Of a stretch of 64,000 nt of DNA, positions 1 to 64,000 are shown in pieces. Below the pieces are notes generated by a model. The model made no database searches, had not been told where the DNA came from, and saw only the letters and a program-made list of their open reading frames with translations. Every line of letters starts with the position of its first letter. Position 1 is the stretch's first letter. The stretch comes from Odiellus spinosus (taxonomy: Eukaryota > Arthropoda > Arachnida > Opiliones > Phalangiidae), in NCBI GenBank assembly GCA_963920705.1, contig OY987227.1:28811935-28875934 (forward strand). Reading direction: 5' to 3'. The translations under genes and the position numbers were made by a program.

Positions 1-2
1 TG

Positions 3-96
3 TTCCCCAATAATACCGTCGCGTCTTGCTTTATCTCCTTTTTACTCGGGCATTTCGTCATTTTTCTGATTTACTTGGGACAGAACGCGTTTCGAG
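3..96 (+). CDS. Probable exon of the Fuseless-like membrane-protein gene (partial, 5' part outside window)
   Basis: The frame starting at base 3 is open into the window and encodes a hydrophobic stretch (…SCFISFLLGHFVIFLIYLG…), then reaches a good splice donor (cgag|gtatat) at 97, leaving phase 1. The hydrophobic run looks like one membrane segment, and its place upstream of the clearer exons at 1674-3696 on the same strand suggests it belongs to that gene. The next recognised exon (1674) needs a phase-2 partner, so at least one exon between 97 and 1673 is missing from my model, or this exon belongs elsewhere. Membership is inference. Confidence 0.4.
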
Positions 97-194
97 GTAT
101 ATACGAAGATCCTTCGAAGTAAGTAGAGTTATTTTGCGCGGTACTAACTTTACGGGACTTTTTATACGTAAGAACTCTATATTACGAGAGTTTA

Positions 195-290
195 GAGCTC
201 GGAATTCGTATAACTTATGATAAATAAGGCCATCGTGAATATCAATCTGATTATCCGTTCGCGAACTACACTTAACTACGAAGAAACAAG
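195..290 (+). mobile_element. 5' fragment of GAGCTCGGAAT-ended MITE-like element
   Basis: Preceded by TA, this begins GAGCTCGGAATTCG and continues with sequence shared with the left arm of the element at 22136 (the 'ataaggccatcgtgaatatc' and 'ttcgcgaac' segments). Only the left end is present. The remaining 97-525 sequence shows no gene I can support. Confidence 0.6.
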
Positions 291-525
291 AACACCGTGG
301 TTCTGGGTTTTACCAAAGAACTACTTCTTTTAATTAACGCAACGCGACTCTTACATAAACTCGTATTAACACGTGTACCAAATAGTCAACACCTTAATCT
401 AAGTATACATTACGTCCCAAATCTTCTCCGAGGTTCATACGGCCATTCTATGAAACTAGAACTTCAAACGTCATTACGCGTTCGCGCTCGTCTCGTATTT
501 ACGCTTATACAACCTTAGTTTGACC

Positions 526-1511
526 CGAGGGGCTAGTCACTCGAGAAATCAGGTGTACAAAACCGCGGAAATCGATTTCCTGATTTCCAGAAATCAGGAA
601 ATCACTGGCAATCAGAAATTTTTTTGGAAATCACGAGAAATCAGAGGAAATCACTGGTAATCAAAAGAAATCAGGGGAAATCAAATGGAAATCAAAAATC
701 ATTTTGGGAGTCACAGGAAATCAAATGGAAATCAGAAATCATTTTGTGAATCACGGGAAATCAAATGGAAATCAGAAATTATTTTGGGAATCACGGGGAA
801 TCACAGGAAATCACTGGGAATCACGAGAAATAACCGGAATAAAATGGAAATCAAAGGAAATAAAATGGAAATCAAAGGAAATAAAATGGAAATCAAAGGA
901 AATAAAATGGAAATCAAAGGAAATAAAATGGAAATCAAAGGAAATCAAATGGAAATCAAAGGAAATCAAATGGAAATCAAAGGAAATCAAATGGAAATCA
1001 AAGGAAATCAAATGGAAATCAAAGGAAATCAAATGGAAATCAAAGGAAATCAAATGGAAATCAAAGGAAATCAAATGGAAATCAAAGGAAATCAAATGGA
1101 AATCAAAGGAAATCAAATGGAAATCAAAGGAAATCAAATGGAAATCAAAGGAAATCAAATGGAAATCAAATGGAAATCAAAGGAAATCAAATGGAAATCA
1201 AATGAAAATCAGATATCATTTTGCGAATCACAGGAAATCACTGTGAATCACGAGAAATCACCGGAATCAAATGGAAATCCAAAAATCATTTTGGGAGTCA
1301 CAGGAAATCAAATGGAAATCAGGGAAATCATAGGAAATCAAATGGAAATCATAGGAAATCACCAATTTTTTTGGAAATCAAATGGCAATCGGAGGAAATC
1401 AACAACTTTTTTGGAAATCCAGGAATTCACTCGGAATTCATTGGAAATCACTTAAATATTTTGGAATCTGAAATCAGGTGTACAAAATATTTTGAAGTGA
1501 CTAGCCCCTCG
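526..1511. mobile_element. Terminal-inverted-repeat element filled with GAAATC minisatellite
   Basis: The left end reads CGAGGGGCTAGTCACTC and the right end is its near-exact reverse complement (GTGACTAGCCCCTCG), so the whole 986-bp block has terminal inverted repeats. Just inside both ends is a direct copy of 'aatcaggtgtacaaaa'. The interior is almost entirely degenerate and then regular repeats built on GGAAATCA. No transposase is present, so this is a non-autonomous element. Two related blocks occur at 24190-24535 and 25340-25545. It sits in an intron of the Fuseless-like gene. Confidence 0.7.
837..1202 (+). repeat. 21-bp tandem repeat (aaatggaaatcaaaggaaatc)
   Basis: About 17 nearly perfect copies of a 21-bp unit in which ATGGAAATCAAAGGAAATC recurs; the first few copies have AAATA in place of AAATC. 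Because 21 is a multiple of three, long stop-free frames run through on both strands, but they are simple repeats rather than genes. It is the homogenised core of the element at 526-1511. Confidence 0.9.
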
Positions 1512-1673
1512 ATCTTTACATCACTCTGAATTCGAAACCCTTTCTACCCACAACGGTTTGGTTGATTTAGGGCTAGCTTTTATTCAGAAACGTTCAATTA
1601 TACAGTTATAAATCATATTCTCGTTAATTGGTATAACGTATTCTTTCAATACTTTTAATTCTATTCTTTGCAG

Positions 1674-3696
1674 AACTCCATTGTTCTTTATGATAATGCC
1701 TCTGTACAAATTTCTATTTGCTGGCGCTTTTATTAACCAATGGAGATGCGTTTGGCTAGTATACGACGTATTTCTAGACAACGAACTGTACTGGGCCCTG
1801 ACAGTGGCAGCCGCCAGTATTCTTTCCTTAGCCGCGCTGCGTTCTTTACCATTGGTTTGTTGCAGCCCACCTTTATTTCTCTCGAAAGATACGAATGACG
1901 GAGACGTTTTCTCGTGTCGTACTCGTTTTAATACAAAAGTACGTGCCTGCGCGTCTATTATCTGCCGCGTTAGGTAACGTAGGCGCGAAGATTTTTCTTC
2001 ATTTTCGTCCGAGACTAGTCTTACGATTATGATGTTTAAATTATGAAAACGGTCGCATTTTCTCGCTAGAATTCCAAAAAAATGCTCGAGATTATCTTCC
2101 GACACGTTTAAACTATCGTTTCTTAGCTAAGCTAGACTCGAGGATAGTTTTATTATCAAAAATAAATAACAATAAGTAGGAGGAGTAAGTCTCCGTGGTG
2201 ATCTTTCAGACTCGAGATACTCAGGGTTAACATTCCCCGTATAAGGGTCATCGATCAATGACCTTGGTCGATGACCCTACAGCGCGAAGAATACGTAACA
2301 TTAGATTAATAGACTTCGAAGGAGAGTTTAATCGGCTTCCGGTCCGATCAGTAAAATGATCTGATTACTGTTTCTAGTGTTCGGACGGGTGCTCGAAGTA
2401 CGTAATAGATTGCGGAGTTTCCGTCTTCTTCATCCAATCATTGGTTGTATTTTTCTGGAAATCTTGTTGGACCATTTTAGACATCGGGTTTTTTTGCTAT
2501 CCGTCTCCGTATTTCCAAGTTGCCGGACTGGTATTCGGGTCTTTCGTCACTCTGAGCGCTTACAAGTTGCAATATTTAGTCTATAGCGTTGATCGAGGAT
2601 TGAATGGGGTACCTAAGACACTTTTTCGGGTTAGTCGATTAATTTTTCTAAAAAAGGAGAATATTAAATTAATTTTTATATCTATTTTTCACCTTTCAGA
2701 ATGTATGGTTCGTAACGGGCGGGTTTTGTAGCGTTTTAACGTGGCACGGCCTTTGGTCAAGCTTCGACGTGACGCTCGGGTTTGAGCCCGTGGTCAGTCT
2801 GTGCAGTTACGCTATCGCTTTGTACTTTTTATCGTCCTTTTTTGACGTCTCTCTCATTTACGTCAAGTCCATTCTGGTTGAAAATGATCCTCTCTTTGGG
2901 CGCGATATTATTCTATTTAAAATTCGTTATTTGGTTAGTATTTACGCGCGTTTTTTAATTTATATTTTGAGATGGTGTATAATTTGGATCCTACTTTAAC
3001 GCTTTAAAATTAACTAGACAAATAAACGTAGAAGAATAAACTTTAGTTTTCGAACCCGTGGGACGCGCTTATTTTTTTAAAAGATTTTAGTCTATACGTC
3101 TATATCGGGGGCTTAATTTTATTCACCGCGAGTCTCCCAGCTTAATATTATAGGAAAAACAGTAAAGGGCGCTTTTAAGGCGGGAAAATCCCCCTTTCTA
3201 TTGATTTTGAAGAAATTTTGCACCATGTATTTTCAATGAGAATATGGGAAAAGCATTAACTCATCTAGCGATCCGACGATGATCCTTCACGCGCCTTATA
3301 ACGAAGAAGTTCGCTTAGTTCTATGAAATTCGTTAGGCGTGTTTTCTACGAGTTAATGGTGACAATATCTCATTGGAAATACGCGGTAGATATGAAAAGT
3401 CCCAAACTACGCGTTAAAATTGTCGGAAACTTTGCGCTGGTTCGTACCTTGGTATATAGATATATATTTTAATATGAAATAATTTTTTGTTAAAACGTTT
3501 ACAAATTTTTATCGTGAGTAACATTAAAATGGATTTTTTTTTTCTTTTCTTTCTGTAGAATGCTACGGATATTGAACCCAAAACATTTCAAAAGAATACA
3601 ATTTCGAGGAATGATTTGGCAACGGAATTATCTCTTGATGATGTTGATTTATCTTCCTTGATGACTTTACAACAATTAAAGGCCTCAAACGTATAA
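1674..3696 (+). CDS. Fuseless-like multi-pass membrane protein, 3' exons
   Basis: Four consecutive exons fit with matching phases: 1674-1938, 2378-2608, 2700-2933 and 3559-3696 (internal junctions all phase 0, donors gtacgt, gtacct, gttagt; acceptors ending cag/tag), giving about 289 codons with TAA at 3694. The protein is rich in hydrophobic segments and repeats the pattern W-x2-[VCL]-W-x3-D three times (NQWRCVWLVYD, FWKSCWTILD, TWHGLWSSFD). Recurrent W..W...D motifs ahead of membrane helices are what I recall of the Fuseless family (fly Fusl, a presynaptic multi-pass protein needed for calcium-channel organisation). This is recognition from memory, not a search. The 5' exons lie upstream. 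The last codons (S-N-V-stop) lie in a dispersed repeat that starts at about 3684, so the native C-terminus may have been replaced. Confidence 0.55.
1939..2377 (+). other. Intron of Fuseless-like gene
   Basis: AT-rich DNA between a gtacgt donor and a tttctag acceptor. It contains a short palindromic patch (gatcaatgac/gtcgatgac around 2245-2280). No exon is visible, although one could be hidden here. Confidence 0.5.
2934..3558 (+). other. Intron of Fuseless-like gene
   Basis: Donor gttagt to acceptor ttctgtag; no coding frame with family character was found inside. Confidence 0.5.
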
Positions 3697-4020
3697 CGAT
3701 GGGTAAGAAACATTCGCGTTTCCACAATTAATCAAAAATATAAGAAACAATATTTCAAATTGACTTTTAATTCGAAGAATAGAAATAAAACGATAAGATT
3801 TTAAATCATCTTTTAATTCGTTATTTTTCACGAAAATAAATTTTGAATATTTTTATCCTCGCGTATAACGCGGATAATATTCTAAGATAAGGCGGCCATT
3901 TTCGGATAAAAACGGATATGGATTTATGTTTTTTACTTTATCTCGGAATAAGTTAACTCGATGAAAAATAGTCTATTTTATTTAAATAGCTATCTTATGA
4001 AAATGAGGAGATAATTATTT
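3684..4020 (+). mobile_element. Truncated GAGCTC element (type 2), 3' half
   Basis: From 'tcaaacgtataacgatgg' onward the sequence closely follows 29883-30150 inside the complete element at 29752-30224 (shared blocks: 'aacattcgcgtttcca', 'aattcgaagaatagaaat', 'aaaacgataagatttt', 'ttggaataagttaactcg'-like). It diverges before reaching the GAGCTC end. It overlaps the last codons of the Fuseless-like gene. Confidence 0.7.
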
Positions 4021-4027
4021 AGCGAAA

Positions 4028-4260
4028 GAGCTCGGAATCGGATAATGAATATCGTAGGATATCCATTGTTAACTAGGCTTTGTTGAGATATTTTAATCTC
4101 GGATAAATTGTTACTATATGCCTAGGTCAAATTTTTCAATCCTTAGGTCGTAAGAAACAAATTGTTCGACGTTCAAACATTTAGTTTATCTAGAATGAAA
4201 TTTGAAATTGACATATTAAATTCCCATAGCGCCTAACCTACGTACAAACCTCGAGCTAGC
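4028..4260 (+). mobile_element. Truncated GAGCTC element (type 1)
   Basis: Starts GAGCTCGGAATCGGATAATG and continues through 'gatatccattg' and 'ttttaatctcggataaatt', as in the copies at 24867, 57355 and 63511, then degrades. Confidence 0.6.
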
Positions 4261-5989
4261 CCTGACGAAACGTTCGTTAGATAAAGAAACGCCACCCTCC
4301 TTTGAATACTTCGGGACACTCCCTCGTAAACCTGTACTGTATCGTATTGACGAGAATATCCCTTAATAAAACTTTTTATGATTAATATTACTTAGAGATG
4401 ATAATAATGGACTTATGATTACACGCGAGTAGGGCGACAAGGTCGCGCGTGCTCGGTAGGAAGCCGTCAAGGTCACGCAGTCCGGGGAAGCCGGAAGAAA
4501 ATCCTACAAATACTTTATGATTTACGACGCACCTGCGCGATAAAAGAAGCCGCCGCCGCGCACCCTACAATTTCCCACCCATTCCATCAATGAAAAATTC
4601 CACAGCCAATGAAAGGAGAGTGTAAGGAATTTACTATCGCCGCGCTTAGTAGGAATGCGGAAGTCTTATCTCCCTCCCGCGGAGTACGGCGCGTAATATT
4701 GGACGTCCCCACACCCATTCCGTCAATGAAAATGACTACAGCCAATGAAAGGGGAGTATAATATTAGGAGGGGAACAATTACGTATACAGTAGGCCTATT
4801 ATTTTTTTTAGTCTAAAAAAGGTCGGCGTCCTTTTTAAACGTTAGGCTTAGCTACAAAACAGCATTTTATATTTTTTTTTTACGTTCTCATTCGTAAAAA
4901 TAAAAAAAATCCTATGGTGGTCCGCTTTTTATAAAATCACCAAGGAAACTCTCCCAATGTTAACCGAGTCCAATTTATGTTTACCTTTTTATAAATTGAA
5001 CTCGCTTTGAAATTATTGAATCGTGAATGATTTTAGAGCCCGCAAATTCGCGTTTTAATTAGGTATTTTAAAGTTAATTAACATTAAACTCGACGTTATT
5101 GTTTAAATACGAAAGAAAGGGAGAATGAAATTAGTCAAACCAATTTTTTTTTTAGATTTATCTTTTTGGACCATTTTATTCGTTTTTAATATTTAAAATT
5201 AACTTTTAAACTAATTAAAAATTCAATTTATTAACCAGATTCTAAGAATTGACAGTGAATATATGGTAATCCGGATTCGAGGAGCAGCCGTTCCTGGTAT
5301 ATACTCAAACCCAACTACACTTTCGAAGAAGAGGTCATCAGTGCCTGAAAGAAACGAAAGAGACATTTTTAAAATTTACGTAAAACTCGCGCGTTGAAAT
5401 TTAAGTGTACGCTTTATTTTCCAAATAAAGTCTATAATCTTTGATTAACTAACGATGATAATTGTTTTCCTCTAGAGAATACCTTAAAAAATAGTTATAA
5501 ACAAAATATTGCTTATAACTTGTATGAAAATCCCTGTCAAAAACCAGTCATAATAGAAAATAAATTCCTATTTCGTTATAGGTATCCTATTTGTATTAAG
5601 CTTATTTTGGGCCTTGTTTTTAGCGGACGAACTTCCCTTTGACCTCCCCCCCCCGTCCTTATTTCCCTTAAATCTTTTCCAAAATAGGCCTAATTCAAAA
5701 GCGAATGAAAAATTTACTAATCTGACCTAATTTTTAAACCACATCGTATCACGATTCCAGTAATAATGAATTAACTCGCGATGAACACGAGCCCGTCGCT
5801 AAGGCGAGATCTCCGCGAAACATCCATGTTAAAAGGGATAAACCCCGAGAAAGTTTTACTATAAAATGTCAAATTTAAATTTAGGTATCGTTTTCGTTAG
5901 AACTAATCGACGAATTCGTAGCTTCGTGGTCAGAGTGTACGGTCGCGGATGAACTGATGCCAAGTTCGAAACACACTTTTTCAATAATT
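4261..5989. other. Intergenic DNA with one local duplication
   Basis: No gene is supported. A direct repeat of about 48 bp occurs at about 4575-4622 and 4711-4757 (both contain CACCCATTCC, TCAATGAAAA and AGCCAATGAAAGG). A short GC-richer patch (4420-4720) surrounds it. CCAAT-type boxes in both copies could belong to a promoter, but no downstream gene is identified. Confidence 0.4.
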
Positions 5990-6006
5990 GAATCTTTGTA
6001 TGAGCA

Positions 6007-6900
6007 TGTTTTTATTTTCAACACGTGTTTTTATTTTCAACACGTGTTTTAATTTTCAACACGTGTTTTTATTTTCAACACGTGTTTTTATTTTCAACAC
6101 GTGTTTTTATTTTCAACACGTGTTTTTATTTTCAACACGTGTTTTTATTTTCAACACGTGTTTTTATTTTCAACACGTGTTTTTATTTTCAACGGATGTT
6201 TTTATTTTCAACGGGCGTTTTATTTTCAACGGGCGTTTTATTTTCAACGGGCGTTTTATTTTCAACGGGCGTTTTATTTTCAACGGGCGTTTCATTTTCA
6301 ACGGGCGTTTTATTTTCAACGCGTGTTATATTTTCAACGCGTGTTTTATTTTCAACGCGTGTTTTATTTTCAACGCGTGTTTTTATTTTCAACGCGTGTT
6401 TTTATTTTCAACGCGTGTTTTTATTTTCAACGGGTGTTTTTATTTTCAACGGGCGTTTTATTTTCAACGGGCGTTTTATTTTCAACGGGCGTTTTATTTT
6501 CAACGGGCGTTTTATTTTCAACGGGCGTTTTATTTTCAACGGGCGTTTTATTTTCAACGGGCGTTTTATTTTCAACGGGCGTTTTATTTTCAACGGGCGT
6601 TTTATTTTCAGCGGGCGTTTTATTTTCAACGGGCGTTTTATTTTCAACGGGCGTTTTATTTTCAACGGGCGTTTTATTTTCAACGGGCGTTTTATTTTCA
6701 ACGGGCGTTTTATTTTCAACGGGCGTTTTATTTTCAACGGGCGTTTTATTTTCAACGGGCGTTTTATATTCAACGGGCGTTTTATATTCAACGGGTGTTT
6801 TATTTTCAACGGGTGTTTTATTTTCAACGCTTGTTTTATTTTCAACGCGTGTTTTATTTTCAACGTCTGTTTTATTTTCAACGCGTGTTTTATTTTCAAC
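6007..6900 (+). repeat. Family A array (TTTTATTTTCAACGGGCG)
   Basis: About 50 copies of an 18-19-bp unit. The variable centre moves along the array in blocks: CACGTG copies first (to about 6190), then GGGCG, then GCGTG (6318-6420), then a long homogeneous GGGCG run (6450-6770), and mixed copies at the end. The block structure indicates local amplification. The inverted counterpart is at 19297-19850. Confidence 0.95.
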
Positions 6901-6950
6901 GGGGTACCCCTTGTAAAAAAAATAATTGATTTTTTTTTTTTAACAAGGGG
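6901..6950. repeat. GGGGTACCCC hairpin module 1
   Basis: Begins with the perfect palindrome GGGGTACCCC and then forms an inverted repeat: CCCCTTGTAAAAAAAAT / ATTTTTTTTTTAACAAGGGG-like arms around 'aattg'. It sits exactly at the A-B border. Confidence 0.85.
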
Positions 6951-8438
6951 TGTATTTATTATTTATTTTTATACAGGGGGTGTATTTATTATTTATTTTT
7001 TTACAGGGGGTGTATTTATTATTTTTTTTTTACAGGGGGTGTATTTATTATTTTTTTTACAGGGGGTGTATTTATTATTTATTTTTTTTACAGGGGGTGT
7101 ATTTATTATTTTTTTTTACAGGGGGTGTATTTATTATTATTTTTTTTTACAGGGGGTGTATTTATTATTTATTTTTTTTACAGGGGGTGTATTTATTTTT
7201 TTTACAGGGGGTGTATTTATTTATTTTTTTTACAGGGGGTGTATTTATTTATTTTTTTTACAGGGGGTGTATTTATTATTTTTTTTACAGGGGGTGTATT
7301 TATTATTTATTTTTTTACAGGGGGTGTATTTATTATTTATTTTTTTACAGGGGGTGTATTTATTTTTTTACAGGGGGTGTATTTATTTTTTTACAGGGGG
7401 TGTATTTATTATTTATTTTTTTACATGGGGTGTATTTATTTTTTTACAGGGGGTGTATTTATTATTTATTTTTTACAGGGGTGTATTTATTATTTATTTT
7501 TTTTTACAGGCGTGTATTTATTATTTTTTTTTTACAGGGGTGTATTTTTTATTTATTTTTTTACAGGGGTGTATTTATTATTTATTTTTTTTACAGGGGG
7601 TGTATTTATTATTTATTTTTTTTACAGGGGGTGTATTTATTTTTTTTACAGGGGGTGTATTTATTTTTTTACAGGGGGTGTATTATTATTTTTTTTTTAC
7701 AGGGGGTGTATTTATTATTTTTTTTTACAGGGGGTGTATTTATTATTTAATTTTTTACAGGGGGTGTATTTATTATTTATTTTTTTTACAGACGTGTATT
7801 TATTATTATTTTTTTTACAGGGGTTTATTTTTTATTTATTTTTTTACAGGGGTGTATTTATTAATTATTTTTTTACAGGAGTGTATTTATTATTTATTTT
7901 TTTACAGGGGGTGTATTTATTATTTATTTTTTTTACAGGCGTGTATTTATTATTTTTTTTTTTTTACAGGCGTGTATTTATTATTTTTTTTTTTTTACAG
8001 GGGTGTATTTTTTATTTATTTTTTTACAGGGGTGTATTTATTATTTATTTTTTTACAGGGGTGTATTTATTATTTATTTTTTTACAGGGGGTGTATTTAT
8101 TATTTATTTTTTTTACAGAGGGTGTATTTATTATTTATTTTTTTTACAGGTGTATTTATTTTTTTACAGGGGGTGTATTTATTTTTTTTACAGGGGGTGT
8201 ATTTATTTTTTTACAGGGGTGTATTTATTTTTTTTACAGGGGGTGTATTTTTTATTTATTTTTTTACAGGGGTGTATTTATTATTTTTTTTTTTACAGGG
8301 GTGTATTTATTATTTATTTTTTTACAGGGGGTGTTTTTATTATTTTTTTTACAGAGGGTGTATTTATTATTTTTTTTTTTTTACAGGGGGTGTATTTATC
8401 ATTTATTTTTTTACAGGGGGTGTATTTATCATTTATTC
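6945..8438 (+). repeat. Family B array (TACAGGGGGTGTATTTATTA)
   Basis: About 50 units of 26-33 bp: ACAGGGG(G)TGTATTTATT followed by a variable T-rich run. Copies with one fewer G, with GCGTG, or lacking 'attattt' alternate in a way that suggests unequal exchange. The unit start matches the right edge of the hairpin module (ACAAGGGGTGTATTTATT), so family B probably arose by amplification from that edge. Confidence 0.9.
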
Positions 8439-8558
8439 CCAAGCTCAATTTTCCCAATCTCAATTTTCCCAAGCTATATTTTCCCAAGCTCAATTTTCCC
8501 AAGCTCAATTTTCCCAAGCTCAATTTTCCCAAGCTCAATTTTCCCAAGCTCAATTTTC
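8439..8558 (+). repeat. Family C short array (CCCAAGCTCAATTTT)
   Basis: Eight copies of a 15-bp unit with minor changes (AATCTC, AGCTATA). The reverse-complement relatives (GAGATTCGGAAAATT, GAGCTTGGGAAAATT) form the C' arrays at 14790-17884. Confidence 0.9.
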
Positions 8559-11500
8559 AAAGGGAGTTTTCAAAAAAGGAGAGTTTTATTTTCAAAAACG
8601 GTGAGTTTTATTTTCAAAAACGGGGAGTTTTATTTTCAAAAACGGGAAGTTTTATTTTCAAAAACGGGAAGTTTTATTTTCAAAAACGGGGAGTTTTATT
8701 TTCAAAAAAGGGGAGTTTTATTTTCAAAAAAGGGGAGCGTTATTTTCAAAAAAGGGGAGTTTTATTTTCAAAAAAAGGGGAGTTTTATTTTCAAAAAAAA
8801 AGGGGAGTTTTATTTTCAAAAAAAGGGGAGTTTTATTTTCAAAAAAGGGGGAGTTTTACTTTCAAAAAAAGGGGAGTTTTATTTTCAAAAAAGGGGGAGT
8901 TTTATTTTCAAAAAAGGGGAGTTTTATTTTCAAAAAAAGGGGAGTTTTATTTTCATAAAAAGGGGAGTTTTATTTTCAAAAAAAGGGGAGTTTTATTTTA
9001 AAAAAAAAAGGGGAGTTTTATTTTCAAAAAAAGGGGAGTTTTATTTTCAAAAAAAGGGGAGTTTTATTTTCAAAAAAAGGGGAGTTTTATTTTCAAAAAA
9101 AGGGGAGTTTTATTTTCAAAAAAGGGGAGTTTTATTTTCAAAAAAAGGGGAGTTTTATTTTCAAAAAAAGGGGAGTTTTATTTTCAAAAAAGGGGAGTTT
9201 TATTTTCAAAAAAGGGGAGTTTTATTTTCAAAAAAGGGGGAGTTTTATTTTCAAAAAAGGGGGAGTTTTATTTTCAAAAAGGGGAGTTTTATTTTCAAAA
9301 AAGGGGAGTTTTATTTTCAAAAAAAGGGGAGTTTTATTTTCAAAAAAAGGGGAGTTTTATTTTCAAAAAAAGGGGAGTTTTATTTTCAAAAAAAGGGGAG
9401 TTTTATTTTCAAAAAAAGGGGAGTTTTATTTTCAAAAAAAGGGGAGTTTTATTTTCAAAAAAAGGGGAGTTTTATTTTCAAAAAAAGGGGAGTTTTATTT
9501 TCAAAAAAAGGGGAGTTTTATTTTCAAAAAAAGGGGAGTTTTATTTTCAAAAAAAGGGGAGTTTTATTTTCAAAAAAGGGGAGTTTTATTTTCAAAAAAA
9601 GGGGAGTTTTATTTTCAAAAAAAGGGGAGTTTTATTTTCAAAAAAAGGGGAGTTTTATTTTCAAAAAAAGGGGAGTTTTATTTTCAAAAAAGGGGGAGTT
9701 TTATTTTCAAAAAAGGGGGAGTTTTATTTTCAAAAAAGTGGAGTTTTATTTTCAAAAAAAGGGGAGTTTTATTTTCAAAAAAGGGGAGTTTTATTTTCAA
9801 AAAAGGGGAGTTTTATTTTCAAAAAAAGGAGAGTTTTATTTTCAAAAAAAGGGGAGTTTTATTTTCAAAAAAAGGAGAGTTTTATTTTCAAAAAAAGGGG
9901 AGTTTTATTTTCAAAAAAAGGGGAGTTTTATTTTCAAAAAAAGGGGAGTTTTATTTTCAAAAAAAGGGGAGTTTTATTTTCAAAAAAAGGGGAGTTTTAT
10001 TTTCAAAAAAAGGGGAGTTTTATTTTCAAAAAAGGGGGAGTTTTATTTTCAAAAAAGGGGGAGTTTTATTTTCAAAAAAGTGGAGTTTTATTTTCAAAAA
10101 AAGGGGAGTTTTATTTTCAAAAAAGGGGAGTTTTATTTTCAAAAAAGGGGAGTTTTATTTTCAAAAAAAGGAGAGTTTTATTTTCAAAAAAAGGGGAGTT
10201 TTATTTTCAAAAAAAGGGGAGTTTTATTTTCAAAAAAAGGGGAGTTTTATTTTCAAAAAAAGGGGAGTTTTATTTTCAAAAAAAGGGGAGTTTTATTTTC
10301 AAAAAAAGGGGAGTTTTATTTTCAAAAAAGGGGAGTTTTATTTTCAAAAAAGGGGAGTTTTATTTTCAAAAAAAGGAGAGTTTTATTTTCAAAAAAAGGG
10401 GAGTTTTATTTTCAAAAAAAGGGGAGTTTTATTTTCAAAAAAAGGGGAGTTTTATTTTCAAAAAAAAGGGAGTTTTATTTTCAAAAAAAGGGGAGTTTTA
10501 TTTTCAAAAAAAGGGGAGTTTTATTTTCAAAAAAGGGGAGTTTTATTTTCAAAAAAGGGGAGTTTTATTTTCAAAAAAAGGAGTTTTATTTTCAAAAAAA
10601 GGGGAGTTTTATTTTCAAAAAAAGGGGAGTTTTATTTTCAAAAAAAGGGGAGTTTTATTTTCAAAAAAAGGGGAGTTTTATTTTCAAAAAAAAGGGAGTT
10701 TTATTTTCAAAAAAAGGGGAGTTTTATTTTCAAAAAAGGGGAGTTTTATTTTCAAAAAAAGGGGAGTTTTATTTTCAAAAAAAGGGGAGTTTTATTTTCA
10801 AAAAAAGGGGAGTTTTATTTTCAAAAAAAGGGGAGTTTTATTTTCAAAAAAAGGGGAGTTTTATTTTCAAAAAAAGGGGAGTTTTATTTTCAAAAAAGGG
10901 GGAGTTTTATTTTCAAAAAAGGGGGAGTTTTATTTTCAAAAAAGGGGGAGTTTTATTTTCAAAAAAGTGGAGTTTTATTTTCAAAAAAAGGGGAGTTTTA
11001 TTTTCAAAAAAGGGGAGTTTTATTTTCAAAAAAGGGGAGTTTTATTTTCAAAAAAAAAGAGTTTTATTTTCAAAAAAAGGGGAGTTTTATTTTCAAAAAA
11101 AGGGGAGTTTTATTTTCAAAAAAAGGGGAGTTTTATTTTCAAAAAAAGGGGAGTTTTATTTTCAAAAAAAGGGGAGTTTTATTTTCAAAAAAGGGGAGTT
11201 TTATTTTCAAAAAAGGGGAGTTTTATTTTCAATAAAAGGAGAGTTTTATTTTCAAAAAAAGGGGAGTTTTATTTTCAAAAAAGGGGAGTTTTTTTTTCAA
11301 AAAAGTGGGAGTTTTATTTTCAAAAAAGGGGAGTTTTATTTTCAAAAAAGGGGGAGTTTTATTTTCAAAAAAGGGGGAGTTTTATTTTCAAAAAAGGGGA
11401 GTTTTCTTTTCAAAAAAAGGAGAGTTTTATTTTCAAAAAAGGGGAGTTTTATTTTCAAAAAAGGGGAGTTTTATTTTCAAAAAAATGGGAGTTTTATTTT

Positions 11501-11885
11501 CAAAAAAAGGGGAGTTTTATTTTCAAAAAAAGGGGAGTTTTATTTTCAAAAAAAGGGGAGTTTTATTTTCAAAAAAAGGGGAGTTTTATTTTCAAAAAAA
11601 GGGGAGTTTTATTTTCAAAAAAGGGGAGTTTTATTTTCAAAAAAAGGGGAGTTTTATTTTCAAAAAAAGGGGAGTTTTATTTTCAAAAAAAGGGGAGTTT
11701 TATTTTCAAAAAAAGGGGAGTTTTATTTTCAAAAAAAGGGGAGTTTTATTTTCAAAAAAAGGGGAGTTTTATTTTCAAAAAAAGGGGAGTTTTATTTTCA
11801 AAAAAAGGTGAGTTTTATTTTCAAAAAAAGGTGAGTTTTATTTTCAAAAAAGGGGAGTTTTATTTTCAAAAAAGGGGAGTTTTTT
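8559..11885 (+). repeat. Family D array (GGGGAGTTTTATTTTCAAAAA)
   Basis: About 145 copies of a 22-23-bp unit GGGGAGTTTTATTTTC followed by 5-9 A. Early copies carry AACGG (8590-8700), intermediate in form between families A and D. Higher-order groups of units (for example the GTGGAG variant at about 9736, 10080 and 10965) recur at several hundred base pairs. Confidence 0.95.
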
Positions 11886-11983
11886 TACAGGGGGTGTATT
11901 TATTATTTTTTTTTTACAGGGGGTGTATTTATTATTTATTTTTTTTTACAGGGGGTGTATTTATCATTCTTTAAAAAATTAAA
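11886..11983 (+). repeat. Family B, short block before inversion
   Basis: Three B units; the last has 'tttatcattc' as at the end of the large B array, then the sequence turns over. Confidence 0.85.
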
Positions 11984-12180
11984 AATACACCCCCTGTAAA
12001 AAAAAAATTAAAAATACACCCCCTGTAAAAAATAAATTAAAAATACACACCCTGTAAAAATACACCCCCTGTAAAAAATAAAAAAATACACCACCTGTAA
12101 AAAAATAAATTAAAAATACACCCCCTGTAAAAAAAAATAAATAATAAATACACCCCCTGTAAAAAAATAAATAATAAAAA
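11984..12180 (-). repeat. Family B', inverted block after the strand switch
   Basis: Reverse-complement B units (ACACCCCCTGTAAAAAA), directly abutting the forward block. The junction near 11984-11990 is the symmetry centre of the complex. Several copies end AATTAAAAATACACC, a variant absent on the left side. Confidence 0.9.
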
Positions 12181-14737
12181 AACTCCCCTTTTTTGAAAAT
12201 AAAACTCCCCTTTTTTTGAAAATAAAACTCCCCTTTTTTTGAAAATAAAACTCCCCTTTTTTTGAAAATAAAACTCCCCTTTTTTTGAAAATAAAACTCC
12301 CCTTTTTTTGAAAATAAAACTCCCCTTTTTTGAAAATAAAACTCCCCTTTTTTGAAAATAAAACTCCCCTTTTTTGAAAATAAAACTCCCCCTTTCTTGA
12401 AAATAAAACTCCCCTTTTTTTGAAAATAAAACTCACCTTTTTTTGAAAATAAAACTCCCCTTTTTTTGAAAATAAAACTCCCCCTTTTTTGAAAATAAAA
12501 CTCCCCCTTTTTTGAAAATAAAACTCCCCCTTTTTTGAAAATAAAACTCCCCCTTTTTTGAAAATAAAACTCCCCCTTTTTTGAAAATAAAACTCCCCTT
12601 TTTTTGAAAATAAAACTCCCCTTTTTTTGAAAATAAAACTCCCCTTTTTTTGAAAATAAAACTCCCCTTTTTTTGAAAGTAAAACTCCCCCTTTTTTGAA
12701 AATAAAACTCCCCCTTTTTTGAAAATAAAACTCCCCTTTTTTTGAAAATAAAACTCCCCATTTTTTGAAAATAAAACTCCCCTTTTTTTTGAAAATAAAA
12801 CTCCCCTTTTTTTGAAAATAAAACTCCCCTTTTTTGAAAATAAAACTCCCCTTTTTTGAAAATAAAACTCCCCTTTTTTGAAAATAAAACTCCCCCTTTC
12901 TTGAAAATAAAACTCCCCTTTTTTTGAAAATAAAACTCCCCTTTTTTTGAAAATAAAACTCCCCCTTTTTTGAAAATAAAACTCTCCCTTTTTTGAAAAT
13001 AAAACTCTCCCTTTTTTGAAAATAAAACTCTCCCTTTTTTGAAAATAAAACTCCCCCTTTTTTGAAAATAAAACTCCCCCTTTTTTGAAAATAAAACTCC
13101 CCCTTTTTTGAAAATAAAACTCCCCTTTTTTTGAAAATAAAACTCCCCTTTTTTTGAAAATAAAACTCCCCTTTTTTTGAAAATAAAACTCCCCTTTTTT
13201 TGAAAGTAAAACTCCCCCTTTTTTGAAAATAAAACTCCCCCTTTTTTGAAAATAAAACTCCCCTTTTTTTGAAAAAAAAACTCCCCTTTTTTTGAAAATA
13301 AAACTCCCCTTTTTTTTAAAATAAAACTCCCCTTTTTTTGGAAATAAAACTCCCCTTTTTTTGAAAATAAAACTCCCCTTTTTTTGAAAATAAAACTCCC
13401 CTTTTTTTGAAAATAAAACTCCCCCTTTTTGAAAATAAAACTCCCCTTTTTTTGAAAATAAAACTCCCCTTTTTTTGAAAATAAAACTCCCCTTTTTTTG
13501 AAAGTAAAACTCCCCCTTTTTTGAAAGTAAAACTCCCCCTTTTTTGAAAATAAAACTCCCCCTTTTTTGAAAATAAAACTCCCCCTTTTTTGAAAATAAA
13601 ACTCCCCCTTTTTTGAAAATAAAACTCCCCTTTTTTTGAAAATAAAACTCCCCTTTTTTTGAAAATAAAACTCCCCTTTTTTTGAAAATAAAACTCCCCT
13701 TTTTTTGAAAATAAAACTCCCCTTTTTTTGAAAATAAAACTCCCCTTTTTTGAAAATAAAACTCCCCTTTTTTGAAAATAAAACTCCTCCTTTCTTGAAA
13801 ATAAAACTCCCCTTTTTTTGAAAATTAAACTCCCCTTTTTTTGAAAATTAAACTCCCCTTTTTTTGAAAATAAAACTCCCCTTTTTTTGAAAATAAAACT
13901 CCCCTTTTTTTGAAAATAAAACTCCCCTTTTTTTGAAAATAAAACTCCCCTTTTTTTGAAAATAAAACTCCCCCTTTTTTGAAAATAAAACTCCCCTTTT
14001 TTTGAAAATAAAACTCCCCTTTTTTTGAAAATAAAACTCCCCTTTTTTTGAAAATAAAACTCCCCTTTTTTTGAAAATAAAACTCCCCTTTTTTGAAAAT
14101 AAAACTCCCCTTTTTTTGAAAGTAAAACTCCCCCTTTTTTGAAAATAAAACTCCCCCTTTTTTGAAAATAAAACTCCCCCTTTTTTTGAAAATAAAACTC
14201 CCCTTTTTTTGAAAATAAAACTCCCCTTTATTGAAAATAAAACTCCCCTTTATTGAAAATAAAACTCCCCTTTATTGAAAATAAAACTCCCCTTTTTTGA
14301 AAATAAAACTCCCCTTTTTTGAAAATAAAACTCCCCTTTTTTGAAAATAAAACTCCCCTTTTTTGAAAATAAAACTCCCCTTTTTTGAAAATAAAACTCC
14401 CCTTTTTTTGAAAGTAAAACTCCCCCTTTTTTGAAAATAAAACTCCCCTTTTTTGAAAATAAAACTCCCCTTTTTTGAAAATAAAACTCCCCTTTTTTTT
14501 AAAGTAAAACTCCCCCTTTTTTGAAAATAAAACTCCCCTTTTTTTGAAAATAAAACTCCCCTTTTTTGAAAATAAAACTCCCCTTTTTTTTAAAAATAAA
14601 ACTCCCCTTTTTTGAAAATAAAACTCCCCTTTTTTTAAAATAAAACTCCTTTTGAAAATAAAACTCCCTTTGAAAATAAAACACCCTTTGAAAATAAAAC
14701 ACGCTTTGAAAATAAAACTCCCTTTGAAAATAAAAAA
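12181..14737 (-). repeat. Family D' array (reverse-complement D)
   Basis: About 110 copies of CTCCCC-T(6-7)-GAAAATAAAA. Variants: GAAAGTAAAA recurs periodically (12675, 13203, 13501, 14120, 14409), 'tttattg' copies at 14225-14280, and degenerate copies with CTTTGAAAATAAAAC at the right edge (14650-14737), resembling family A'. Confidence 0.95.
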
Positions 14738-14788
14738 GGGGTACCCCTTGTAAAAAATAATAAGTGATTTTTTTACAAGGGGTACCCC
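14738..14788. repeat. GGGGTACCCC hairpin module 2
   Basis: Two GGGGTACCCC palindromes (14738-14747 and 14779-14788) flank a TTGTAAAAAA…TTTTTTACAA inverted pair with a short loop. It marks the D'-C' border. Confidence 0.85.
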
Positions 14789-17700
14789 TTTGAGATTTTG
14801 AAAATTGAGATTTTTGAAATTTGGAAAATTGAGATTTGGAAAATTGAGATTCGGAAAATTGAGATTCGGATAATTGAGCTTGGGAAAATTGAGCTTGGGA
14901 AAATTGAGATTTTTGAAATTTGGAAAATTGAGATTCGGAAAATTGAGCTTGGGAAAATTGAGATTCGGAAAATTGAGATTCGGAAAATTGAGATTCGGAA
15001 AATTGAGATTCGGAAAATTGAGATTCGGAAAATTGAGATTCGGAAAATTGAGATTTGTAAAATTGAGATTTGTAAAATTGAGATTTAAAAAATAAATGAT
15101 AAATACACCCTCTGTAAAAAAAATAAATGATAAATACACCACCTGTAAAAAAAATAAATGATAAATACACCCCCTGTAAAAAAAAAATAAATGATAAATA
15201 CACCCCCTGTAAAAAATAAATAAATAATAAATACACCCCCTGTAAAAAAAATAAATAATAAATACACCCCCTGTAAAAAAAATAAATAATAAATACACCC
15301 CCTGTAAAAAAAAAAAAATAATAATAATAAATACACCCCCTGTAAAAAAAATTAATAATAAATACACCCCCTGGCAAATTGAGATTGGGAAAATCTAGAT
15401 TGGGAAAATTGAGATTCGGAAAATTGAGATTCGGATAATTGAGATTCGGAAAATTGAGCTTGGGAAAATTGAGATTTTTGAAATTTGGAAAATTGAGATT
15501 TGGAAAATTGAGATTCGGAAAATTGAGATTCGGAAAATTGAGATTCGGAAAATTGAGATTCGGAAAATTGAGATTCGGAAAATTGAGATTCGGAAAATTG
15601 AGATTTGTAAAATTGAGATTTGTAAAATTGAGATTTAAAAAATAAATGATAAATACACCCTCTGTAAAAAAATAAATGATAAATACACCACCTGTAAAAA
15701 AAATAAATGATAAATACACCCCCTGTAAAAAAAAATAAATGATAAATACACCCCCTGTAAAAAATAAATAAATAATAAATACACCCCCTGTAAAAAAAAA
15801 TAAATAATAAATACACCCCCTGTAAAAAAAATAAATAATAAATACACCCCCTGTAAAAAAAAAAAATAATAATAATAAATACACCCCCTGTAAAAAAAAT
15901 TAATAATAAATACACCCCCTGGGAAAATTGAGATTGGGAAAATCTAGATTGGGAAAATTGAGATTCGGAAAATTGAGATTCGGATAATTGAGATTCGGAA
16001 AATTGAGCTTGGGAAAATTGAGATTTTTGAAATTTGGAAAATTGAGATTTGGAAAATTGAGATTCGGAAAATTGAGATTCGGAAAATTGAGCTTGGGAAA
16101 ATTGAGATTCGGAAAATTGAGATTCGGAAAATTGAGATTCGGAAAATTGAGATTCGGAAAATTGAGATTCGGAAAATTGAGATTCGGAAAATTGAGATTC
16201 GGAAAATTGAGATTCGGAAAATTGAGATTTGGAAAATTGAGATTTAAAAAATAAATGATAAATACACCCCCTGTTAAAAAAAAATAAATGATAAATACAC
16301 CCCCTGTAAAAAAAATAAATGATAAATACACCCCCTGTAAAAAAAATAAATGATAAATACACCCCCTGTAAAAAAAAACAAATGATAAATACACCCCCTG
16401 TAAAAAAAATAAATGATAAATACACCCCCTGTAAAAAAATAAATGATAAATACACCCCCTGTAAAAAAAATAAATGATAAATACACCCCCTGTAAAAAAA
16501 AATAAATGATAAATACACCCCCGGAAAAAAAAAATGATAAATACACCCCCTGTAAAAAAATGAATAATAAATACACCCCCTGTAAAAATAAATAAATAAT
16601 AAATACACCCCCTGTAAAAAAAATAAATAATAAATACACCCCCTGTAAAAAAAATAAATAATAAATACACCCCCTGTAAAAAATAAATAAATAATAAATA
16701 CACCCCCTGTAAAAAAAATAAATAATAAATACACCCTCTGTAAAAAAAATTAATAATAAATACACCCCCTGGGAAAATTGAGATTGGGAAAATTGAGATT
16801 GGGAAAATTGAGATTGGGAAAATTGAGATTGGGAAAATTGAGATTGGGAAAATTGAGATTGGGAAAATTGAGATTGGGAAAATTGAGATTGGGAAAATCT
16901 AGATTGGGAAAATCTAGATTGGGAAAATCTAGATTGGGAAAATTGAGATTCGGAAAATTGAGATTCGGATAATTGAGATTCGGAAAATTGAGCTTGGGAA
17001 AATTGAGATTTTTGAAATTTGGAAAATTGAGATTCGGAAAATTGAGATTCGGAAAATTGAGATTCGGAAAATTGAGATTCGGAAAATTGAGATTCGGAAA
17101 ATTGAGATTTGGAAAATTGAGATTTAAAAAATAAATGATAAATACACCCTCTGTAAAAAAATAAATAATAAATACACCCCCTGTAAAAAAAATAAATGAT
17201 AAATACACCCCCTGTAAAAAAAAAAATAATAAATACACCCCCTGTAAAAAAAATAATAAATACACCCCCTGTAAAAAAAAATAAATAATAAATACACCCC
17301 CTGTAAAAAAAATACACCCCCTGTAAAAAAAATAAATAATAAATACACCCCCTGTAAAAAAAATTAATAATAAATACACCCCTTGTAAAAAAAATTAATA
17401 ATAAATACACCCCCTGTAAAAAAAATGAATAATAAATACACCCCCTGTAAAAAAAATAAATGATAAATACACCCCCTGTAAAAAAAAATAAATGATAAAT
17501 ACACCCCCTGTAAAAAAAAATAAATAATAAATACACCCCCTGTAAAAAAAAATAAATAATAAATACACCCCCTGTAAAAAAAATAAATAATAAATACACC
17601 CCCTGTAAAAAAAAAATAATAAATACACCCCCTGGGAAAATTGAGATTGGGAAAATTGAGATTGGGAAAATCTAGATTGGGAAAATTGAGATTCGGAAAA

Positions 17701-17884
17701 TTGAGATTCGGATAATTGAGATTCGGAAAATTGAGCTTGGGAAAATTGAGATTTTTGAAATTTGGAAAATTGAGATTCGGAAAATTGAGATTCGGAAAAT
17801 TGAGATTCGGAAAATTGAGATTCGGAAAATTGAGATTCGGAAAATTGAGATTCGGAAAATTGAGATTTGGAAAATTGAGATTTA
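14789..17884 (-). repeat. Higher-order repeat of alternating C' and B' blocks
   Basis: C' blocks (15-bp GAGATTCGGAAAATT and relatives) at 14789-15088, 15373-15640, 15922-16246, 16772-17126 and 17634-17884 alternate with B' blocks (about 29-bp AATGATAAATACACCCCCTG units). Each C' block carries the same internal landmarks (a TTTTTGAAATTTGG interruption, a 'ggataattgag' copy and 'atctag' copies), so the C'+B' pair itself has been duplicated as a unit of about 550-860 bp. Confidence 0.9.
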
Positions 17885-19246
17885 AAAAATAAATGATAAA
17901 TACACCCTCTGTAAAAAAATAAATGATAAATACACCCCCTGTAAAAAAAAATAAATGATAAATACACCCCCTGTAAAAAAAATAAATGATAAATACACCC
18001 CCTGTAAAAAAAAATAAATGATAAATACACCCCCTGTAAAAAAAATAAATGATAAATACACCCCCTGTAAAAAAAAATAAATGATAAATACACCCCCTGT
18101 AAAAAAAAATAAATAATAAATACACCCCCTGAAAAAAAAAATAAATAATAAATACACCCCCTGTAAAAAAAATAAATAATAAATACACCCCCTGTAAAAA
18201 AAATAAATAATAAATACACCCCCTGTAAAAAAAATAAATAATAAATACACCCCCTGTAAAAAAAATTAATAATAAATACACCCCTTGTAAAAAAAATTAA
18301 TAATAAATACACCCCCTGTAAAAAAAAAAAAAGATAAATACACCCCCTGTAAAAAAAATAAATGATAAATACACCCCCTGTAAAAAAAATAATTAATAAA
18401 TACACCCCCTGTAAAAAAAATAAATAATAAATACACCCCCTGTAAAAAAAATTAATAATAAATACACCCCCTGTAAAAAAAAAAGATAAATACACCCCCT
18501 GTAAAAAAAATAAATGATAAATACACCCCCTGTAAAAAAAAATAAATGATAAATACACCCTCTGTAAAAAAAATAAATGATAAATACACCCCCTGTAAAA
18601 AAATAAATGATAAATACACCCCCTGTAAAAAAAAAATAATAAATACACCCCCTGTAAAAAAAAAATAAATACACCCCCTGTAAAAAAAATAAATAAAAAA
18701 TACACCCCCTGTGAAAAAAATAATAAATACACCCCCTGTAAAAAAATAAATAATAAATACACCCCCAGTAAAAAAAAAAAATAATAAATACACCCCCAGT
18801 AAAAAAAAATAAATAATAAATACACACCCTGTAAAAAAAAAAAATAAATACACCCCTGTATAAAAATAAATAATAAATACACCCCTGTAAAAAAATAAAT
18901 AATAAATACACCCCCTGTAAAAAAATAAATAATAAATACACCCCCTGAAAAAAAAAATAATAAATACACCCCCTGTAAAAAAAAAATAATAAATACACCC
19001 CTGTAAAAAAATAAATAATAAATACACCCCCTGTTAAAAAAAAATATATACACCCCCTGTAAAAAAAATAAATACATCCCCTGTAAAAAAAATAATAAAT
19101 ACCCACCCTGTAAAAAAATAAATAATAAATACACACCCTGTAAAAAATAAATAAGAAATACACCCCCTGTAAAAAAAAATAAATACACCCCTGTAAAAAA
19201 ATAAATAATAAATACACCCCCTGTATAAAAATAAATAATAAATACA
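17885..19246 (-). repeat. Long family B' array
   Basis: About 48 reverse-complement B units. Those at 17885-18610 contain AATGATAAATAC; those farther right contain AATAATAAATAC and become irregular (ACACACCCTG, CCACCCTG, CCCAGTAAA), mirroring the irregular copies near the outer end of the left B array. Confidence 0.9.
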
Positions 19247-19296
19247 CCCCTTGTTAAAAAAAAAAAATCAATTATTTTTTTTACAAGGGGTACCCC
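19247..19296. repeat. GGGGTACCCC hairpin module 3
   Basis: Inverted equivalent of module 1: CACCCCTTGTTAAAA…ATCAATTATTTTTTTTACAAGGGG followed by TACCCC, at the B'-A' border. Confidence 0.85.
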
Positions 19297-19850
19297 GTTG
19301 AAAATAAAACACGCGTTGAAAATAAAACAGACGTTGAAAAGAAAACACCCGTTGAAAAGAAAACACCCGTTGAAAAGAAAACACCCGTTGAAAAGAAAAC
19401 ACCCGTTGAAAATAAAACACCCGTTGAAAATAAAACACCCGTTGAAAATAAAACACCCGTTGAAAATAAAACACCCGTTGAAAATAAAACACCCGTTGAA
19501 AATAAAACACCCGTTGAAAATAAAACACCCGTTGAAAATAAAACACCCGTTGAAAATAAAACACCCGTTGAAAATAAAACACCCGTTGAAAATAAAACAC
19601 CCGTTGAAAATAAAACACCCGTTGAAAATAAAACACCCGTTGAAAATAAAACACGCGTTAAAAATAAAACACGCGTTAAAAATAAATCACGAGTTGAAAA
19701 TAAAACACCCGTTGAAAATAAATCACGCGATGAAAATAAAACAAACGTTGAAAATAAAACACGCGTTAAAAATAAAACACGAGTAGAAAATAAAACACGA
19801 GTTGAAAATAAAACACGAGTTGAAAATAAACCACTCGTTGAAAAAAAAAA
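19297..19850 (-). repeat. Family A' array (GTTGAAAATAAAACACCC)
   Basis: About 30 copies of the reverse complement of family A, mostly 18 bp with centre ACCCG; ACGCG, ACGAG and ACAAACG variants lie at the edges. The AAAGAAAACACCC sub-type (19330-19400) is local to this arm. Confidence 0.95.
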
Positions 19851-20212
19851 TTTTTTTTTTTTTTTTTTTACAAGGGGTACCCCTTGTAAAAAAAAAAAAA
19901 GATAAATACACCCCCTGTAAAAAAATAATTGATAAATACACCCCTGTAAAAAAAAAAAATAATAAATACACCCCTGAAAAAAAAAAAAATAATAAATACA
20001 CCCCTTGTAAAAAAAATAAATAATAAATACACCCCTTGTAAAAAATAAATAATAAATACACCCCCTATAAAAAATAAATAATAAATACACCCCTGTAAAA
20101 AAAAATAATAATAAATACACCCCTTTTAAAAAAAAATAAATAATAAATTCACCCTCTGTTAAGGGGTACCCCTTGTAAAAAAAATAATTGATTTTTTTTT
20201 TTACAAGGGACA
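19851..20212. repeat. Terminal B' block between hairpin modules 4 and 5
   Basis: Module 4 (about 19851-19898) is a near-perfect palindrome centred on GGGGTACCCC with TTTTTTACAA/TTGTAAAAAA arms. A degenerate B' run follows (19895-20158), then module 5 (20161-20210) with the same CCCCTTGTAAAA…TTTTACAAGGG hairpin that defines module 1. Confidence 0.85.
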
Positions 20213-20934
20213 TAATAATTACGACACTAATAAAATATGCGGAATCGCGTGTGAAAAATAGCCCTCCCCCCTTCCCTTCTTTCAACCGTTGTTCTATATT
20301 TTGAAACACATAATCGCTTCCTTTTCCAGAAAATTAAAACATTCGCGAGAAGTGGCGAGCGACTCGAAATAATAATAAAAATTAAAGGAGAAGTCGCAAA
20401 TTGAACGTTTTGTTTTCTTTATCGAGAGAGTTTCGAAATGAGATCGTGTTTTTAAGAAGCTACTAGGTAGACTCTTATAACGAGTTAGTTTTAAACGATT
20501 TCGATCAAAGCTTATTAAAATAAAATGAGACAACCAAAGCCCGAATTTGCCGCGACTATAACTTCAATTCCGAATCTAATAACGTACGTTTAAATCCAGG
20601 AATGAAAATATATCAGTTTAGCGAGAAATAAATATAAATCTAAAAATTGAAATTGTTAAGGTGTGGGTTTCTTTAACAGGTATGGAAAGGTTTCTCTTAC
20701 GCTATCGAGGTCAGTCAAGATATAAGCGAGCGGTTAACATTGTACGTAACATCTACGAAAGGGGATTTTTTTTTTAATAGTCGCTCGACCTTCTTGGAAG
20801 TTGGGATAAAAATTAAAAAGGGTCTGTGACACCGCTACACAGCCTCGTTTCAAGGATATCACGCGAAAAAACATTAAAGGGAACGTAAATGAAATGGAGT
20901 GCGGTAGAAAAATTAATTAGGACTCGCTTTCATT
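20213..20934. other. Intergenic, no feature recognised
   Basis: Unique-looking AT-rich DNA between the satellite complex and a tandem repeat; no supported coding frame. Confidence 0.4.
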
Positions 20935-21366
20935 GAGCCCAATTGACAACGTCGATTGAGCCCAATTGCGAAGGTCGATTAAGCCCAATTGCAAAGGTCG
21001 ATTAAGCCCAATTGCAAAGGTCGATTAAGCCCAATTGTAAAGGTCGATTAAGCCCAATTGCAAAGGTCGATTAAGCCCAATTGCGAAGGTCGATTAAGCC
21101 CAATTGTAAAGGTCGATTAAGCCCAATTGTAAAGGTCGATTAAGCCCAATTGCAAAGGTCGATTAAGCCCAATTGTAAAGGTCGATTAAGCCCAATTGCA
21201 AAGGTCGATTAAGCCCAATTGCAAAGGTCGATTAAGCCCAATTGCGAAGGTCGATTAAGCCCAATTGCGAAGGTCGATTAAGCCCAATTGCGAAGGTCGA
21301 TTAAGCCCAATTGCGAAGGTCGATTAAGCCCAATTGTAAAGGTCGATTAAGCCCAATTGCAAAGGT
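20935..21366 (+). repeat. 23-bp tandem repeat (GGTCGATTAAGCCCAATTGC)
   Basis: About 19 head-to-tail copies of a 23-bp unit, GGTCGATTAAGCCCAATTG plus CAAA, CGAA or TAAA. The first two copies have GAGCCC. It is bounded by unique DNA, with no spacers and no palindromic repeat, so it is a minisatellite. Confidence 0.95.
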
Positions 21367-22135
21367 CGTTAGTGAGCCGATAAAATCTTGTCTTCTTAGG
21401 CAGATATATTCTAACAACGCGCGAGAACCCAAAAAGGTGGAGTCTCATTTCCCATAAAAATTCGAGACTGGACAAAACGAAGGGGTTTAATACGCGAGAA
21501 TACCGGCTATATTTCCGGCTCTTGGATCTGAGGCCCTCTAAATTGTCCTACACTGAAGTAATCTCTTCGATACGTATACGTACCGCGGCCACAGCGCCAT
21601 CACCTACGCCCCTTAAGTCAAACTAAAAAATAGCCGGGAATTTTAGATCTCGAGCGAAAAACTCTGGCCATAGATAAGTTAATATTTTTCGTCAGTTCAC
21701 GGCTCCCTTTAACTTATTTTGTATTTTGAAAAATACGTTAACCTTGATATAATCGACATTCTTAGGAAGGTTGGTTTTGATAATAACACCTTGTCATTGT
21801 ACTAATCTTTTTGGGCGTGACAGCTTCGAGAATAGAGCAGGTCGAGCGCGTTTATTGGTGGAAATTTGACAAAAGTTACATCATAGCTACGGATGAAGGC
21901 GAGAGTAGTGACGTCAAGTCACGTGGTAAATTCTTTATCACGGAACCCGTTTTGGGTTACGTCACTCCACGCTAAGCAGATGGGCTTGAAAAGCTAATGA
22001 AGTACGAATGTAACGTAAAAACATTAATTAGGGCTGGCCTCTAAGAAGAGATAAGCGATACTTTCAATCGTATTCTTGGAAGAACCTTCCGCGGAAGTAT
22101 TGCCTTTTAAAGGGCGAATAAATCGTGGAAGGATA
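21367..22135. other. Intergenic, no gene seen
   Basis: Contains a slightly GC-richer stretch (21400-21620) with no frame I can support. Confidence 0.35.
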
Positions 22136-23183
22136 GAGCTCGGAATTCGTATAACTTTTGTTAAATGAATAAGACCATCGTCAATGTCAATCGTATATTT
22201 GCCGTTCGCGAAAAACATAACCATTTCGTATTCGAGTTAACTTATACCCGAATGTGAGGGAAACTTTTTCTTGGCACTCATTGATACGAGTTATTCATTC
22301 GCCGATAAGAAACATTTGAAAACTCGAGTTTATTCTTAACCAAAATTGAGATCTCGAAGCTAGAATGTAGGAAATTAGTCGAGCTGTTCCTTCCAATTTA
22401 GATGAAAATATATTTATTATATTTATCTCAAGAATTATCCGATTGAATAACGCTTAATTTGTTTATTAATCATTATTATTAAATAACGAAAATAAAATCG
22501 GCTTACCCAATGAGTAAAAATCTTCTAATTTGGTCAAAAATGGTCGAAATTGAAAAATTTCGACAGAGTTCTACCAAATAGAAATTTCGACAACCGATCA
22601 TTTTGTTTTTTACGAATCGGGGTTGGTAACGATCGTGGGTAGTTAGAACCAGCGGGTGATATTTACAAGCCCCCTCGCTTTATAATAACATCGGCTTTAG
22701 TTTTGGTATTTATTTTGTTTGTTTTGGTGGATCTATTCGTGGTCATAACCCAGCGCGGTAACAATATCGTATTAACAATAGGCGGGTCTACATTTTATTA
22801 TATAACGCGGCATGGACGTATTGCGCGAGTAAAATAATAGAAATAGCTAAAATGACATTTTAGTATCACCAAAGATGGACCTAACTGTTAGGCGGGACTC
22901 GGGAAGGGATCTCAATGAAATAAAATAATTACATTTTAATCTAAATTGAAAAGAACAGCTCGACTAAGTTCCTACATTCTATAGCTTCGAGATCTTAATT
23001 TGGGTTTAAATCCGCCAAGAAACTCGAAAGGTTTCAAATGTTTCTTATCGGCGAATGAATAACTCGTATCATGAATGAATACGAATAAAAAGTTTGCGTT
23101 ACATATTCGGGTATACGTATAACTCCGATTGACATTCACGAGGGTCTTATTCAATTAACAAAAGTTATAGGAATTCCGAGCTC
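22136..23183. mobile_element. Foldback element with GAGCTC ends and long inverted arms
   Basis: Left end TA-GAGCTCGGAATTCG; right end GGAATTCCGAGCTC. The first about 290 bp (through GAGCTGTTCCTTCCAATTTA at about 22381) reappears in inverted orientation at the right side (from 'aattgaaaagaacagctcg' at about 22944 to 23183). The unrelated centre (about 22440-22920) separates the arms. No transposase is visible. It lies directly upstream of the acyl-CoA synthetase gene. Confidence 0.75.
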
Positions 23184-23513
23184 GAAAACTAGTAAACAGA
23201 CACGGTATTCTACACGGATGTGAACTGAAATGACAGAATTATTTTTATCATCGTCGCTGCTAGATTTTTTTAGAAAGTATATTTCGTCCGTGTTTACATC
23301 CTTCGTCTAACCCAGAAGAGTCCGCACCCATCCTGCACCCTCCTTAACTCGAAATATCTTTAAGGAAAGTTTCGAAGTTTTAATCCCAGAGATTCATTTT
23401 CGATTGAAAGATTCTCCGAAGAGGCTGCGAAATATTTTTCTCCTTCGCGTTCGAAACTTGTTTAGTTTGTATTTTCGATCCGTTTTAATTAAAATTAAAT
23501 TAATCTCGAAACA
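23184..23513 (+). promoter_or_regulatory. 5' flank/leader of acyl-CoA synthetase gene
   Basis: Sequence between the foldback element and the ATG at 23514. It becomes pyrimidine- and AT-rich and ends AAACAATG, a favourable start context. No clear TATA box is assigned; the promoter must lie here or within the repeat unless an untranslated exon lies farther upstream. Confidence 0.35.
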
Positions 23514-26500
23514 ATGTTAAGAGTCGAAAAGAATACGGCGGACTATTGTCGTCGTCAGCCCCAAAACGGAAACGAAGAACAGGCGAGGAAGATAGTGAAC
23601 TCTTCATCGTGCGCCAATCAAAATGGTAACGCGTTGTCGGGGCCTCCAATGGCTAACGTACCCAATATCTCTTGTTCCCGATTTTTGAGTCAATGTTTGC
23701 TCAAAGGAGGCGATCAAACTTTTCTGGTAAGCCAGTTAAACCTTGTTCAAATTACAGGAAACTTATAAAAAAAACTTTTTGGCGAGATAGACTCCGAAGA
23801 AAGTTGTTTTTAAAGCGTGGTTTTCACCATTTTTTTGTTTATCCATCCTATATTTTCGTTATTATTATCCTATATTTCCTATGATTTGAAATTTGCAATC
23901 ATATTTTCTCCTATAATTCGCCTTTAAATTAAATGAAAAGTAAAAGCTACGTCACGCCTCAGAAATTTCTCAATTTCTCGCGATTATATTCGCGAGCTTG
24001 GCGCCAAGTCAATTTGAGAAAAATTTGAACAAGAAGAATATCATTCGTCGTACGTTTAGGCATTGATTTTATTTCTCAATTTCAAATTTAATTTCAATTT
24101 TAATTTTATTTCTAAATATAGGAGTACGCTTCGTCTTTAATTACTAAAGCTAGGGTACCAAATCATATTTCACTAGTTTTAGACAGTAATCGAAAGGGCT
24201 GTGGCGAGGGGTTGGACATTCGTATAAATCCCGTACGCTAACAAAAAAATTCCAAAATAAATCAAAAATCCGCTTGATAAATCCGACAAAGATTTAAAAT
24301 CTTAGAAAAATCTTTAGATTTAAAAACAGATCTCAAATCCCCGATAAAAACAAGAAATCCCCGAATTAGATCAGAAATCCGATGAAAAAAATCCTAAATC
24401 CGAAAATGAATCGCCAGATCTACAATAAATCTCTAAATCAAATGATTTTTTTTTAAATCCTTAAATTCGGGGAAAGAATTCATTAATAGCAAATATTTAT
24501 AAATCCAGTAGTCTTTAATGGTGCCCCCCACCCCTCGGGCAACAGCGCGTGTTAATAACCTTATTCTCGGGTCAATTTTAGTCGCTTTTATCTGGATATT
24601 TCTTAATATTCAACTCTAAACTGATTTGGTGAGCCAAGTCCTGTTAAGGGCTAGGGTTAATACACGATAATACAGTCAAAGATGAGCGAAAATTCATAAA
24701 GTAGGGAAAACTCGAGGTTCAAAGGGTGCTAGAAGTTTCTTATCTAAAACACGGCATATTTATGTTGAAGGGTTAAATCACTAACTAAAAAACATACTGT
24801 CGGAGCTACAAATGAATATGAACCGATATTCTAAGCTCCGTGAAATAGACGGAAAACATCAGAATACAGCTCGAAATCGGATATCCATTGATAACTAAGC
24901 TTTTTTCACATATTTTAATCTCGGGTAAATTAAGTTAATATAAAGCCAAAAATTATATAAATAGCGTATCAAATGCGGGATACGAATTAGGTAGACCCGC
25001 GGAGATAAAATTTCAAGCTCGATTAATGAACAAATTACGCGTTTATTCAAACGGATAACGGGCCAAGATAAAAATACGACGTTTCTCGAAATTCGTGTAG
25101 AATGAAATATAATTATTAGATTTTTTCATCTAAATTGAAAGGAACAGCTCGACTAAATGACTTGGCATACATTCTATCTTCGAGATCTCAATTTGGGCTC
25201 AAATCAACGCGAAGAAACTCGAAAGGTTTCAAATGTTTCTTATCGGCGAATAAATAACTCGCGTATAAATTTCCTATAACAATGAGTACGAATAAAAAGT
25301 TTGCCTTACATTCGGGTAGGCCTATACTTTAACTCGAACAAGAAATTGATATGTTTTGGCGAAATCACGAATTCTTTGAAGCGAAATAGCGAAATCCGGG
25401 ACGAAATCGCGAATTCTTTGAAGCGAAATAGGGAAAAATCACGAAATTTTTGGCGGAATCGCTTAATCACAAAATCTTTGGCGTAATCGCTAAATCTCGA
25501 AATCCCGTACGCTTCTTTTTTGGGAATGTCGGACCCCTCGGATAATGTCGATCGAAATACACGAAAAGGCTACGTTTTTCATTAATTGCCATACTTCTAT
25601 CAGTTACTTTACTTATGGCGCGTTAACTATCGAAATCGCCGAGCATAAATATATTATATATTTTTGCTGAAACTAAAATATTTGTAAATGATATATAATT
25701 TGTAAACGTCGGTATTCTTAATCATATTAATAAAAGGGGTCCAAATTTCAAAAACATTTAAATGCTGGAATTGAGTAATTAAAATTAAATAGACTTCTAA
25801 ACCCTATATTTAACGCGTAGATAATCTGTCAAGCTGGACGCGAATCTCAAAAACCATTAACTTCGTATACGTTTATCTCAGCTTCCAACTTTTATTTCGC
25901 TAATTTCAAAGTTACAAGTTCCTTTATTTATTAGATAATTAACGCCATTAGTTTTAATTAGGGTACTTTTTGGAAAACTCGCTTTAGGAAAAACGAGCCG
26001 CGCAGCGTTACATTAAAAACAATTGCAAAAATAATTTATTTCTAAAAAACACTATTTGTTTCCAGCGCCGTTTTTCATTAAATTTAACCGTTTAGTTTTT
26101 ACGATTATTGAAAGTTTGGTGAAAAAAACTGAAAATTAGATCTAGATAAACTACACTTTATCTCGTATTTTATACGTAGAATCGATTTGTGAGCAATTTC
26201 GGTACAAAGTCTGACTGATTATCTTTAAGTTTACCGCGTTTCAAAAGATTATTATCTCTAGTTAATTTTAAAATTAACTTTAAAAATGTTTTTCAAAAAC
26301 ATGCCTTGGAAAACGAAACATACAGCCATAACGGCTAATTAAAAAAAAAAAAAAAAAAAAAATAGGAACAGTCTTATTTTCGTTATAAATATTCCTAATC
26401 AGGGTTGCCACAGTTTTCCCTGACTTATCCAGGTTTTTCCCTGACCGTTTCAGCTAATACTACTTAATTTTTAACCTTTTATTTATTATATATATAATCG

Positions 26501-29440
26501 CGTTCATCAAACTTTGTTGCAGGCGTATCTTTCCTCTAATCTATACAACTGACACGCCGTTAGCTGAGAATCTTTTCCGCGGATAATGATTGCAATTTCC
26601 TGACTTCTCGAAAGATCTTTAAATTCCCTGACTTTTTAAAATACCTTTAAATTCCCTGACTTTTTAAAATACCTTTAAATTCCCTGACTTTTTAAGTTAA
26701 TTTTAAAATTCCCTGACTTTTCCCTAACTTTTTAAAATATCTTAAAATTCCCTGACTTTTTTGGTTCATTTTCAAATTCCCTGACTTTTCCCTGTTTTCC
26801 ATGTTTTCCCTGACCCGTGGCAACCTTGTCCTTATAACGATTCTGTAGTTTAATTACATTTTTAAAGTTAACCGATTAATTTCATTGGCTGTTTGAATTT
26901 GGATGATATTCGAGCGTTATTTTAAAAGTGATCCCGCGAATGAAACTTCGATCTTTATTCGCAGTCGGAATAAAGAATGATCAAAATCGAAGCCAATGAA
27001 TCTAGTTTCGTTAATCTACGTTTCTTAATCATCGAGATATAAGTGATTTCGTAAAATAGCATTTAGCGTCAAAAAGATCCACGGACCCCGCAATATCCAA
27101 TATCCTAAATAACCACGTTTAAACTAATATTGTCACTTACTAGTTTGAAGGTCTACGATGAATGTTGTTGTTTGAGTTTATATGTCCGGAAGATTCGCGA
27201 TTCGGGAAAAAAAAAAAAACAAGCGCAGATCTCGAAAATTTCACAAACACGAATAAACACATTGGAAGGTATAATAGTTCGTTGCGGTAACCTTTGCCCT
27301 TCTTTCCAATCAGTATAAGGGTTGAATATTTTTAAACGAATGGTCTTTCGGATCCTTTTGAGCGTGCTCCATTGGCGTCGGCCACTCGAGGGTTCTTTCG
27401 CGTCAATGCTGGATCACCTGAGAAATATTAAAAAAAAAAAAAACAATAATGCATTTTTTAAATTATTTGAAAACGAGGTTGTGCCAAAAAACATTTTTGT
27501 ACTTTGTAAAACATAAATTTCGGTATTTCTGGTAATACGCGAATACAAACGATTGCCGAATTATTAAGCTAAGATACGTTAAAACCGAAAAATGTATCGG
27601 CTCCCCACTGATAAAATACTCGTACGCCCGTGGACGAATTGTCTTTGTATTAGGCCTGGTAAAAAATAGGCGAAAGTACTTCTCATTCGCAAAATATTTT
27701 AGGATTATTTATTAGATTAAAAAATACGCAAAATTGAAATGTCACTCGTATTTCTATTTGTTTGTTTGTTTCAGATTAACAGCGCTAACGATAAGCGTTT
27801 GACTTATCACGAAACATTTAAAATGGTGAAACGAGCGTCCGGCTGGTTTGGACGTCGTATTAACAACGGGGACGTTATTTGCATTTATTCGGGCAATAGA
27901 CCGCACTACGTCACCGCTTTCTTGGCCATTACCGCCGCTGGTGGCGCTGTTTGTCACGCCAACTCCGAATTTACATCCGGTATACATAAACCTTAATCTT
28001 TAACCGGGTTATCTATAAAATCTTTAAAATTCAAGTTCTACAATCAACGCAAAACCACGGCCTAAAAATAATTTTACCTTACGAAGAAAACCACTAAGAT
28101 TAGGAAAACACTTTGAATAGCGCTATTAAACGTCACAGACGCGCCTTGAACACCGTTTAACAATCGTACGTCATAGACATCCCTATATTTCATTGGTTTA
28201 CAACAACATTACCGATCGATTACGAACAATTCGTTTTTAATTTAAAGCTTTGAATAAAGTTAGATTGAGTAATTGGAAATAGACTCATTTTTAATGTGGT
28301 TTCGCCTTTTAAAGCCAAAGGTTTTACCCAGGCTCCCTCCTCCTTTGCCACGTTCTAAACTTTCCGTTATTATTATTTACTTTTGATATATGATGATAAA
28401 AATTAAGAATATTATTGAAGAAATAAATATTATTGCAGCCGAGCTTGAAGATTTGATAGATTCGGTTGGAAACGTGGTTGCCATTATAGCGGAAAAGGAT
28501 AACATCGAAAGAGCGATCGAAGTAGCGCGGAAAAAAGACAACAAAATACGAGTTAGTTCCTCATTTTTCTAACGATTTCCAAACATCTATCACTCGTTTA
28601 CTTTTATGGAATGAAATAATAGACTTTTGGTAATATGTCTGATTCTTATACGCGGCGTATCTCCGTTCGTTATCAAGCTTTTGATGTACACGGATGATAT
28701 CGCTCCGGTCCCGGGATCGGTGGCGTCTTACGAGAGTGTCACGGATGGATGGCGAGAGGAAGAGCTCGTTTTGGAAGATACTTTCGCCGATCGTAACACT
28801 TTGATCTCGGGTGACCCGAAAAAAAGCGTTCTACATATATTATCGTCAAGCGGCACCACGGGATTACCCAAGAGGGTTCTGGTCAGTCACGGCGCGCGAT
28901 TACACAATATTATTCAACTAAGGTCAGTATCTTCGATTAAAGATCCGCAAAAATATTAATTCCTTCTATCTCCTATATTATCCTTTATTTGAAATAATTT
29001 TAGCCTTATATTATCCAATAAAACCAAATTTCGCGTCCCGTATAATCCTACATTTCCTATAATATTAATTTCGTTATGACGAGGTTTTGAAAATATTGAC
29101 AAAACGCGTCTATTTCTTTACAGCGATCCAAACTTTCGATTTTGCGATAAAGGGGAGATTCTAATGCTACTTATGCCTATGCATTTGATGTTCGCCACTG
29201 TTTTGTGGACTCACGCTTTGTCGGAAGGTGCCACCGTTGTTACCCTTTCTCAGTTCAAGCCCAGTCGATTTCTAACGGCATTGCAAGAATACCAAGTAAG
29301 CGAGTAAATCGACTGACCTTTAAATAAATTAAAAGTCCCCCGATAAACAAAACTTGGGTCGAGGAAACTTCGAGAAAGAAAATTTTCTTCCCGCACGCGA
29401 TAACGGTTCTTCCCTTTTTTCTACAAATTCGTTTGACCCC

Positions 29441-29480
<40 letters not shown>

Positions 29481-32400
29481 CAAAAAAAAAAGTATCGAAA
29501 ATAGAAGGGAGAGAGTCCGTGACCGGATTTTATTGACGAAAACGTCTTTTCATCTTTTTAAAGGGAGAAACAATTACTACAAGGGCTCTTAAACTTTACC
29601 ACTCATTGCTGTAATGTCTGTAAATGATAATTTACTAGCGCTGTTTTGTAATAAAACGGTAACAGATGCGAGATAAACCCTAAAATGACGGTAAAAAATG
29701 GTAAAAATTAACGGAGCCCTGAGAATTAAAGTGAAATTCGGAGTAAAAATAGAGCTCGGAATCGGATACCCCATTATCTTCCGTATATTTTCAGATATTT
29801 TCGGATAAATTGTTTTGTAAACGTATAAGGTTTACACGAAGATAAGCCTTTTCCGCTTTATCTACCAACAAATTTCTCGTATTCAAACGTATAACGATGG
29901 ATAAGCAACATTCGCGTTTCCAGAATTAGTCGAAAATATATTTCAAATTTAGTTTTAATTCGAAGAATAGAAATAAAACGATAAGATTTTAAATCATCTT
30001 TTTATCCGTTATTTTTCATGAAAATAAATTTTAAATAATTTTTATCCGAACGTATAACGTATCGGATAATATTCTAAGTTGCCATTTTTGGATAAAAACT
30101 GATATGGATTACGTTTTCTTGCTTTATCTTGGAATAAGTTAACTCGAATAGTCTATTTTTAATGAAATGGATAATATACGTCAGAATTTAGTATATTTTA
30201 TCCAATTATACGAATTCCGAGCTCTCTAAGTAAAAATGCAGTGATGATTGAATTTTTCGTGCGAAACTATATATAATGTCATTGGCACTTTGAATAAGAA
30301 AGTTCTTATTTTTATTTGTTGTTCCGAACAGTGCACTCTTTTGCCGGTAGTTCCGTCTTTGGCTCTGTTTTTAATCGAAAGTCCGTTGACCGAGACGTTC
30401 GATCTGTCAAAACTGAAGAAAGTTCTTTTCGGGGGCGCTTCCGTGCCACCCTCCATTGGGGAAATTTTACAGCGGAAATTGAAGTTACAATCTTGCCGGC
30501 AAGGTGGGCTCCGACAATTTATTTTTAGAATTTAACCTACGAGATACGTTTCTTGAACTTTGTTCGTATTTTTAAGTTAAGGCGTACGTTAACCAAAAAT
30601 AGGTAATAACGAAATAAACGCGCACCCCCTGCAAATCAGCCGAGGGTAGGACTCGAAGTTTGGATAAAATTATCAGCTAATTTTGGGATTATTTACGATT
30701 ACTTTACCCCGAGAGCGACACGCGTTGAGGAATACTTGTTAAGTCAATAAAATTCTATAATATGATTTTATAATCATTATTAAAAGTATAATTAGGAGAA
30801 GCTAATTAGGATACTCTTGAAAAATTTGTACACTTTGGTTCCAGATTTCCAGCGATTTCTCCCTCGTTTTTCATTGGATGAAATCCTTTTTAAGCTAAGC
30901 TTTTCTTCGAAAGGTTAACTCGTCTATATCCCTAAAAATATTGAGTTATTTGGCCCCGCATTACGCGGCCTATTGGAAATATTTCGAGACAAACTTTCTC
31001 AAAGCGATAGAAATATTCTCTTCCTAATAATTTATTTCGAATCAAAATTGAAACTTTTAGAATTTTCTCGTTTTCAATAGGTTACGGCTTGACGGAAGCT
31101 GGTCACGTGACAAACTTGGTTAACAACAAATCGAATATTCGTACCATCGGCTCCTTACTTCCGGGCACGGAGATGCAGGTACGGAAATGAATTTTTATAT
31201 AGGAAGAGTCGCGAAATGAGATGTTTATCTCGCTGTTCTTGATAAATCTCCCGCGAATTTATCAAAGCATTAACGTATATTTAAAAGGGATTATAAACTC
31301 TTATAACGAGGCATTTTTCGTACAGGCTTGCCATAGTTTTTCTGACGCAAATTCCCTGACTTTTGCAGGTTTTTCCCTGACCTAACAATTTTTAACCTTT
31401 TATTGTTTATATAATCGCGTTCGCCAAACTTTTTGCGCGTATCTTCGTTCTAATCTATACAACTGACACGCCGGCAACTGAGAATCTTTTCCCGCGGATA
31501 ATGATTGGAATTTCCTGGCTTCTCGAAATATCTAAAAATTCCCCGACTTCTTTGGTTCATTTTCAAATTCCCTGACTTTTCCTTGACCCGTGGCAACCCT
31601 GTCGTATATATATTAATCAAAGAGTGTACCCCAATGGGGCGCTGCCCCCCGCGAGTTCCTCTTCAATTTCGAATTCGTTTATATTATAACAGTCGAAATC
31701 GTTGAAATTAACTCGTTATACGAGTCTATAGTATCCCTTTAAACGCGATAAATATTTCCATTTCCAGGTGAGAGACTTGCAAACTAAGCGCGTATTAGGG
31801 CCAAATCAACTAGGGGAGTTTTGGATCCGCGGCCCGCAGGTAAATTAAAATATGCAAAATTATTTTCTTGATTTAATTTACGATTATTTAATACGTTTGA
31901 TCGAATCTTAGGTAATGATCGGATATCAAGGATTGGAGAGTATTTTTGACGAAAATGGATGGCTAAGAACGGGTAAGAATAGCCGAATGGATAAACGTTT
32001 ACCATTTGATAGGGTGGTACAAAAATTAAAAAACGACATCATTAAAAGATAATTTTGACCCCAGTTGCCAGAAAATATAACCATTTTCGATTGTTTTAAA
32101 ATGAACGCGTCAACCCTAAAGATGCAAAACATAAATGTATGAACTTAGAGCTAATCGGAAAAAGTGTTTAATGTCGGCCAAATTTGCCATCATAAAGGAA
32201 TATGAGCCAATGAAAATTTTTCTCTAAATTTCCTAATGTAGGGGATGTTGGTTATTACGACGGCGACTGTGATTTTTACTTCGTGGAGCGACTCAAGGAC
32301 ATTCTGAAGGTTAAAGGTCATCAAGTGGCTCCGGCTGAATTAGAAAATATCATACTGAAGCATCCGATGGTCTTCGATTGCGCCGTAGTGGGAGTACCGG

Positions 32401-33669
32401 ACCCCAGAGCCGGCGAATACCCTTTAGCCTTTGTCGTCATCAAAAATAACAACGATAAAGAACAGTCGGAGGAATCCGTCATGGAAGACGAATATTTGGC
32501 TAAAGATATTCAAGCCTTCGTCGCCAGTGAGTAACGGATCTTAGAAGCTAATTTCCTAGATTGAGGGGGCGACATTTTATAAAACAGAGTTCGTGATCAA
32601 TTTGCATTTTTCAAAATTGAAAATAGCTCTAAAAGAGATTCGCCTTCAATTCGCCAGGGTTCGTAAGCGAATTGTTAACCAGAAAAGTCAGGGAAATTGG
32701 AAATGGCCCGGGGAATTTCAAAATTGGACGAAAAGGTCAGGGAAATAACTCGGGAAAATTTGAAAAAGGGCTCAAATGGTCAGAGAAAATAAATATTTTG
32801 GAACCAGTGTCAAGGAACTATTTATGATTGGTTGACCAATTAATCGCAACGTAATTATTTTAAACTGAAAATATTTGCCTAAAGATAATTTTATTTTTTA
32901 ATATTCCGAGTAAACTATCAGCTGACCCTGATTGATAAAACTATAGGCGCGTTCACGCTAGAAACTTCGCAACCGTTTCGAACGGTGTTGGAAAGGTTAA
33001 ATTATAAAATTTTGGGGTTATTATAAAAATCAAATTAAAATCTCGAAGAATCGATTTGAACATTCGAAACGGTTTAAAAACTGCTTCAAAGCGTGAACTT
33101 AGCTAAAGTCAAATAAAAAGTGAAAATGACCAAGAGCGGAGCTCGTTAGAATAAATTCGTGATCCAATATTGAAATTGATCATTGAAATTATTTAGAAAT
33201 GGTCGGGGAAAAACCCGGAAATTAATTTCCAAAATTTTGTACGAGTCCTGTTCGCGTTTGACGTCATTCCTCTCACCCACGCAAATGGCTCAGTGGGTTA
33301 AAAACGCGCCCTTTAATATAATTTTTGTACTAAATAACATATTCTATGATCTAATATAAATCTAAAAATTAAGTTATCGCGTATTACGCGCGTTTTCCTT
33401 CAGTCTCCCTTTAATTCTAGCGTTCCATTTTAAAAAAAAAATTAAATTTTGATATTTCGGGTTAAGGTTTTTGTTTGAAAGTACTTTATTAATAAGATAT
33501 TTCATTGGTTATTTTTGTAGGTCGGTCGTGTCGAATGAAACATCTAACAGGAGGAGTACGTTTCGTGGCTAAAATCCCACGAACGCGGTCGGGAAAAACT
33601 CTCCGAATTATTTTGCGCCGCCTTTTACTGTCCGAGAAAGAAAAACAAGGGTCGAATTCGGACATTTAA
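23514..33669 (+). CDS. Acyl-CoA synthetase, 4-coumarate-CoA-ligase/luciferase-like (ANL superfamily), complete 11-exon gene
   Basis: Exons: 23514-23726, 27775-27979, 28439-28551, 28678-28922, 29124-29295, 30332-30503, 31081-31178, 31768-31839, 31912-31972, 32242-32526, 33521-33669. Every junction keeps phase and the total is 594 codons plus stop. The family uses ATP to adenylate a carboxylic acid and passes it to CoA. Visible motifs by my numbering: P-loop SSSGTTGLPK (233-242), YGLTE (375-379), TGDVGYYDGD (450-459), ERLKDILKVKGHQVAPAELE (466-485), and PRTRSGK with the catalytic Lys at about 571. The P-loop is followed by Arg where Gly is usual, and ERLKD replaces the usual DRLKE. The C-terminus ends SDI, so there is no SKL-type peroxisomal signal. 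The N-terminus is about 40 residues longer than usual. The start of exon 4 (aag|ctt at 28678) is the least certain junction. Substrate unknown. Confidence 0.88.
24190..24535. mobile_element. GAGGGG-ended, GAAATC/AAATCC-rich element (intron 1 of synthetase)
   Basis: Begins GCGAGGGGTTGGACATTCG then ATCCCGTACGC, and ends CCACCCCTCGGG. The interior is a degenerate AAATCC/AAATCG repeat. It shares its start with the inverted right end of 25340-25545 and its interior style with 526-1511. Confidence 0.55.
24867..25335 (+). mobile_element. GAGCTC element (type 1), right end truncated
   Basis: Starts AGCTCGAAATCGGATATCC and carries the long shared core ('ttttaatctcgg', 'aaatgcgggatacgaatta', 'acgacgtttctcgaaattcg', 'gaacagctcgactaaatg', 'tttcttatcggcgaat'). 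It stops before the CCGAGCTC end. Confidence 0.65.
25340..25545 (-). mobile_element. Second GAAATC-rich element, reversed
   Basis: Degenerate GAAATCGCGAATTCTTTGAAGC repeats end with AAATCCCGTACGC…GAATGTCGGACCCCTCGG, the reverse complement of the start of the element at 24190. The left end is not delimited. Confidence 0.5.
26341..26362 (+). repeat. Poly-A tract (22-23 A)
   Basis: An uninterrupted A run in intron 1 of the synthetase, just before a CAGGGTTGCCAC element. Confidence 0.9.
26400..26828. mobile_element. CAGGGTTGCCAC-ended element
   Basis: Left end CAGGGTTGCCACAG, right end CCGTGGCAACCTTG, so short terminal inverted repeats. The interior is dominated by 'ccctgactttt' and 'aaattccctgac' repeats with a shared middle ('cttttatttattata', 'ctatacaactgacacg'). 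Relatives: 31323-31601, 41814-42113, 46768-47043, 60144-60554 (reversed) and a scrap at 34084-34115. Confidence 0.75.
27128..27540. repeat. Dispersed repeat shared with 51765-52165
   Basis: Both copies contain 'agtttgaaggtcta', 'attggaaggta', 'aacctttgccct', 'cgaatggtct' and 'gctccattggcgtc' in the same order over about 400 bp. Class unknown; this copy lies in intron 1 of the synthetase. Confidence 0.7.
29435..29478 (+). repeat. Poly-T tract
   Basis: More than 30 consecutive T in intron 5 of the synthetase. Confidence 0.9.
29752..30224. mobile_element. Complete GAGCTC element (type 2), intron 5 of synthetase
   Basis: TA-GAGCTCGGAATCGGATA at the left and ATACGAATTCCGAGCTC at the right; 473 bp. 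The right flank is TC rather than TA. The interior is that of 50493-51040 and 57891-58419 in the opposite orientation. Confidence 0.75.
31323..31601. mobile_element. CAGGGTTGCCAC-type element, intron 7 of synthetase
   Basis: Ends CAGGCTTGCCATAG and CCGTGGCAACCCTG, with the same middle as 26400-26828 but fewer internal 'ccctgac' units. Confidence 0.7.
32685..32815 (-). mobile_element. Degenerate 'gtcaggg' repeat (relative of CAGGGTTGCC elements)
   Basis: Repeated GTCAGGGAAAT and GGAATTTCAAAATTGG phrases in the orientation of 60144-60554; the termini are lost. Lies in intron 10 of the synthetase. Confidence 0.45.
32945..33110. mobile_element. Small imperfect inverted-repeat element
   Basis: GCGCGTTCACGCTAGAAACT at the left pairs imperfectly with AAAGCGTGAACTTAG at the right; CGTTTCGAAC and TTCGAAACGG form inner arms. 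Intron 10 of the synthetase. Confidence 0.4.
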
Positions 33670-34702
33670 AGAGCCTCTATTTTTCTTTCCATTTAATCTT
33701 GTTAAAAATTGATATTTAATATTGTTTTTCCCTTTTCAAAGTAGCACTCAATCATTTACACTATTAATGTTTATAATATAGAATACACGGTGTCCATTTT
33801 TATCACAACGCTTGGAAAGTAAATATTTTAATATAAATTGATTTTTTACCAATGAATTATTAAAGTAAATGTATACTTCAAACTCGCTTTTTTTTTTCTT
33901 TGTTTTTTTTTTTTTTTTCAATTTAAAAGGATGGTATAACCACAATTATTCGTTACTCAAAAAAATTGAGCTTACGAATAATTTCGGATATCCATTGATA
34001 ACTAAGCTTTTTTCAGATATTTTAATCTCGGATAAATTGTTTGTTAATTTAAAAACACAAATTATTCAGTGAACGTATCTTTTCCGCGTTTTCCCTGACC
34101 CGTGGCAACCCGGATAAAAACTTGGACAAGAACATTTCCGATTATTTTATCTTTATTCGGAACTTAAAATTTTTCGAGGAAAGTCTATGATAAATCCAAC
34201 GTAATCGCGAATAATTTTCCGATTAATTTTTTACGATTAACTGATAGTTGCGGATTATTTTGTCCAAACCCCGATCTCTACCTATAACTGACAAGCTTAG
34301 AATAATTTCTTGGCTCTTAATATTATAAAATCAATAATAATAAGATCCTAGAAAAACGCGAGGTTTGTTTGGCACCTAACATCGATTATTAACTTTCCAA
34401 TAACAATTTATTCCCATTAAGAACAATAAACAAACACCGAACAATTGTTTTACATCAATCACTTACGGTTCATCATCAATAAATGATATTGATAATGTAG
34501 TTACGCCAGTTTTAACCTTATTCCGAGTATCTCGCGTATCTCTTACCTTCTAACTACGAACTACATTGTCTCAAACTAAATAGACAACGAAATAAAATTA
34601 TAAACAAAGCTAAATGCCAAATTAAAAACTAAAATTTTTATAGCGAGTTTTCGGTTTGATGCGGAAAGGTTTGGTCAAATTCTGACCAATATTAAAACGA
34701 AT
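33670..34702. other. Intergenic between synthetase and receptor cluster
   Basis: Holds a T-rich run (33887-33919), a scrap of GAGCTC element (about 33968-34070, 'ggatatccattgataactaa'), a scrap of CAGGGTTGCC element (34084-34115) and AT-rich unique DNA. No strong poly(A) signal for the synthetase was picked out. Confidence 0.45.
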
Positions 34703-37700
34703 ATGCTTGAAAATAAAACATTTCGAGTTGGATTTATTACGGTACGTTACCTTAAACCTTTTTTATTTTTAATTAAATCGAGCGTATTTAAATAAAAAAC
34801 TTTTTCAGTTTCAGTACGCGGCTCTAAATCCAACCGAAAGAGAGACGTTTATTTTTTTGATTAACGAATACCAAAGAATATTCAAAATGAAGTAAAAAAT
34901 ATATCCAAGTTTATGACATTATTTTAAAATAAGGCTGTCATTAATAATTACCGGTACTGGTCAAAGTATTTGAACAATAATGAAGCGTCCATCTGGTAAG
35001 GTTTCGTCGATACCACGAATTTTAACTATACTTAATTTATTTTACAAAGTTTTGATAATCTATCTTCGTTATTAATTAAATAAATTAATAATAAATAAAT
35101 TCATTAGTATAATAAATAAATAAAAAAATTTGCCTTGGGAAAATTAGCGGTGGTCTAGTTCCCATCCGTTTTTTAAAGTTCGGGTCTTTAATATTCGTAA
35201 GGGGGATAAACATTAAGCGTGGATACTGATTTATTAGTCACACGCGGAAAATATTATATACGCGTTTTAAGTCTCGGTTTAATCAGAGGTTTACGTAGCC
35301 ATAATCTCAGTCGATAAACCCAAAGTTGATTGTAATTAAATCTGATTAATTACGCTTCGTCTGAAGAGGGTATTAGGCTCGGTTTATTTCTTCAACCATT
35401 TCTAGGTTCATTCGATCGAATTACAGTGACAGCCTCGCTTTAACAATAATCATCAGATTAAATTAATTATTTTCCATTTCGTTAGAACCGAAGTGGTAGA
35501 ATTCAATATTAATTTGGAGAATTCCGAAGATTATCTATCAACACTCTTAGTATCTGCCGTAAGTCATGTCTGCAAAAACGATAGGTAGTTGTAAATAATT
35601 AAACAAATATTAAACTAGAAAAAAATATTAAATTTGGCTTAGATGGATTCGTAGAGATCGGCTCAATTTCTTCGAGTTAAAGGTTCAGCGACCAATCAAA
35701 GTTATTGGACGTTTAAAGGAGATCTCGCCTTAACGAATGGCCTTTGATGATTGGTCCCTGACCCTTAAACGCGAAGAAATTCAGCTGATCTCCGTGAATC
35801 CGACTAAGTTTTAAAATTGCTAGTGTAATATTTGTTTGTAAATTTATTTACCGTTGGATTGGGTTTATTTAAACGATAAGGAATCATTAAAAAAACAATC
35901 CTTATTAGGTTTCATTCTCCCTTTAAGATGAATTATTAAGAATATTTAATATTTGTAATATTTTAAGAATTTAGCCGTTCTTTTAAAAGCACACGATATA
36001 TCATCATTTTCGTTCGACGGGGTTTCGGTTGAATGTGGTTACAGCCACGCCGCAATTACTTCAAAGATAAGAATTATATCTGGAGTACCATCGCGAGAAA
36101 CGGTCACTTCAATAAATGTCTTTGACTGGACAGTAAGATTAACTTTAATCTTTACTAAGATATCTGGCGTTGTTTATTTTAACGTAATAAAGTTAATTTG
36201 AATTTGAAGTTCCTGGTCGTTTTCCTCGCGAGTTGGATGTCAATTTGTTTGACGATGACTTTGCTTAGCGTTTATGGTCCAGGAACTCGAGGGAATAGAG
36301 AGAAAACCGGGTCATTTTGGAAAGAATTGGGTTATTTCAGTTGGTCTACGTGGAACCTCTTCTTTCTCGAACGTAAATACCGAATATAAGTTTATTTATA
36401 ATAAAAGCAACGAAGTTACTTAAACATTTACGGAGATAGAAGTAAAGAATGGAATTGTTTCTCCCCGCCTATCATTAAATCGCTTCTAATCTAACGGACG
36501 TTAGGAATTAATAAAATCTTACAATTGAAATTGTTTTGAACAGCTTTCCGTCGCGTTTCGTCAATGACAAGAGTCAAACTTCTAACGTTACTTTGGATGC
36601 TGGCTACGTTGTTTCTAACGATTTTTTTCACATCCTACACTAAATATAATTACGCGGAAGTTAATTACTTAAGAATTGATAGCGTCAAATCGATATTAGA
36701 AAGAAATAACGGAAAAATTTTGGTTCCAATCAATTCAATCGAAGCGGAATTTATACGAAGAAAGGTATTTTTACGGGAAACTTGGAATCAGCGTGTCAAA
36801 AAACCTATTCCACAATTTTTCCCCAATTTTTAGACCCGTTTTTGGTGTTTAAATTAATTTGTGGGTAAAATTTGAATAAAAGTTAATATAAAAACCGACC
36901 AATCATATTATTTCAACCTTGAACAGCGCTTGTTTTTGACGCCGAAGACCTTGGCCATCAAACAATGGCTTATTCTTTTAACGTTAATACGGTAAAAGCG
37001 TCGTTGAAGGCTGAAATAATACGATTGGTTCGATTTTATTTTTACCAAACTTCAGAAATTAATAATTCAAACTTTTCTTTCTTGTTTAGTGTTTTTCTAT
37101 ATTAATCACTTATTAATTGCCCCCCTAATTAAGTAATTTCGTTAATCGATTCCAGGCAACTCGGGACAACGACTCGGATTACGTTTTACTTAATGAAATT
37201 GTTACGAAGGACTATTTGAAACGTCCAACTCCACTCGATTTATTCTTCGGTGACAAGCTAACTAATCAAATTTTGATCGAAGATTATTCCGTGATAATTA
37301 ACGAGGTCTCGTTCGAAGGATATATCCGAGAGAAATCGAAACAACATTTTTTCGACGTTTTTCAAAATATGGGCAAATATTATTTCTCGCAACCCTTACA
37401 AGAATCTATGAAAGTTTTTCCCATCTCAAAAAAGAAAAGTTACGCCGAAAACTTGGCGAAATTTAACAAATTGTAAGTAAGACAGACGTAATACTAAAAA
37501 AATATACCAACAAATTAAGAAAAACCTATTAGAAAATTTCAAATTATCATGAAAAAAATCAAATACAACGCGACATGTTAGTTTAGCCTGGCTTATGTTA
37601 GCTTAGGTCGGGTTTCGTTAGCTTAGGTCGGGTTTCGTTAGCTTAGGTCGGGTTTCGTTAGCTTAGGTCGGGTTTCGTTAGCTTAGGTCGGGTTTCGTTA

Positions 37701-38150
37701 GCTTAGGTCGGGTTTCGTTAGCTTAGGTCGGGTTTCGTTAGCTTAGGTTGGGTTTCGTTAGCTCAGGTTGGGTTATGGTAGCTTAGGTTGGGTTTCGTTA
37801 GCTTAGGTTGGGTTTCGTTGGCTCAGGTTGGGTTATGGTAGCTTAGGTCGGGTTAAATAATATATATATATATATATATATTTTAAAGGCTTTTGTGGCT
37901 TCAAGAAGCTGGAATTGGTTTTGGTCAATCCTTGGTAAATAAATGCAGTTCCGAGGTCTTGCAATGGAGCGAACCAACACCAATCAGTTCACCAATCGAA
38001 TTAACGGGCGTTGAAATTATTTTAAAAATGTATGTCCGTGGAAATGCGTTATCTTTCATTCTATTCCTCATTGAAATTTGTTTCGAAAAATTGAAATTTC
38101 GTCTAAAAGCGGGAATTAAAAATGATATTCCAGATGTAACGCATCCTTAA
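34703..38150 (+). CDS. Ionotropic-receptor-like gene, copy 1
   Basis: Exons: 34703-34741, 34809-34891, 35486-35558, 35968-36132, 36210-36372, 36544-36764, 37156-37472, 37889-38150; phases 0-2-0-0-1-0-2; 440 codons. This is the ligand-gated-channel core of a glutamate-receptor relative: lobe S1 (exons 1-4), M1 and pore loop (exon 5, '…FLASWMSICLTMTLL…FSWSTWNLFFLE'), M3 (exon 6, 'FRRVSSMTRVKLLTLLWMLA'), S2 with IEDYSVII and NMGKYYFSQP (exon 7), and M4 (exon 8, 'YVRGNALSFILFLIEI'). There is no amino-terminal domain and no signal peptide. The start is the ATG nearest the conserved exon-1 motif; the frame stays open upstream to an acceptor at 34643, so an earlier exon is possible. It is the most divergent copy: exon 4 is six codons shorter and the tail is longer. 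AATAAA occurs at 38253. Probably a chemosensory plasma-membrane channel (inference). Confidence 0.75.
35624..35815. mobile_element. Short inverted-repeat element in intron 3 of receptor copy 1
   Basis: Left arm AATTTGGCTTAGATGGATTC…GAGATCGG…TTTCTTCG pairs with right arm CGAAGAAATT…GATCTCCGTGAATCCGACTAAGTTTT. A relative lies at 44727-44920. MITE-like, about 190 bp. Confidence 0.65.
37599..37856 (+). repeat. 20-bp tandem repeat (GTTAGCTTAGGTCGGGTTTC) plus (TA)n
   Basis: Twelve to thirteen copies with drift (GGTTGGG and TTATGG variants toward the right), followed by a TA run at 37860-37880 just before the exon-8 acceptor of receptor copy 1. The TTAGG inside the unit is not a telomere array because the period is 20 bp. 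Confidence 0.9.
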
Positions 38151-38483
38151 GATTTCATTGAGAATTATATAAGAATTTTGAAATTTTGAGTGTTTCAATT
38201 AATTTGTAGAGTTTCAATAAGATTTTTCGTTGTTTTAATTAAAGTTATTTAAAATAAACACCTAATACAATAAAATACATTCGCGTAAAATCGATAGATT
38301 AATAAATATGCCAGAAAATTTTACTGTTTACGAAGAAATCCAATAAACTGTCATTTTATTATAATATTTACTTTGGCGTTGTAACGAATTACTTTTTCAT
38401 TTCAATGACATTATCGCGTGACACGTTATTCATGCTTGGATGGAATTTAGTTCGATTTCGGTTTGTAATTAAATGGAAATTAT

Positions 38484-38496
38484 GGCGGACTTATAC
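38484..38496 (+). promoter_or_regulatory. Conserved upstream motif, receptor copy 2
   Basis: GGCGGACTTATAC, 190 bp before the copy-2 ATG. Near-identical strings occur at comparable distances upstream of copies 3 and 4. The TTATA part could serve as a TATA-like element; this is inference from conservation. Confidence 0.45.
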
Positions 38497-38673
38497 GTAA
38501 TATTAAATCAAATTGGAATTGAAAATAGTTCAACTAAATCGCGCAAAATTGACATTATTTATCGAATATTGCAAAATTTTCGATAAAATGAGAAGTTGGA
38601 TATTTCGCGGCTTTCGAAACTAAGTAAGAATAGTTAACCAGTACTAGTTATTAAGATAAGGTTTAAAAATATA

Positions 38674-41160
38674 ATGAATCAGACTTTTAGAATTGGTGTA
38701 ATTGAAGTAAGAATATTTTGAAAATTAATTTAAACTTGATTTAAAAATAATTTTTTTTAGGAAAGTTATTTCATTAAATCGTACAGAGAAAGTATCGATT
38801 TTTTGATAAAATCGTACGAAAATGTATTCAAAATTAGGTGAATAATGTATTCAATTATTAATATTAATCGTAATTTAATTAATTAATAATTTATAGGGTG
38901 GAATTAATATTCGTGAGCTATCAGGAAAGTTTGGCCAACACCACCGCTTACATTATATCAAATTTGGCGAGTCTATAAAAGCAATTTACTTATTTAAATT
39001 GTAAGTTTTAATTTGGTTTTAAATTATAATTTTAGAATTTGTCAGCTTTGATGAAACCCTTCGAATTATCCGAGTTTTCATTCGATGGCGATGGAGCCGA
39101 GTGTGGCTACAGTCAAATTATCTAATCAACATCTATTGTGATAATTTCCGGGCCACCCAAAGTAGAAACGGTTTCAACCGTCTCTAACACATTCAAATAC
39201 GTCCTGAATGATTGGAAAGTTAGTAAACTATCCTAACTAAATTATTGGCAAACTAAAAGTTAAAAATGACAAGTACAACTCGAATATTTTGCGTATTTAA
39301 TTATCCTAGCTTCAATTAATTGGAAGCGTGTGCTTTTTCTTGGCATCAATAACGTTGGCGTTACTTAGCGTAGGTGTCAGACCAAAACCTACAAGTTTCA
39401 GATCGAAGATGTCAGCATTTTGGAAGGAATTAGAGTATTACTCGTGGTCAACCTCGATACTATTCTTCTACGAACGTAAATATAACAAGAACCTTTTGAA
39501 TTTTCATCGTATCGTAGAGAATGAATAAGCTTTTTTATTCTTAGTTAGAATTAAAATTATTAATTACGAACAGACTATATTTAATTTTAAATCAAAGTAA
39601 AATTAACGAACGACTGAAGAAGATTAGGTTAAGTTCCAAGGTTAAGAAAAATCTATACTTCGTTCCAATCTTAAAAAAATTGGTAATTTTCCCTAGAAAT
39701 AGGTTCTAGTTAACGAGAGTTTTTTAACCCCTTTCAAGGTTGATGAAAATGTATTAAATTTTTTGTTTTCACTAAAGCGTGTCGTCGCGTTTCAACCGTA
39801 ACTCGAGTGAATCTTTTAAGTCTGATCGTGATGGTCTCTACGACATTCTTATCAATTCATTATTCGTCGACTCTCAAGTCGGATTTAGCGGAAGAAAAAT
39901 ACCAAAAAATGGACTCTGTCAAATCTCTCGTCAACGAGGGAAACAAGAAAATTATGATTCCTGACAGATTCGTCGAACACCAATACGTTAACAGAAAGGT
40001 TAACCGCTTTAACTAGAACTTTGCCCACACGTAATAGGATCTAATTGTCCATCTTGTAATTAAGCGAGTAATTGCCCATCGCGGTAAATAAAGATCATAT
40101 ACTAATGGTACAATATGTTCTTAAGATATCCTAGAGTAATTTCAAAATTGTAATTATCCAACAGAGTAAAGTAATTAATCGTATAGTTACTAGTAATTGT
40201 TCAATATATAGGTTAGATATATAGTGGTCCTAATTACACGTTGGGCAATTACTGTAGGACATCTGAATTACATATTGGACAATTAAAATGTCGTACAGTA
40301 ATTATCTATAACATTAGATATGTCCTACAGTAATTATCTATAACATTAGATATGTCCTACAGTAATTGTCAAATTATTGTAGTTAAGATGTCCTACAGTA
40401 ATCATCTATAACATTTTAGATATGTCCTACAGTAATTATCTACAACATTATAGATATGTCCTACAGTAATTATCTACAGCATTATAGATATGTCCCACAG
40501 TAATTGCCCGATACTTAATTGTCTCCCTGATTTCCGTTTCAGGTCTTGGACGCCGACCAAGATTACGTCAAGCTACAAGAGCTAATTTCATCGGACAATA
40601 ACAACTTCGTGACATTCGAGGATATCTTATCTCACGACAAGTTTTTCAACAAAATCACCGAAGAAGATTATTCTCTCATTATCAGCGATTTTAGTTACAA
40701 CGCTTTTCTCTACGAACATTTCATCGAAGACGGCAAATTTCGTTTGATCGATAATATGGGCAAATTCTACTATTCAAAACCATTTGGGGAAACGCTAAAA
40801 GCTTGCCCAGTCTCCAAACACAGCAGTCAAGTCAAAAACGTACAAAATTTTAATAAATTGTAAGTTACCCGAGGCTGATAATCTAAATTAACTATTTAAA
40901 TTAAGCGCGCTTGTATAATTAGTTTAAACGCTTCATTTTTTAGGATCTTAAGAGGACTAGAAACCGAGACTATTTTCGGAAATGAAAGAATCTTCAAATT
41001 TCATAATGAAATTCTAAAATGGAAGGAACCGGTTAAATCAGATTTCAGAATGAAATTGAAAGCTTTGCCGGGTTTATTTAAATTATATTTAACGGGCAAC
41101 GTATTCGCTACTATTACACTTTTGATTGAATTTGGATTACGCAAAAGATTCAGCCGATAA
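38674..41160 (+). pseudogene. Ionotropic-receptor-like gene, copy 2 (in-frame stop, GC donor)
   Basis: Exons align one-for-one with copies 3 and 4: 38674-38706, 38761-38837, 38897-38966, 39036-39218, 39310-39475, 39778-39998, 40543-40859, 40944-41160 (428 codons with stop). Two lesions: TAA at 39123-39125 in exon 4, where copies 3 and 4 have an Arg codon, and a GC instead of GT donor at 38967 (ttg|gcgagt against ttg|gtaagt in copy 3). Exons 5-8 remain open and well preserved, including M3 (RRVSTVTRVNLLSLIVMVST), S2 (EEDYSLII, NMGKFYYSKP) and M4 (FKLYLTGNVFATITLLIEF). It is therefore either a recent pseudogene, a stop read through as in some insect 'pseudo-pseudogene' receptors, or a sequencing error. 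AATAAATAAA lies 86 bp after the stop. Confidence 0.7.
40291..40506 (+). repeat. About 31-bp tandem repeat in intron 6 of copy 2
   Basis: Six to seven units of ATGTCCTACAGTAATTATCT plus ATAACATTAGAT, with small differences. The preceding 100 bp contain looser versions of 'cagtaattg'. Confidence 0.85.
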
Positions 41161-41538
41161 TTGGCTACGAGAAAGAACCAATTGGAAGTCGTAAAAGCTT
41201 TAAATATCACTATAGCCACTCTATTATCAGCTGATATAGGAAGGTTTAATAAATAAATTCTATAACCTTTTTTTAGATCGTACTAAATATTTTAAAATTA
41301 AAGCTTGATTTTTAACTATTATTTTAATAAGCTAATTTTTAAACTTAATTATCGCGCGTTAAACTAAATACCTTATAAAAACACATTTTCGTTTGAGATA
41401 AAATCGAATGGAATTAAAATGTCACGTTCAGTATTGATTTTGGTGTTTTAGAAAACACGATTCATTATTTAATGACATTATGTCAAAACGAGACTGAAAA
41501 TGTGTTTCAATTTCAATTGGCAATATAACAGAAACATA

Positions 41539-41550
41539 GGCGGAGTTATA
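41539..41550 (+). promoter_or_regulatory. Conserved upstream motif, receptor copy 3
   Basis: GGCGGAGTTATA, 219 bp before the copy-3 ATG; followed, as in copy 2, by 'aaatagttca'. Confidence 0.45.
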
Positions 41551-41757
41551 AACAATGTTAATTCTAATACGGGATAAAAATAGTTCATCAAATATACTAC
41601 GTGGAAATGATCGATTATTTACCAAACATTTCAAAAGTTTCGTTGACATAAACATCTATATTATATTACTATAAGAATTATACCGTTGTTAAAATCTAGT
41701 TAACCATTACTAGTTAAACAGCGAGTTAGTTAAGGTTACTAGAATTGTAATAATATA

Positions 41758-44700
41758 ATGAATGAAACGTTTAGAATGGGTATTATCGCGGTAAGAATGG
41801 GTTTTAAATCGACTCAGGGTTGCCACAGTTTTTTCAGATTGAAATTCCCCGACTTTTGCATGTTTTTCCCTGACCTTTTCCACCGATTTTCCCTGACCGT
41901 TTTGGTTAATACTACACAATTGTTAACATTTTATTTTTATATAATCGTGTTGGCCAAACTGCAGGCGTATCTTTGTTCTAATCTATACAACTGACACGCA
42001 GTCAGCTGAGATAATGATTGCAATTTCCTGGCTTCTTTAAATTCCCCGAGCTTTTTGGTTCATTTTCAAATTCCCTGACTTTTGCCCGTTTTCCCTGACC
42101 CGTGGCAACCCTGTAATTGTTTTAAATTGTTTCTGAAATATTGATTTTGTTGTAGGAAATTTGTTTCATCAAAATTTGCCAAGATGCTATAGATTCATTT
42201 GTACAATTATATCAAAATGCTTTCAATATTAAGTAAAAATACTAACCCAATTATTTTAAATGATTATTAATCGTTAATTAAGGTTAAATTTGAATGATTA
42301 GAGTGGAATTAGAATTTATATCCAATGATGAAAGTAGCGTTAATCGTAGCATCGACTTGTTGAATAATTTGGTAAGTAATGGAACGTGGAACTTAGTACT
42401 TACGTCCTCGAGAAAATGACTAAATTGAATTTTAGAATTTGGCAACTATATTGAAACCTTTCGAATTATCGGAGTTTTCGATTGGTGGATTGGCAGAAGG
42501 GTGTGGTTCCAGTCATATCATACGAGCAACTAAGATTATGATCATATCCGGCCAACCCAAGGAACAAACCATTTCTACGATCATTAACACGTTTAAATAC
42601 GTCGCTAATGATTTGACAGTAAGTACGCTTGCAAAACTGGACCAATACTGATAATATTAAGCTAAGGGGCGATGTTTACTTTAACGGAATAACGTTATAG
42701 ACTTTTAGTAATACAAATACGAATTTTAAATTTTCCGCGTCGAAATTTTGAAAATAATTTAAACTGGATTAGGTTAATTCATTATTTTTCCGATTTAATC
42801 TTAATTATTTCTTTTTCTAATTAGTTTCAATTATTATACACTTCACATTGGATCATCGTGTCTTTGACAATGGCGTTGCTAACCGTCGGTGTTAGAAGAG
42901 ATTCAAAATCACGTTTTAAAACAAAATTATCCGTCTTTTGGCACGAATTTTACTATTTTTTGTGGTCCGCCATGTGTTTATTCTACTACGAACGTAAATA
43001 TTGAATAAGATTATAATTTCGTCTCAAATAATGAATGTAATTAGACAGTTTTCGGGCGTTGCTTTTAATTTGACCATTTAAGAAGAAGTTTAAAATCAGA
43101 GGATAAATTAAACCCAACGTAAAATGTTAATTAACTTAGTCACGTGTTCTCTAAGTATCGCGGGGTTGGAAATTAGTCTTGATATTGGATAAATAACCTA
43201 ACTTAAGTAAACGATTTCCAATCAAAATAATTTTGTTGTAAGTTTAGCAACAACAATTCGAGTTAAGATTATTTGGACCAAGATTCGAGCTTTCAAATAT
43301 CGTTTGAAAATAATAAAAAATTCTAAAATTAATCGCATTTTTACAGCATTTCGCCGCATTTCGACGGTGACTCGCGTTAAAATTTTAACATTAACGTGGA
43401 TGGTAGCTACCACCTTCGTCTTAATTCATTTTCTATCGACACTAAAATTGGATTTGGCCGAAACAAAATACAAAGAAATGGATTCAATTAAATCATTGAT
43501 AAACAAAGGAAACAATAAGATCATGACTCCCAGTGCTTTTGTCGAAGAACAATACATTAAAAGAAAGGTGGAATTATTATTAGAATTTTAACTAACTTAT
43601 CAGTATTGGTCCGCGGGTAAATATACCAACAGATTCTGTAGGATTCGAGACACTCTAGCGGCCGATAGTGGAAGCCGAAGAGTCCAAATCACTCGAGCAG
43701 GACAGGGGTGATGACTTTTTGGTCTATTTTTAAGCAATGGGATATGAAATAAAACTGAAAAGGGGGACCAACACTGATACGTGGCGTTGTTTACTTTTAT
43801 GTAATTTAAAGTGATATACTTTTGGTGATAACTGATCTATATTTGTTTCATCAGGTCTTGGATAATGATACGGATTACGATATTCTTTACAACGAGCGAA
43901 TATTATCGGATAAAAGGAACTTCCTAACGTATAAGGATATTTTATTTGGCAACACGATAACTGAGAAAATCTTGGAAGAAGATTATTCTTTGATTGTCAG
44001 CGATTTTGTCTACAGCGCGTTTCTTATCGAGAATTTTAAGGAAGGCGGGAAATTTCGTTCAATTGATTTTATGGAGAAATTCTACTACTCAGATCCATTT
44101 GGCGAAACTTTAAAAGTTTTTCCAGTCTCGAAACAAACCCGTCACGAGAAATACGTCAAGAATTTAAATAAATTGTAAGTTTCATAATACCAGAGGTATA
44201 TAATAACCCCCTTCGGGGGGAAGTATGAAAGCCCCTATACTACCAACAACAAGAGCCCGCTGCTGATTATCTAGGCCACTAGTTCGCGCTGGACTTCTCA
44301 ATGTCGCTACTCTAGTAAATGGTCTTTGTATAAACAAGACGGCTCGATTTGCGTTTAGAACTTCCTGTCTCGGGAGTCAGGCTGTCTGTTAAATTGGAGT
44401 CGAAGGTTGACTCCGGCTCGCGAGTTCCGGAAGCGCGCGTAGGGAAAATTTAGCGAGGTTCAAAATGGTGTAACTATTTTTTGGGAGTAAAGCGGTGTGT
44501 CGATCCGCCGCGATTTACGCCGGGCACTCGTTGTTCGTCGATTTTGCCTATCTTTCATACTTCACCCCGAAGGGGGTTATTTTACACCTCTGATAATACG
44601 GTTCAGTTTAAACTGGTTCCCGTAGCAATATCAAGAATCAAATCGATTCAAGGAAAGAGGTGACTAAATCGAATCGTTTTAAAATGGTTTAAAACGATTC

Positions 44701-45189
44701 CTAGTACGAACGCGGCTCTACCATGAAAATAGGCTTAGTTGGATTCTTGGAGGATTAGATGAACTCCCCGGGGGTTTAAGAATTATCGAGCAATGATCAT
44801 GGAGATCCCGCATTCCCCGTTAAGTAAGAGCGATCAATGATCAATGACATTGGTCCTTATACCCCCCCCCCCCCCCCGTTCATCTGATCTCCACGAATCC
44901 AGCTAAGCCTATTTTTTAAATAGGTTTTATTTCTCCTTTTAATTTAAGTTAAGTTAATCAACCCAAAATTTGTTCTAGGATCATCAGATCTTTTGAAGGT
45001 GAAATTCAAACCTTCAACGAAAGAATATTAAAATTGCATAATCATATTCTTAAATGGAAGGAACCCGTGAAGTCCGATTTCATCGTGGAAATGAAAAATG
45101 TCTGGGGTTTAGTCTATTTCTATTTAGTTGGAAATGTAATGGCGTGCGTTTCATTTTTGATAGAACTTAGCATTAGTTCGTATATATAA
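41758..45189 (+). CDS. Ionotropic-receptor-like gene, copy 3
   Basis: Exons: 41758-41790, 42156-42232, 42302-42371, 42436-42618, 42825-42993, 43347-43567, 43855-44174, 44979-45189; 427 residues, all junctions GT-AG with phases 0-2-0-0-1-0-2. S1 about residues 1-121 with FELSEFSIGGLAEGCGSSH; M1 about 125-147 (LYTSHWIIVSLTMALLTVGV); pore loop about 163-177; M3 about 182-210 (TRVKILTLTWMVATTFVLIH); S2 with EEDYSLIVSD and FMEKFYYSDPFGETLKVFPV; M4 about 395-418 (FYLVGNVMACVSFLIELSI). The usual SYTANLAAF-type M3 end has decayed to LSTLKLDLAE. No amino-terminal domain or signal peptide. Introns carry a CAGGGTTGCC element (intron 1) and a hAT-like MITE plus another inverted-repeat element (intron 7). 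Assignment to the family is strong by layout; ligand unknown. Confidence 0.78.
41814..42113. mobile_element. CAGGGTTGCCAC element in intron 1 of copy 3
   Basis: Ends CAGGGTTGCCACAG and CCGTGGCAACCCTG, 300 bp. Absent from the same intron in copies 1, 2 and 4. Confidence 0.8.
44191..44592. mobile_element. hAT-like MITE with 7-bp flanking repeat, intron 7 of copy 3
   Basis: Left end CAGAGGTATATAATAACCCC, right end the reverse complement of CAGAGGTGTAAAATAACCCC, and both ends then share CTTCGGGG and GAAGTATGAAAG. ATAATAC flanks both sides directly (44184-44190 and 44593-44599). CAGAGGTGT-type ends with a 7-8-bp target duplication are typical of hAT elements. 402 bp, no coding capacity. Confidence 0.8.
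44640..44716. mobile_element. Fragment with GTACGAACGCGGCT end
   Basis: Ends GATTCCTAGTACGAACGCGGCT; the inverted match AGCCGCGTTCGTACTAAGCC starts another block at about 52758. Probably one end of a further inverted-repeat family. Confidence 0.4.
44727..44920. mobile_element. Short inverted-repeat element in intron 7 of copy 3
   Basis: AATAGGCTTAGTTGGATTC at the left pairs with GAATCCAGCTAAGCCTATT at the right; the arms also share GATGAAC/GTTCATC. Related to 35624-35815. The interior holds a run of 17 C at about 44862-44878. Confidence 0.65.
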
Positions 45190-45840
45190 ATTAAATTACT
45201 CGTAATAATTGGGCTAATTAGTCTACGGGGCTGAAAATTAATTACGAATATAATTTTACATTTAATTGAAATTACATTTAGGTCTACGTATCTCGATAAA
45301 TAGATTTATCCAACCGATAATTTCTTTGGTCGTGGCTTTAATTTAATTATTATAATATTTAATTAATATAATACCTTAATTTCTCAGTTAAATTACGAAA
45401 CGCGTACCAATAATTAATCTTAAATAATAGCATTAAGATTTAATTATTTTTCAAGTTTTAATTATGATAATTACGCTACTAAATAAACATTAAATTTAAC
45501 CTTAAATATATTTTAAATATTTTAAAATCTATTTAGATGTTTTATAACGCTACGTAGATAGTACGGTAATAATAAGAATTTTGACTCACCCAAGATTTTT
45601 GGATTAAATTTAAGTTTTAAAATATTTTTTTTTCTAAAACAAATCGTATTTAATTTTTAAAAATCAAATAAAATTGATCTAAAAGCAATGAGCTACATTT
45701 GAATCTGTCAGATTGCAATTTTGATTTGGGCGTTCGTGCGAAATAAACATCTCATAATAATGTCAAAATTATTGGATATTTGACAATAGGCGAATTGGTC
45801 GAAATAATATTCATTTCATATTGGAAAGATAGTTACGAGA
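45190..45840. other. Intergenic between receptor copies 3 and 4
   Basis: Very AT-rich; no extra exon was found. The stretch just before 45847 resembles the 5' flanks of copies 2 and 3 ('aatgtcaaaa', 'ggcgga'). Confidence 0.4.
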
Positions 45841-45846
45841 AACTAC

Positions 45847-45858
45847 GGCGGACTTATA
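45847..45858 (+). promoter_or_regulatory. Conserved upstream motif, receptor copy 4
   Basis: GGCGGACTTATA, 211 bp before the copy-4 ATG. Confidence 0.45.
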
Positions 45859-46057
45859 CACCGCGTTAAGTTTCATAGACGATAAAATAGTACTACGATT
45901 AATATTTAATATTGAGTTATATTTCGCAACGAATATATTTAAAAATTAATAATATTATTGAGGTATAATTTATTACTCGTCAAACGTACGAAATTACATT
46001 TTGAACTAGTAATATTAGTTAGTTAGGATTGGTTAACAGCTGCGAATAAAATTCGTG

Positions 46058-49000
46058 ATGAATAATACTTGCAGAATTGGTGTGATAATGGTAATGTATT
46101 TTGTTATATTATTTCGAATTGATAAATTAATCATTTTTTACCGTTTTCATTAACTATTATTAATTAATTAATTAAATTTTAGTTAAAATTAATTCACGAT
46201 TAACCGTTTATTCCAATTTATCCGTGGTTAATTAATAGATTAGTAATAATTAACAATAATAATGAGTGTAGAATATTATTTATTCATTTAGGAATGTGGG
46301 TTAATTAATTTATGCCGATATTTCCAAGATTCGTTTAAGAAATCGTACGAAAATGCCTTCAAAATCGGGTAAAATTAAAGTTATTACGGAAAAATTTACA
46401 GATTCTTATAAATTATCCTTTTTAGCGTTGATTTGAAATATTTGAGCCTCGAAGAAACCAATAAAAACAGAGTAGCCGATTTGCTGTTTAATTGGGTAAT
46501 AATATATATATTATTTTAAATTATTTTTAATATTAGTTATATACGTAATTAAATTTTTAGAATTTATCTATTTTGTTGAAACCTTTCGAATTATCCGAAT
46601 TTCCAATTAACGGATTAGAAGAAGGGTGTGGCTTCAGTCAAATCAATCGAGCGGCTAAGACAGTGATAATCTCTGGACAACCCAAAGTTGAAATATTTTC
46701 AACCGCGACTAACACTTTAAAATATGTTGGAAATGATTGGGTGGTAAGTTTTATCAAAATCATAAGATTTTTCCACAGTTTTTTCAGATTCAAATTCCCT
46801 GACCTTTTCCAACGATTTTCCCTGACCGTTTCGGCTAATACTACACAATTTTTAACCTTTTATTTTTTATAATACTTAAAAATATATATTTTCAATTACA
46901 CGGTAATCCTGGCTTCTGGAAAGTTCTTAAAATTCCCCGACTTTTTAAAATATCTTAAAATTCCCTGACTTTTCCCTGACCTTTTTGGTTTATTGTCAAA
47001 TTCCCCGACGTTTCCCTGTTTTCCCCGACCTGTGGCAACCCCGTTAAATATAATACGCGGTGAAAATGTTAACTTAAAATGAGATATTTCTCTATTTAAC
47101 CTTACGCGATTATTTGCAAAGTTTCAGCTGATCTATACATTATGTTGGTTCGTTATATCTCTAACAATGGTCATTCTAAGTGTCGGAATAAGCTCCAATT
47201 TGAAACGGAAGTGGTCAACCATATGGAAGGAATTATCAGATTTTTTGTGGTCGACATTTATCTTATTTTATTTCGAACGTAATTATATTAATTTTAATTA
47301 TAGTTATTTAATTTTAATCAATCGTATAATCTTTAAGCTTTTCGTCGTATTTCTACCGAGATTCGAGTTAAAATTTTAACTTTAACGTGGATGGTAGCCA
47401 CCACTTTCATCTCGATTAATTATTCATCCACGCTTAGATCGGATTACGCCGATATTAAATACGAAGAGATTAATTCAGTCAAATCGTTGTTGAAAAAAGG
47501 AAATAATAAGATTATGATTTTCAAATCATTCACGGAAGAACAATTTATAAGAAGAAAAGCGGTAATGTAAATTTAAGTATCGTAACTAATGTTAATTAAT
47601 ATTGGTTAATATAAATACTCCTAATTACGACTTGATATCTGTTCGATTAACGGATAACTTGTTTTAAATTGAATAAACTGAATTTTTAATCTAAATACAA
47701 TTAGAAACGGATTAAGCGATTATCCGAAGGAAAATTATTTACATCGTTTTAATCCGTTTTTTAACAGCGTCGTTAGTTTACTGTTAAACGAATACTCGCT
47801 TAAAGAACGTATTTGTTTCTTTAGGAGTTAGAGAACGACCCGGATTACGTCACTCTGTTGGAGCGAATCTTATTGGACGATACGAATTACGTCACGATGG
47901 AAGATCTTTTTAAAATCAGGCTTATATTCGAGAAAATTTTGAATGATGATTTCTCTTTCATTGTCGTCGATTACGGTTTCGACGCCATGCTCGGAGAACA
48001 TCATTTCGTAAATGGGACTCTTCAAAGATTTCAAAACGATTATATCGGAAAATTCTACTATTCGGAACCATTGAAAGAAACCCTCCTAGCATTCCCAATT
48101 TCCAAACAAATCAAACACGAGAAATGCGTTGAAAATCTAAATAAATTGTAAGATTTACCAAATATTTTCTAGGCGTAGTAATGGCAAAATATACACGTTT
48201 GTTTCGGGAGTTGACTCAGCTAGTTAAGGAATATGTTAGTGTCTTAGACATACCTATTGGTTAAAGACGCGAGTATAGGGATTCCCCTGAAAGTAGAGCT
48301 CGGAATATTGTTAATTGAAGAAGAGCATCCGCGAATGTCAATCGGATATAAAAATATCCATTTCTTATTCGATGTATTAACGGATACCCGAATGTAACGG
48401 AAAACTAACGCGATTCCTACTCATTGTTAAATTGGAAATTGATACGAGTTATAAAGTTATTCATTCGCCGATAACGACAATTTGAAACCAAAGAGTTTCT
48501 TCGTTTATTTTAACCCAAAATTGAGATCTCGAAGCTAGAACCGTTCCTTTCGATTTAGATGAAAAAATGGAATTATTATATTTCATTCTATATTACGGAT
48601 TTGGAGAAACGTCGTATTTTTATCTCGGCCCGTTATCCGTTCGAATAAATTGATGGATAATTTGTTTATTAATTGAAATTTTATCTCCGGGTCTAATTCG
48701 TATCCAGAATTAATGATTCTGTTTATATATCCATAATTGGTGGATTTATATTAACTTGATTTATCCGAGATTAAAATATACGAAGCCTATTTATCAATGG
48801 ATAAGTTATTCATTATCCGATTCCGAGCTCTACCGACATTTTTTTACGTTTTTTTTTAATAGGTTGTTGCGACAATTCGAATCCCATATTAATTTCGGCA
48901 ACGCGACTCTATTCAAATTTCAAAACGAAATATTAAAATGGCGAGAACCAATCAAACGTGATTTCTACGTGGGAATGAAAAACGTGGAGGCATTATTTTA

Positions 49001-49079
49001 TTTCTACATCGGAGCCAACGTTTGCGTCACCCTTTTCTTTCTAATGGAAATAGTTTTAGCCAAAAAATTAAAAAATTAA
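46058..49079 (+). CDS. Ionotropic-receptor-like gene, copy 4
   Basis: Exons: 46058-46090, 46292-46368, 46426-46495, 46561-46743, 47122-47278, 47338-47561, 47825-48147, 48863-49079; 427 residues, same phases as the other copies. S1 has FELSEFPINGLEEGCGFSQ; M1 LIYTLCWFVISLTMVILSVG; pore segment LSDFLWSTFILFYFE; M3 RISTEIRVKILTLTWMVATT followed by SSTLRSDYAD; S2 NDDFSFIVVD and YIGKFYYSEPLKETLLAF; M4 FYFYIGANVCVTLFFLMEI. Exon 5 is four codons shorter and exon 6 one codon longer than in copy 3. Intron 4 carries a CAGGGTTGCC-type element and intron 7 a GAGCTC element. AATAAA lies about 120 bp after the stop. Likely a functional divergent ionotropic receptor; the subunit partner and ligand cannot be read from the sequence. 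Confidence 0.78.
46768..47043. mobile_element. CAGGGTTGCC-type element, 5' end truncated, intron 4 of copy 4
   Basis: Begins within the family (TTCCACAGTTTTTTCAGATT) and ends CCTGTGGCAACCCCG; internal 'ccctgac' and 'ccccgac' phrases. Confidence 0.7.
48296..48830. mobile_element. Complete GAGCTC element (type 1), intron 7 of copy 4
   Basis: TA flanks on both sides of GAGCTCGGAAT…GATTCCGAGCTC; 535 bp. The interior shares 'gagatctcgaagctagaa', 'gttcctttcgatttagatg' and 'cgagattaaaata' with other copies. No transposase. Confidence 0.8.
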
Positions 49080-49480
49080 CATTAATTCTAGCTTTAATAT
49101 TGGTTTTCACGGATCACTCTGATGTAATTACGAACTATATACGCGTCGTAACTCTTTTTAAGCGAATTAATTATTTAGAACTTTAATCAAAAGATGAAGT
49201 TAATAAAAAAAATTTTATTAAATTGAAAAAGGGAAAAAAAAACATGCTAATTTTAAACAAATGCTAATTAATTTTGTCGAGAAATATTGTTGAGTATATT
49301 AATTAATATTTAATATTTAATTAATTTTAAATTATGGTAATTTTCCATAATTACCATTACCGTAGTATTTTAATAAATTCCCAGGGTTAATTACCGATTT
49401 AGAACTCCGTACCACCTTTTAAAAAGACTAAACGCGTTTTTAAATCGCCTTTAAAGTCGGCTTTTTTCGAGTTTAGCAGA
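49080..49480. other. Intergenic AT-rich DNA after the receptor cluster
   Basis: Nothing recognised apart from the AATAAA used as a candidate poly(A) signal at about 49201. Confidence 0.4.
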
Positions 49481-49489
49481 CGACGTTAA

Positions 49490-50109
49490 CTATAGCAAAT
49501 TGTACATTCAAAGCTAGGCTGCGTGTATTGGGGAAGAGTATTTTAAAAGGGGCAAATTGCGGAGCAGATGGAACGCGAGTGAGAGAACGTCCGTATCATT
49601 CGACAAAGATCTTAATATATATGTAAAGGCGATGCAAAAGCTTCCGATAAAATTGAGCAGGTGGCGCTGTATGGTTTTGTCCGGAAATTTGTTGCGCGCG
49701 AGTCTCTAGCCGCGGTATGCCGTGCATGCGGAGAAGCATTATTGCCCCTGAACTAACTCGCGTATTCTAGGCGTTGTAAAAGTAGCTAAGGAACCGTGTA
49801 GAGGAGTTTTCGCGGAACCAGAATTTCCAGAGAAACTAGGTGGTCAAAAAGGATAAGGGACCTCGTCGGAGAGAAACGGAAAGCGAGCGGGTAAAGAGAG
49901 GTCTCAGCTCGCCATTAACTATGAGGAACCGAGTCCGAGATACGCAATCTCTCTCTACCTCAATTTTAACTTCGGAATACTTAAAGGGAATTTGAATACT
50001 GGAAATATTTCGAGCGAAATACGCTTTCCGGTGGATCTAAAAGTATCGAAAAGCCGCGAAACTTGGAAAACGTAGAAGAATTTCAAGAGATTTCGCGAAG
50101 CATTATCAG
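49490..50109 (+). promoter_or_regulatory. Candidate promoter and untranslated first exon
   Basis: A GC-richer island in AT-rich DNA with a TATATATG string near 49615, a run of non-coding but compositionally exon-like sequence, and an excellent donor (atcag|gtaaaaatg) at 50110. No downstream coding exon was found in the window, so if real the gene continues to the right or beyond. Inference only. Confidence 0.3.
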
Positions 50110-50492
50110 GTAAAAATGTATATTATTTTACGTAGCGCGTTTTATAGTTCATTTTCTATCTCTCTTACGTCGTTTGACCCGGTTCTACGTAGAAATATAT
50201 ATACTAGTCTAGAAAATGGACACTCCCAAGTTGACAATATGTTACCGTCGTGTTCATATTGGCACAACTCCCCTCAAATATCCGATACTAGTTCGTGAAC
50301 ATCGCAATCTTTCAAAATAGATTACAATTATTTTCGTTAAAAGATAAATTCCTATATTAGTCGAGGAATTTTTTGTAAATTGTACTGAGAGCCCTGACGT
50401 CACTCTAGAATGCGCTGAACACCTAACGAGTTCAGATTTGACAGAGTACCAAGTTCAAACTCGGTTGAACTCTCGAGTTCATCCAGTGTTTA

Positions 50493-51040
50493 GAGCTCGG
50501 AATTCGTATCATTTTTATTAATTGGATAAAATCTACTAAATTCTGACGTATATTATCCGTTTGATTAAAACATAGACTACTTTTTCATTCGAGTTAACTT
50601 ATTCCAAGATAAAGTAAAAAACCTAATCCATATCCGTTTTTATCCAAAAATGGCCTTAGAATATTATCCGCGTTATACGCGAGGATAAAACACATTATAA
50701 ATTTATTTTCCTGAAAAATAACGGATAAAAAAGATGATTTAAAATCTTAGTTTCATCGTTTTATTTCTATTCTTCGAATTGAAATTCAATTTGAAATATT
50801 TTTCTTATATTTTTTGACTAATTCTGGAAAGGCGAAATGTTTCTTATCCATCGTTATACGTTTGAATACGAGTAATTTGTTCGTAGGTTAAGCGGCGAAA
50901 GCTTATCTTCGGGTAAACCTTATACGTTTAACAATTGTACGAATTGGAAATTTCATATTTTAGTTACAATTTATCCTTGAATAAAATATCTGGGAATATA
51001 GGAATAACGGAAGATAGTGGATCGATCCAATTCCGAGCTC
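50493..51040. mobile_element. Complete GAGCTC element (type 2)
   Basis: TA on both sides of GAGCTCGGAATTCGTATC…CCAATTCCGAGCTC, 548 bp; inverted relative to 29752-30224. Confidence 0.8.
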
Positions 51041-51435
51041 TAATAGTGTTAAAAATTGAAAGAAATTGTACACCTGAGACCATTATTTTCATAATGGTCC
51101 AAGTATGATTTCAAAGTGGCCTCAAAATCCGCTCAAATGGGCTAAAACAAACAAAAGCGGGCCTCAAAATCCTTTAAAAAAGGTACCTCTAATTACAGTC
51201 GAGCAAAAAGTCAGCCGCTGAAAAGCTAGGCCTCTAAAAGTGAAAAGTCCTGGGTCAAACTCGCCAAAGGTTTCGTGGTAATTCGAGATTAAGTATCCGA
51301 TTTAGGATAGAAGCAGAAGGTTGCCTCACTTGGCAATAATTATAAATTCGGATTAATTATAAAGTAGACAAATTTACGCGAAGGAAGTTAAAGTAGCCAC
51401 AGAAATAGACAATTAAATTCTGATTTCGTCCCAAC

Positions 51436-51640
51436 CTTAAAAAGGCAACATCTTCGGTAGAAACGGGTTCTATTTATCGGCTGTTTTTGTTAGTTTCAAG
51501 GTTGGAAAAAGTATATCTAATCATATACTTTGTAGCAACCTTGAAAAAAAGGTAACATTCTCGATACAAACGCTTACTTTTTAACGGTTCTTTTATCCGT
51601 TTCCAAGATTATTTTATAAAAAGATCTATTGGCATAATAT
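51436..51640 (+). repeat. Dispersed repeat shared (inverted) with 58955-59165
   Basis: TTCTGATTTCGTCCCAACCT at the start matches the reverse complement of the end of the block at 59165; both contain two 'caaccttgaaaaaagg' phrases and 'tttttaacg…ttttatccgtttcca'. Another degraded copy lies at about 39625-39750. Confidence 0.6.
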
Positions 51641-51764
51641 TACACTCGATTCTCAACCGTGGCTATGAAATTATTAAATTCCAATATCATAAATAAAGCG
51701 CGATAAAACTTGTATCCCCATCAACAAAAAAACAAACGCAAAAATTGAATTTAAATAAAAACTC

Positions 51765-52165
51765 ACCAGTTTGAAGGTCTATGATGAATGCTGTTCGAGT
51801 TTATAATATCCAAAATAAGGCGTAGATTAGGAATGTTCACACTTGACGCGATTCGGAAAACATTACACGCTTAAAACGCGAATCAACACACACGTCGGGC
51901 ATTGGAAGGTACTAGAGCTCGTTGGTAACCTTTGCCCTACATTCTGATCAGTTGAATAATTTTAGGCGAATGGTCTCTCGGATGCATTTTTGCTCGCTCC
52001 ATTGGCGTCTGCCACTAGTACCGGGCTCTTTCGCGGATCGATGCTGGAATGGGTGACTCGGCCTTACGTCATCGTTCATTTACCTAAGAAATATTTAATT
52101 AAGCTATTTGAAAACAATATTATGACAAATTTATACTTTGGAAAACATAAATAGCGGGATTTCTC
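51765..52165. repeat. Dispersed repeat, second copy of 27128-27540
   Basis: Same ordered landmarks as the intron-1 copy in the synthetase gene, with an extra 'cggccttacgtcatcg' segment. Confidence 0.7.
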
Positions 52166-53094
52166 TTAATATACAAGCAATTTCGGTTGTTTCTCCCTCT
52201 TTTTTGAGAAGATGAAATATATGGCAACGTTTCAAAAATCTACTTCCGGATTTGGATCAGTCAGGGGGGGGGGGGGAAATAGAGGGGGGCGTATAAAATT
52301 TGTGGCAGCCTCGTTAGTAACAAATATCTTCAAGTACTATCCAAGTACAGTAAAAGGTCCCGGAGAGAATTGATTAAGCGTTGATTTGAGTGTCTCTTTA
52401 AATTGAACAAAGCGTACTCGTCTTTTCCGAAGTTGATTTAATGAGCGTATAACGATATCGTAATAATCTTTAATCGTTTGAGCAACGAGCGTTGAAATTA
52501 TATTGGCTTTTAGCCGCGCGGTCCGTCTATAGTAAATGCTCGAGGAGAATAGAAGAGTTTACCTTTCAAATATTCTCCCTTCCCACGACGCGATCAATCG
52601 ATTAAAGGCGTAACCCAACCTAAAACTAGTTAAACCTAGTGGCTCCCAACAAACTATTATACGTTTCTCGTATCAGATAGCGCGCGAGTTTAACTGACCA
52701 TTTCTCTATCCAAATTAACCGTTTTTTAAAATCAAATTCTCAGACTGATTCCATTTTAGCCGCGTTCGTACTAAGCCTTGGAATCGATTTAAACCGTTTC
52801 AGAACGTTTCGCTAGAGTCGCGAGAACGGGGAACCTTCATTTCTCGAATCGATTTGATTAATCGAAACTGCTTCGGGAACCAGTCTCGTACCGATTCGGT
52901 TTCAACAAGCGACGATAAATCGATTTATAAAGATAACGCGTGAACGCGTGACGCTTAAAAATATTCCGAGCGATTTGAATATATCGGCTTTGATTTTACC
53001 GTTCCAAATCGATTAAGAAATGCTAGCTAAAGTTTAATATTCCGCCTGAACAGAAACCTACAGAAAAACTTTACGCGTTTATACCTTTCCTTTA
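52166..53094. other. Intergenic, repeat fragments only
   Basis: Contains a G run at 52264-52277 and an inverted-repeat fragment starting AGCCGCGTTCGTACTAAGCC at about 52758, matching 44716 in reverse. No gene. Confidence 0.4.
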
Positions 53095-53569
53095 CACTGT
53101 AAAAAATGAAGGTATTTTTGGGGTCGTTTTAAACGCCTTAAAAGGTACTTTTAATGGAAAAACACCTTAAGGTATTTATTAGTACTACCGATGGCGCTTA
53201 AACACACCCTAAGAATTTTTAAGGGTTCTTTTCAATACCATTAGGGTATTTTCGACTTCCGAAGGGTATTTAATGAGTAAAGAAGGTCTTTTTTAAAACC
53301 CCAAAAGGTATTATCGAACCAAGCTCGTGAAATTTTTTTCCTAAGCCTACTTTTGTCAAATTAGGCTTAACAATCGGAAACCCCGCGAAATGAAAACTAC
53401 GCTGGAAATTTTATTCCAAAATCATTGTAAGTCTTATTATACATATTGTTGATATTAATGTTTTATTGGGATCTTAATTGGAGAAAAGTAAAATATCTAA
53501 TGTCATTAATAGAAGGTAAACTAAAACAAGCGCCCCAAGGTTTAAATTGTTTTTTTGTGGATTCAAATG

Positions 53570-53889
53570 TTAACGCTCGGGAGACTAGAACCCAGCGAAA
53601 TATCTCTAGCAACCTTGACGAGAGAATAACGCTTGGTGCCGCGTCACTTTTTGGCGGAGGTGATATCTATCTCTGAGTGAGTAACAAACGAGTGGAAGCT
53701 TGTACCTAGCGCACAATAAGCGGTAAGCGCGTTAGAACGGGAAAACGGGCAGTCTCTTTCACCTCCTTCGTTTAAGTATTCTCTCTGTTTTCTTCGTAGT
53801 AGAGACGCGACCGAGCCATCAATTTAGGCGCAAGCTTAACTTGTATTTAACTCTTTGAAATCGAAGGTTGCTGAAACGCAGATTGAAAG
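53570..53889 (+). other. Candidate untranslated exon inside the 3.9-kb element
   Basis: A GC-richer block ending in a plausible donor (gaaag|gtaggc). No coding frame of note. It could be cargo captured from a gene's 5' end. Confidence 0.2.
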
Positions 53890-54249
53890 GTAGGCATATC
53901 TATTAATTTATATATGTTATAAATCTTCATGATTTTCCAAATTTCAAGTTTCGAACATATGCAATAATTCCTTCACGAGTATGTTAGCTGCTTAGCATAA
54001 TCCTATCAAGCTTAAGCCTTTGCTAGTTATTTCAACTTGAAGAAGGAGTGAAGGACTCTTATTTTTTCAGGAACAAACTGAATGTGATTCTGATATAACA
54101 GAAAAGGGAAAGTTTATTCTGCCGATCACTGTCCTAAAAGATAGAATAACATGGTATGGAGAAGGTTTTTAACAACCATTAGGTACGGTTTAAACATGAT
54201 TTAAGTGGATAAACAGGAATCCTGATATGACAACATAAGACACACCTCA

Positions 54250-54302
54250 GGGTCGTTCAGTAACTGTCCCACACTCTAACCAACTGAGCTACCAAGGCCT
54301 AC
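54250..54302 (-). repeat. tRNA-like A-box sequence (SINE head or tRNA pseudogene)
   Basis: On the minus strand the sequence GGTAGCTCAGTTGGTTAGAG is a textbook tRNA D-arm/A-box, preceded by GCCTT and followed by GGGACAGTTACTGAACGACCC. The anticodon arm does not fold normally and no T-arm B-box (GGTTCRANTCC) follows, so it is not a working tRNA gene. Confidence 0.55.
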
Positions 54303-54944
54303 ACATGAGACTATTAACGGCAGAACAGAAGTGTTGGTCTAATCCAACTACAGGGCAAGAACCGACCTGTGGTTCCGACACGTAAAAGCAAGGATCGAAT
54401 GGAGGAGGCTTTTAACAACCGTTGTTGTATTATACAGAGCAGTGGAGTGAAGAATTTTTCTTTATCAGGCTTACCGCAAAGGGAGGATGGGGTAGAAAGT
54501 GTTGACTGAAAATCACCATGAAAAAATAACGCCACTGGTTTGAAATTTTAACTGACACTGGCTGCCAGCGGTAGAAAATGCTTTGGCGAACAGAATTTTA
54601 GACAGAATATTTTGATTCACGTGACAATCGAACAATGATGAAGAAGATTAATTTAATTATGATAAAATCGATTAACACAGTTTAAACGCTTAATTCCATT
54701 TTAATAATTATAATTTAAATATAATCAAAAATAAATCTAATCGATGAAGCTAATCCTAATCTAAATTAAAATTAATCACAATTTTACCAATAAAAGTGAT
54801 TAAATTTATTTAAAGCTTTATGACTGATTGAAATTTATTGATGATAGAATCAAATTAACTATGATTAGACCAATTATAATTAAAATGGATTTTTCATGGA
54901 TTATTAATACTAGATCAGAATTTAATAATTACTGGATTAATTTC

Positions 54945-55202
54945 TCTTATTAATAATTCGTATTAAATAATTAATAATTCGTATTAAATAATTAATTCGT
55001 ATTAAATAATTAATAATTAATTCGTATTAAATAATTAATTCGTATTAAATAATTAATTCGTATTAAATAATTAATTCGTATTAAATAATTAATTCGTATT
55101 AAATAATTAATTCGTATTAAATAATTAATTCGTATTAAATAATTAATTCGTATTAAATAATTAATTCGTATTAAATAATTAATAATTCGTATTAAATAAT
55201 TA
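54945..55202 (+). repeat. 18-bp AT satellite (AATTAATTCGTATTAAAT)
   Basis: About 13 copies, with 'aataattcg' variants at both edges. Confidence 0.9.
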
Positions 55203-55870
55203 ATAATTCATAATTAGTAATATTTAATTCATAATTAGTAATATTTAATTCATAATTAGTAATATTTAATTCATAATTAGTAATATTTAATTCATAATTA
55301 GTAATATTTAATTCATAATTAGTAATATTTAATTCATAATTAGTAATATTTAATTCATAATTAGTAATATTTAATTCATAATTAGTAATATTTAATTCAT
55401 AATTAGTAATATTTAATTCATAATTAGTAATATTTAATTCATAATTAGTAATATTTAATTCATAATTAGTAATATTTAATTCATAATTAGTAATATTTAA
55501 TTCATAATTAGTAATATTTAATTCATAATTAGTAATATTTAATTCATAATTAGTAATATTTAATTCATAATTAGTAATATTTAATTCATAATTAGTAATA
55601 TTTAATTCATAATTAGTAATATTTAATTCATAATTAGTAATATTTAATTCATAATTAGTAATATTTAATTCATAATTAGTAATATTTAATTACTAATTAT
55701 GAATTAAATATTACTAATTATGAATTAAATATTACTAATTATGAATTAAATATTACTAATTATGAATTAAATATTACTAATTATGAATTAAATATTACTA
55801 ATATTTAATTCATAATTAGTAATATTTAATTCATAATTAGTAATATTTAATTCATAATTAGTAATAAATA
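55203..55870. repeat. 21-bp AT satellite (AATTCATAATTAGTAATATTT) with inverted segment
   Basis: About 23 forward copies to 55690, then five copies in reverse orientation (ATGAATTAAATATTACTAATT) to about 55798, then three forward copies again. Both turning points are inside otherwise perfect repeats. Confidence 0.95.
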
Positions 55871-56439
55871 ATTCATAGTAATTTTATATAAATCATTATT
55901 CACAATTAGTATTTAATGGTTTATTATTAGTAATTAAAGACTCATTATTAGTATTTAATGACTCATTATTAGTATTTAAAAATAAGTTTGTTGTAAAAGG
56001 CCTTTTTGAAACCCATCTTTGTGGTAAATACTAAACCCATAAATTTGTGATTAAAACTAACGTATTCATATATTTGTGATAAAATTCCATTTCTCAAAAT
56101 CCATAAAACCCATCTTTCTCAAAATGCATAAACGTCTTATAAAAAGCTTTCTTTTCCAAATTAATGAACTTCTTTTAAAAACCAAAATCATAAACTTGTT
56201 AAAAACCTCTTTTCAAACCCATAACTTTGTACTAAAATTAAAGTTAACAAATTTGTAACCTCGTGAAAAACCAATTTCTCAAAGTGCATCAACTCGTGTT
56301 AAAACCTCTTTTTCAAATGCATGAAACCATAATACAAATCTGGATTTATTTTGATTTTTAAATCATTGTGATGTATGATAACCCATTATTTTGTACAAAT
56401 AAATCTTCCAGGTTTGCTACTATTTAAATAATGAAAGAA

Positions 56440-56850
56440 GTATCTTTTATTTTCCCGAAAAATACCTTATATGGTGCCAATTAGTACCTCTAATGGCCGA
56501 AAAGGTATTTCTTCACACCCCCAAAGCGAAATTTTGAAGTATGAAAAATACCTTATATGGTGCCAATTAGTACCTCAAATGACCGAAAAGGTATTATTTC
56601 GTACCCCTAAAGTGAAGTTTTGAAGTCTGGATAAATACCTTATATGGTGCCAATTATTACCTCTAATGTCCGAAAAGGTATTATTTCGTACCCCTAAAGC
56701 GAAGTTTTGAAGTCTGGATAAATACCATATATGGTACCAATTAGTACCCCTAATGACCCAAAAGGTCTTTTTTCGAACCCCAATTTTTTTTTTGAAGTCT
56801 GAATAAATACCATATATGGTGCTAAATAGTACCCCAAAGGTATTCATTAA
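56440..56850 (+). repeat. About 87-bp tandem repeat (AATACCTTATATGGTGCCAA)
   Basis: Four to five copies starting at about 56461, 56548, 56635, 56721 and 56808, each with 'aaaaggta', 'accccaaagcgaa' and 'tttgaagt'. Forms the right subterminal region of the 3.9-kb element. Confidence 0.85.
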
Positions 56851-56982
56851 TACCCTTAATAGAAGGTATTTTATAATACCCCTAAAGTAGGGTATTAATA
56901 AGTACCTAAAAGGGTGCGCCTGGGGTGGCAAGCAGAAATACCTTTAAAGGTATTTATCCGACCCTTTATTTTTTACAGTGTA

Positions 56983-57352
56983 GGAAAAAGGGAATTAGTA
57001 TTCGAGTCCCGCCCCTTTTTCGCTACTTAATTCACGAAGGAGAGTAAACGGAAAAGAGATCGTTTCAGGCCCTTCTTTTATACTAATATACTGTTGCGCG
57101 TATATTAGGTAAGTCACCCCGATAAGCGCCTCAACCTTCACCCGTATTATTAACGATTAAGCGTCTTCGCGCGGATTTGTAGACGTTACGAGTAACATTC
57201 GAGTTGATACGAGTCACCTTCCACCCATGTCAGACACTCGCCAGTATCATTTTTTTGGTGGGAGGAGCTAATAATAACAGTACGCCACAAATTAAGTAAA
57301 CTGACATTTTCATTCTAGAAAAAAATGTTAATTTTTACGCTGACTTCGCCGC
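56983..57352. other. Intergenic, no feature recognised
   Basis: Unique-looking DNA between two mobile elements; no gene seen. Confidence 0.35.
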
Positions 57353-57354
57353 TA

Positions 57355-57766
57355 GAGCTCGGAATCAGATAACGAAGAACTTAGGATATCCGATAATAAC
57401 TAAACTTCTTTTCAGAGTTATTCATTCGCTAATAAGAAAGATTTGAAACTGGAGTTTCTTGGCGGATTTAAAACCCAAATTGAGATCTCGAAGCTAGAAT
57501 GTAGGAATTTAGTCGAGCCGTTCCTTCCAAATTAGATGAAAATATAATTAAAATATTTCATTCTACACGTATTTCGAGAAACGTCGTATTCCTATCTTGG
57601 CGTTATCCGGGTCTTATTCGTATCCCGCATTTGATACGCGTCTGTTTATAATAATTTATGGTTTTAAATTAAGAAACAATTTATCCGAGATTAAAATATC
57701 TGAAAAAAAGCCTATAGTTATTAATGGTTGAATAACCTAAGTTATTCATTATCCGATTCCGAGCTC
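57355..57766. mobile_element. Complete GAGCTC element (type 1)
   Basis: TA on both sides of GAGCTCGGAATCAGATAACG…ATCCGATTCCGAGCTC; 412 bp. Confidence 0.8.
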
Positions 57767-57890
57767 TAGATAAACCCGACATTCGTAAAATATTATCCGA
57801 ATTTACGAGTAAAATAAAATGGGAATAAAATTCTGATTTTTCTTAGACAAAGTATCCTTGGTTTCTATAAATAAATAGATAGATAGTATG

Positions 57891-58419
57891 GAGCTCAGAA
57901 TTCGTATCATTTTTATTAATTGGATAAAATCTACTAAATTCTGATGTATATTATCCGTTTGATTAAAACAGACTATTTGCAATTCGAGCTAACTTATTCC
58001 AAGAGTAACAAAACCTAATCCATATCCGTTTTTATCCAGAATATTATCCATTGCGTTATATGTTCGGATAAAAATTAAATTCAAAATTTATTTTCCTGAA
58101 AAATAACGAATAAAAAGATGATTTAAAATCTTATCGTTTTATTTCTATATTCTTCGAATTAAAAGTCAATTTGAAATATTGTTTCTTATATTTTCGACTA
58201 ATTCTGGAAACGCGAATGTTTCTTATCCATCGTTATACGTTTGAATACGAGTAATTTGTAGGATAGATAAAGCGGCGAAGGCTTATCTTCGTGTAAACCT
58301 TATACGTTTAACAATTATACGAATATAGAAATTTCATTGTTTTAGTTATAAACAATTTATCCTTGAATAAAATATCTGAAAATATACGGAAGATAATGGA
58401 TCGATCAGATTCAGAGCTC
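57891..58419. mobile_element. GAGCTC element (type 2)
   Basis: GAGCTCAGAATTCGTATC to GATTCAGAGCTC, with TA only at the right. Both ends carry the same CAGAAT/ATTCAG change away from the family sequence. Confidence 0.75.
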
Positions 58420-58954
58420 TATAAGATTGAGAGAGAGAGAGTGTGGCTTATTTAGAAACGGTCGAGTGTCGTAGGTTCTTTCCATTTAGACGATCCCGCT
58501 GTAGCGGTATTATATACCTAGTAACCGAGGGACGTAAATTAACATTAACGATTTCCAAACAAGGAACGACCGTGCTTGCAGTTAGTTAACGCAACTCGGG
58601 GAGAATCTTTATCGACTGCGGGTGTATTTATGAGACGGCGCCAGACGTAAGCTTGTCTACAGACCAAGATATAGAAAACTATCCTCGAGATTATATATTA
58701 TTAGGGAAATAAGGAACGAGAGATAAAAGGAAAATAAATGGATATTATCGTAGGATTGGAGAATCGATCAAGAAATAAAATCACACACTTTCCCACGCTC
58801 GTTACGGATCAAATATGCAAATTAAGCTTAACTTTTATAACGTGATAAATTGAAAATAGCTCTATAGAAGGTTAAGGAAAATTGATTTAGCTCCAACAGA
58901 TCGATTTTCAAATGACCGACGGAAATAAATTGTTTGAACCCTCCTTAATAGGCC
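58420..58954 (+). other. GA microsatellite and GC-richer unique DNA
   Basis: A (GA)n run at 58428-58440 precedes about 250 bp of higher GC. It resembles a promoter or untranslated exon in composition, but no donor or coding frame was confirmed. Confidence 0.25.
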
Positions 58955-59165
58955 TTTTTATAAAATAACCTTGGAAACGGATAAAAGAGTCGTTAAAAAG
59001 TACCCGTTTGTATCGAGGATGTCGCCTTTTTTCAAGCTTGCTACAAAGTATTGGATTAGATATACTTTTGCCAGTCTTGAAACTAACAAAAATAGCCGTT
59101 TAAATATAATACTTTTCTACCTAAGATGTTGCCTTTTTTCCAAGGTTGGGACGAAGTTAGAATTA
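58955..59165 (-). repeat. Dispersed repeat, inverted copy of 51436-51640
   Basis: Reverse-complement match over about 200 bp, including 'aaccttggaaacggataaaa' and 'aaggttgggacgaagtta'. Confidence 0.6.
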
Positions 59166-59181
59166 AATTTACCGTCTATTA

Positions 59182-59463
59182 AAGCTCGGAATCGGACAAT
59201 GAATAACTTCGATTTCAGTTATTTTAATCTCGGATAATTTAAGCTAATATAAAACCACTAATTCTATAAACAGACGCGTATCAAATGCGGGATATTAGAC
59301 CCAGAGATAAAATTTCAAGCAAGATTAATTAACAAAATTACGCGTTTATTGAAACCGATAACGCCAAGATAAAAATACGGCGTTTCTCGAAATCCGTGTA
59401 GAATTAAATATAATAATTCCATTTGTCTTATTCAATGAACAAAAGTTCACGAATTCCGAGCTC
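59182..59463. mobile_element. GAGCTC element (short version)
   Basis: AAGCTCGGAATCGGACAATG at the left and CACGAATTCCGAGCTC-TA at the right; the right half of the usual core is deleted. Confidence 0.7.
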
Positions 59464-59546
59464 TATCTAAATTATTCACCAATTTTTGCGTAATTCTTGT
59501 TTTTATTAGTGGAATCGATGAAATATGAATCATTTTTCTCGTTTAC

Positions 59547-59723
59547 CCTCCCCTTTAATACCGTCGTAAAATTGACTACGAGGCTGAGGCAACAGCGCCA
59601 ACTTAGACAAGGCGAAAAGCGCGTTTAAGAATTTCATTACTAGTAACTCTTTTACCCCGCCTTTGGACTCCGTCGCGTTTAGGATAATTGACAGACCGTG
59701 ATCGCGCGAAAGAGTCACGACGT
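59547..59723 (-). CDS. Candidate internal exon of an unidentified minus-strand gene
   Basis: On the minus strand, acceptor ttttag precedes 59723, and after 58 codons a donor gtaaac follows 59547. The peptide runs VVTLSRDHGLSIILNATESK…GVKELLVMKFLNALFALSKL…LPQPRSQFYDGIKGEG. Residue composition is balanced, unlike random AT-rich frames here, and the GC content rises over the same interval. I do not recognise the family. Neighbouring exons were not found; they may lie far away because flanks are filled with repeats. Confidence 0.4.
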
Positions 59724-60143
59724 CTAAAAACCATTAAATTGACATTAGAATATTTATTTCGCAACAACGTGGCGGCCGGGTATTGACTTGGTAAAAGTAG
59801 CGTTTGCTATTCGTAAACAAACGCTGGCCAAGGGGTTAACCGTTACCAAAGTGTACACTGATTACGCAATATTTATAACTGATTACGGTATACGTCCTCG
59901 GTTACGCCATCAATTTAGTACAGTCAAAGTTATAGTCTTGACTATTGAACACCGCGTGTAGTGATCAGTCGTAACTAGGGAGCCTATGATTTGAGCTAGG
60001 ACTATTAAGAATGGACACCGTATTTTTATAGATATAGAATAGATAAATAAGAAAACCCGATATTCATAAGCTTCCTATAACGGCCAAAACAGCGCGAACA
60101 ATAGTAGAAACTAATCACGCATCGCGCGTGGTTGCTATGGATA
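59724..60143. other. No feature recognised
   Basis: Unique DNA; would be intron or intergenic depending on whether the exon at 59547-59723 is real. Confidence 0.35.
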
Positions 60144-60554
60144 CAGGGTTGCTACAGGTCAGGGAAAACAGGGAAAATTCAGGGAATTTGAAAATGAGCC
60201 AAAGAGGTCAGGGAAAAGTCAGGGAATTTAATAATTAACCAAAAAGGTCAGGGAAAATCAGGGAATTTGAAAATGAGCCAAAAAAGTTAGGGAATTTTAA
60301 GATCTTTGGAGAAGCCAAGAAATTGCAATCATTATCCGCGGAAAAGATTCGAAGCTAACCGTGTCCGTTGTTTTAGATTAGAACAAAGATACGCGTGCAA
60401 CAAAGTTTGGCGAACGCGATTATATATATAATAAATAAAAGGTTAAAAATTAGGTAGTATTAACCAAAACGGTCAGGGAAAATCGTTGGAAAAGGTCAGG
60501 AAAAAACCTGGAAAAGTCAGGGAATTTCAATCTGAAAGAACTGTGGCAACCCTG
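60144..60554. mobile_element. CAGGGTTGCCAC element with 5-bp flanking repeat
   Basis: CAGGGTTGCTACAG to CTGTGGCAACCCTG, interior in the 'gtcagggaa' orientation, reversed relative to the other copies. GGATA stands directly on both sides (60139-60143 and 60555-60559), the clearest flanking duplication of this family in the window. Confidence 0.75.
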
Positions 60555-60559
60555 GGATA

Positions 60560-61115
60560 GAGAATTGGCAGACGAGCGCGTACGTAGGTTTTGTTGGTGA
60601 CTATATTGTGCCCCTACTGTTTTGGACGTTAAAGGTCGCTTATGAACGCCAGATTTCCCAATTCATCTATTAAGATAAGGTAGGTTACTCTGTTCGGCAT
60701 CTCCAATATTTTCGTCCTGGGGAATTATATACAGATCTTATTTGCGGGTATTTAACGCAAATATATACGGTAGTAGAGAAAATAGCTTTTTTGGCGCTAG
60801 GGAGAGGTTTTGACAAACTCTGGAGAGCGGCCGGCAGAACTAATTAGGAGAATCTTCTCGCAATTAGTCGAGGGAGAACCGCTACCGTCATAATTACTTT
60901 AATTACACTCTGGTCAAAAGTGAAGGGCGGTCCCTAGCCGATACAACTGGTTGTTATACGCGCTCTCCTAACGCGAAAACCAATCCCACGAGGGTTGAAC
61001 GAGGAAATAGACACGTTGCGAAAGACTTAATGATAATTTCAATAAGAGAATAGATCGAAGAGTTGCCACCACGGCAATACACTCCATTTTAAGGCAATAT
61101 TTTCTATCCATTTTC
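60560..61115. other. No gene recognised
   Basis: Unique DNA, no supported exon. Confidence 0.35.
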
Positions 61116-61330
61116 GAGTTCGGATAATAAATAAGATGTATCCGAAGATAAATAGGGCTTTTTTCAGATATTTTAATCTCGGATAAATTGTTAATATAAA
61201 GCCACAAATTCTATAAACAGACGCGTATCAAATAGATACGAATTAGACCCGGAGATAAAATTTCAAGCTCAATTAATAAACAAATTACGCGTTTATTCAA
61301 ACGGATCTAAATACGACGTTTCTCGTTGTC
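61116..61330 (+). mobile_element. GAGCTC element fragment (type 1)
   Basis: Core sequence ('ttttaatctcggataaattg', 'aaattctataaacagacgcg') without termini. Confidence 0.55.
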
Positions 61331-62852
61331 AAAGAGTTATATAATAAATTGTACCTTTACTTATTGGCCAAGAGCCGCCTTGACCACACCTTCAAAATAT
61401 TCAAAGCTATAATAAGTTCTAGAAATAGAACGCCTAAAAAAAACAAGATATAGGTAGGTGAAGTTTTGCATTTTTAGCAGCCATAGGCGTCCTTTAAAGG
61501 GAAACAACTCCAACTAATTTATTATTACGAAATAAAGTAACATATTCTTCTACAATTTTTAGCCAATATTTGAACGCTTAAAATGAGGCATTACCTTTTC
61601 GTACGAATTTATTTTCGCACTCAAAATTACAAATACTATTTTTTGCGAACGTGGAGATTCCAAACAATAAATGAAACAATAAAAAACGCCTCGTTTCTAG
61701 TTTATAGTATCCCTTTAAAAGTAGGCTAACGTTTGACATTTGAAGCATCCGTGATTTTGAATAAAATTAAGGTCGAATGGGCGTTACGCCTTTTTATGGC
61801 GCGAAAATATCCGCCTATACACTCGCGAAAATGAAATTAAGGCTTCTTTAATAAGAGTCATTTTCATTTATCTAAAAAAATCCAATTTACTCGCCTCATT
61901 ATAAAGGCTAGAACAAAAAAATTTAAAACAAAGGTTAGTTTCAACATCCGCGGAGTAAAGTTTGGGTTATAAAGAGCGGGATAATATAAAAGAGTACTTA
62001 AAATGGTGGAGGGGTTTTTAACCAGTCACAGTTTACTTCGATAAGTATAAAGGTGCCTTTCACTTATTCCACGAAATAATTTTCGAAACTATTCGCTCCA
62101 CATTTTTTTACACTGGACACTATTGGGCAGTGTTTTTGCAAAGGGTGTCCCGATTAACCCAACTCGGTAAGCAGTATGCCTAGCTGGGAAAGGATAAAGT
62201 CATAAATGCGCGGATTTCGCAGCGCCCTCGAACTTTTCCAAAATGGGGACTCCAAATATTTTAATTTGGGTCCTAATTTGTCAAAATATACATTATCAAC
62301 ACCATAAGTCTATTTTTATCTCTAGGTAACCAGCTAGCAATGAGAGGTATCTCACTCCAGGTAATAATTACTTTTGAACGGAGAATGCGCAATAGCGCGA
62401 AATCTTCAACAAGTTAGTTTTCCACTAACGCGTTTAAAAGGGTGCAGGGATGTCAAAGCTGAGAATTTTTTTTGAATATAATAGATAGCATATTCTACGA
62501 ATTTTACAATAGAGTGTAAAGAATGGTGGCGGCACTAACCATCCCTATTTTGCAACAGTACTCGAATGGAAATTTTTGAAATAGCGTGCCTTCTATTTTA
62601 GACAAATTATTCGGGGGATACTCCACCGGGAATGAAGGGTTGGGGGAGGTCAGTCTTGACTAGCTACGCTTATCGAACGATCTAAGGGTGTAGAGTAGGG
62701 CAAACGAAATAAGTTCTTGAAGGGAGGGTGAAAAGGAAAAAATCGCTTGGTGATTGGTTATACTTCAAAAATACATATTTGAGAAGTTTCTAAAATTTTT
62801 CAAAATCGGGGTTTTAATTTGGCATTAAACATAGCCCCCTCGACCAAAATAA
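61331..62852. other. Long stretch without recognised features
   Basis: I see no gene, tandem repeat or element ends here that I can support. Confidence 0.35.
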
Positions 62853-63164
62853 AGGCTAGATTTAGTCGAGCTGTTCCTTCCAATTTAGATTAAAAAATAT
62901 AATTATTATATTTCATTCTACACGGATTTCGAGAAACATCGTATTTTTATCTTCGCGTTATCCGTTTCAATAAACTCGTAATTTGTTTATTAATCAAGTT
63001 TAAAATTTAATCTCTGGATAATTCGTATCCCGCATTTGATACGCGTCTGTTTATACAATTTGCGGTTTCATATTAACGAACAATTTATCCGAGATTAAAA
63101 TATCTGAAATAAAGCCTAGTTACCAATGGATATACGAAGTTATTCATTATTCGATTCCGAGCTC
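62853..63164 (+). mobile_element. GAGCTC element, right half
   Basis: Begins in the core (GTCGAGCTGTTCCTTCC) and ends GATTCCGAGCTC-TA. Confidence 0.65.
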
Positions 63165-63510
63165 TAAACGCAAGAGGCAAAAGCGTGTATTTTCTACTAT
63201 GAAATCAATAAAAAATATTGATTTTCTTTTTCACTCTCCCTTTGTACCTGCAAAAGGGAATCCGCCTCTTTTTCGCGCCGATTCGGAAGAAAATGACTTT
63301 TTTATAGGCTTAGGAGTTTAACCTACGAGTGGAATGTATTGTTAGACTGAAGCTCGAATCTCTTCTGTAGATATTTATTATCGGACTTAATCCAAGAAGA
63401 ATCATCCCTAGCCTACGAGCGCGCCAGCTATGCCTAATTTATTATTTATCGAATATTTAACGATTTAGAGAAAGCCTCCAATATTTATAATAAAAATAAT
63501 ATTGGCTATA
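63165..63510. other. No feature recognised
   Basis: Spacer between two GAGCTC element fragments. Confidence 0.35.
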
Positions 63511-63640
63511 GAGCTCGGAATCTGATAAAGAATAACTTCGGATATCCATTGATAACTCTATGGCCTTTTTTCAGATAAATTGTTAATTATTAATATAAAA
63601 CCATAAACTATATAAACAGACGAATCAAATAGGCTTTTAA
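63511..63640 (+). mobile_element. GAGCTC element, left fragment
   Basis: TA-GAGCTCGGAATCTGATAAAG followed by 'ggatatccattgataact'; truncated. The remaining bases to 64000 show no supported feature. Confidence 0.6.
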
Positions 63641-64000
63641 ACAAGAGTATAGTGTGAACGCGACACTAATTTGCGAAGGGTCGCGGCTGCATCGTAAACT
63701 CTTTATAAATAACTCTCAAGGTATAGTAGCTCTAGACAAGGACAGAAGTGGACGAGTAATCCAATATTGTTTACGACCAGAATACGTTGAAACGCGAATA
63801 AAAGGAGCTTTTCTTTCAAGTTTCACTTAGCATTATATTAAACCCTTGTTTAAACAGCGCTTTTCAATTTAGAACCCACAGTTATAGTTTACTTTAAAGG
63901 GAGGATGAAAAGGAAATTGAAGGGAAAATCAAAAAGCGATAAATATGTGATAAAAATTACGTTAAATCAATGGCGTATTAAAAGATCTCCGATTTTTCCA

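Follow-up and report, generated by a model that had tools for sequence, protein, structure and literature searches.

How satellites are born, how they spread and how they become inverted is an open question, and it is raised in compact form by the window analysed here, a stretch of 64,000 nucleotides from Odiellus spinosus. It contains a mirror-image block of short repeats, 14 kb in length and made of two inverted arms, and the question is how such a mirror came about. In our reading, to which we assign a probability of roughly 0.55, the block is a large imperfect inverted duplication of composite minisatellites, one among many mirrored complexes, and such mirrors would arise by fold-back or template switching.

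Architecture of the mirrored block

According to TRF, the midpoint of the block lies at ~11,975, with the order A-B-C-D-B on the left and B'-D'-(C'B')n-A' on the right, on opposite strands. The mirror order of the families, with the right-hand ones on the opposite strand, had already been described in a sequence-only reading of this DNA, and it was confirmed by the TRF calls, by the inverted matches between the arms (see below) and by the switch in GC skew from +0.57 (11500-11999) to -0.68 (12000-12499). The features of the complex are the following:

6010..6903, plus strand: array A, 18-mer TTTTATTTTCAA+6 nt, 49 copies, outermost on the left (TRF, monomer list)
6857..7009, plus strand: A/B junction block, 153 nt, holding a hairpin motif at 6905-6949
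6925..8437, plus strand: array B, ~30-mer TACAGGGGGTGTATTTATTATTTATTTTTT, 53 copies, alpha subtype (TRF)
8436..8558, plus strand: array C, 15-mer, 8 copies (TRF)
8567..11883, plus strand: array D, 23-mer, 146 copies (TRF)
11880..11972, plus strand: inner B, 3 alpha units (TRF)
11949..11996, no strand: centre of symmetry, with the last '>' B core, an AT-rich spacer and the first '<' B core
about 11973..12188, minus strand: inner B', beta-subtype units, then alpha units (TRF)
12179..14668, minus strand: array D', 109 copies (TRF)
14669..14813, minus strand: A-like copies and a hairpin motif (14742-14781), without left counterpart
14814..19272, minus strand: C'/B' higher-order repeat, five C' blocks alternating with B' blocks (TRF)
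19188..19340, minus strand: B'/A' junction block, mirror of 6857-7009
19294..19849, minus strand: array A', 31 copies (TRF, monomer list)
19879..20159, minus strand: extra B' block beyond A', without left counterpart (TRF)
20167..20209, minus strand: terminal hairpin motif beyond A', 43 nt, without left counterpart

C directly adjoins D in the left arm; in the right arm, D' is separated from C' by a hairpin motif and A-like copies. The outer ends are also unlike, with A on the left and B' plus a hairpin on the right, so the window lacks the matching termini of a foldback transposon; the ends of other complexes are mixed. Scanning the window for Rfam families and tRNAs gave no matches. On contig C3 the complex sits ~0.54 Mb short of the contig end, a Fuseless-like frame lies 3.3 kb away, and the 42-nt flank pieces at 5910-5951 and 20210-20251 each occur once in the genome among the matches listed (up to 3 mismatches).

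The very centre of the block is not mirrored, as the innermost B' units on the right belong to the beta subtype (four found at 11977-12108), while the pattern used detected no beta unit in the left arm. The same asymmetry of alpha B versus beta B was present at the tip of the five C3 cores viewed, and an unmirrored spacer, as expected after a fold-back, occurs in the window and in the other C3 cores viewed. Such a beta loop is nevertheless not general, since alpha B flanks both sides of the centres at C2:2.37 and C2:0.85 Mb.

Ancestry and separate growth of the arms

The A/B junction is found in both arms as an inverted copy of 153 nt (6857-7009 and 19188-19340) without any difference, and mismatches between the arms begin away from it, towards the arrays. 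A 41-nt piece of this junction had two matches in the window versus none in 100 shuffles. The B/C and D/B junctions were similar across the arms, as judged by eye and by gapped alignment. Exact inverted matches of at least 45 nt between the arms numbered 1,714, a count made without shuffle control, the longest (213 nt) lying in D. A D variant with five Gs was present in 12 left and 16 right monomers; the window accounts for 37 occurrences, C3:28.05 Mb for one and the other 22 of the 24 locus sets, six of which contain any D marker, for none, so the variant is almost private to the window locus. Because the A/B junction is identical and a near-private D variant occurs in both arms, their common ancestry is demonstrated at the level of sequence. 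The D monomer spectra of the right and left arms are close (cosine 0.96); a D block at C3:28.05 Mb (L013_R1) reached 0.97 against the left arm, a closeness that counts against the fold-back reading.

After the duplication the arms were amplified and rearranged independently. The strongly differing copy numbers already reported for the two sides were borne out (49 left and 31 right for A, 146 and 109 for D), as was the amplification of C'/B' pairs on the right only, where the C' blocks are 91-99% and the B' blocks 97-100% mutually identical in aligned columns. Twenty D-monomer types were found only on the left, fifteen only on the right and five in both arms, and the monomer order common to the arms did not exceed that of 40 shuffles (best match 10.3; shuffle mean 7.8, maximum 11.3). 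Since the types are mostly arm-specific and their order is not above shuffles, we conclude that the arms grew separately. Ordered exchange between the D arms was rejected, as the order match fell within the range of the 40 shuffles; by this match, early duplication and later exchange are not distinguished.

Recurrence and strand polarity in the genome

The sequence of the window centre was found at no fewer than seven near-identical places, in both orientations, within 1.8 Mb of contig C3 (27.05-28.82 Mb), the only contig on which it occurs among the matches listed. Another contig carries D-B|B'-D' cores with different spacers. Two seemingly isolated hairpin-B matches turned out to lie within arrays. 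Genome-wide, close B turnarounds (gap 8-38 nt) of the '><' type numbered at least 192 and those of the '<>' type at least 20. Pattern-search counts of this kind are lower bounds, as one genome list missed an exact right-arm match that was found otherwise, and since '>' and '<' must alternate along a region, the ratio of 192:20 measures close turnarounds only. The 192 places include overlaps; the 50 that were examined (contigs C1 to part of C4) were reduced to 45 by merging overlaps under 60 nt, compared with 9 of the 20 '<>' places in the same contig range. By spacer, these 45 centres separate into 32 clusters, which suggests numerous turnarounds.

The description of the architecture as unusual for dispersed satellites is not supported, in view of the similar mirrored cores and close turnarounds that recur in the genome, and D-B|B'-D' cores at several loci, together with the copies of the centre on C3, speak against a unique complex.

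The polarity was also seen at array level. Among twelve mixed loci eleven agreed (AUC 0.70 to 1.00) and one, C7:3.04, was reversed (AUC 0.31), a count that leaves out loci with fewer than five B markers on one strand, including those with a single orientation; without the window and two loci picked for order, eight of nine agreed. C2:33.44 was also reversed and was dropped from the count, having only two '+' markers. Loci L013-L016 were retrieved after a mirrored order had become apparent from the match list, and L018-L032 were picked by match number and exactness from a list in which strands were visible too. Loci L033-L037 came from the '<>' list and are not part of the eleven of twelve; among four loci picked for '<>' centres, two, with sparse markers on at least one strand, were reversed, one was not and one could not be scored.

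Origin of the mirrors and comparison with known systems

Similar mirrored blocks elsewhere, with strands mostly facing the same way, argue for repeated fold-back copying instead of a one-off event. An earlier proposal for this locus, in which a single inverted duplication preceded independent growth of each arm, is retained in part: duplication and separate growth are supported by the shared junction, the shared D variant, the arm-specific variants and the C'B' growth on the right only, but "single" is not supported, given a core recurring at several loci, a centre recurring on C3 and the number of '><' turnarounds. We favour recurrent inverted duplication by fold-back or template switching, combined with local spread of one core. 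Mirrors would arise in this way when DNA is replicated or a break is repaired: at an AT-rich linker the T/G-rich strand may snap back with its 3' end and copy its own array, leaving at the tip an unmirrored loop, here presumably the spacer and the beta-B units. Slippage, unequal exchange and segmental duplication could later alter each arm, and ectopic exchange or reinsertion could have copied one core locally on C3 (27.05-28.82 Mb). That the process is itself polarity-biased, dispersed minisatellites being invert-duplicated mostly with the T/G-rich strand towards the centre, is a tentative and rather doubtful extension. If true, strand asymmetry, through the folding 3' end or fork direction, would shape satellite architecture genome-wide, outside large blocks.

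The main rival, which we consider unlikely, is a foldback-type DNA transposon (FB, Tetris or Galileo-like) with long inverted repeats built of satellites, the window being one inserted, over-grown copy. The window does have inverted arms of tandem repeats, its centre recurs in both orientations while its flanks are unique among the matches listed, A-like TTTTATTTTCAA monomers are outermost at several ends, and the '><' bias and the recurrent core would also be expected from descent from one element. There is also a precedent in Tetris of Drosophila virilis, in which, according to PMC4079207, inverted arms consist of internal tandem repeats, some of which have over-grown into satellite arrays. 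Tetris is described there with terminal domains and target site duplications (TSDs) of 8-10 bp, neither of which was found here: in nine end pairs from seven complexes (two with alternative boundaries set by eye) no TSD exceeded chance, the longest shared flank word being 4-6 nt, a length that 25-97% of random flank pairs also attain, with a 2-bp TA beyond the reach of the test. The unlike ends of the window, the 32 spacer clusters among 45 centres and the restriction of the window centre to one contig among the matches listed also weigh against a transposon. No transposase-like frame was recognised by eye among the three longest frames taken from each of 21 stretches of gap or flank. A 201-aa frame at another locus (L026) appeared retrotransposon-like by eye.

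Selection maintaining the mirrored arms, whether for folding into a hairpin or cruciform, for stalling forks or for special chromatin, appears improbable: the mirrored plan and polarity recur, and a like proposal has been made for Tribolium (PMC13081366), but length and variants drift from arm to arm. We hold as very improbable that arrays in a favoured orientation simply expanded round a replication start or termination zone without any inverted duplication; the genome-wide polarity fits this, but the identical A/B junction and the near-private variant common to the arms are left unexplained. Inverted arms joined at a point are a classic form of an assembly or hairpin-read artefact. Differences between the arms in copy number (A 49/31, D 146/109) and in private variants make hairpin-read chimerism unlikely; with the C'B' duplication, the differing ends and the same-plan cores at other loci, an artefact is scarcely credible. 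Many mirrored complexes are available in this single genome, with a polarity bias that can be counted and a set of centres that are nearly identical, so that the fold-back, transposon and replication-direction models predict different, checkable outcomes.

A literature search with three repeat strings gave a match for one only, in what from its matching text is an unrelated Plasmodium kinase paper. Human fold-back inverted duplications, as described in PMC3907307, resemble recurrent fold-back as proposed here in having short inverted homology and arms round an unmirrored spacer, which indicates the loop of the fold-back. They differ in involving large chromosome segments, with terminal deletions among others, and spacers of 766-70,466 bp, whereas the spacers here lie inside satellites and measure from tens of nt up to about 130 nt. 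The closest known pattern is the "macro-dyad symmetries" of Tribolium, documented until then, according to PMC13081366, exclusively in that genus. Its major and minor satellites, from a ~110-bp element, occupy multi-megabase, likely (peri)centromeric regions, where arrays switch orientation and so form two inverted subarrays of kilobase scale, with conserved inversion sites and two related satellites intermingled (PMC13081366). The two long inverted subarrays and the intermingling of related satellites are paralleled in our complex; conserved inversion sites may have a counterpart in the seven or more near-identical C3 centres, yet 45 centres form 32 clusters. The differences are the units of 15-31 bp, the extent of ~14 kb between single-copy flanks instead of multiple megabases, the mirrored order of four array types and the polarity bias of the turnarounds. 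The complex described here would thus extend mirror-arranged satellites past the megabase arrays known from Tribolium.

Layout and ancestry of the two arms

Tandem Repeats Finder bore out the array identities and strands proposed by the sequence-only reading: A-B-C-D-B lies to the left of ~11,975, and B'-D'-(C'B')-A' to the right in reverse complement (A, an 18-mer; B, a ~30-mer; C, a 15-mer; D, a 23-mer), and the sign of the GC skew flips at the centre of the complex. Past A', the right arm carries an additional B' block and a hairpin. Since the innermost right B' units are of the beta subtype, and no beta B units were detected in the left arm, the tip is an unmirrored loop.

The two arms are homologous. 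With one arm inverted, their A/B junctions, hairpin motif included, match without a difference along 153 nt (6857-7009 versus 19188-19340), and differences set in from this block outward into the arrays on both sides. The D monomer spectra of the arms have a cosine of 0.96, and most other D arrays are less similar to either arm than the arms are to each other; a short D block at C3:28.05 Mb (C3 being the contig of the window) is on par with the right arm in its similarity to the left (0.97). The five-G D monomer occurs 37 times in the window and once at C3:28.05 Mb, and is absent from the remaining 22 locus sets, only six of which have any D marker.

That the arms changed independently once duplicated, as also proposed from the sequence, is supported by private D types (20 left-only, 15 right-only, five common to both), by unequal copy numbers in Tandem Repeats Finder (A 49 versus A' 31; D 146 versus D' 109), and by a C'B' duplication restricted to the right arm. 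No common order of D types between the arms was found beyond that of shuffled sequences. The right-arm repeat blocks are mutually identical at 97-100% (B') and 91-99% (C') of aligned columns.

C3 measures 29.37 Mb in an assembly of 443 Mb and 286 contigs, and the window occupies its positions 28,811,935-28,875,934. On each flank of the complex, a 42-nt piece occurs once genome-wide (up to three mismatches allowed). The neighbouring features in the window are:

625-1361 and 55011-55877: two further 21-mer arrays, 36 and 42 copies (Tandem Repeats Finder)
2378-2731: open frame with a Pfam match to Fuseless, an arthropod protein family
20932-21368: separate 23-mer array ATTAAGCCCAATTGCAAAGGTCG, 19 copies, 95% (Tandem Repeats Finder), 0.7 kb right of the complex and unlike it in sequence
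37129-37476, 40531-40863 and 43810-44178: open frames mutually similar by eye, with no Pfam match, which may be exons from a family of tandem genes

A second frame gave a weak AMP-binding match, under the Pfam family cut-off; together with the Fuseless frame it suggests an arthropod genome.

Recurrence of the centre and core

Whether the complex is unique had been raised as a question, and the genome-wide search shows that it is not: both its centre and its core recur. The centre sequence (up to three mismatches) was found seven times, always within the 27.05-28.82 Mb stretch of C3, five in one orientation and two in the other; four of the seven sit in a ~2-kb higher-order repeat at C3:27.05 Mb (L033/L034).

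Occurrences of the core D>B>/<B<D ('>', T/G-strand monomers; '<', opposite strand)
Window and C3:28.05 Mb: core present
C3:28.41 Mb: one full core, half of its centre missing; another core that has D on a single side
C3:27.05 Mb: extended form, few D units
C2:2.37 Mb and C2:0.85 Mb: different spacers, without beta units

The C3 lineage points to local copying of a ready-made core as well.

Among related repeats, a one-mismatch form of the hairpin motif recurs every 1-8 kb across ~80 kb at C7:5434070-5514325 (G000), in a single orientation among the places listed. Outer arrays at five other loci (L010, L012, L027, L030, L031) have locus-specific monomers, several of which are based on TTTTCAA or TTTTATTTTCAA followed by a short tail that varies, as though monomers were being newly born beside older ones.

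Turnaround polarity and origin

A genome-wide pattern search for close B turnarounds (gap 8-38 nt) found '><' at no fewer than 192 places versus '<>' at 20 or more. The 50 of the 192 '><' places that were listed merge, where overlapping, into 45, at 35 loci and in 32 spacer clusters; within their contig range there are nine '<>' turnarounds, including four inside the C3:27.05 Mb repeat. At the array level, 11 of 12 loci have T/G-strand monomers mostly on the left and opposite ones mostly on the right (two-sided binomial p 0.006). This set comprised loci with at least five B markers per strand, leaving out those picked for '<>' centres; two of the 11 had been chosen because their mirrored order was known beforehand, and leaving out both of them as well as the window gives 8 of 9. 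The polarity is reversed at C7:3.04, and also at C2:33.44, which was dropped for few markers. This bias is the part that might surprise a specialist.

The simplest account that fits is probably that a composite minisatellite, while still growing, underwent inverted duplication time and again. Each inverted copy would have been made via fold-back or template switching, with a loop at the tip that stayed unmirrored, and each arm would then have been altered independently by slippage, unequal exchange and segmental duplication. The bias would follow if fold-back usually began at the 3' end of the T/G-rich strand; fork direction would yield it too.

Foldback transposons likewise have inverted arms built from tandem repeats, and one of them, Tetris of Drosophila virilis, is reported to have seeded satellite arrays (PMC4079207). 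We do not claim that the complex is such an element: the ends of the window's complex are dissimilar, no transposase was recognised by eye, and no target-site duplication above chance was found at seven complexes. A 2-bp TA duplication may be present, because several ends read TACCCCTTGT/ACAAGGGGTA. Partly transposon-like behaviour is possible.

Recurrent inverted duplication has a parallel in human fold-back inverted duplications (PMC3907307), which bear the same sign as the complex: a spacer without a mirror copy, accompanied by short inverted homology. Mirror-arranged satellites are known as macro-dyad symmetries from Tribolium madens and its relatives, where they span multi-megabase, likely (peri)centromeric regions and, according to PMC13081366, had until then been documented in Tribolium alone. 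In the literature searched, one further paper has the term in connection with satellite DNA, in its reference list. The complex has the same layout as these macro-dyads at another scale and unit length.
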